IMG/VR virus record: IMGVR_UViG_3300037882_000411
Coordinates: 1 to 25,799 of that record
Length of the DNA stretch: 25,799 nucleotides
Origin: a virus
Strand: one strand, 5' to 3'
In this document: one piece after another, positions 1 through 25,799 of the stretch
How positions within the stretch are numbered: position 1 is the stretch's first letter
Layout of the letters: each line of letters begins with the position of its first letter
Translations under genes and position numbers: made by a program
The notes under the pieces: generated by a model
What the model was told of the DNA's origin: nothing
Seen by the model: only the letters and a program-made list of their open reading frames with translations
Databases searched by the model: none

Positions 1-153
1 CTCCTCAACCCGCGTCACGCGCCAGAGCTGCGTCTTGACCCCATGCCGCTGGGCGTGTTGCTCCTGGTATTGCTTGGCGCGCGTTACGTCGTCGAACGAC
101 AGCATGGGCCGGCCGGATTGGCTGCGGAGTTCGTAGGCGGTGGCGGGGGTCAT
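1..153 (-). CDS. Small phage protein, 3' part beyond left edge
   Basis: Reading leftward from the ATG at 153, 51 codons stay open to the window edge, so the gene is truncated here. The ATG overlaps the TGA of the upstream gene (ATGA), the same coupling used throughout this operon, which supports the start. The visible peptide begins MTPATAYELRSQSG and contains a charged stretch around residues 22-40 (DDVTRAKQYQEQHAQRHG). I recognise no domain. It is the most distal visible member of the leftward early operon, so a recombination or accessory early role is possible but not shown. Confidence 0.6.
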   Translation of the reverse strand, partial: MTPATAYELRSQSGRPMLSFDDVTRAKQYQEQHAQRHGVKTQLWRVTRVEE

Positions 154-485
154 GCTGCGAGCCTGTCCGCGACCAGCTTGGTGTAACCGATGATGTCATG
201 CCAGCTATCGTGATAGTCAGGATCGCCGTTCAGGATGCGACCGGCCTTGTGCGCGATCATTTCCAGCGTTTCGCGCTGATCATCGGCCAGCTTTGACCAG
301 TTCGGGCTATCGGCCATCGCCCGCTTGATCGCCTGCGTGATGCGAGCGTGTTCATCGAACGAGCCGTAGCGCGAGCCGCGTTCTGCCAGCGTGGTCTCGA
401 TGCTGGGCACATCACCGCAAGCGCCGCAAGCCAAGCCTGCCGGGATGCCGTGGTGACATTCGAGAAGTAGATCTTGCTTGCTCAT
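150..485 (-). CDS. DUF6378-type phage protein
   Basis: A 111-residue protein. Residues about 30-110 resemble the small phage family DUF6378: a YGSFDEHARITQ segment, then QRETLEMIAHKAGRIL, then a DSWHDIIGYTKLV tail. The family is common in early regions of phages and has no established function. The N-terminus has an extra Cys-rich piece (ECHHG...LACGACGD) that could bind a metal. The start at 485 has only a weak ribosome-binding site, and 55 bases separate it from recT. The gene ends with ATGA overlap into the next gene, so translation is probably coupled. Family assignment is from pattern recognition and is fairly secure; function is unknown. Confidence 0.75.
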   Translation of the reverse strand: MSKQDLLLECHHGIPAGLACGACGDVPSIETTLAERGSRYGSFDEHARITQAIKRAMADSPNWSKLADDQRETLEMIAHKAGRILNGDPDYHDSWHDIIGYTKLVADRLAA

Positions 486-494
486 TGAAAACTA

Positions 495-525
495 CGCCCG
501 GACTATCCTTGCGGTCGCCCGGGCG
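495..525. other. Small inverted repeat between recT and the DUF6378 gene
   Basis: CGCCCGG at 495-501 and CCGGGCG at 519-525 are complementary (7 bp stem, 17-base loop) in the only real gap of the leftward operon. No T-run follows on the minus strand, so it does not look like an intrinsic terminator. It could be an mRNA-processing or stabilising hairpin, or chance in GC-rich DNA. Confidence 0.3.
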
Positions 526-540
526 CTCCCTTGGTGGAAA

Positions 541-1410
541 TTACTGCTCTGCCCAATCCGCCGCATCCGTGAAGCCCTCGCCCATGTCGGCGTCGGGTTT
601 TCCTTCGGGTTCGTGGGCGGGTTCGGAGCCTTCCTCGACTTCGGCATCCTCGATTGTGTCCTCGAGCGCCTCGAGCCGCGACTTCGGCGCGCTGGCCTCG
701 CCTTCGATCAGCGTAAGATCAGGCTGGCCGGTCGGCGGCGTCATCGTTGCGTCACGCTGGAATACATCTTCCTCGAGGTCGGTGGACATCGGCAGGCGCT
801 TGGACAGGCGGCGCATAACGGTCTTGCGGGCCATTTCGCTCCACCATGCCGCCCACGGTCCATTGCGGCCGGAACGCGACACGGCGCGGACCTTCTCGAT
901 TTCCTCAAGGCTCATGACCTCGAGCAGCTTCTCGCCGTTGGACAGGACCGCCGTGGCATAGGCACCGATGGCCTTGCCGCGCGGCTTGTCGAGCGCTGGC
1001 GGGATATGCTCCACGTCCTCGTCGAAGCCGTAGCGGACGACAAAGTGATCAGCTTCATAAACCACCTGCGCGCTGATCTTGGCGACATCGCCAGACTGCC
1101 GGATCTTCTTCAAGATGCCCGCGATCATCGGCATGGCCTGCGCCTTGTTGCCGAACAGGACCAGCGCGGCCTCGCGCCCATCGGGAAGCAAGCCATCCTG
1201 CGCGAGCCGAACGATGGCGCCGAACAGCGAGCGCCGGTCTGCGTTCTGCAAGTCGGGGTTGTTCTGGATCGCGGTCATGGCGACTCGCGTGAACTTCTCG
1301 GGCGTGACGTGCGCCGGGAGCGCGGCCTTCAATTCGGGAGCCATCGCTGTGAGGTTCTGGCGGATCACCTGCACCGGGTTTTCGCGGCGCTCTGCAACTG
1401 CATTTGCCAT
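541..1410 (-). CDS. recT: RecT-family single-strand annealing protein
   Basis: A 289-residue protein with the RecT domain over about residues 25-230. Recognisable segments are TPEKFTRVAMTAIQNNPDL, then SLFGAIVRLAQDGLLPDGREA, the QAMPMIAGILKKIRQSG stretch, and PWAAWWSEMARKTVMRRLSK near the end of the domain. RecT proteins coat single-stranded DNA and anneal it during phage recombination and DNA repair. The C-terminal 50 residues are highly acidic (EDTIEDAEVEEG and following), as in many single-strand-DNA-handling proteins whose acidic tails recruit partners. The ATG overlaps the TAA of the upstream exonuclease by one base (TAATG), so the two are made together as a RecE/RecT-like pair. Length is typical of the family. 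Confidence 0.93.
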   Translation of the reverse strand: MANAVAERRENPVQVIRQNLTAMAPELKAALPAHVTPEKFTRVAMTAIQNNPDLQNADRRSLFGAIVRLAQDGLLPDGREAALVLFGNKAQAMPMIAGILKKIRQSGDVAKISAQVVYEADHFVVRYGFDEDVEHIPPALDKPRGKAIGAYATAVLSNGEKLLEVMSLEEIEKVRAVSRSGRNGPWAAWWSEMARKTVMRRLSKRLPMSTDLEEDVFQRDATMTPPTGQPDLTLIEGEASAPKSRLEALEDTIEDAEVEEGSEPAHEPEGKPDADMGEGFTDAADWAEQ

Positions 1411-2348
1411 TATTTCGCTTCCTTCTCTTTGACTGCAAATCGGCGGTAGGATTTCCGCCCGTTGATCGTATTGCCGACCATGTCGGGCGTGATCACGGTG
1501 TCGGGGATGGCCTTCACGGTCGCGGCCTTGATCGTGAAGCCGTCGAGCAACGCGACCTCGGCGTGGCCCAGCTTCTCCATCAGCTCGGCCTTGGCGGCAT
1601 CGCGGCGCTTGGCGGCTTCCTTGCTTTCGGCATCGGCGCGCAGAAATTCGGCGGCGGCGATATGCGCCAGGTTGTCCAGTTTCAGGTCGATGACCGCGCC
1701 GTCGCTGTCGGCATAGATTTCGCGGATCGTCTCGCCGTCGCGGGTGTAATCGGCGGGCGGCGGCTTTCCGGCATGAACGCTGGCCCAGAACGCTTCGACG
1801 CGCTTTTCGATCTCCGCGTAGAGCTTGGGTCGGAAATCATACTGGAACCGCTCGAGCTTGTTTCCGCCGACCAGCACAAGGACATCGCCCCAAGTCACGC
1901 CGTCGAGACCTTGATAGGTCTGGCTCTGCAACAGGTAGTTCAGCGGGGGTTCGTCGCCCCAAGATTTGCGGACCAGCCAATCGGCCATCTTGACCTCAAC
2001 CACGCCGGGGCCGCGCTGGGGACAGATGACGCGGCGATCGGGATGACCGCCAAGGCCTTTGCCATTCGACAGCGGCGGATCAGCCGGTTCGCGGTCGATG
2101 TAGCCATAACGTTCCTTGGCGGCGTCGATAATCGCAGCCTCGAGTTTCACGCCCCAATAGATGCGCTCATTCTCGGGGTTGCCGTCATCGCTGACCGCGT
2201 TGAATTCGGGAACGGCGATGGTGCCGGTCTTGCGGTGATACAGTTCGAAGTGGGTGAGCCAAGGTGAGGCGTCGAACAAGGCGGCGACTTCACCTGCGCC
2301 GACATGGGCAGCGCGAAACAGGGCGTCTTTGGATACGGGTGCGTTCAT
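1410..2348 (-). CDS. YqaJ-type viral recombinase / exonuclease
   Basis: A 312-residue nuclease of the PD-(D/E)XK superfamily, YqaJ/lambda-exonuclease type. Seen motifs are E70 in the early helix (GVKLEAAI), D104 in GGHPDRR, E118-x-K120 in GVVEVKMAD, and a Gln-rich YLLQSQTYQ helix after the core. This enzyme would resect double-stranded ends to single strands for the RecT protein encoded immediately downstream. An in-frame ATG exists 15 codons earlier, but the start at 2348 is preferred: GAGGAG lies 6 bases upstream, and the longer form would begin inside the preceding small gene. The last third (after about residue 210) is charged and helical, including an Ala/Glu/Lys-rich stretch that may be coiled coil. 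It is translationally coupled to recT. Confidence 0.9.
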   Translation of the reverse strand: MNAPVSKDALFRAAHVGAGEVAALFDASPWLTHFELYHRKTGTIAVPEFNAVSDDGNPENERIYWGVKLEAAIIDAAKERYGYIDREPADPPLSNGKGLGGHPDRRVICPQRGPGVVEVKMADWLVRKSWGDEPPLNYLLQSQTYQGLDGVTWGDVLVLVGGNKLERFQYDFRPKLYAEIEKRVEAFWASVHAGKPPPADYTRDGETIREIYADSDGAVIDLKLDNLAHIAAAEFLRADAESKEAAKRRDAAKAELMEKLGHAEVALLDGFTIKAATVKAIPDTVITPDMVGNTINGRKSYRRFAVKEKEAK

Positions 2349-2358
2349 GGTTCGCTCC

Positions 2359-2454
2359 TCAAAAAATCGCGCACAGGCCAGCGACAAGCGCAAAGCCGGC
2401 GATGAAGATGAACACGGCGTAGGATGCCTCGGCGCGGGCTTGGCGGGGGGTCAT
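2359..2454 (-). CDS. 31-residue single-span membrane peptide
   Basis: A 31-residue ORF with a basic N-terminus (MTPRQARAEAS) and one hydrophobic segment, about residues 12-31, predicted to span the inner membrane (N-in by the positive-inside rule). The ATG at 2454 overlaps the TGA of the upstream gene (ATGA), and GGGAGGG lies a few bases upstream, a good ribosome-binding site. A longer in-frame reading to 2664 exists but lacks such support. It sits 10 bases before the exonuclease start. The family is not recognised. Its function in the early operon could be host takeover or superinfection related, but this is not shown. Confidence 0.55.
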   Translation of the reverse strand: MTPRQARAEASYAVFIFIAGFALVAGLCAIF

Positions 2455-2612
2455 GCTGCCCTCCCACAATGCGGACAGGGTGCATTCTCCGGGCCGTACA
2501 GCGCGTCGAAGAACGGCTTGTTGGCGATGCGCCATGCGCGGGCATAAGCGATGCCATCGGCTGCTTTCTTGCGGCGCACTTCGACGCTGCGGACGTGCCC
2601 GGGGACGTTCAT
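2451..2612 (-). CDS. Small protein with C-terminal CPHC motif
   Basis: A 53-residue protein starting MNVPGHVRSVEVRRKK and ending with a CPHCGR motif plus short tail, suggesting half of a zinc ribbon or a metal-binding dimer interface. Its ATG overlaps the TGA of the upstream gene and its TGA overlaps the ATG of the next (ATGA at both ends), strong evidence that it is a real operon member although short. No family is recognised. The middle (AYARAWRIANKPFFDALYG) is aromatic and probably helical. Confidence 0.6.
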   Translation of the reverse strand: MNVPGHVRSVEVRRKKAADGIAYARAWRIANKPFFDALYGPENAPCPHCGRAA

Positions 2613-2803
2613 GCCCAAGACTCCCGCTCAAGCTGCGCGCGGCGTTCCGGTGACAGGCTGGCAAGGTGCTGCGAGGCTAGTTCGGCCTCATACCAGCGCT
2701 GATTGCCTTCGCTGTCGGGCTCGGGGTCAGAGCCGCCCCATGCGTCGGCCTTGATCTGGCGTTCGGCGGCTTGCAGCGCGCGGGCTTCTCGGCGCGCGCT
2801 CAC
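2609..2803 (-). CDS. Small charged early protein
   Basis: A 64-residue highly charged protein: basic N-terminus (MSARREARALQAAERQIKAD), an acidic DPEPDSEG linker around residue 28, and a helical C-terminus (LASQHLASLSPERRAQLERE). ATGA overlaps link it to the genes on both sides. There is no cysteine, membrane span or recognised domain. The predicted helices may form a coiled coil. Function unknown. Confidence 0.6.
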   Translation of the reverse strand: MSARREARALQAAERQIKADAWGGSDPEPDSEGNQRWYEAELASQHLASLSPERRAQLERESWA

Positions 2804-3207
2804 CAGACCGACTCCATCTGCCGGTCTTTCTGGATCTGGCGACCCTCACCGATGGCCTTGTGCAGCGCGGTGCGAACCTCAGCCCGGATCGCTGCCCATT
2901 CGTCGGAGTTATCCCAATGCGTCCGCCATGCGCTTTCCGTTCCCGGGTTGCCCATCGGATCGCCGAACAGCGCGCCAAGCAATGCGCTCGGCATGACGAC
3001 GCGGTCGGTCGGGTATGGCACCATCGCATCACGGTCGGAAATGTGCAGTGCGAACAGCGCGACCAGCTTGTTCACGTCCCGGCCTTCGTATTCGGCCCAG
3101 CGATCGGTGTTCAGCGGGTACTGGTGTTCGTAGTGCTTGATCGCGGGGCGCGGCATCTTGGTGAGGATGACCAAGGCTTGCGGGGTGGTGTGCCAGGGGG
3201 GTTGCAT
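2800..3207 (-). CDS. First gene of the leftward early operon, unknown function
   Basis: A 135-residue protein beginning MQPPWHTTPQALVIL. The start at 3207 is chosen because GGAG lies 9 bases upstream. The longer in-frame start at 3258 would place the N-terminus inside the operator and promoter sequences. Seen features are a Trp- and aromatic-rich sequence (WAEYEGRD, SAWRTHWDNSDEWAAIRAEV), a central hydrophobic stretch (KLVALFALHI), and a charged helical C-terminus. I do not recognise a family. As the promoter-proximal gene of the leftward operon it is expressed first after derepression and corresponds in position to lambda N, but nothing in the sequence indicates antitermination. Confidence 0.7.
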   Translation of the reverse strand: MQPPWHTTPQALVILTKMPRPAIKHYEHQYPLNTDRWAEYEGRDVNKLVALFALHISDRDAMVPYPTDRVVMPSALLGALFGDPMGNPGTESAWRTHWDNSDEWAAIRAEVRTALHKAIGEGRQIQKDRQMESVW

Positions 3208-3229
3208 GGTGCCTGTCTCCGTTTGTTGG

Positions 3230-3263
3230 AGATAGGTTTGGACGATCTGTCCAATCAAGTCAA
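3230..3263 (-). promoter_or_regulatory. Leftward early promoter (PL)
   Basis: A minus-strand TTGACT at 3263-3258 could be the -35 element. The matching -10 is not clear: candidates lie in the AACCTATC stretch at about 3238-3231. The placement is inferred mainly from the operator pair covering it and the gene start at 3207 downstream. The leader would carry the GGAG ribosome-binding site of the first gene. Confidence 0.5.
3238..3254. promoter_or_regulatory. Repressor operator, left site 1
   Basis: A 17-bp palindrome TTGGAC-GATCT-GTCCAA. Together with 3262-3278 it forms a pair 24 bp centre to centre upstream of the leftward operon. The half-site TTGGAC is identical to that of the right operator, so one dimeric HTH protein (the repressor and/or Cro-like protein) probably binds all three. 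Confidence 0.82.
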
Positions 3264-3278
3264 GGACAATTTGTCCAA
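3262..3278. promoter_or_regulatory. Repressor operator, left site 2
   Basis: A 17-bp imperfect palindrome AAGGAC-AATTT-GTCCAA, with two deviations from the other sites in one half. It overlaps the likely minus-strand -35 (TTGACT, 3263 to 3258) of the leftward promoter and begins just after the repressor stop codon. The weaker half-site may give graded occupancy. Confidence 0.78.
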
Positions 3279-3282
3279 TATA

Positions 3283-3555
3283 TTATGCGCGCATTTTCTC
3301 CGCAGGATCGGCGGTTTTACGTGGTTTGCGAGCCTTTCCCGTCAACAAGTGTTCCAGGTCGCACCCGACAATCGCGCAAAATCTTTCCATCAGATAGGCG
3401 GGAATTGGCGAGCGGTATTCATATTTGCGATAGCGGTCTGGCGGCAAGGCTAGGGCGGTTGCCATCTGTGCCGACGTATAGCCGCGATCATTGCGGAGCT
3501 GGTGAACGCGCGCGCATAGCGCCTCGTTGAACATGGCTTCTTCGTTGCTGGTCAT
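3283..3555 (-). CDS. HTH repressor (CI-like)
   Basis: A 90-residue protein with an XRE/lambda-repressor-like helix-turn-helix, about residues 13-72: ARVHQLRNDRGYTSAQMATA, then PDRYRKYEYRS as the recognition region, then LMERFCAIVGCDLEHLLTG. A basic tail (KARKPRKTADPAEKMRA) follows. There is no C-terminal LexA-like protease domain, so RecA-driven self-cleavage is not expected and induction must work otherwise. The gene lies leftward between the two operator clusters, the same topology as lambda cI between OR and OL. The start at 3555 is chosen over an upstream in-frame ATG at 3654, because the longer form would read through the right operator and promoter. The ribosome-binding site is weak; MFNEALC seven codons later is an alternative start. 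Confidence 0.8.
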   Translation of the reverse strand: MTSNEEAMFNEALCARVHQLRNDRGYTSAQMATALALPPDRYRKYEYRSPIPAYLMERFCAIVGCDLEHLLTGKARKPRKTADPAEKMRA

Positions 3556-3606
3556 GCCTGAAAACCTAGGCGAGACGGCGATTTGGTTCCTTAGACAAAA
3601 AGGCGC

Positions 3607-3636
3607 TTGACCTTTGGACGATTTGTCCAATACAAG
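3607..3636 (+). promoter_or_regulatory. Rightward early promoter (PR), probably leaderless
   Basis: TTGACC (3607-3612) as -35, an 18-base spacer, and TACAAG (3631-3636) as -10. The spacer is filled by the right operator, so repressor binding would block polymerase directly. The expected transcription start, 6-8 bases after the -10, falls at about 3643, the A of the Cro-like ATG. The mRNA would then be leaderless, or at most carry a couple of leader bases. Confidence 0.65.
3614..3630. promoter_or_regulatory. Repressor operator, right site
   Basis: A 17-bp palindrome TTGGAC-GATTT-GTCCAA, differing from left site 1 by one central base. It occupies the spacer of the rightward promoter. Only one site is visible on the right, against two on the left. 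Confidence 0.83.
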
Positions 3637-3642
3637 AGGGCC

Positions 3643-3855
3643 ATGGCAAATCACCTCACATGGCAGCTAGTTGATAGTGTTGCAGCCGATCTCGGCGCGC
3701 AGGAAAGCGCCCGTCTCAAGTGGCGGCAAAAGGGCCGAGGCGTTCCGGCGCAATGGCAACTGAACATCACCCGCGAGCTTATGGCGCGCGGCGTTCCTGT
3801 CTCGCTGGATGATTTCTCCAAGCTGGAATCTACGCCGGGGAGGATCGCAGCATGA
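3643..3855 (+). CDS. Cro-like small HTH protein
   Basis: A 70-residue protein starting MANHLTWQLVDSVAADLG. The central KWRQKGRGVPAQWQLNITRE segment matches the style of short Cro/YdaS-like regulators in proteobacterial prophages, where Trp-Arg-Gln before a short turn marks the recognition helix. It is read divergently from the repressor, directly after the right operator, exactly where lambda Cro lies. An earlier in-frame start at 3607 would overlap the promoter and is rejected. AAGAGGG is only 3 bases from the ATG, too close for an ideal ribosome-binding site, in line with leaderless translation. The stop overlaps the next ATG (ATGA). Confidence 0.75.
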   Translation: MANHLTWQLVDSVAADLGAQESARLKWRQKGRGVPAQWQLNITRELMARGVPVSLDDFSKLESTPGRIAA

Positions 3856-3992
3856 GCGCCCCGCAAATCATCCTCGTCGCGCTCGTCATCTGCGCCAGCG
3901 TTGTCGCCTTCCTCGTGAAGACCGCGCCGCTTGGGTACGAAACCGACGAAGGCTTTCACTACGGCGAGCCGCCGCACGACCACGGGGCTTAA
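3852..3992 (+). CDS. Small single-span membrane protein
   Basis: A 46-residue protein. Residues about 5-22 (QIILVALVICASVVAFLV) form one hydrophobic segment. The remainder is acidic and His-rich (DEGFHYGEPPHDHGA) and could lie on the periplasmic side. The ATG overlaps the TGA of the Cro-like gene. No family is recognised. A short membrane protein made first after derepression could alter the envelope, but this is inference only. Confidence 0.6.
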   Translation: MSAPQIILVALVICASVVAFLVKTAPLGYETDEGFHYGEPPHDHGA

Positions 3993-3995
3993 CCC

Positions 3996-4130
3996 ATGCG
4001 CGGGGGCCAATTCATTCAAACACCGACCGAGGTTTCCCCCCATGTCCACGGTCGGCCGGGAGCGGTGCGCCGCGAGTCCACCGCTCCCGATAATTTTCAA
4101 ACCACAATCCATTCCACAAGCATCACCTGA
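3996..4130 (+). CDS. Possible 44-residue early peptide
   Basis: An open frame beginning MRGGQFIQTPTEVSPHVHGR and ending HSTSIT, starting 3 bases after the previous stop. It has no clear ribosome-binding site and only moderate third-position GC, so coding is uncertain. In its favour, it fills the space between two convincing genes and its composition (charged, no low complexity) is protein-like. If it is not coding, 3993-4145 is a short leader region of about 150 bases before the replication genes. Confidence 0.4.
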   Translation: MRGGQFIQTPTEVSPHVHGRPGAVRRESTAPDNFQTTIHSTSIT

Positions 4131-4145
4131 TCGAAAGGCCTTGCA

Positions 4146-4499
4146 ATGCCGAATTGTGCTCAGTCCCGCGATGGGGCGTTAACCATGGTGAAGGTGAACG
4201 CGAACTCGAAGTTCAACCCGATCGATGCCGCCGAACTGCACCGCGCCGGCAAGACCACGCGCGAAATCGCCGCGCACTTCGGGGTCCAGCCTCCTGCCAT
4301 CACGCGGGCGCTGAACAAGGTCGGCGTCAAGCTGCGCAAGGGCGGCGGTATGTCGGCGGCGCGCAAGGACCGGCTTGCCGAACTGGTGGCCGATGGTGCG
4401 AGCCTTCAAGCTGCCGCCGATACGATGGGCGTGACGCTGCCGCATATCAAGAAGCTGTGGGGCCTGATCTGCGCTGGCATGGGGCGGCAGGCGGTATGA
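4146..4499 (+). CDS. HTH DNA-binding protein, replication operon
   Basis: A 117-residue protein with two helix-turn-helix-like units. The first is AAELHRAGKTTREIAAHFGV plus the following PPAITRALNKVGVKLRKGG, resolvase/HTH_38 style, at about residues 28-65. The second is RLAELVADGASLQAAADTMG plus VTLPHIKKLW, at about residues 75-110. I chose 4146 because AAAGG lies upstream. A start at 4185 (MVKVNANSK) is a real alternative that would remove 13 residues of unremarkable sequence. The stop overlaps the ATG of the next gene. It probably regulates or assists the replication module; the target is unknown. Confidence 0.7.
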   Translation: MPNCAQSRDGALTMVKVNANSKFNPIDAAELHRAGKTTREIAAHFGVQPPAITRALNKVGVKLRKGGGMSAARKDRLAELVADGASLQAAADTMGVTLPHIKKLWGLICAGMGRQAV

Positions 4500-5281
4500 T
4501 AACCTGCAAAACCTGCAACGCCACGCTCGGGCGAGGTAACAAGACCGGCCGTTGCAAGCGGTGCGTTGGCGCATGGGTCGCCAGTCAGCCCGGTTGGCGC
4601 GAGAAACAACGCGACGGCGCTCGCCGGTCGCTGATGGAAAACCCGGAACGCCTCGCCGATCTGCGCAAACGCGCCAAGGCACTGGGCCGCGACAAGTCCG
4701 TGTCTACCAAGCGTTCTGCGCATTTCATCGAGCGGCGCATCTGGGAAATGGGCAGCGCCGCGCAGGGCGCTGGGTCGGCCGCTCGCATCAAGGCCGGTAA
4801 GACGCTCAGTGAAACCCGCATGGCATGGTGCCCACGCGAGCTGCGCGCCGATTATTTCAACCTCGTCCGATCGAAGGGAATGAAGGCCGCCGAGGCCAAG
4901 GCGCTGATCCTCGATCAGCACAAGGTCGACGTTTCCCGCTTCCGGCGCAGCCTGGGTGATGTCGACGAACCGGCGAACGACTGGACGCCGCCTGACGTCG
5001 ACCCGGCATTACCGCTTGAACAGCGCGCATTGGCCTATGCCGCGAAGTGGGCGGGAGTGGCTGTGGCTCAGGTCACCGGCCCGCTGCGCGCCAACAACCT
5101 CGTCCGCGCGCGCTGGATCGTGATGCTGACACTGCGCCGGCAGGGATGGTCACTGAAAAGCATCGCCGCGCTACTCGGCCTCTCTGATCACACAACAGTC
5201 AAGTATGGCCTGAAATGTGCGGCGCCGCTGATCGATGAAGGCGGCGACTTCGCTGCTGTGGTCGAGGCGATAGCAGCATGA
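4496..5281 (+). CDS. Zinc-ribbon protein with DnaA domain IV-like C-terminus
   Basis: A 261-residue protein. An N-terminal zinc ribbon has Cys4, Cys7, Cys20 and Cys23 (CKTC...CKRC). A basic helical middle follows (residues 35-155), then a C-terminal domain at about residues 175-245 that aligns by eye with DnaA domain IV. This contains a VRARWIVMLTLRRQG helix, SLKSIAALLGLSDHTTV as the helix-turn-helix, and the following helix. DHTTV (231-235) is the core of the DnaA signature, whose Asp-His-Thr-Thr residues read the CCACA half of the DnaA box. The AAA+ ATPase domain of DnaA is absent. It is therefore a candidate phage origin-binding or replication-recruiting factor. It is coupled by ATGA overlaps to the HTH gene before and the helicase after. 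Domain IV resemblance is strong; the replication role is inference. Confidence 0.82.
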   Translation: MITCKTCNATLGRGNKTGRCKRCVGAWVASQPGWREKQRDGARRSLMENPERLADLRKRAKALGRDKSVSTKRSAHFIERRIWEMGSAAQGAGSAARIKAGKTLSETRMAWCPRELRADYFNLVRSKGMKAAEAKALILDQHKVDVSRFRRSLGDVDEPANDWTPPDVDPALPLEQRALAYAAKWAGVAVAQVTGPLRANNLVRARWIVMLTLRRQGWSLKSIAALLGLSDHTTVKYGLKCAAPLIDEGGDFAAVVEAIAA

Positions 5282-6651
5282 TCACCTTGCGCCCATACCA
5301 AGAGGCAGTCCTCACTGAAACCCGGCAAACCTATGCCGAACGCCTGCGCGCGGTGCTACTGTGCATGCCGACCGGCGCGGGCAAGACGGTGACGGCCTCG
5401 ACGGTGGTTCACGGCGCAGCGGCAAAGGGCAATGTGACCTGGTGGTTGACGCATCGCCGGGAATTGGCAGCACAGGCCAGCCAGACGTTCCACAATCTCG
5501 GCATTCCGCACGGCACTGTTCAGGCCGGCCATGTCTCGAATCCGCTGGCGATGGTGCAGGTCGCATCGATCCAGACGATTGTCCGCCGCCTCAATGATCT
5601 GCCCGAGCCGGCGCTGATCGTGTTCGACGAAACGCACCATATCGGCGCGGCATCGTGGTCGGCGATCTTTGCCCGCTTCCCGCGCGCCAAGGTGCTGGGC
5701 CTGACTGCAACGCCGTGGCGGCTCGATGGCGTCGGTCTAGGCCGCTGGTATCAGCGCATGGTCATGGGGCCGGCAACGGCTGACCTGATCGGCGAGGGCT
5801 CATTGTCGCCCTACCGCCTGTTCGCGCCCGCCACGCCTGATCTTACGGGTGTTGCCACGGTCGCCGGTGACTTCCAGCGTTCGGCACTGTCGAAGGCGAT
5901 GGACAAGCCCCAGATCGTCGGTGACGCGATCACGCATTACCGCAATCTGTGCAATGGCAAGCGCGCGGTGGCTTTTGCTGCCGGGGTCGAGAATTCCATC
6001 AACATCGCCGCGCAGTTCAATGCTGCCGGGATAGCCGCTGAGCATGTCGATGGTTCGATGTCAGCGGATATTCGTGACGCTGCTGTTGATCGGTTCCGCC
6101 GTGGTGAAACTCTGGTGCTGTCGAATGCCGACCTGTTCGGCGAGGGCTTTGACGTTCCGGCGATTGAGGCGGCGATTTTGTTGCGTCCGACGAAATCTTT
6201 GAGCCTTCATCTGCAACAGGTCGGACGGGCGCTTCGTCCATGTGAGGGCAAGACCGAGGCTATCATTCTGGATCATGCAGGCAATTCTCTGATCCACGGA
6301 CTGCCCGATGATGTCCGTGAGTGGAGCCTCGATGACCGCGAGAAGAAATCACGCGCCGAGAAGTCCGAAGTGCCGGTGAAGCAGTGCAAGGCATGCTTCT
6401 ACGTGTACCGCCCCGCGCCGAAATGTCCGCAGTGTGGCCATGCCGCCCCGGTTCAGGCGCGCGAGATCGAACAGGTCGAGGGGACGTTGCAGGAGATCAC
6501 CAAGGTCGTCTCGATCCAGAAGCGCCGGGAAGTCGGCAAGGCTTCGACGTTGGAGGACTTCCTCAAGATCGCTGCTGAGCGCGGGTACAAACCAGGCTGG
6601 GCCCACCAGATGATGCGGGTCCGGTCTTCGCAGGGTCGGAGGTACGGATGA
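5278..6651 (+). CDS. DEAD/DEAH-box superfamily II helicase
   Basis: A 457-residue helicase. Visible motifs are an RPYQEAV Q-like element at residues 5-11, Walker A PTGAGKT (31-37), DETH (117-120) as motif II, LTATPWR (142-148) as motif III, and the GEGFDVP motif V region (288-294). QQVGRALRP (313-321) is motif VI with the arginine finger. A C-terminal zinc ribbon (residues 370-387, CKAC...CPQC) may grip DNA. These SSL2/RecQ-like phage helicases unwind or remodel duplex or forked DNA and commonly travel with a VRR-NUC nuclease, which follows here. ATGA overlaps occur on both sides. Confidence 0.93.
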   Translation: MITLRPYQEAVLTETRQTYAERLRAVLLCMPTGAGKTVTASTVVHGAAAKGNVTWWLTHRRELAAQASQTFHNLGIPHGTVQAGHVSNPLAMVQVASIQTIVRRLNDLPEPALIVFDETHHIGAASWSAIFARFPRAKVLGLTATPWRLDGVGLGRWYQRMVMGPATADLIGEGSLSPYRLFAPATPDLTGVATVAGDFQRSALSKAMDKPQIVGDAITHYRNLCNGKRAVAFAAGVENSINIAAQFNAAGIAAEHVDGSMSADIRDAAVDRFRRGETLVLSNADLFGEGFDVPAIEAAILLRPTKSLSLHLQQVGRALRPCEGKTEAIILDHAGNSLIHGLPDDVREWSLDDREKKSRAEKSEVPVKQCKACFYVYRPAPKCPQCGHAAPVQAREIEQVEGTLQEITKVVSIQKRREVGKASTLEDFLKIAAERGYKPGWAHQMMRVRSSQGRRYG

Positions 6652-6986
6652 GCCGCCCCCACACCGATCTTTGCAACGCCATCCGTCTGTTCCTGTCCGA
6701 CACGTTCGGCCCCGATGCCTGCTCGGTGAACATCGACACGCCCGGATTGCTCTACACCCGCGACGGACGCCCCGCGATGTTCGGCACCAAGGGCGCGCTC
6801 GATATCGAGGCGACGGTCAAGGGGCGTTCTATCTGGATCGATGCCAAGACCGGCAGGGACAGGCTCAAGCCGGCGCAGATTGCTTTCGCCAAGGCCAAGG
6901 AACGCGCGGGAGCCATCGCCTTCGCAGCATGGTCGGTGGACGACGTGGCGAACCGCCTCCGCATGGAGGGCCTGCTCGATGGATGA
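6648..6986 (+). CDS. VRR-NUC domain nuclease
   Basis: A 112-residue single-domain protein of the PD-(D/E)XK VRR-NUC family. GALDIEATVKG holds the first catalytic Asp (about residue 52), and IWIDAKTGRDRLKPAQ holds the D-x-K pair (about 66-68) plus the typical KxAQ helix. The family resolves branched DNA or cuts flaps (as in FAN1 and phage homologues). Paired with the preceding helicase, it could process replication or recombination intermediates. ATGA start overlap with the helicase; its 3' end overlaps the next gene by 8 bases. Confidence 0.9.
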   Translation: MSRPHTDLCNAIRLFLSDTFGPDACSVNIDTPGLLYTRDGRPAMFGTKGALDIEATVKGRSIWIDAKTGRDRLKPAQIAFAKAKERAGAIAFAAWSVDDVANRLRMEGLLDG

Positions 6987-7758
6987 GGAAGACCGCCCCT
7001 ACATCTACCAGTTCAGCGACGAATTGTTGCTCGCGTTCGGCATCAGATCCCTGCTCGTCGATCCGAACGACTATGACCCGTTCGCCGATGTATTCAAGGA
7101 CGCGCCAACACCCGAGATCGCAACCTATTGGCGCAATGCCGTTTCGGCCTACTGGCATGCGCTGGGCAAAGACAGCCCCGGCAAGGTCTGGTGGGACGCT
7201 GAGTATTGCCACCCCGCCATCTACCGCGCACTCAAGGTCGATCGATCAGACCCCGTCGCATCCTATGCCTGCGCGCCGTTCCGCCTGGGCAAGATCGACG
7301 AAAAGCATGTGATCCTCTGCGCGTGGCCACCGCTGCCGAACCTGTCAGAATGCCGCGATTGGCTCTCGATCGATCAGGTGATCGTCTGGCACCCCAAAGA
7401 AAACACCGCATCGATACTTGGCGACATCAACCCCCAAGTAGTCGGCGCCTTCCCGGACACCGACACAGGCACGATTTTCGCCAGTCCCTTCGCCTTTTTC
7501 CGGGCGCTGATCGAGGAACGGGCCAGTTTCGCCACCGCCTATCAGGCATCGAAAAAGGCGCATTGGCAGACCGCGCCGAGCGAGAAATTCACCCCCGGCG
7601 TCCTGATGGTCGGTGATCCTGACAAGATCCGCTGGCGGCTGAGTGACCTTCCCCCGGTGATCGAATGCGTCGGCATCGATCCGGCCAAGGTGAACAAGGC
7701 CATATTCAAATCCGCGCGCCTGCCGCGTTGCACCTCTTCGATGAAAGCCGCCGCATGA
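6979..7758 (+). CDS. Unknown replication-operon protein before VapE
   Basis: A 259-residue protein starting MDEEDRPYIYQFSDELLLAF, chosen because this ATG overlaps the VRR-NUC gene by 8 bases; an in-frame start at 6841 would lie deep inside that gene. It contains many Trp, Pro and Cys residues (VWWDAEYCHP, ILCAWPPLPNLSECRDWL), an alternating hydrophobic segment (DQVIVWHPKENTASILGD) and a C-terminal GVLMVGDPDKIRWRLSDLPP region. I recognise no catalytic motif. Wedged between nuclease and VapE helicase with overlaps on both sides, it may be a primase-like or loader partner of VapE. That is inferred from position only. Confidence 0.7.
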   Translation: MDEEDRPYIYQFSDELLLAFGIRSLLVDPNDYDPFADVFKDAPTPEIATYWRNAVSAYWHALGKDSPGKVWWDAEYCHPAIYRALKVDRSDPVASYACAPFRLGKIDEKHVILCAWPPLPNLSECRDWLSIDQVIVWHPKENTASILGDINPQVVGAFPDTDTGTIFASPFAFFRALIEERASFATAYQASKKAHWQTAPSEKFTPGVLMVGDPDKIRWRLSDLPPVIECVGIDPAKVNKAIFKSARLPRCTSSMKAAA

Positions 7759-8936
7759 TGAGCGAGAATATCATTCCGTTGAACGCCTGGAAGGGGAAGC
7801 TGGCTTCCTCGAAGCAGGGTTACAAGAAGAGCATGACCAACCTCATGCTGTTCCTCAAGAACATCCCGGAGCTTGGCAATACGATCCGCTGGAATGAACT
7901 GGCGCAGCGAGTTGAGTGGAATGGCAGGCCGCTCGATGACAGCGATTTGATCGACATTCGCCTGCTGCTCGAAGGCGAGCAATTCGACCCGTCGGTTGCT
8001 GATCTCCTGCCGGCCGTCATGCGCCACGCCAAGGAAAACGGCTATCACCCGGTGCGCGACTACCTGCGGAGCCTGAAATGGGACGGCACGGCGCGCCTGA
8101 ACCACTGGATGCACCTGACGCTGGGTGCGGCTGATACCCCGTTCGTGCGCGCTGTGAGCCGCAAGACGTTGATCGCCGCCGTCGCGCGGGCATTCAAGCC
8201 GGGGTGTAAGGTCGATACCGTGCTGGTTCTCGAAGGGCCGCAGGGCATCCGCAAATCAACGGCCATCGCCGCGTTGTTTGGCGAGAACCTGACCGCCGAA
8301 TCCGTCAACCTGTTCGATCAGCACAACAAGATGGTCATGAGTATGATGGGCGCATGGTGCGTCGAACTCGCCGAATTCATCGCCATTGCGCGCCGCGATC
8401 AGAACACGGTCAAGGGCATGCTGTCGATGCGTTCTGACCGCGTCGTCCTGCCCTATGCCAAGATGGCCAGCGATCACCCGCGCCAGTGCATTTTCTTCGG
8501 CACGATCAATCCCGGCGAAAGCGGCTACCTCACCGATGCCACCGGCAACCGGCGCTATTGGCCTGTCCCGGTGACAAAGGCTGATGTCGAACTACTCGCT
8601 GATCGCCGCGACCAACTCTGGGCCGAGGCCTATCACGCCTATCTCAAGAACGAGCAATGGTGGCTGACCGAGGAAGAGGAGGCGCTCGCCGCCACCCAGG
8701 TTGCGCAGCGTCAGGAGTATGATGTCTGGGCCGATATCCTCGCCGACAAGCTCCACGGCCTGCGTTCTGTGACCCCTGCGGCAGCGATGGAAGCGCTTGG
8801 CATCCCGCACGAGCGCAAGGACCGGAAGGTTGAACTGCGCATCGCCGCAGCCCTCAAATCCATCGGCTTCATCCTGCGGTTTCCCAAGGGTGACGACCGA
8901 AAAACCTATCGGCGATGGGAGCGCGTAGACCAATGA
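7755..8936 (+). CDS. VapE-family P-loop helicase (virulence-associated protein E domain)
   Basis: A 393-residue protein typical of the phage VapE family. The NGYHPVRDYLRSLKWDGTAR motif spans residues 95-114. Walker A is GPQGIRKST (161-169) and the Walker B region is WCVELAE (201-207). A FFGTIN sensor-like strand (247-252) precedes GNRRYWPVPV, with the Arg pair acting as finger (264-273). VapE proteins are the replicative helicase (SF3-like) part of phage and satellite replication modules. No primase domain is attached, so priming may come from the preceding unknown protein or the host. The start at 7755 gives ATGA overlap; MMSEN allows initiation at 7755 or 7758. The candidate origin array begins directly after its stop. 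Confidence 0.92.
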   Translation: MMSENIIPLNAWKGKLASSKQGYKKSMTNLMLFLKNIPELGNTIRWNELAQRVEWNGRPLDDSDLIDIRLLLEGEQFDPSVADLLPAVMRHAKENGYHPVRDYLRSLKWDGTARLNHWMHLTLGAADTPFVRAVSRKTLIAAVARAFKPGCKVDTVLVLEGPQGIRKSTAIAALFGENLTAESVNLFDQHNKMVMSMMGAWCVELAEFIAIARRDQNTVKGMLSMRSDRVVLPYAKMASDHPRQCIFFGTINPGESGYLTDATGNRRYWPVPVTKADVELLADRRDQLWAEAYHAYLKNEQWWLTEEEEALAATQVAQRQEYDVWADILADKLHGLRSVTPAAAMEALGIPHERKDRKVELRIAAALKSIGFILRFPKGDDRKTYRRWERVDQ

Positions 8937-9271
8937 AACCGCGCGTTTCCGCCATGTCCACGCAAATGTCCACACTACGTCCACGCTTGTGGATTATGTC
9001 CACGCTTGTGTCATTTTCGTCGTTCAGCCAGCGCGCCGTCGAGATTAACGGATTGTCCACGGTGCGCGCCTGTCCACGCACAGTCTCCACGCAACCGTGG
9101 ACACAAGCGTGGACACAATCGGGCGCACAAATCAGCCGTTTTCGTCCACTGTCCGCGCTGTCCACTCTTCTTTTCTTTAGAACACTTAAAGAGAATAAAA
9201 AGAGGCGCTCTAAAGGGATACGCGCGCGAGGCGTGGACATTGCATCCGTGGACAGGGTGGTGATGTCATGA
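8933..9271 (+). CDS. Open frame running through the GTCCAC array
   Basis: A 112-codon frame with ATGA overlaps at both ends (VapE before, next gene after), which argues that ribosomes pass through it. The peptide is low-complexity and dictated by the DNA repeats (MST, TVST, TQAWTQ), with a basic segment (RTLKENKKRRSKGIRARG) over the AT-rich island. A neighbouring frame is also open for much of the region, as expected when the repeat rather than the protein is conserved. It could be a translated carrier of the origin with no product function, or a small basic protein. Confidence 0.35.
   Translation: MKPRVSAMSTQMSTLRPRLWIMSTLVSFSSFSQRAVEINGLSTVRACPRTVSTQPWTQAWTQSGAQISRFRPLSALSTLLFFRTLKENKKRRSKGIRARGVDIASVDRVVMS
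8956..9253. repeat. GTCCAC iteron-like array, candidate replication origin
   Basis: Twelve exact copies of GTCCAC or its complement lie in 298 bases. On the plus strand they start at 8956, 8968, 8979, 8998, 9055, 9072, 9144 and 9160; in inverse orientation they start at 9097, 9109, 9233 and 9248. Near-copies lie at about 9083 and 9151. Equal base composition would predict about 0.15. The extended consensus is TGTCCACGC. The 13-mer GTCCACGCTTGTG occurs at 8979 and 8998 and inverted at 9102-9114. Several sites are 11-12 bases apart, about one helical turn. The array directly follows the helicase gene and flanks an AT-rich island, as in iteron origins. The TCCAC core equals that of the DnaA box; TGTGGATTA at 8989-8997 is one mismatch from an inverted DnaA box. 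Confidence 0.85.
9166..9220. other. AT-rich island in the array, possible unwinding element
   Basis: Bases 9166-9200 contain only 8 G/C of 35, in a window that is otherwise clearly GC-rich, with runs such as TTTTCTTTAG and GAATAAAA. CTTTAGA at 9175-9181 is perfectly repeated inverted as TCTAAAG at 9209-9215. The island sits between the left and right parts of the GTCCAC array, where a DNA unwinding element would be expected in an iteron-type origin. Confidence 0.65.
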
Positions 9272-9462
9272 CCGACCTCTTCGCCAATCAACCGCGCCGC
9301 CCAGACACCCGCTCCGTAGGCAAAGGCCCCGCGCTTTTCCTCGCCGACATCGCAATGGGTGCGACGTTCAAAACCCTCAAGGCCAACAAGGACGCCGGGA
9401 AATATCCTGACCTGACGCCCACGTTCGCCCTCGCCAACATCAAGTTCTGGAGGTTGAAGTGA
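9268..9462 (+). CDS. Small phage protein of unknown function
   Basis: A 64-residue protein starting MTDLFANQPRRPDTRSVGKG. The rest (ALFLADIAMGATFKTLKANK...YPDLTPTFALANIKFWRLK) is mixed alpha/beta-like, without membrane span or metal motif. The start overlaps the previous frame by ATGA and the stop overlaps the next GTG. I do not recognise the family. It is the first convincing gene after the candidate origin. Confidence 0.62.
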   Translation: MTDLFANQPRRPDTRSVGKGPALFLADIAMGATFKTLKANKDAGKYPDLTPTFALANIKFWRLK

Positions 9463-9605
9463 CCGATCACCCAAACGTCGATGATTATCGCAACCGTGCT
9501 GAACGTGCTGAGGCTGAGTGTGCGGAGTTGCGCGCCAAGGTCGAGGAACTGGAAGCGCGGGTTGAGGGTTTGTTGGGCGACACACGCGATGGCGACCCGT
9601 ACTGA
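9459..9605 (+). CDS. Short coiled-coil protein
   Basis: A 48-residue protein starting with GTG (GTGA overlap with the preceding stop) and preceded by GGAGG at 5 bases, a very good ribosome-binding site. Residues 9-39 are almost pure charged heptad-like helix (DDYRNRAERAEAECAELRAK, VEELEARVEGLL), a likely two-stranded coiled coil. Function unknown; small coiled-coil proteins at this location may be phage-encoded adaptors. Confidence 0.65.
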   Translation: MTDHPNVDDYRNRAERAEAECAELRAKVEELEARVEGLLGDTRDGDPY

Positions 9606-9621
9606 TCTGGGGGAGGAAGTG

Positions 9622-9960
9622 ATGCTACCCGAACTGACCAGGTGGGAAATGATCGCCTACAGTGCGCTGTACGATGCGGCGGAGGGCAACATGCCATGTC
9701 CGATCAACCTCGACATCGAGATGATGTTCGGTTGCAACTCGGGAAGCACGGTGCCGAAGTACATTCGCCGGCTCGAAGAGAAGGGGTTGATCGTCGTCAA
9801 GCGCTATCAGCGATTCAGGGAGGTTCAGATTGTGGCTACAGGGAAATGGACGAAGCGCTCCGAGGCGATGCATGTGGAACGTCCGCATGTGCCGCGTGGG
9901 GCTGGATCGAGGACACCGGCGCCGACTGATCGGAAGCCGTACAAGACGAGGCGGGTGTGA
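9622..9960 (+). CDS. Winged-helix DNA-binding protein
   Basis: A 112-residue protein with a winged HTH at about residues 8-75: TRWEMIAYSALYDAAEGNMP, then the recognition helix region NSGSTVPKYIRRLEEKGLIV, and the wing KRYQRFREVQIV. A basic Pro/Arg-rich tail follows. The start at 9622 is set by a strong GGGGGAGG about 5 bases upstream; the in-frame ATG at 9589 would overlap the preceding gene without such a site. Its position just ahead of the terminase genes makes it a candidate middle/late gene regulator, possibly acting on the CGCGATTCAA sites. That is untested inference. Confidence 0.72.
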   Translation: MLPELTRWEMIAYSALYDAAEGNMPCPINLDIEMMFGCNSGSTVPKYIRRLEEKGLIVVKRYQRFREVQIVATGKWTKRSEAMHVERPHVPRGAGSRTPAPTDRKPYKTRRV

Positions 9961-10400
9961 TGGCTGGTCTACTACGGACGGAGCAGCGCAAGCGCATCCT
10001 TGAGGAGCTGTCTGACGGAAAATCCTTGCGCACGATTTGCAGGGCTCAGGCGATGCCCGCAATTTCGACGGTGATGGAATGGTGTGCCAAGGAACCCGAG
10101 TGGGCGGAACAGTATGCGCGCGCGAGGGCTTGTGGTGATGATGCGATGGCCGAGGACATTCAGGAAATTTCGGACAACGCCGAACTGGACCCGCAAGATC
10201 GCAAGGTTCGCATTGATGCCCGCAAGTGGTTGCTCGCCAAGCGTCAGCCCAAAAAGTACGGTGACGCCACCACGCTCAAACACGCTGATGCTGACGGCGA
10301 CAAAATCCCGCTCGATGACACCTCGAAGTTCACGCGCCTCGCCGCAATGGTGACGGCAATTCAGGGGCTGGCGCATGAACCTACCGACGACGCCGGCTGA
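9960..10400 (+). CDS. terS: Terminase small subunit (Sf6-like)
   Basis: A 146-residue protein. The N-terminal HTH (LRTEQRKRILEELSDGKSLR, then TICRAQAMPAISTVMEWCAK) and the following EQYARARACGDDAMAEDIQE helix are typical of Sf6 gp1-like small terminases. These form a ring, recognise the packaging site and stimulate the large subunit. RKWLLAKRQPKKYGD is the family's usual central hinge. GTG at 9957 is an alternative start one codon earlier. The 3' end overlaps the large-subunit gene by 26 bases. Confidence 0.87.
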   Translation: MAGLLRTEQRKRILEELSDGKSLRTICRAQAMPAISTVMEWCAKEPEWAEQYARARACGDDAMAEDIQEISDNAELDPQDRKVRIDARKWLLAKRQPKKYGDATTLKHADADGDKIPLDDTSKFTRLAAMVTAIQGLAHEPTDDAG

Positions 10401-11961
10401 GTGGGAAGCGCTCTACCTCGCTGCCACGCCGGAACTGCGGGCCGAGATCGATGCGCTGCTGGAAGCCGACTTGGCGCAGCACATCTGGCGCGCGCAGGTC
10501 GGCCGGCAAAGCGAGGCGGCGGACAGTCTGGCGTTCATCACCGGCTATGGGGGCGCTGCTGGCGGCGGAAAATCAGACTTGATCGCTGGCCTTGCGCTGA
10601 CCGAACACAAGCGCACTGCGATATTCCGTCGGGAAAAGACACAAACCGAGGGTATTGTGCAGCGCCTGACTGAGATCCTTGGTGCGACCGACGGGTACAA
10701 CTCGCAAAAATCGGCATGGCGCATCGGCGATCGCCTGATCGAGTTCGCTGGCCTCGACAATCCGACTGATCACCAGAAATGGCAGGGGCGTCCGCACGAC
10801 CTGAAAGCTTATGACGAAGTGACCGAGCAGCGCGAAATGCAGGTGCGCTTCACGATGGGCTGGACACGATCGAATGACCCTGCGCAGCGGTGCCGGGTGC
10901 TCATGACATTCAACCCGCCGACGACCTCGGAAGGGCGTTGGGTGATCAAGTTCTTCGCGCCGTGGCTTGATCCGCATCACCATAACCCCGCAAAACCCGG
11001 CGAACTGCGCTGGTACACGACGATCAAGGGTGATGACGTGGCCTGCACGAACGAAGATCCGTTCGTGCTGTTCAAGGGTGAGCCGGTCTATGACTTCGAC
11101 CCGTCCGAGTTCAGCCAAGAGAAGATCATCATCCCGCGATCGCGCACGTTCATCCCGAGCCGTGTGACCGATAATTATTTCTACGTCCGCTCGGGCTATA
11201 TCCAGACCCTGCAAAGCCTGCCTGAGCCGCTGCGCTCCCAGATGCTCGACGGCGATTTCAGCGCGGGTGTGGAGGATGATCCGTGGCAGGTGATCCCGTC
11301 TGCGTGGATCGATGCTGCGATGGCCAGGTGGAAGCCTCGCGACGAGAAAGGACCGATGGACAGCATGGGCGTTGACCCTGCTGCTGGCGGCGCTGACACG
11401 ATGGTAATCTATCCGCGGCATGGGACGTGGCTCGACAAGCCGGTGCGTATTCCGGGCCGTGAGATACCGCAGGAACGCGCTGGGCCCGTCTCTGCCGGTC
11501 ATGTCATCATGGCGCGCAAGGATCGCGCTGTGGTTCACGCTGACGTGATCGGATGGGGCCTGTCGTGCTGCAACTTCCTGACCGCCAACAACGTGCAGAC
11601 CGTGCCGGTGAACTTCGCGTCTGGCTCGCACGGCAAGACAAGCGACGGCAAGTTGGGGTTCTTCAACCTGCGCGCCGAAGTGATCTGGCGAATGCGGGAA
11701 GCGCTCGACCCGCAAAACCCGACGCCGCTTGCCCTACCGCCTGAGCCTCGCCTTCGTGCTGATCTGGCCAGCTACAAGTGGGAATTGCGGCCGGCAGGGA
11801 TTTTCATTCAGTCGAAAGAGGCGCAGAAAAAGGTTCTCGGCCATTCACCGGACGATGGCGATGCCTGCTGCATGTCGTTGATCAGCACGATCAAGGAAGA
11901 GGTCTGGGACGAGATGCTGGAAACCGCCAAGACGGGTGATCGCTATGCCGAACTTGGATGA
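10375..11961 (+). CDS. terL: Terminase large subunit
   Basis: A 528-residue packaging motor and nuclease. Walker A is GGAAGGGKSD (59-68, GGGKS form). Walker B is LKAYDEVTE with Asp147-Glu148. A TFNPP coupling motif lies at 178-182. The C-terminal RNase H-like nuclease acids are visible at Asp334 (GVDPAAGGAD), Asp390 (HADVIGWG) and Asp493/494/496 (SPDDGDA). It would translocate DNA into the prohead using ATP and cut the concatemer. Length and motif order are normal. The start lies inside terS, implying coupling; the end overlaps the next small gene by 17 bases. Confidence 0.95.
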   Translation: MNLPTTPAEWEALYLAATPELRAEIDALLEADLAQHIWRAQVGRQSEAADSLAFITGYGGAAGGGKSDLIAGLALTEHKRTAIFRREKTQTEGIVQRLTEILGATDGYNSQKSAWRIGDRLIEFAGLDNPTDHQKWQGRPHDLKAYDEVTEQREMQVRFTMGWTRSNDPAQRCRVLMTFNPPTTSEGRWVIKFFAPWLDPHHHNPAKPGELRWYTTIKGDDVACTNEDPFVLFKGEPVYDFDPSEFSQEKIIIPRSRTFIPSRVTDNYFYVRSGYIQTLQSLPEPLRSQMLDGDFSAGVEDDPWQVIPSAWIDAAMARWKPRDEKGPMDSMGVDPAAGGADTMVIYPRHGTWLDKPVRIPGREIPQERAGPVSAGHVIMARKDRAVVHADVIGWGLSCCNFLTANNVQTVPVNFASGSHGKTSDGKLGFFNLRAEVIWRMREALDPQNPTPLALPPEPRLRADLASYKWELRPAGIFIQSKEAQKKVLGHSPDDGDACCMSLISTIKEEVWDEMLETAKTGDRYAELG

Positions 11962-12124
11962 GTTCGAGATTTACGCGCGCGGCCTGATGCGCCTCGGTCA
12001 TGACCGCTTGTGGATCATGCACAATGAGCCTGAACTGCGGCGCCGGTTCGCGGTTGATCCCAAGCCCTTCCCCTGTCCGCCTGAGCCTGTCCGGGTGGCG
12101 GCTGATCGCTATGAGGAATTGTGA
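11945..12124 (+). CDS. Small protein after terminase
   Basis: A 59-residue protein starting MPNLDEFEIYARGLMRLGHD, with a helical first half and Pro-rich second half (DPKPFPCPPEPVRV). The start overlaps the terL 3' end; an in-frame GTG at 11936 is an alternative. No domain is recognised. It ends 68 bases before the next gene, at the first real intergenic gap of the late region. Confidence 0.55.
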   Translation: MPNLDEFEIYARGLMRLGHDRLWIMHNEPELRRRFAVDPKPFPCPPEPVRVAADRYEEL

Positions 12125-12134
12125 CCCTCTCCCC

Positions 12135-12166
12135 CGCGATTCAAGCCTGACCTAACCCGCCTTAAC
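12135..12166 (+). promoter_or_regulatory. Putative late promoter, copy A
   Basis: CGCGATTCAA (12135-12144), 14 bases, then GCCTTAAC (12159-12166). The same layout recurs at 18823 and 24859. The CTTAAC element would act as -10 with a start near 12173, leaving a leader of about 20 bases before the TTG start at 12193. Confidence 0.5.
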
Positions 12167-12170
12167 GCTA

Positions 12171-12187
12171 CCTCCATCAACAGGAGG
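12171..12187 (+). promoter_or_regulatory. Hairpin that could hide the ribosome-binding site
   Basis: CCTCC at 12171-12175 is complementary to GGAGG at 12183-12187 with a 7-base loop. The GGAGG is the ribosome-binding site of the TTG-started gene at 12193. Pairing would reduce its translation, provided the transcript starts upstream of or within the CCTCC. Confidence 0.4.
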
Positions 12188-12192
12188 CGCGC

Positions 12193-12396
12193 TTGCTTGC
12201 CATCATCGAAATCCTGCTCGGCCTGTCCGCGCTCTACTCGGGCGGGGCCTATCTCTGGGTCTATGCCGCTGCGCTGCGCAATCGGGCCTCGCTGACGCCT
12301 GAGACTGCTGACGCAATCGAACGCAGCACGTTCCACCTCGGGCTTTGCTTCATCCTCGCCCTTGGCTTCCTCGGCCTGATCGCAGGAGGCCGCTGA
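12193..12396 (+). CDS. Two-span small membrane protein, holin-like candidate
   Basis: A 67-residue protein with TTG start, AGGAGG 5 bases upstream. Two hydrophobic segments lie at about residues 3-27 (IIEILLGLSALYSGGAYLWV plus YAAAL) and 48-65 (FHLGLCFILALGFLGLIAG). They are joined by a charged loop (RNRASLTPETADAIERST). Size and topology fit a class II holin, but location between terminase and portal is not diagnostic, and no endolysin is adjacent. Rare start codon plus possible hairpin suggest low or timed expression. Real gene: likely; holin: tentative. Confidence 0.65.
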   Translation: MLAIIEILLGLSALYSGGAYLWVYAAALRNRASLTPETADAIERSTFHLGLCFILALGFLGLIAGGR

Positions 12397-12578
12397 TGTG
12401 CTCTGCACCCGACATCCCGACCGTGCCTGAGCGCCAGGTCATGAAGCAGCCCGACCAAGGGGCGAAGGGCGTTGAGAAAGACCCGTCGCGCTTCCGTCGC
12501 GCCCTGATGGCTGGCCTCGTCACATCTCCGTCTGGGGTGCTCGGCACTCCTGCCACGATGAAACCGACGCTGGGCTAA
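12396..12578 (+). CDS. Small conserved-type phage protein upstream of portal
   Basis: A 60-residue protein starting MCSAPDIPTVPERQVMKQPD and ending in TSPSGVLGTPATMKPTLG. Short Met-Cys-started proteins with a Ser/Gly/Thr-rich end are often found next to portal or internal-protein genes of podovirus-like phages. GGAGG precedes the ATG, which overlaps the previous stop (TGATG). Basic in the middle (KDPSRFRRALM). The role is unknown and a virion component is possible. Confidence 0.65.
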   Translation: MCSAPDIPTVPERQVMKQPDQGAKGVEKDPSRFRRALMAGLVTSPSGVLGTPATMKPTLG

Positions 12579-12579
12579 C

Positions 12580-14241
12580 GTGGGCAGCTCAACCCGCGAA
12601 TTGTGCGAGCGCCGGCTGGAAGGCATGAAGCGCATTCGCTCGGACTATGAAACCGAGTGGCAGAACATCGCCCGGTTTGCGCAGCCTGCCCGTTCGCGGT
12701 TCATCTCGTCCGACAAGGACAAGGGGGGCAAGCGCCGCCAGTTCAACAACCGGCTGATGGACCCGCATGGCATCGAGGCGTTTCGGACGCTTACCAACGG
12801 TATGACCTCGGGCCTGTCGAGTGCAAGCCGCCCGTGGTTCACGCTGACGCTCAAAGATGACGAGATGGCCGAGGGCGATGGTGTCCGCGAATGGCTCTCC
12901 GATGTCGAGAAGGCGATGTATGCTTTCCTTGCCCGCACGAATTTCTACGGCGCGGTCAAGTCTGGTTACGGCGAGATGGGCCTGTTCGGCACCGAGGGCT
13001 GCGTCATGGTCGAGCACCGCACTGCCGGTGCGGTCTGCCATCCGCTGACGGCCGGCGAGTTCTGGATCGCGACCAGCGATGCTGCCGTGCCTGACACGCT
13101 CTACCGCGTTTGCCCGCTGACCGTGCGCCAAGCCGTGGCGATGTTCGGCAACGATGTCTCGGCAACCGTGCGCCGCATGTACGACGCTTCACAGCATTCC
13201 GAGATGGTCGAATACTACCACGCGATCGAGCCGAACGACGATCATAACCCTGAGAAGATCGGCTCGAAGCCGTGGCGCTCGGCTTATTGGGAAAAGGGTG
13301 ACAGCGCCAACCGCATGACCCGGGAATCGGGCTTCATGGAGCAACCGTTCTGGGCGCCGCGCTGGGATGTTGTGGGCGGCGACACTTACGGCGTCTCACC
13401 CGGTATGGAATCGCTCGGCGCCCTGCGCGAACTGCAAATGCTGACCAAGCGCCGCAACGAAGCGATCGACGCGATGGTCAAGCCCGAGAAGGTCGTGCCG
13501 ACTGGCGTGCGCCTGACTGGCGAACCGGGTCGCACTGTGACCAGCAACGGCGTGGACCGCGATCAGGTCTTTGTGCCGTATCAAATCCCCTACCAGGCGG
13601 TCGCTGCGATCGGTGACGAGATCGACAAGTGCAAGGGCCAGATCGATGGCCTGTCGTTCGCCAATCTGTTCAACGCGATCACGAATATGCAGGGCATTCA
13701 GCCGCGCAACATCGAAGAGATCGCCTCGCGCAACGAAGAAAAGCTGACGCAGCTTGGTCCGGTGATCGAGCGCGTGTCGAATGAAAAGCTGGAAGTCGTG
13801 ATCGACCGCACGTTCGGCATCATGCAGCGCGGCGGATTGCTGCCCCCTCTGCCTGAAAGCCTGATGGAAGCGGGTGGCTCGCGCATCGATGTCGAGTTCA
13901 ACTCGGTCTTGCAGCAAATGCAGCGCATGGTCGGTCTGGGCCAGATCGAACGCACGGCAGCATTCTTCGGCAACAACGCTGCGGTCAATCCCGGCCTGCT
14001 CGACATCATCAACTTCGACGAGATGGGCCGCGAATATGCGAGCCGCACCGGAACGCCGTCCAAGATCATTCGCAGCGAAAAGGATGTCGTCGCGATACGT
14101 GATGCTGCGGCGAAGAAACAGCAGGTGGCCGAGACTGCCGCGATGATGCCCGCCGTCAAGGATGGGGTCGAGGCTGCTCGCCTGCTGTCGGAAACCGATA
14201 TGGGCGGGGGTCAATCGATGCTCGCCGGGATGCTGGGGTAA
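12580..14241 (+). CDS. Portal / head-to-tail connector protein
   Basis: A 553-residue GTG-started protein of the podovirus head-to-tail connecting family (T7 gp8/BPP-1-like). Characteristic stretches are RRLEGMKRIRSDYETEWQNI at the N-terminus, then NGMTSGLSSASRPWFTLTL, FYGAVKSGYGEMGLFGTEG, and the WDVVGGDTYGVSPGMESLGA motif. Later come VKPEKVVPTG and SNEKLEVVIDRTFGIMQRGG in the helical wing and stem. Twelve copies would form the DNA entry channel at one capsid vertex and dock the tail. Length is typical. It starts 1 base after the preceding stop codon. Confidence 0.93.
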   Translation: MGSSTRELCERRLEGMKRIRSDYETEWQNIARFAQPARSRFISSDKDKGGKRRQFNNRLMDPHGIEAFRTLTNGMTSGLSSASRPWFTLTLKDDEMAEGDGVREWLSDVEKAMYAFLARTNFYGAVKSGYGEMGLFGTEGCVMVEHRTAGAVCHPLTAGEFWIATSDAAVPDTLYRVCPLTVRQAVAMFGNDVSATVRRMYDASQHSEMVEYYHAIEPNDDHNPEKIGSKPWRSAYWEKGDSANRMTRESGFMEQPFWAPRWDVVGGDTYGVSPGMESLGALRELQMLTKRRNEAIDAMVKPEKVVPTGVRLTGEPGRTVTSNGVDRDQVFVPYQIPYQAVAAIGDEIDKCKGQIDGLSFANLFNAITNMQGIQPRNIEEIASRNEEKLTQLGPVIERVSNEKLEVVIDRTFGIMQRGGLLPPLPESLMEAGGSRIDVEFNSVLQQMQRMVGLGQIERTAAFFGNNAAVNPGLLDIINFDEMGREYASRTGTPSKIIRSEKDVVAIRDAAAKKQQVAETAAMMPAVKDGVEAARLLSETDMGGGQSMLAGMLG

Positions 14242-14246
14242 CGGCG

Positions 14247-14429
14247 ATGTGTGGACTGATGGGCCTTGCTGGATTGAAGGGTGGCGGCATCAAGGGCGCG
14301 CTGGGTGCATCACTTGGCGGCCTCGCTGGTCTGGCGCTGACGCAAAAGAAAGACAAGTCGAAGCAGCGCTACGGCGGCGACAACGGTGATGGTACCATGT
14401 CCGCTGCTGGCAACATGGCGTCCATGTGA
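14247..14429 (+). CDS. Small Gly/Ala-rich protein
   Basis: A 60-residue protein starting MCGLMGLAGLKGGGIKGALG. Residues 1-33 are small and hydrophobic with glycine-zipper-like spacing and could insert in a membrane. The remainder is basic then polar (QKKDKSKQRYGGDNGDGTMS). It is one of three Met-Cys-started proteins in the late region. GTGA overlap with the next gene. Function unknown; possibly a minor virion or ejection component. Confidence 0.6.
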   Translation: MCGLMGLAGLKGGGIKGALGASLGGLAGLALTQKKDKSKQRYGGDNGDGTMSAAGNMASM

Positions 14430-14749
14430 CCCAATCCGACGCCGAATTCCTGATCGCTCAGCCTGAGTTCCGCCGCTTCCTTTACGCCGCGATTCAAACC
14501 GCTGGCATCCTCGGCCATCACGCTCCTGCCAATGGACAACAAGGGCGTGATCTCGGTCATTTCGAGGGGCGTCGGAGTCTGGGGTTTGATCTGCTGCTCA
14601 TGGCCGATGCTGGCCAACCCGAGCCGCTTCGTTCGCCGCAAGCGCTGGCAACGATCGATGCAGTCATCCGAGAAGCTCTGAACCCCCCGAAGGAGAAGAA
14701 ACGTGACCGAAGAGACGACAACGCCCGATACGACGAACTCCCCGAGTGA
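14426..14749 (+). CDS. Bbp19-like phage protein
   Basis: A 107-residue GTG-started protein resembling the Bbp19 family of Bordetella phage BPP-1. The pattern FRRFLYAAIQTAGILGHH, then an FEGRRSLGFDLLLMADAG helix, is the conserved core. In BPP-1-type head modules this gene precedes the scaffold, capsid and cement genes, the order seen here. The last 47 bases overlap the next gene, and the protein tail there (KEKKRDRRDDNARYDELPE) is highly charged. Molecular role unknown. Confidence 0.7.
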   Translation: MTQSDAEFLIAQPEFRRFLYAAIQTAGILGHHAPANGQQGRDLGHFEGRRSLGFDLLLMADAGQPEPLRSPQALATIDAVIREALNPPKEKKRDRRDDNARYDELPE

Positions 14750-15407
14750 GCCGCCCGTCGCTGCGCCCGCTGCCGAAGCCGCAACGCCGACGGAAGGCGC
14801 GAAGGACGAAGCCGCGCCGGCCAGCGATGGCGAAACAAGCGTCCTTGGTGGAGACGTAGAAGCTGACAAGGCCGACGATACCGCTGCCGATGCTGACGTC
14901 ACACCCGCTGGCCCGCCTGAAAAGTATGAGCTGGCTGCGGAAGGTGTCGAGATCGATCCCGCCATGCTCGAAGAGGCCACGCCTATCTTGCGGGCGCTGA
15001 ACCTGAACAACGATCAGGCCAATCAGCTTATCCCGGTAGCGGCCAAGCTGGTGACGCAGACGCAGGAAAAGACCTTGCAGGCGCTGGTCGATGCCGGCGC
15101 AGCGCAGCGCAAGGACTGGTTCGACGCTTTCGTGGCTGATCCCGACATCGGCGGCGCCAGACGCGAAGAAACTGAACATCTCGCAGCGAAGGGAATGGAC
15201 GCTCTCGGCTATGCCAAGGGCCATCCGTTCCGTGTCGCGCTCACCGAATCCGGCTTCGGCAATCATCCCGACATGATCCGTGCATTCCGCGCGCTCGGCG
15301 AGATGACTGGTGAGGACGGTAGCTTCGTTCGTTCCAACGACGGGGTGAAAGAGGGCGATGCCCTTACCGAACTCTATCCCAACAATCGCAGGAGTAAGCA
15401 GTCATGA
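14703..15407 (+). CDS. Scaffold-like capsid assembly protein
   Basis: A 234-residue GTG-started protein with AAGGAGAAG upstream. Residues 1-80 are a disordered, Ala/Pro/Glu/Asp-rich acidic arm (TEETTTPDTTNSPSEPPVAA and following). Residues about 95-200 are helical (MLEEATPILRALNLNNDQAN and following), with DWFDAFVADPDIGG as the most conserved-looking motif. Acidic arm plus helical core, directly before the major capsid gene, is the usual form of podovirus scaffold proteins such as T7 gp9. The stop overlaps the capsid ATG (ATGA). No protease motif is seen. Confidence 0.82.
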   Translation: MTEETTTPDTTNSPSEPPVAAPAAEAATPTEGAKDEAAPASDGETSVLGGDVEADKADDTAADADVTPAGPPEKYELAAEGVEIDPAMLEEATPILRALNLNNDQANQLIPVAAKLVTQTQEKTLQALVDAGAAQRKDWFDAFVADPDIGGARREETEHLAAKGMDALGYAKGHPFRVALTESGFGNHPDMIRAFRALGEMTGEDGSFVRSNDGVKEGDALTELYPNNRRSKQS

Positions 15408-16435
15408 CTGTTCTCGCATCAAATGCGCTTACGTGGGCGGATCTGCTTACGAAGCAGGGCGCTGACGGCAAGATCGGCACCGTTGCCGAAGTTCTCAATC
15501 AGCACAACGTCGTCATGCGTGACGCCGCGTTCATGGTTTGCAACAAGGGCACCGAACACGAAACTCTCGTGCGCTCGGGTCTGCCTGATGTCGCATGGTC
15601 CACGGTCGGCGGTTACACCACGCCGTCGAAGAGCCAGACCCGCAGCCAGAAGTTCACGACCGGCTTCTGCCGTTCGATGAGCCAGGTTCCGCAGGACATT
15701 CTCGATCTCTCGGACGACGAAGCCGCGCTTCGCCTTTCGGAAGCCGGCCCGCACCTCGAATCGATGGCGCAGGAATTCGATTACATGTTCTTCAACGGCA
15801 ACCTTGGCAACGATCCGCTCGGGTTTGACGGCATCGCGGCCTATTACAACCGCCTGCCCGTCTCGACCAACAACGCCTCGAACCAGGTGGTCGGCGCTGG
15901 CGGCGTCGGTTCGGACAACACCTCGATCTATCTGATCCGCCACGGCGAGCAGCAGACCTCGGTGATCATTCCCAAGGGCATTCCGATGGGCATCGATCGC
16001 ATTGACCACGGTACGCAGCGCGACACTGATGGTTCGGGCGGCGTTCGCTTCGTGCAGGAAGAGGAATTCAAACTGCACGGCGGCGTGGCGATCAAGGACT
16101 GGCGCGCAAACAGCCGCATTGCCAACATCGACGTTTCGGCGGCGACTGCTGGCTCGGTTGATCTCATGGACTACATGGTCACGGCCTATCACCGCGCCCG
16201 GATGCCGAAGCACAACTTCGAAATCGAGAACGCGGCGTTCCTTGGCGCCAAGGCCACTTGGTACATGAACAGCACCCTGTTCGAAGTGCTCGACAAGCAG
16301 TCGCGCAACTCGACGCTACACCCGTCGCTCCAGCTTTCGGTGCGCGAAGTTCAGGGCGAGGAAGTCACCACCTTCCGCGGCCTGCCGATCCGCGTGACCG
16401 ATGGCATCACCAACACTGAAACGCCGCTTACGTAA
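15404..16435 (+). CDS. Major capsid protein (BPP-1/epsilon15-like)
   Basis: A 343-residue protein matching in style the gp7-like major capsid proteins of epsilon15 and BPP-1 (HK97 fold). The N-terminal stretch LTWADLLTKQGADGKIGTVA leads to EVLNQHNVVMRDAAFMVCNK. Central motifs are VPQDILDLSDDEAALRL and QEFDYMFFNGNLG, followed by the GIAAYYNRLP segment. There is no N-terminal propeptide-like segment, consistent with a separate scaffold gene. AGGAGTAAGCAGTC ahead of the ATG supplies the ribosome-binding site. It would form the icosahedral shell with the cement protein encoded next. Confidence 0.93.
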   Translation: MTVLASNALTWADLLTKQGADGKIGTVAEVLNQHNVVMRDAAFMVCNKGTEHETLVRSGLPDVAWSTVGGYTTPSKSQTRSQKFTTGFCRSMSQVPQDILDLSDDEAALRLSEAGPHLESMAQEFDYMFFNGNLGNDPLGFDGIAAYYNRLPVSTNNASNQVVGAGGVGSDNTSIYLIRHGEQQTSVIIPKGIPMGIDRIDHGTQRDTDGSGGVRFVQEEEFKLHGGVAIKDWRANSRIANIDVSAATAGSVDLMDYMVTAYHRARMPKHNFEIENAAFLGAKATWYMNSTLFEVLDKQSRNSTLHPSLQLSVREVQGEEVTTFRGLPIRVTDGITNTETPLT

Positions 16436-16458
16436 TCGGCCCGGATAGGAGAAAGAAA

Positions 16459-16893
16459 ATGGCACTCTTCGATGAAGCCGGCCTGTTCAGTGAGAATCAG
16501 GTCATCACCGCTACGGCGGTTTCCACCAACTCGATCGACTTCGGCGCTGCCGGAACCCCGGTCGGGGCACTCGGCGCGGTGGTTGGCGATCTCGGCCTGT
16601 CCGAGATCAACATCTTCGCAATCGTCACCGAGGTTTTCGCCACGCTGACCTCGCTCAAGATCGCGGTCGAGATGGACGACAACTCGTCGTTCTCTACGCC
16701 GACGATCCTTGTCGAGAGCGAAGTCGTGGCGGCGGCAACGCTGGTCAAGGGCTACAAGTTCCGTATTCCGGCAGTGATCCCGGAAGGCGCAACCGAGCGC
16801 TATATCCAGCTTCGCTACACCGTCGCTGGTTCCAACGCGACGACCGGCAAGATCTTCGCCGGCATCGTTGCATCGCGTCCGGCTGCTGTCTGA
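16459..16893 (+). CDS. Bbp16-family capsid cement protein
   Basis: A 144-residue beta-rich protein that fits the Bbp16 cement family of BPP-1-like phages. It starts MALFDEAGLFSENQVITATA, then VSTNSIDFGAAG, a strand-rich core with the EMDDNSSFSTPTILVESEVV segment, and GYKFRIPAVIPEGATERYIQ then LRYTVAG before a short tail. In BPP-1 this protein clamps capsomers from outside and stabilises the expanded head. A strong TAGGAG site lies about 10 bases upstream. The stop overlaps the next ATG (TGATG). Confidence 0.88.
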   Translation: MALFDEAGLFSENQVITATAVSTNSIDFGAAGTPVGALGAVVGDLGLSEINIFAIVTEVFATLTSLKIAVEMDDNSSFSTPTILVESEVVAAATLVKGYKFRIPAVIPEGATERYIQLRYTVAGSNATTGKIFAGIVASRPAAV

Positions 16894-17066
16894 TGCCTCG
16901 CTACCGGGCACTGCTCCGGGGGCAGACACCAGACGGGTCTTGGCATCGGCCTGGCGCCGAGTTCGAGACTGACGCTCCGCAAGGCGCGTGGATGGAATTG
17001 CTTGAAACCAAGCAAGAGCCGTCACCCAAGGCGAAGGGCGCGAAAGTGCCCGCTGCCGACGACTGA
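16893..17066 (+). CDS. Small protein downstream of cement gene
   Basis: A 57-residue protein starting MPRYRALLRGQTPDGSWHRP, with a beta-like first half and a Lys/Pro-rich disordered tail (KQEPSPKAKGAKVPAADD). The TGATG coupling to the cement gene supports it. Similar short proteins follow capsid genes in many phages, but I cannot name the family. Function unknown. Confidence 0.65.
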   Translation: MPRYRALLRGQTPDGSWHRPGAEFETDAPQGAWMELLETKQEPSPKAKGAKVPAADD

Positions 17067-17073
17067 CAGGGGG

Positions 17074-17099
17074 TGGCCGGGGGTTTCGATCCCCGGCCA
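17074..17099. terminator. Strong intergenic hairpin between head and tail modules
   Basis: TGGCCGGGG (17074-17082) pairs perfectly with CCCCGGCCA (17091-17099) around an 8-base loop GTTTCGAT. It lies in the 38-base gap between the last head gene and the first tail/surface gene. No T-run follows, so it may be a partial or Rho-assisted terminator, or a 3' end-protecting hairpin that raises capsid mRNA levels. Confidence 0.55.
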
Positions 17100-17104
17100 A
17101 TCTC

Positions 17105-17614
17105 ATGGAACAACTGCGCCAACTCACCCGGCTTAATTTCTCGGAGACGCCTGACCCGCGGGGTCAATCTGCGCCCGATACGCCTCGCGCTGCTGAGGCT
17201 GATCTATCTGGATACCTCACCGAAGCCATAGCAAACACGCTCTATGAACCGCTGGGCGGCAGCGCGATCTCCGGCACCTACACGCCGACACTGACCAACG
17301 TGGCGAACCTTGACGCATCGACGGCCTATTCGTGCCAGTACATGCAAGTCGGCAGTGTCGTCACCGTATCGGGCCGCGTGGATATTGATCCGACCGCCAC
17401 AGCAACAGACACACGCCTTGGCATCTCCCTTCCGGTCGCATCGAACCTTGCGGCAGGCAACGAATGCGCTGGCACAGCCTTTGCGTTCGGCGTGGCTGGC
17501 CAGGGCGCGGCGATCATGGGGGATGCGACCAACGACCGCGCGGAAATGCGCTGGGTGGCTGGCGACACGACCAACATGGCGATGCATTTCAGCTTTCAGT
17601 ACCGGGTGATCTGA
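17105..17614 (+). CDS. Beta-rich phage structural protein (tail/surface)
   Basis: A 169-residue protein. Residues 1-50 include a Pro/Ala-rich linker (PDPRGQSAPDTPRAAEADLS). Residues 55-169 form a beta-rich module (ISGTYTPTLTNVANLDASTA, YMQVGSVVTVSGRVDIDPTA, GISLPVASNLAAGNECAG, FSFQYRVI at the end). The same type of module is found at the C-termini of many phage tail-fibre and surface proteins. It probably forms a trimeric or decorating domain; target unknown. The start is 5 bases after the hairpin, without a clear ribosome-binding site. The stop overlaps the next ATG. Confidence 0.7.
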   Translation: MEQLRQLTRLNFSETPDPRGQSAPDTPRAAEADLSGYLTEAIANTLYEPLGGSAISGTYTPTLTNVANLDASTAYSCQYMQVGSVVTVSGRVDIDPTATATDTRLGISLPVASNLAAGNECAGTAFAFGVAGQGAAIMGDATNDRAEMRWVAGDTTNMAMHFSFQYRVI

Positions 17615-18051
17615 TGGCCGTTTCCTATCTCAACGCGGGCGGCAAGACTGGCGGCAAGGGCCTCGTGCTCTGCTTGTCCGGTGATACCAAGCCAGCGGCC
17701 CTGGCTGGATGGACGTTGATCGAGACGGACACCGGCAATCAGTTCGTTGTCGTCACCGGGGAATGGTCTGCGGCCAGTGCTGGGGGCAGCTCAAACACTG
17801 GCGGCGTTGCCACCATCACTGTGGCCAATCGCCGTTATGAGCACAGCGAAACAGTTGCAGCTATCGGCGTGACATCGGCAAGCCGGGTAATGATCGGTCT
17901 CGCGCCGACGCTCGACAGTGACGAAAACACCGCCGAACTGCTTGACCTTGCATCCTGCGCGGCAACGCCGGGAACAGACACCATCACCATCACCGCGACA
18001 TTCTTGCAGCCGGTTGCCGGTCCCATAAAATTCAATTGGAGTGCTTCATAA
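17614..18051 (+). CDS. Putative structural protein, Gly/Ser/Thr-rich
   Basis: A 145-residue protein starting MAVSYLNAGGKTGGKGLVLC, with many Thr, Gly and Val residues and a beta-strand pattern (VATITVANRRYEHSETVAAI, TDTITITATFLQPVAGPIKF). The start at 17614 overlaps the previous stop (TGATG); an in-frame start at 17464 would overlap the preceding gene and is rejected. It lies between two similarly beta-rich genes. Likely virion surface or tail component. No family recognised. Confidence 0.62.
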   Translation: MAVSYLNAGGKTGGKGLVLCLSGDTKPAALAGWTLIETDTGNQFVVVTGEWSAASAGGSSNTGGVATITVANRRYEHSETVAAIGVTSASRVMIGLAPTLDSDENTAELLDLASCAATPGTDTITITATFLQPVAGPIKFNWSAS

Positions 18052-18818
18052 TGGCGAAACTTTCACGCGATCTTGCAACGCCTACGGGTGGCTCGACCGT
18101 TCTGCATCCCCGCGAAACAATCATTGGCAGCGGCACGATTGGCGCGCTTAATGCTGAGGTGATCATTCCGGTTGACGGGTGCGCTTCGGTATCGCTCGAC
18201 ATTCGCGGTACGTTCTCGATGACGCTGGAAGTCGCTGGCACGGTTGACGGCACGAATTATACGCTGATCCCGGTGCGCCCGGTCAACCTTGCGTCCGTTG
18301 CCTATGTCGCGGCGGTGACTGGCACGGCGGCGGGAACGTGGGTTGGCAAATGCGCGCCGTTCCGCTCTGTTCGTGTGCGCTGCACGGCTTACACGTCCGG
18401 TTCGGCAAGCACTACGCTGGTTGGCGATACCGCGCCACTGGACGACACGCTGCAAGGCATGATCGCGCCGCTCGCCGTGACCGCCACGGGTGCGGCCAGT
18501 GCGGCTGTCACGCTGACCTTGCCCGCTCCCGGTGCTGGTCTGCGCCAGTACATCACCTATATCGCCATGGTTCGCAGCGCCACGGCCCTGCTGACCGCAT
18601 CAGCAACGCCCACGGTTGTCACCACCACCAATCTCCCCGGCACTGTGGCGTTCACGTTCGGCGCGGACGCGGCGGCGCAGGGCGTTGACAAGTTCATTCG
18701 TGAGGACTTCGCCTATCCGCTGGCCGCATCGGCGCAGAATACTGCCGTGACCGTGGTTGCGCCGGTTGCCACGGGTTCGATCTGGCGCCTGACTGCCGGG
18801 TATTACGTCGCGCCGTGA
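18051..18818 (+). CDS. Putative structural protein, beta-rich
   Basis: A 255-residue protein starting MAKLSRDLATPTGGSTVLHP. GGAG 9 bases upstream and a one-base TAATG overlap fix the start. Composition is dominated by Ala, Thr, Val and Gly. Two similar-looking halves can be seen: residues 25-130 (VSLDIRGTFSMTLEVAGTVD and following) and 140-255 (VTATGAASAAVTLTLPAPGA and following), suggestive of stacked beta-sandwiches. It probably belongs to the capsid decoration or tail spike set. The putative late promoter copy B lies directly after it. Confidence 0.65.
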   Translation: MAKLSRDLATPTGGSTVLHPRETIIGSGTIGALNAEVIIPVDGCASVSLDIRGTFSMTLEVAGTVDGTNYTLIPVRPVNLASVAYVAAVTGTAAGTWVGKCAPFRSVRVRCTAYTSGSASTTLVGDTAPLDDTLQGMIAPLAVTATGAASAAVTLTLPAPGAGLRQYITYIAMVRSATALLTASATPTVVTTTNLPGTVAFTFGADAAAQGVDKFIREDFAYPLAASAQNTAVTVVAPVATGSIWRLTAGYYVAP

Positions 18819-18822
18819 TGAC

Positions 18823-18855
18823 CGCGATTCAACCCCGCCCCGCTGCGCCCTAATC
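18823..18855 (+). promoter_or_regulatory. Putative late promoter, copy B (leaderless)
   Basis: CGCGATTCAA (18823-18832), 14 bases, then GCCCTAATC (18847-18855). With CTAATC as -10, the expected start is at about 18862-18863, the A of the gp11-like ATG (18863). No ribosome-binding site precedes that ATG. The sequence CGCGTC just before the ATG is shared with copy C. Confidence 0.55.
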
Positions 18856-18862
18856 CCGCGTC

Positions 18863-19501
18863 ATGGCGACGACCCTCATCTCCTGCTATAACGAAGCGCT
18901 GGCACTGGTTGGTGCCGGTGACATTGCCGACATCGATGAGGCATCGATCGAGGCGCGCGAATGCAACCGATTCGGCCCTGCGCTGCTGCTGGAAATTGGC
19001 GAGTGGGCAGATTGGCCGTTCAAGGTGCGCCGTGCTGCGCTGGCCAGCGTGACCAATGATCGCCCTGCCGAATGGCTCTATGCCTATGCGCCGCCGTCTG
19101 GTCTGGGCCAGCCCATTGCCCTGCGCTCGGTCGAGGATGATGCTACGTCGCTGCCGGAGAACGGCCCCTATCCCTTCCCGCTGCAAGACGCTTATCCGCT
19201 GCGCTATCTGGTCGAGGGTGGCAAGATTTACGCAAACACCGAGACGGCAACGCTGGTTTATACGAGCAATGTGATTGAGGTTGGTGATCTTGAGCCGCTG
19301 GTGCGCCGCGCCTTCGTCGATGAACTGGCCGCGCGCATCTATATGCCGATCAAGAAAGACCCAAAGATCACCTTCGAACTCCGCAAAGCCGCGATGATGT
19401 CGAAGAACATTGCGATTGCCAATGAACAGAACCGCAGCCCGAGGGTCGCAACTCGGTACGTCTCCGAGGCAGAATATGCCCGCATGGGGCATGGCGTGTG
19501 A
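18863..19501 (+). CDS. Tail tubular protein A (T7 gp11-like)
   Basis: A 212-residue protein of the podovirus tail-tube type. ATTLISCYNEALALVGAGDI at the N-terminus, EIGEWADWPFKVRRAALA, and the RRAFVDELAARIYMPIKKDP segment match the gp11/adaptor family style. It would form the ring between portal and nozzle. No ribosome-binding site precedes the ATG, but the putative promoter copy B places the transcript start on it. The 3' end overlaps the next gene (GTGA). Confidence 0.87.
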   Translation: MATTLISCYNEALALVGAGDIADIDEASIEARECNRFGPALLLEIGEWADWPFKVRRAALASVTNDRPAEWLYAYAPPSGLGQPIALRSVEDDATSLPENGPYPFPLQDAYPLRYLVEGGKIYANTETATLVYTSNVIEVGDLEPLVRRAFVDELAARIYMPIKKDPKITFELRKAAMMSKNIAIANEQNRSPRVATRYVSEAEYARMGHGV

Positions 19502-20154
19502 CCTTCCGCAAGACGCAGCCGAATTTCAGTCGCGGCGTTCTGGCGCCTGAACTCTATTCGCGCTTCGATGTCGATGCCTATGGCGCGGCAGTCAAGCAGG
19601 CGACGAATGTGGTCGTGCTCAAGTTCGGCGGTCTGACCAAGCGCCCGGGTACGCGCCTGGTTGCCGAGGTGCTTGATCCGACTGACGGCAATCGGCTTGT
19701 TCCTTTCCAGTTCTCGCTCACGCAAACCTATGCGCTGGAAATGGGGCAAGGCTATATGTCGCCCTGCGCCAATGGTGGCCGCGTGGTCGAGCCTGAACTG
19801 GCGATTGTCACCGTGTCGAACGCTGCCGCTGCCGAGATCGAGGTGCTTTATCACGAACTGGTAGTCGATGATTTCATCTACATCACCGGGATTGCCGGCG
19901 AGATTGGCGACTTGCTCAATGGCCGCGCATGGCAGGTGCAATCCGTGGTCGATGCCGATCACTTCACGATCAACGCTGACACGGCCACACTGGCCGCGTT
20001 CACGACGGCAACCGGCGGCATCACACGCGCCGCTCCTGCACCGCCTCCGACCCCGCCTGTGGTTCCCGCTCCCGTACCTGATCCAGCCCCGCCCGAGGAT
20101 TACTTTGGCGGCGGCATAGACTGGCTCACAAGCGATGGCACGGCGATCCGCTGA
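19498..20154 (+). CDS. Tail tubular protein B (T7 gp12-like), N-terminal half
   Basis: A 218-residue GTG-started protein. TFRKTQPNFSRGVLAPELYS, QATNVVVLKFGGLTKRPGTR and VPFQFSLTQTYALEMGQGYM are characteristic of the N-terminus of gp12-like nozzle proteins. Residues about 105-180 hold an inserted beta domain (YHELVVDDFIYITGIAGEIG...). The protein then ends in a Pro-rich linker (residues about 183-203) and a short tail. In related phages this continues into the next domain within one protein. Here it stops with TGATG into the following gene, in a different frame. Confidence 0.82.
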   Translation: MTFRKTQPNFSRGVLAPELYSRFDVDAYGAAVKQATNVVVLKFGGLTKRPGTRLVAEVLDPTDGNRLVPFQFSLTQTYALEMGQGYMSPCANGGRVVEPELAIVTVSNAAAAEIEVLYHELVVDDFIYITGIAGEIGDLLNGRAWQVQSVVDADHFTINADTATLAAFTTATGGITRAAPAPPPTPPVVPAPVPDPAPPEDYFGGGIDWLTSDGTAIR

Positions 20155-21968
20155 TGGGTATTGCGCGCATCTACAAGGTCGGCTCGCCCTTCAACGGCGT
20201 CGAATTGCCCGAGATCGACTTCGAGCAAACGGCGGATACGATGTATTTCGCCCATATCGATCATGCGCCTTCGAAGCTGGTGCGCGGCGGGCATACTGAC
20301 TGGACGTTCTCGGACATCACCTTCGGGCCGACGATTGACGCGCCGACGGGTTGCACCGGGACGCCGACGATTGCTAACACCGACACCGAGAACACCGGCA
20401 ACAACTATTTTCCCCAGCCGGGGACCTACATCATCACGGCGGTCAACGATGACACCGGGCAGGAAAGCCGTGGCTCGAATGAAAGCACGGCGACGAATGA
20501 CCTGACGCTCAAGCGCAATTACAACGACGTGACGTGGGATGCCGTGACGGGAGCCACGCGATACAACATCTACAAGGCCGAGAATTCGCAGTTCTTCGGC
20601 TATATCGGCACAACCGATGGCCTGACATTCCGCGATGACAATATCGGGCCAGCCTTGGATCGCGCGCCGCCGCAAGCCTATAACCCATTCCCCGGCGCTG
20701 ACGATTACCCCTCGACCGTCACCCTGTTCGAGCAGCGGTCACTCTGGGCGCGCTCTCGCAATGTGCCGCATGGCATCTGGGGGTCGCGCACGGCTCAGGC
20801 GGAAAGCATGGATCGATCGCGGCCCTTGCGCGCTGATGATAGCCTTGCGCTGACCATCGTTGCGGGCCGGGTCAACTCGGTCAATCAGCTCGTATCGTCC
20901 ACCTCGTTGTTGGCGCTGACTTCGGATTCGATCTTCACCATCGACGGCGACGGCTCTGGGGGCGTTCTCAGTGCGGCTTCGGCCCCTGCGGCACGACGTC
21001 ACCTTGGCATCGGTGGATCGCGCCTGTCGCCTCTGGTGGTCGATAACGTGGTGTTCTTTGCGCCATCGGTCGGGTCGTCTGTCCGCTCGATTGGTTACAG
21101 CTTCGAAATCGACGGCTTCAAGTCGAACGATGTGTCGATCTTTTCGCCGCATTTCTTCGAGAGCCTTGAAATCGTGTCGTGGTGCTATGCCCGCGAACCC
21201 CGCTCGCTGGTCTGGGCCGCGCGCTCGGATGGCAAACTGCTGTGCTTCACTTGGGAGCAGGAGCAAAACGTCTGGGGCTGGACCTTCTGCGAGACGGACG
21301 GCGATGTGAAATCGGTTTGTTCGATCAGTGAGGACGGTGAGGATCGCGTCTATCTGCTGGTCGATCGCATGGTTGACGGCGTGTCGAAGCGGTTTGTCGA
21401 GCGCATGGCCTCGCACAAGTGGGACGATGTTGCCGACACCTGCTTCATGGATTGCGCGATCTCGGCTGAGTTCGCCACGGCGCGCGCTACGTTCTCCGGC
21501 CTGTGGCATCTCGAGGGGCGCACTGATGTCTGCGGGATAGTCGATGGCGTGGCTGTCGAGGATCTGACGGTGACGAATGGCTCTGTGACGCTGCCTGAGC
21601 ACGTCGGCACCGGGAGCAAGGTGTCGTTCGGTATTCCGTTCCAGGTCGATATTGAAACGCTGCCACTGCGCATTGAGGCCAAGGACACCGGGGCCAACAT
21701 TGGCCGGCGTCAACAGGTCGGTGAGATCGTGCTGTCGCTGCGCAATACGCGGTCGGTTCTGGCTGGCATCGACGATACGCACCTCTATCTGGTTAAGTCG
21801 CGCACCTCGGAAGCCTATGGCTCGCCAGATGATCTCATGAACGGCGACGATTACGTGGTTGCCGCTGCCAACAAGGCGGGCACCGAGATCAAGGCGCATA
21901 TTCGCCAGACTGCACCGCTGCCGCTGACCCTGCTGGGCGTGTCGCTCGATGCGGTGGTGAATGGCTGA
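20154..21968 (+). CDS. Tail tubular protein B (T7 gp12-like), C-terminal part
   Basis: A 604-residue protein. The N-terminus (GIARIYKVGSPFNGVELPEI, then DTMYFAHIDHAPSKLVRGGH) corresponds to the interior of gp12-like nozzle proteins. Residues about 60-180 form a fibronectin-III-like insertion (WDAVTGATRYNIYKAENSQF, then FGYIGTTDGLTFRDDN). The rest is the beta-propeller-like nozzle body: RSLWARSRNVPHGIWGSRTA, LLALTSDSIFTIDGDG, VWAARSDGKLLCFTWEQEQN and VWGWTFCETDG. It would form the hexameric tail tip. Overlap with the preceding half (TGATG) suggests re-initiation. Confidence 0.85.
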   Translation: MGIARIYKVGSPFNGVELPEIDFEQTADTMYFAHIDHAPSKLVRGGHTDWTFSDITFGPTIDAPTGCTGTPTIANTDTENTGNNYFPQPGTYIITAVNDDTGQESRGSNESTATNDLTLKRNYNDVTWDAVTGATRYNIYKAENSQFFGYIGTTDGLTFRDDNIGPALDRAPPQAYNPFPGADDYPSTVTLFEQRSLWARSRNVPHGIWGSRTAQAESMDRSRPLRADDSLALTIVAGRVNSVNQLVSSTSLLALTSDSIFTIDGDGSGGVLSAASAPAARRHLGIGGSRLSPLVVDNVVFFAPSVGSSVRSIGYSFEIDGFKSNDVSIFSPHFFESLEIVSWCYAREPRSLVWAARSDGKLLCFTWEQEQNVWGWTFCETDGDVKSVCSISEDGEDRVYLLVDRMVDGVSKRFVERMASHKWDDVADTCFMDCAISAEFATARATFSGLWHLEGRTDVCGIVDGVAVEDLTVTNGSVTLPEHVGTGSKVSFGIPFQVDIETLPLRIEAKDTGANIGRRQQVGEIVLSLRNTRSVLAGIDDTHLYLVKSRTSEAYGSPDDLMNGDDYVVAAANKAGTEIKAHIRQTAPLPLTLLGVSLDAVVNG

Positions 21969-22426
21969 TGGATAGCCGGGTCCGGTTGGCTCCGGCGCAA
22001 TCGAAGCATATCGGCAGGATCGCGCGCAACATGCGGGCCATCGACGCGGAAGAGTGTGCCGCGTTCGGTCGCGCGCCAAAGTCTGCGCTGCGGTTCTCGC
22101 TGTTCTCAAGCACAAAGGCATGGACGGCAATGGTCGATGGCAAGCCTGAAGCAATGTTCGGCGTGGTCGTGGAAAGCGCTTTGGACCAAGAGGCCGCGCC
22201 GTGGTTCCTCGGGACGGATGAAGTCTATCGGCATGGGCGCGAGTTGCTGATGTATGGTCCGGGCATGGTGTCGCGGCTGTGCGATTCTAATTGGAAGCTG
22301 GCCAACCTAGTGTCCGCGAAGAACATGCGGGCAATCCGCTTGCTGGATCGCTGGGGCTTCACGGTGGCGGACGATGTGCAAATGATTGGCGGTGTTCCCT
22401 TCCGACGTTTTGAGAGGGCCTGCTGA
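21968..22426 (+). CDS. Gp13-like protein (DUF2833-type, GNAT-like)
   Basis: A 152-residue protein resembling T7 gp13 (DUF2833) and GNAT-fold proteins. IGRIARNMRAIDAEECAAFG opens the fold and APWFLGTDEVYRHGRELL lies in the middle. NLVSAKNMRAIRLLDRWGF is the typical terminal GNAT strand/helix (Asn, Arg, Leu, Gly-Phe pattern). Gp13 is needed for assembling the internal core proteins in T7. TGATG coupling on both ends places it just before the internal-core genes, as in T7. Acetyltransferase activity is not implied. Confidence 0.82.
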   Translation: MDSRVRLAPAQSKHIGRIARNMRAIDAEECAAFGRAPKSALRFSLFSSTKAWTAMVDGKPEAMFGVVVESALDQEAAPWFLGTDEVYRHGRELLMYGPGMVSRLCDSNWKLANLVSAKNMRAIRLLDRWGFTVADDVQMIGGVPFRRFERAC

Positions 22427-22929
22427 TGTGCATTCCTGCTGCCGCCGCTGCCCTTGTCGCCGCCGGAATGTCCGCTATGGGAACCGGCGTTGCCGCGCTG
22501 TCCGCCAAGGCTCAAGGTGACTATCAGGCCAAGATCGCTGAACGCAACGCGGCAATGGAGCGCGAGGCATCGCAGCAGGATCAGCAGAACACACGCGAGG
22601 AAGCGCTGGCCCATTACCGCAACGTCGCCAAGCTGAAAGGCGAGCAGATCGTCGGTGCTGCGGCGAATGGCGTGGGTGTGGACTTCGGCACGGCGGCTGA
22701 CACGCTGGCCGATACCGACATGCTGGCGCGCGAAGATACCAAGCGCATCTATTCGCAGGCTGGGCAAAAGATGAAGGGCCGCTCCATTGCCGCGTCGAAC
22801 TACATGGGCGAGGCTTCGGCGCAGCGATCGGCTGGAACGGCTGCGCTGGTCGGCGGCGCGTTCAATATGGGTTCGACGATCCTCGGCGGGGTTTCGCAGT
22901 ACAAGAAACTCAAGGCGGGGAGCAAGTAA
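22426..22929 (+). CDS. Internal virion protein B (T7 gp14-like)
   Basis: A 167-residue protein starting MCIPAAAAALVAAGMSAMGT, a hydrophobic N-terminus like T7 gp14 (also Met-Cys). A long charged helix follows (YQAKIAERNAAMEREASQQD, QQNTREEALAHYRNVAKLKG), then GAAANGVGVDFGTAADTLAD. A second apolar region (GTAALVGGAFNMGSTILGGV) lies near the C-terminus. In T7, gp14 is ejected first and forms an outer-membrane channel for DNA entry. TGATG coupling to gp13-like. Confidence 0.85.
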   Translation: MCIPAAAAALVAAGMSAMGTGVAALSAKAQGDYQAKIAERNAAMEREASQQDQQNTREEALAHYRNVAKLKGEQIVGAAANGVGVDFGTAADTLADTDMLAREDTKRIYSQAGQKMKGRSIAASNYMGEASAQRSAGTAALVGGAFNMGSTILGGVSQYKKLKAGSK

Positions 22930-24858
22930 TTGCCGCGCATTCCTACATATCAGCCCAATCAGGTCGGCCCGGTCGAAAGCACTGGCGCCCGGTTCCGTGC
23001 CGCCGATAATGGCGGCGGGATTGGTGCGGCTATCGGACAGGGATTGCAGGGCCTGGGCAAGGCTGGGGCTGATTTCATCACGGCGCAGGATCAGATTCAG
23101 GATCAGTTCGATGATACTTATGCGCGTCGTTTCGCATTGGATTTCGATGCCGCAACAAAGCCGGTGATGACGCAATATAGCGCGCAACAGGGCAAGAATG
23201 CCATCGATGCCGCAATGCCGACGCAAGAGGCGCTGACGAAACTGCGTGAGGAAACGCTGGCTAAGGCCAGCAACCCGCGCATGAAGCGTTACCTCGAAGA
23301 GCGCCTTGCCGAGCCGTACAGCCGTTATTCGTCGGGCATTGTCAGCCATTCACTCGGCCAGCAACAGGTCATGGCGGAAGAGACGGCACTGTCTGAAAAG
23401 GCTCTGGCGATCAATGATGCCGCCGGGTCTTATGCCAATCCTCAACTGGCCGCGACTAAGAAGGCTGAGGCGCTGGATGCTGTGCGCCGTGTGGGCGCGC
23501 TCAAGGGTTGGGACACGAAGAAACTCAAGGCCGAAGAGCTGGCGGCGACGACGGCCATTCATACGACTGCTTTTGATCTGATGCGGAGCGGTGCAAAAGA
23601 AGACATTGACCGTGATGCTGCCTATCTCGCCGCGCACAAGGACGAGATGACCGCCACTGCCTATGCCAATGCGCTGGGTGATCTGGCCGAGCCGCTGCGT
23701 AAGCGCGAGGACACTGCCGACTTCTGGCGCGCGATTACCCCGACTGCCGACGCTGCCCCCGCTCCTGGCGGTACGCCTGCGTCCGGTGCTCCGGTTCGGC
23801 AGGCAACTGCGGCTGAGATCAAGCCGGCGCTGCTGGGCGTGTTCGGCAAAGGAACCTACGTCGGGGATAATGCCAAGCATTCGAAATATACGTCGAGCGG
23901 CAAGGTGTCTGACCATACTGTCGATCGTGCGCTTGATTTCGTCCCCCCCGGCGGCATGGGGAAATACACCACTTCGCAGGCTGAGGCGCTGATCACGTCG
24001 GAACTGGCACGACGCGGCCTTCGCATTCGCCGCAATGCCAATGGAACGCCGCAATTCTTTGGCCCCGGTCGTCATGCGAAAAATCCGGGTGATCACGATG
24101 ACCACTATCATGTGGCATGGGAAGTTGATCCCAAGGCGACGGGCGGACAGGGCGTTGACAATGAGCGTCCGCAGCAATTTGACAAGGATCAGGTCTATAA
24201 CCGCATTGACGCGCTGGCCGCGAAAGAGAAGTGGTCGCCTGAAAAGATCGAGCGCGTGAAGGCGATGGGCGATCAAGAGATTCGCCGCAATGAGGAGCTG
24301 GACAGCAGGCAAAAGCGCGCCGCTGACGAAGCTGCTGCCGATATCATGCTGGGCAAAGGCTCTGGCTTCACCTCGAAGAACCTGATCCCGGCTGAAACGT
24401 GGTCGAAAATGTCTGTCGGCGCGCGCGCGTCTGCTGAGGCGGCGATTGAGCGCAACCTTGCGCCGGTTGCCGCAAAGCCGAACGGGCCAGCGGCAATGTT
24501 GCTTAACCAGATGAAGACACTGATGCCGCAAGAGTTTGCCAATCAGGACTTGAGCAAGATCGTTGGCCAAGTCTCGCAGGCCGAACTTGATACATTCCTG
24601 ACCGAGCAGACCAAGATCAAGCGCGATAATGGCGACATCGTGAAGCGGCGCACCGAGATCAATGCCGTCGTCAACTCACAATCCACGTTCGGCGGGCTCA
24701 AACTGAACGATGCTGAGCGGGCATCTGTGGCGCAAATGATGGAGGCGCAGGAAGTTGCCGCAATCAGTGGTGGCAAGACCCCTGACCGTGCGGCTTCGTA
24801 CAGGGCGGCAATCGGTATTGTCATGATGTCGCGCGCCGTAACGCCTCAGGGCAACTGA
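22930..24858 (+). CDS. Internal virion/ejection protein with M15-like peptidase motif
   Basis: A 642-residue TTG-started protein directly abutting the previous TAA; GGGGAG upstream is the ribosome-binding site. Residues 1-260 are long, Ala/Glu-rich helices as in T7 gp15-like ejection proteins. Residues 265-290 are a Pro/Ala linker. Residues about 295-400 resemble the M15 D-Ala-D-Ala/L-Ala-D-Glu peptidase fold: SDHTVDRALDF gives Ser327, His329 and Asp336, and GDHDDHYHVAWE gives Asp391 and His392/His394, matching SxHxxxxAxD and the terminal H-x-H. The usual Gly in the first motif is Asp here. Residues 410-642 are helical again. It probably cuts peptidoglycan during genome ejection. Helical ejection role: good; catalysis: likely. 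Confidence 0.82.
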   Translation: MPRIPTYQPNQVGPVESTGARFRAADNGGGIGAAIGQGLQGLGKAGADFITAQDQIQDQFDDTYARRFALDFDAATKPVMTQYSAQQGKNAIDAAMPTQEALTKLREETLAKASNPRMKRYLEERLAEPYSRYSSGIVSHSLGQQQVMAEETALSEKALAINDAAGSYANPQLAATKKAEALDAVRRVGALKGWDTKKLKAEELAATTAIHTTAFDLMRSGAKEDIDRDAAYLAAHKDEMTATAYANALGDLAEPLRKREDTADFWRAITPTADAAPAPGGTPASGAPVRQATAAEIKPALLGVFGKGTYVGDNAKHSKYTSSGKVSDHTVDRALDFVPPGGMGKYTTSQAEALITSELARRGLRIRRNANGTPQFFGPGRHAKNPGDHDDHYHVAWEVDPKATGGQGVDNERPQQFDKDQVYNRIDALAAKEKWSPEKIERVKAMGDQEIRRNEELDSRQKRAADEAAADIMLGKGSGFTSKNLIPAETWSKMSVGARASAEAAIERNLAPVAAKPNGPAAMLLNQMKTLMPQEFANQDLSKIVGQVSQAELDTFLTEQTKIKRDNGDIVKRRTEINAVVNSQSTFGGLKLNDAERASVAQMMEAQEVAAISGGKTPDRAASYRAAIGIVMMSRAVTPQGN

Positions 24859-24890
24859 CGCGATTCAACCCCTAGCGCTGGTGCCTATGT
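24859..24890 (+). promoter_or_regulatory. Putative late promoter, copy C (leaderless)
   Basis: CGCGATTCAA (24859-24868), 14 bases, then GCCTATGT (24883-24890). CTATGT as -10 gives a start at about 24897-24898, the A of the downstream ATG (24898). No ribosome-binding site is visible there. CGCGTC immediately before the ATG matches copy B. Confidence 0.55.
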
Positions 24891-24897
24891 TCGCGTC

Positions 24898-25799
24898 ATG
24901 CCCGCACCTGATCCGTTCGCCTTTTCCAAGCAATTCGATGCGTTCGGCCAGCCGGTCACGCAAGTCGATCCTGTCGAGGAAGCGCGCCGCCGTGATAATG
25001 GCATCGCCATCACCATCAACGCAGCGCCTGCTCCCGATATCGTCGGAAAGGCAACGCGCGCAGCTCGCAAGATTGGCGTGGCTCCGGGTCTGGTGGACGA
25101 TCAGGTCGATCAGGCGCTGCGCGGCATCAACATCAAATCCCTCACCGAAACCATGTCCAAGTTCCCGGTCTATGGGAAGTTCTTCGGCGACAACCCGCGC
25201 GCTGCCGTAATGGCGCAGGAGGATGGGAAAAACCTGTCGAAGATCGGCGCGGCATGGGAAGGTTTCAAGGAGTTCGGTCGCGGCATTCCGGGTGCACTCA
25301 ACTCGGGCTATCAGGCATCGGCCAAGGGGCTGAATGACCTCTATCTGTCGATCGATGAGGCGGTTTTGTCGGTCGCCAACCCGAACCATGCCCGCGAAAT
25401 GCTCAATCGGCGCGAGGCTGCGTCTGCTTCGTTCGCCGCGCGCAGTGAAGCGGCAATGCCCAAGTCTGACAGTTTCGTGGTCAACTCGGCGCTGCAAGGC
25501 ATCCGGTCTGTCCCTACGTCACTGACGGCGATGGCCGCTGGTCTGGTGACGCGCTCGCCAAACGCCAGTGCTGGTGTGATGGGAGCCATGACCGGCGCCC
25601 CTGCTTATCGTGAAGCTCTGGCAAAGGGTCTGCCTACCGGGCAGGCGCTGCAATACGGCGTGGAGCAGGGAACGATTGAGGCGCTGACCGAACGCATCCC
25701 GGCAGCAACGTGGTTGACCGCGCTGACCAAGAAAACCCCGTTTGGCAAAGCCATCCTGACTTCGCTGGCGCAGGAATTGCCGGGTGAACAGGTCGCCAC
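24898..25799 (+). CDS. Large virion (ejection) protein, N-terminal 300 residues
   Basis: Open from the ATG at 24898 to the right edge (300 codons and two bases), so truncated by the window. The start MPAPDPFAFSKQFDAFGQPV is followed by a helical region with a semi-hydrophobic patch at about residues 105-140, then small-residue-rich segments (TSLTAMAAGLVTRSPNASAG, VMGAMTGAPAYREALAKGLP). LTERIPAATWLTALTKK and the final SLAQELPGEQVA follow. This arrangement is what I associate with the N-terminal region of very large phage internal proteins (T7 gp16-like or polyvalent). No enzymatic motif lies in the visible part. The ATG has no ribosome-binding site. Confidence 0.7.
   Translation, partial: MPAPDPFAFSKQFDAFGQPVTQVDPVEEARRRDNGIAITINAAPAPDIVGKATRAARKIGVAPGLVDDQVDQALRGINIKSLTETMSKFPVYGKFFGDNPRAAVMAQEDGKNLSKIGAAWEGFKEFGRGIPGALNSGYQASAKGLNDLYLSIDEAVLSVANPNHAREMLNRREAASASFAARSEAAMPKSDSFVVNSALQGIRSVPTSLTAMAAGLVTRSPNASAGVMGAMTGAPAYREALAKGLPTGQALQYGVEQGTIEALTERIPAATWLTALTKKTPFGKAILTSLAQELPGEQVA

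Follow-up and report, generated by a model that had tools for sequence, protein, structure and literature searches.

What a short sequence repeated ahead of virion genes is for, and which protein reads it, are the questions raised by a phage genome whose whole 25.8-kb IMG/VR record was analysed here (the window). The window has the GP7 capsid protein (PF20911), the Head-tail_con portal (PF12236) and the order of the tail module that define Epsilon15/BPP-1-like podoviruses, and its virion genes also include tail tubular proteins A and B and large internal virion proteins. The nearest GenBank phages of this broad type are far removed, with capsid identities of at most about 40%; by sequence comparison the clade is without a close isolated, named member in the phage collection searched, and it comprises Epsilon15/BPP-1-like podoviruses and prophages that form an uncharacterised group. 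A MAG contains one of the relatives as a prophage, and the adjoining Flp-pilus genes are closest, among the plasmids searched, to those of Sphingomonas; one host of the clade is a sphingomonad-like bacterium.

The repeat is a 10-mer, CGCGATTCAA. A preliminary description of the window had placed it at 12135, 18823 and 24859, and these copies are indeed exact, on the plus strand and each in an intergenic gap; a fourth exact copy had been overlooked, at 14488 on the same strand, in the gene that precedes the protease and capsid genes. Four copies compare with a mean of 0.075 and a maximum of one in 400 shuffled windows. The second half that had been proposed, GCC(C/T)T after 14 nt, fared less well: it is not conserved in relatives and was rejected as a half-site, a single base breaks it in the copy at 24859 (GCCTA), and when up to three mismatches are allowed the GCCYT pattern yields five matches in the window where 2.55 are expected, which is not above chance. 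What is conserved instead is a TA located 18 nt after CGATTCAA, the 8-mer that ends the repeat. The combination CGATTCAA-N17/18-TA is present three times in the window, against a mean of 0.015 in shuffled windows, and the spacing, which had been described as fixed, is 18 nt for the boxes at 12137 and 18825 but 17 nt for the box at 24861. The excess resides in the exact 10-mer and its conservation, not in the GCCYT pattern.

A consensus sigma-70 scan of the window found no match at any of the motif sites, and the box was rightly described as unlike a sigma-70 -35 element, since GATTCA agrees with TTGACA at only two of six positions. The motif nevertheless resembles a promoter once many sites are compared. 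Among 130 non-redundant sites of the lineage carrying CGATTCAA (group A), the strong columns outside the box are a T (93 sites) and an A (117 sites) at N18. Weaker, and at the reporting threshold, is an A exactly 12 nt after that T (66 of 130), and the base directly preceding the box prefers G or T. If the T is read as -12 and the A as -11, the box falls at -38 to -31 and transcription would start at the downstream A; C precedes this predicted +1 position in 125 of 212 non-redundant sites from all lineages. The layout, with the box ending 18 nt (sometimes 17) before T-12, fits a promoter, and an ordinary host promoter of the sigma-70 type was rejected on the lack of a consensus match at the sites, on the poor agreement of the box with TTGACA and on a -10 element conserved only as T-12 A-11.

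Read in this way, the first copy (12135..12176, plus strand) has its box at 12137-12144, T-12 A-11 at 12163-12164 after an 18-nt spacer, and a predicted start at about 12175-12176. It would serve the portal region and the gene at 12193, which encodes a small membrane-like protein and has a Shine-Dalgarno sequence, the leader carrying GGAGG ahead of the start codon; relatives have a copy in the same place before the portal. The second copy (18823..18863, plus strand) consists of a box at 18825-18832, an 18-nt spacer and TA at 18851-18852, and its predicted +1 coincides with the A of ATG 18863, the start codon of the tail tubular protein A gene (PHROG 394; 18863..19501, plus strand). The third (24859..24898, plus strand) has its box at 24861-24868, a 17-nt spacer and TA at 24886-24887, and its predicted +1 is likewise the A of an ATG, at 24898, which opens a large internal virion protein gene that runs off the window (24898..25799, plus strand). 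Both genes are thus predicted to be expressed from leaderless mRNAs.

This coincidence of predicted start and start codon is common across the clade. When ORFs of at least 60 codons were considered, a start codon stood precisely 12 nt downstream of the T at 41 of 164 sites, always as ATG, with six or fewer cases at each other offset. A Shine-Dalgarno-like run ahead of the ATG is lacking from 48 of 51 non-redundant cases. The shorter spacer of 17 nt is found at 24861 in the window, in locus L098 and, in the lineage carrying GGATTCAC, in L030 and L032; in these cases too the distance from the T to the ATG is 12 nt, so the position of the ATG follows the TA and not the box.

The preliminary description had made its case depend on the presence of the motif in the syntenic gaps of relatives, and a scan finds the box recurring in the same gaps. 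The first relatives (75% capsid identity) and the distant L016 (39%) carry CGATTCAA four to seven times per phage, on the late strand throughout barring one antisense match: before the portal, in the gene before the protease and before tail tubular protein A, and further ahead of internal virion proteins and of the tail fibre. Which two bases precede the 8-mer depends on the phage (CG, GT or TT). A portal-based scan added 80 further loci, with 181 forward and 14 reverse copies. Across about 100 related contigs the box occupies the late-gene strand, with 198 forward cases against 8 reverse in the 54 loci of group A. Loci without CGATTCAA carry variants that have changed in concert in the same places, namely CGATCCAAA (group B, 38 forward and 0 reverse), TGATTCAA (group C, 20 and 0) and GGATTCAC, and these variant lineages keep the same promoter anatomy. 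The six named relatives, Jess A, BPP-1, AF, BcepC6B, DC33 and ctEw122, gave only two stray CGATTCAA matches and no bipartite form, and neither the box sequence nor late leaderless promoters of phages had a matching description in the library searched.

The copy inside a gene deserves separate treatment. It spans 14488..14528 on the plus strand, with the box CGATTCAA at 14490-14497 within ORF 14426-14749, CA in place of TA at 14516-14517 and a predicted start at about 14528, upstream of the protease (14703) and major capsid (15404) genes. The box encodes Ile-Gln as ATT CAA, both minor codons in these genomes with a joint expectation of 3.7%. At homologous in-gene sites ATT CAA is used in 50 of 70 and ATC CAA in 17 of 70, the latter in the CGATCCAAA lineage, and the box variant shifts in concert with the other sites. 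Minor codons are kept far over expectation, and therefore, as judged from codon usage, the DNA itself is under selection. T-12 is usually C at the in-gene sites, a point against the promoter reading, whereas 19 of 28 non-redundant ones retain A-11; the copy may act as a weak promoter for protease and capsid.

Is the element a class of host promoter that the phages have borrowed? In the 4.9 Mb host genome of the MAG (G005), all six CGATTCAA-N18-TA matches lie inside the prophage; in G037 both bipartite matches are on the prophage contig, and in G131 four of six fall in the prophage region. On this genomic distribution the element does not belong to a class of host promoters. The late-promoter reading of the motif gains support from the anatomy of box, TA and +1, from recurrence in the gaps of relatives and from near-absence outside the prophages of hosts, and we take the motif for the upstream half of a late promoter shared by the clade.

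A candidate reader had been suggested in the winged-helix protein encoded at 9622. The gene (9622..9960, plus strand) specifies 112 aa with a LexA-type fold and lies directly upstream of the small terminase gene (terS), as a candidate late activator. Its family profile matches 26 of 27 records; the one that it misses is a fragment whose sequence begins in the capsid region. The families common to all 24 loci with sufficient upstream sequence are the portal, a 61-aa gene preceding the portal and the winged-helix gene; even the terminase subunits are not universal among these loci. Across nine near-whole genomes only virion genes and 9622 are universal, which makes 9622 the sole universal non-virion gene there. 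No match to the family came from 50,697 phage records or from the six named relatives, in which the repeated sites are missing too. Two loci, L104 and L126, have more than 4 kb of upstream sequence and no match to 9622 even with relaxed settings, and are possible exceptions; the other loci without a detectable gene are mostly short or have little sequence upstream of the portal. The AlphaFold model is a confident winged helix (pLDDT 83.8), the top Foldseek match, at a weak E of 0.018, is a LexA-DNA complex, and a profile search also returns LexA (E 7e-4); by modelled fold and sequence profile alike 9622 is a LexA-type winged-helix DNA-binding protein. Its status as the sole universal non-virion gene favours the suggestion that it is the activator, and 9622 is likely to be one, by virtue of its co-occurrence with the element; it would bind the box and activate the promoters.

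The element, its anatomy, its phage specificity, its concerted variation and its co-occurrence with 9622, all computed here, are best explained by a dedicated late promoter of the clade that is used by the host polymerase, has 9622 as the best-candidate reader and directs some leaderless starts, a reading that we consider probable. Each promoter would comprise CGATTCAA or its lineage variant at -38 to -31, a spacer of 18 nt (sometimes 17), a minimal -10 of T-12 A-11 and a +1 A, and the four to seven copies would drive the portal, protease/capsid, tail-tube, internal virion and tail-fibre units late in infection. The 9622 protein would be made from an earlier operon that ends in the terminase genes and would then, most likely, bind CGATTCAA at the -35 position and recruit or redirect the host polymerase. 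Transcription is probably carried out by the host RNA polymerase, whose sigma would need only T-12 A-11; as the box is no -35 element of the host, the upstream contact has to come from a phage protein. The tail-tube gene and some others would be transcribed from the A of their ATG and give leaderless mRNAs, and the other units would have a leader with a Shine-Dalgarno sequence. A bolder version, that a lone winged-helix protein without a sigma-remodelling partner replaces the -35 contact of sigma and steers host RNA polymerase to the bipartite promoter, with the -10 cut to TA and virion mRNAs starting at AUG throughout the clade, is offered tentatively.

The alternative that survives best accepts the late promoter and assigns its reading to another phage factor, such as a diverged sigma or an unannotated activator, leaving 9622 to do something else. 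A strong -35-type box combined with a minimal TA recalls the economy of alternative-sigma promoters, and the amino acids that should contact the box do not follow it: among phages of the GT-box lineage, which share the GTCGATTCAA box, the recognition helix of 9622 varies strongly, and a search for helix-box covariation gave no clean signal. The sole suggestive covariation is one wing substitution, Gln to His, found with GGATTCAC in four of four cases as against Gln in 63 of 67, and this is a single event. Also awkward for 9622 as the reader are the asymmetry of the box, since dimeric LexA and MarR proteins have palindromic sites, and the repressor labels that PHROG gives to weakly related families. 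Against another factor, sigma region 4 (PF08281) exceeds the cut-off in only 1 of 27 records, a search that a highly diverged sigma could escape, and a phage-encoded sigma system was rejected, with no sigma region 4 gene conserved alongside the promoters; moreover, no other non-virion ORF family is universal in the nine near-whole genomes. We regard this alternative as unlikely.

Distinctly less probable is that 9622 is a repressor and the box its operator, overlapping the -35 region and silencing late genes in the lysogen. The LexA-type fold and the label 'transcriptional repressor' that PHROG attaches to weakly related families would suit such a role. The gene, however, sits in a forward operon directly before terS and away from the repressor region; the box, moreover, is asymmetric and stands where a recognisable -35 would be, which would leave a repressed promoter with no upstream element to call its own. 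There is very little probability that the box is read by a host alternative sigma or host regulator and that the phage joins a host regulon: the spacing from box to TA is sigma-like, but G005 has zero bipartite sites outside its prophage across 4.9 Mb, both G037 sites are on the prophage contig, and the box changes in concert between phage lineages. A host regulon was rejected, since searches outside prophages gave either no bipartite elements or numbers close to chance.

Promoters of a single-subunit phage RNA polymerase would explain many dispersed late promoters, and ATAG at some sites recalls the T7-type CTATAG, yet the bipartite, 18-nt-spaced layout does not fit and PF00940 matches 0 of 27 records, the T7 positive control having been matched, which makes this reading scarcely credible. 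A modified polymerase, the other option raised at the outset, is accordingly disfavoured, with neither a phage polymerase nor a clade-wide sigma gene. Chance or coding coincidence, to which the Ile-Gln-encoding copy at 14488 might be ascribed, is refuted by the window and clade statistics, by the strand bias and by the fixed TA and ATG spacing across lineages, and has a negligible claim.

If the bolder version of the late promoter is correct, a single protein would form a minimal switch for late transcription that is tied to leaderless translation and kept across a phage clade. The analysis provides base-exact predicted late-promoter positions for about 100 environmental phages and prophages and names one gene, 9622, as the candidate switch. 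The four box types and the accompanying regulator sequences form a natural set of matched variants from which to learn how a winged-helix protein chooses its site. The predicted expression of virion genes from leaderless mRNAs by design also bears on ribosome handling in alphaproteobacteria.

Lambda Q, ArpU/RinA and PBSX Xpf are late activators encoded next to terminase genes, and they work from a single late promoter or through antitermination. The 9622 gene resembles them as a small regulator gene at the end of the early operon beside terS, and differs in its LexA-type winged helix and in the four to seven dispersed late promoters that it would serve. Its best fold match and weak profile match are to the N-terminal DNA-binding domain of LexA (PDB 3jso, 1lea); unlike LexA it has no peptidase/dimerisation domain, its site would be asymmetric and non-palindromic, and its proposed role is that of an activator. 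The middle promoters of T4 offer a parallel in logic, with a phage-specific box in place of the -35 and a host-type -10 behind it. They depend on sigma appropriation by MotA/AsiA (PMC2988021, PMC6755090), and the small monomeric MotA that reads the box can be likened to the proposed 9622. The MotA box, TGCTTtA, has its centre at -30, with an excellent -10 at a distance of 12 +/- 1 bp (PMC2988021), whereas the present box occupies -38 to -31 and is followed after 18 nt by a minimal TA, and a MotA-type middle promoter was rejected on this spacing and on the strength of the -10; the LexA-type winged helix of 9622 likewise differs from the double-wing fold of MotA (PMC2988021). Leaderless messages are common in alphaproteobacteria and begin with AUG (PMC4117421, PMC3616915), with 375 in Caulobacter (PMC4117421) and 171, all AUG, in Sinorhizobium (PMC3616915). 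The predicted phage messages would share with them the start at the A of AUG, the exclusive use of ATG and the lack of a Shine-Dalgarno sequence, and would differ in that the predicted arrangement is here conserved in phage virion genes and tied to one phage-specific promoter class.

The terminase large subunit encoded in the window (10375-11961) shares approximately 28% identity with its counterpart in G001/L003, a related genome record and phage or prophage locus (L003 5080-6627), and 76% with that of a second related genome, G004. Terminase large subunits of differing types occur in phages that have portal, capsid and late promoters in common, which suggests from sequence comparison that packaging genes have been exchanged. 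In the intergenic gap between capsid and tail genes lies a perfect GC-rich hairpin, GGCCGGGGGTTTCGATCCCCGGCC (17075-17098), that is not accompanied by a T run. The initial part of the large internal virion protein (24898-25799) contains an LPD22 domain (PF18834).

The palindrome TTTGGACGAT(C/T)TGTCCAA occurs twice, at 3237-3255 and 3613-3631, on either side of the region of the cI-like gene, and both copies are likely to be repressor operators, as predicted from their sequence. The product of the ORF at 4500-5281 has a DNA-binding domain of the DnaA C-terminal type (match to PF08299 at E 6e-8) and may read the GTCCAC/GTGGAC repeats that are densely clustered immediately 3' of the primase-like gene (8956-9253; eight forward and four reverse copies in 300 bases). 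This cluster resembles the iterons of replication origins.

Follow-up and report, generated by a model that had tools for sequence, protein, structure and literature searches.

A predicted M15-like zinc peptidase in the variable enzyme slot of an epsilon15/BPP-1-like podovirus ejection protein

Gene content and phage lineage

The window, an IMG/VR virus record analysed over its full 25,799 bases, carries a podovirus structural operon that fills its right half. The operon encodes, in order, a head-tail connector (Pfam E value, 9.7e-136), a protease, a GP7-type major capsid protein (E value, 1.6e-89), tail proteins (PHROG 394 and 376), internal virion proteins matching PHROG 308 and 418, a protein of 642 amino acids, and the start of a large LPD22 protein (Table 1). 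The reading frame, length, and position of the 642-residue protein are as an earlier note on this DNA had given them, and the TTG start is backed by relatives that begin MPR/LPR/VPR...YQPxQVGPV.

Table 1. Coordinates of the ejection operon and of the parts of the 642-residue protein in the window
Feature	Coordinates	Strand	Evidence or remark
Tail (nozzle-type) protein gene, synteny anchor	20154..21968	+	PHROG 376, E 2.2e-141; 62 viral and 17 genome relatives
Internal virion protein gene	21968..22426	+	PHROG 308, E 1.4e-28
Internal virion protein gene, weakly T7 gp14-like	22426..22929	+	PHROG 418, E 2.4e-27; Pfam T7_gp14 E 0.012, below cut-off
Ejection (internal virion) protein gene, 642 aa, TTG start, gp15 position of ejection operon	22930..24858	+	PHROG 1044
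N-terminal helical scaffold, residues 1-269	22930..23736	+	Residues 1-255 match 36/41 relatives at E<=1e-3
Pro/Ala-rich linker, residues 270-292, start of variable slot	23737..23805	+	Sequence; relatives diverge from about here too
M15-like (LAS-type) predicted zinc peptidase module, residues 293-400	23806..24129	+	1LBU profile match; domain model pLDDT 87.8; 52 viral loci
SDHTVDRALD, residues 327-336, predicted zinc ligands H329 and D336	23908..23937	+	S, H, A, D invariant in 18 aligned domains
HDDHYH, residues 389-394, predicted zinc ligand H394, candidate catalytic H389 and H392	24094..24111	+	Three His invariant in 18 aligned domains
C-terminal helical scaffold, residues 414-636, from PQQFD (PRxWD-like) join	24169..24837	+	Matches 23/38 relatives with C part, E<=1e-3
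Start of large adjoining (gp16-position) protein, cut by contig end	24898..25797	+	Pfam LPD22, E 1.6e-12; no hydrolase in part present

The same gene order is found in TL-2011b, BPP-1, epsilon15, and Pseudomonas phage AF, with BPP-1 having one annotated internal virion gene rather than the two seen in the window, TL-2011b, epsilon15, and phage AF, and epsilon15 having an additional gene before that of the large protein. Because of this match the phage is placed in an epsilon15/BPP-1-like lineage and not among the T7-type phages named in the earlier note. Compared with T7, moreover, the module lies in the protein at the gp15 position rather than in that at the gp16 position. The syntenic gene of the four named relatives bears an endolysin annotation or a transglycosylase note, and "endolysin" is also the label of PHROG 1044 and of several records, which would fit an ordinary lysis endolysin mistaken for a virion protein. 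Such a misreading is highly improbable: the gene sits inside the structural operon, flanked by the internal virion protein genes on one side and by that of the large LPD22 protein on the other, an arrangement shared by the four named relatives; its enzyme module is enclosed by two long helical halves; and gp15 of epsilon15 is annotated as a head protein.

The tail proteins closest to that of the window in bacterial genomes (17 loci) belong to Novosphingobium, Croceibacterium, and sphingomonad MAGs, which makes a sphingomonad the probable host. Separately, Limnohabitans phage DC33 (PQ492659) is filed in its taxonomy line under Inoviridae but has a 39-kb genome with podovirus-like tail and ejection proteins; the label looks wrong.

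Scaffold of the ejection protein

Residues 1 to 207 of the 642-residue protein match positions 1 to 204 of the 900-position PHROG 1044 profile (E value, 2.7e-18). The full-length model is mostly helical over residues 35 to 269 and 419 to 635, with pLDDT values above 90 in the N-terminal helices from about residue 50, and the linker around residues 270 to 292 is rich in proline; the protein is thus built as the earlier note had described it, from helical and Pro-rich parts. The C-terminal part resumes in most relatives at a PRxWD-like join, located at residues 381 to 434. Over most of residues 283 to 409, the pLDDT value of the full-length model falls below 50 because its alignment mixes different modules, and the domain in the slot was judged solely from a separate domain model.

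When the model was compared with structures of ejection machinery using VIA-align, residues 49 to 635 aligned with residues 93 to 605 of the T7 core chain 9jyy_G (Z score, 7.7; 213 aligned residues; rmsd, 19.6), and the PhiM1 ejectosome chain 8vb2_E gave a Z score of 7.8 (266 aligned residues; rmsd, 9.8). T7 core chains gave Z scores of 6.7 to 7.7 with large rmsd values, a level that helical chains of no relation also reach, and the comparison weakly suggests a gp15-like scaffold. The protein probably sits in the virion and is ejected into the host, as judged from its protein family and synteny. No SLT transglycosylase domain, including the T7 gp16 type, was matched in the protein by Pfam or by local models.

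Identity of the module between the helical halves

A profile built from 18 rows of the domain found the Streptomyces albus DD-peptidase 1LBU as the best of 177,635 PDB sequences (E value, 0.0038), followed by Hedgehog chains at E values of about 0.4. A 5-row profile of other relatives, an overlapping set, retrieved 1LBU at an E value of 0.012. In the alignment, SRHMYGHAAD of 1LBU carries the SxHxxGxAxD motif and GHNDHTH the HxxHxH motif (HNDHTH against HDDHYH in the window), with the ligands aligned. MepA-type (M74) peptidases also have an HxH end, which made membership there a candidate; the best profile match was 1LBU.

The AlphaFold model of the separate domain had a pLDDT value of 87.8 and a pTM value of 0.82. 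In the structure prediction, a check named in the earlier note, the fold ranks with LAS peptidases at weak scores: Foldseek listed mostly VanY, LdcB/DacB, VanXY, and Hedgehog, with no E value below 0.13, and VIA-align Z scores to LAS peptidases were 4.8 to 6.8. The top VIA-align row was VldE (Z score, 6.8; rmsd, 3.6; 89 aligned residues), with the L-Ala-D-Glu endopeptidase ChiX at 5.4, LysECD7 at 4.9, and 1LBU at 4.8. The rmsd values to the LAS rows were 3.3 to 4.1, all Z scores were under 8, and unrelated rows with similar Z scores were intermixed.

None of the M15 or peptidase models of Pfam, NCBIfam, and PHROG matched the domain or the whole protein. No family reached the curated cut-off of Pfam Peptidase_M15_3 or Peptidase_M15_4 for either sequence, and PF08291 was absent from the whole window. 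Single-sequence searches with the whole protein or the domain against Pfam, NCBIfam, PDB sequences (including phmmer), and the phage collection returned no M15 relative. The relationship emerged only through profiles and through relatives on plasmids or viral contigs, and the plasmid relatives themselves matched Pfam M15 models only at E values of 0.045 to 0.16, below cut-off. The module is called M15-like and is not filed in the Pfam M15 family because these cut-offs were not reached. Together, the profile matches and the domain model support reading residues 293 to 400 as an M15-like, LAS-type predicted zinc peptidase.

Predicted zinc site

The two motifs reported in the earlier note, SxHxxxxAxD and H-x-H, are present in the protein as S327-x-H329-x6-D336, which includes A334, and H389-x2-H392-x-H394. 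They far exceed chance: the strict pattern (SxHx4AxD, 30 to 70 residues, HxxHxH) arose in 0 of 100,000 shuffles of the protein, and a loose HxxxxxxD...HxH pattern arose in 510 of 100,000. Among 7,405 frames of at least 100 amino acids from 109 sources, the strict pattern occurred in 22 sources, namely, the window, 20 loci that had been fetched for carrying the domain (L004 to L022 and L025), and one genome match (L108). The S, H, A, and D of the first motif and the three histidines of the second, among them every predicted ligand, do not vary in 18 aligned domains taken from different carriers, a conservation that suggests selection for the site. The replacement of the conserved glycine of the first motif by aspartate, also pointed out in the earlier note, is found at D332; this position is tolerant, being Asn in L009 and Asp in L140.

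At the place of the transition-state arginine, R138 in 1LBU, the window has no Arg, and the candidate residue there, K316, aligns with a lysine of the tape-measure domains. In VldE, the arginine that steadies the transition state is R294, and zinc is bound by H301, D308, and H375 (PMC11667670). By comparison with VldE, the zinc ligands of the window domain would be H329, D336, and H394.

Relatives of the module on plasmids, viral contigs, and bacterial genomes

In tblastn searches, the closest named relatives of the module were encoded on sphingomonad conjugative plasmids (best match, 37% identity; E value, 2e-5), next to TrbC/VirB2, VirB3, or VirB4 genes. In three of the four plasmid proteins, a Pfam SLT domain precedes the M15-like domain (E values, 4.5e-14, 2.3e-14, and 3.4e-10); the fourth protein is shorter and has a separate transglycosylase gene nearby. 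The VirB1-like fusions lie at L004:7467-8471, L005:3472-4500, and L007:3467-4417, and an SLT and an M15-like domain in a single chain would make a possible two-bond wall opener for conjugation.

The module is common in viral contigs, with 18 loci from one scan and 52 from a second, the contigs being partly shared. Across 60 viral loci (all 52 plus 8 from the first scan), the frames that carry the domain were 480 to 1,777 residues long, and the ejection scaffold was present in none of these loci. Five viral carrier proteins were compared with PHROG models; four matched tape-measure families and one (L008) matched none. Plasmid and tape-measure relatives alike belong to machinery that crosses the cell wall, which favors the proposed peptidase role. 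Within 397 genomes of one sphingomonad family, the domain was detected in 17, in 7 of them with an E value below 1e-24. The whole window protein matched six of the genomes, with four of the six matches including the N-terminal scaffold, and in two genomes the matches stopped near residue 290 and restarted near residues 402 to 411. No locus with both the domain and the scaffold was seen among the 397 genomes (loci of about 3.2 kb each).

The large adjoining protein

LPD22 and MuF domains are characteristic of polyvalent proteins, which phages are believed to inject along with their DNA. The main murein opener might be a transglycosylase carried by another virion component, such as the part of the large adjoining protein beyond the contig end, with the M15-like module as an accessory. 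The contig stops 313 residues into the frame of this protein, leaving most of it unseen, and in its plasmid relatives the module is joined to an SLT domain. An opener of this kind is nevertheless unlikely, as three complete relatives of the large protein contain LPD22, and MuF_C in two of them, and no hydrolase, and local models of five enzyme classes found no match in the 38 longest downstream frames of more than 250 residues (drawn from 42 scaffolds). The transglycosylase in the adjoining protein that the earlier note had named as evidence against its claim was found neither in the 313 residues in the window nor in the three complete relatives, and the candidate is unsupported to that extent.

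Among relatives, the large adjoining proteins at L029:14915-21667 and L059:14973-21683 carry LPD22 together with a MuF C-terminal domain. The product of the gene next to the L026 ejection gene contains an SLT trace (E value, 0.08) and a PBECR1 nuclease-like trace (E value, 8.6e-5), both below cut-off.

Slot content among scaffold relatives

Relatives of the ejection protein were gathered using the neighboring tail protein as the anchor, giving 62 viral and 17 genome loci and, with the window, 80 sources. The scaffold was present at an E value of at most 1e-3 in 53 of these; in the other 27, the contigs ended too soon or other genes occupied the place (e.g., in L031, L033 to L035, L038, and L044). 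These six loci encode the same tail protein and, near the place of the ejection gene, a quite different protein that starts with MAVSTTNA. Removal of 11 near-copies (95%) reduced the 53 scaffolds to 42, and removal of L058, a contig-end fragment of 108 amino acids, left 41. The 304-residue L083 was counted as truncated, and L083 and L058 stand outside the 40-row alignment and Pfam scan.

In blastp comparisons of the window protein with its relatives (E value of at most 1e-3), the N-terminal part matched 36 of 41 and the C-terminal part 23 of 38, but the slot matched 0 of 40. As the flanks are homologous, the slot is not, and its content varies, the enzyme is best described as a plug-in module. 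At the same threshold, Pfam assigned M23 to 21 of the 40 scaffolds, SLT to 9, and Phage_lysozyme2 to 1; the remaining 9, among them the window, had no match to these families.

Local models divided the 41 nonredundant scaffolds, including the window, into finer classes. SLT modules fill nine slots and a second transglycosylase-like module fills six, one of them truncated; one member of the latter class, L027, matches PDB 9udh, a "lytic transglycosidase" (E value, 1.5e-5). M23 modules with HxH fill 10 slots, with the histidine of HxxxD kept only in L054, L056, and L095 and replaced by serine in seven. The seven ejection genes with this serine and an intact HxH are those of L029, L030, L032, L039, L043, L077, and L078, and two such modules scanned singly gave Pfam E values of 7e-22 and 4e-26. 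A further 13 slots hold an M23-like remnant with neither HxxxD nor HxH. They make up a whole clade (L062, L096, L097, L072, L099, L070, L071, L061, L064, L066, L074, L057, and L103), as if its M23-like domain had turned into a structural part. One slot contains a tail lysozyme (L084), one has no recognizable enzyme (ejection protein L026:12832-17315), and the M15-like module is found in the window alone.

The full-length model matched 37 viral models at an E value of at most 0.001, many of them uncharacterized or unnamed; the names among them, which are annotations only, included LT_GEWL, peptidase M23 (two), putative lysin, SLT, lysozyme, phage tail lysozyme (two), and NlpC/P60. A common lysozyme fold may unite SLT, the second transglycosylase-like module, and tail lysozyme, and both M15 and M23 belong to the LAS type. 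The slot classes therefore differ as families and, between two groups, in chemistry, and are not five unrelated folds.

The reading of the earlier note, an ejection protein with a built-in M15-like peptidase where relatives carry a transglycosylase, is supported by domain homology, by synteny, and by the relatives with a transglycosylase at the same place. The window is the only scaffold with an M15-like module, but a peptidase in the slot is not unique to this phage, given the M23 modules with HxH in 10 of 41 scaffolds.

At least one metal ligand is missing in 20 of the 23 M23-type modules, which suggests that dead enzymes are tolerated in this slot. The window module might likewise have kept its M15-like fold and motifs while no longer being active, serving as a spacer or murein-binding element. 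The ligand-less clade, the seven modules lacking the first histidine, the L026 scaffold, and the lack of Arg at the expected position all lend some weight to this reading. We regard it as improbable because the predicted zinc ligands and the two other motif histidines are all kept and are invariant in the 18 domains of different carriers, and because D332 recurs in L140.

Signs of module exchange

Two metagenome contigs, L001 with an SLT module and L054 with an M23 module, share 96.5% DNA identity along 5,183 bases that extend to about codon 149 of the ejection gene and diverge from there, although chimerism of either contig is possible. In the scaffold tree (N-terminal part, 41 rows), L067, an SLT carrier, lies inside a supported group of second-type transglycosylase-like modules. 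The seven slot classes need 8 changes on the tree, with a minimum possible of 6 and a shuffled mean of 23.7, which indicates that the classes pass down mainly by inheritance, with occasional exchange. The window sits on a long branch grouped with SLT carriers (92/84, below the star threshold).

At about even odds, the ejection proteins of this podovirus lineage have a position-fixed slot that exchanges murein-cutting modules of different chemistry, drawn from a pool shared with siphovirus tape measures and the VirB1-like conjugation proteins of related hosts, with the chemistry tuning entry to the host wall or growth state. The exchanged modules would comprise two or three families of glycan cleavers along with M23 peptidases, M15-like peptidases, and, going by annotation names, NlpC/P60.

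Proposed role in entry

We estimate a probability of roughly 80% that the 642-residue protein is an ejection protein of an epsilon15/BPP-1-like podovirus in which a slot between helical halves holds an M15-like zinc peptidase that would cut murein peptides on ejection. Ejection proteins pass out of the head by way of the tail and form an envelope-spanning channel (PMC8954989). The two helical halves would be the conserved scaffold, probably part of the channel through the periplasm, with the murein hydrolase slot held between them on flexible linkers. Ejection would bring the predicted peptidase to the murein, where it may cut the peptide part locally as the channel forms, allowing the channel to pass. 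The phage probably cuts murein peptides rather than glycan; packaging, ejection, zinc binding, and activity are all inferred, and the bond cut may be the D-Ala-mDAP cross-link, as the earlier note suggested, or the L-Ala-D-Glu stem bond.

The TM4 motif mt3 lies in a tape-measure protein that meets the wall at entry, and it helps infection of stationary cells; without it, plating on stationary cells falls by about half (PMC1796659). T7 gp16 mutants, as cited in the same source, are most affected as cells enter stationary phase. By analogy with mt3, a similarly conditional role in stationary cells might be expected for the window module.

Shuffling of domains is already known both within phage lysins and from one ejection protein to another (PMC8954989; PMC10684548), and movement of the hydrolase domain between gp16 and gp15 homologs has been described (PMC8954989); the word "ejection" occurs 0 times in the main text of PMC10684548. 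By title and abstract, no paper reported a podovirus ejection protein with an M15-like module or a multi-enzyme slot, in a search that missed most subscription papers and bioRxiv. Within the literature searched, which gives weak evidence of absence, an M15-like peptidase in such a protein appears to be new, as does a fixed slot holding so many enzyme families within a single lineage. According to a 2018 review, endopeptidase domains of virion-associated lysins occur almost exclusively in phages of Gram-positive bacteria (PMC6116005). Here, peptidase-type modules (1 M15-like and 10 M23 with HxH, 3 of the latter with both motifs) occur in ejection proteins of phages associated with sphingomonads, which are Gram-negative. 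With a constant scaffold and a module that varies at one join, the question of glycan versus peptide cleavage becomes testable with natural phages that differ mainly there.

Comparison with known systems

The nearest counterparts in gene arrangement are BPP-1 Bbp11, epsilon15 gp15, and TL-2011b gp37, which share with the window the gene order, the PHROG 1044 N-terminal scaffold, and an enzyme inside the ejection protein. The enzyme differs: TL-2011b gp37 carries an SLT domain (Pfam E value, 3.6e-7), and Bbp11 and epsilon15 gp15 have, by their record notes, a soluble-lytic-transglycosylase-type domain, whereas the window has the M15-like module. T7 gp16/gp15 and the gp15 homolog of K1E and K1-5 are likewise ejection proteins with a murein hydrolase, but theirs cleave glycan. 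The hydrolase is on gp16 in T7 and on the gp15 homolog in K1E and K1-5 (PMC8954989); that of the window, unlike the T7 enzyme, is in the gp15-position protein.

The S. albus G DD-peptidase 1LBU and M15/LAS peptidases share HxxxxxxD, HxxHxH, and the LAS-type predicted fold with the module, although 1LBU is a cellular enzyme and the similarity is remote, not reaching Pfam M15 cut-offs. TM4 mt3 and pneumococcal VldE, the latter described as having a LAS-type domain (PMC11667670), resemble the module in this domain type, a relation seen through fold scores below 8. The carrier of mt3 is a siphovirus tape measure with a mycobacterial host, whereas that of the window module is a podovirus ejection protein. 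By sequence, the closest named relatives are the VirB1-like fusions of Sphingobium conjugative plasmids (P0002, P0003, and P0005; best identity, 37%), which belong to conjugation operons and pair the peptidase-like domain with a transglycosylase in one protein, whereas the window module stands in its slot without an SLT partner.
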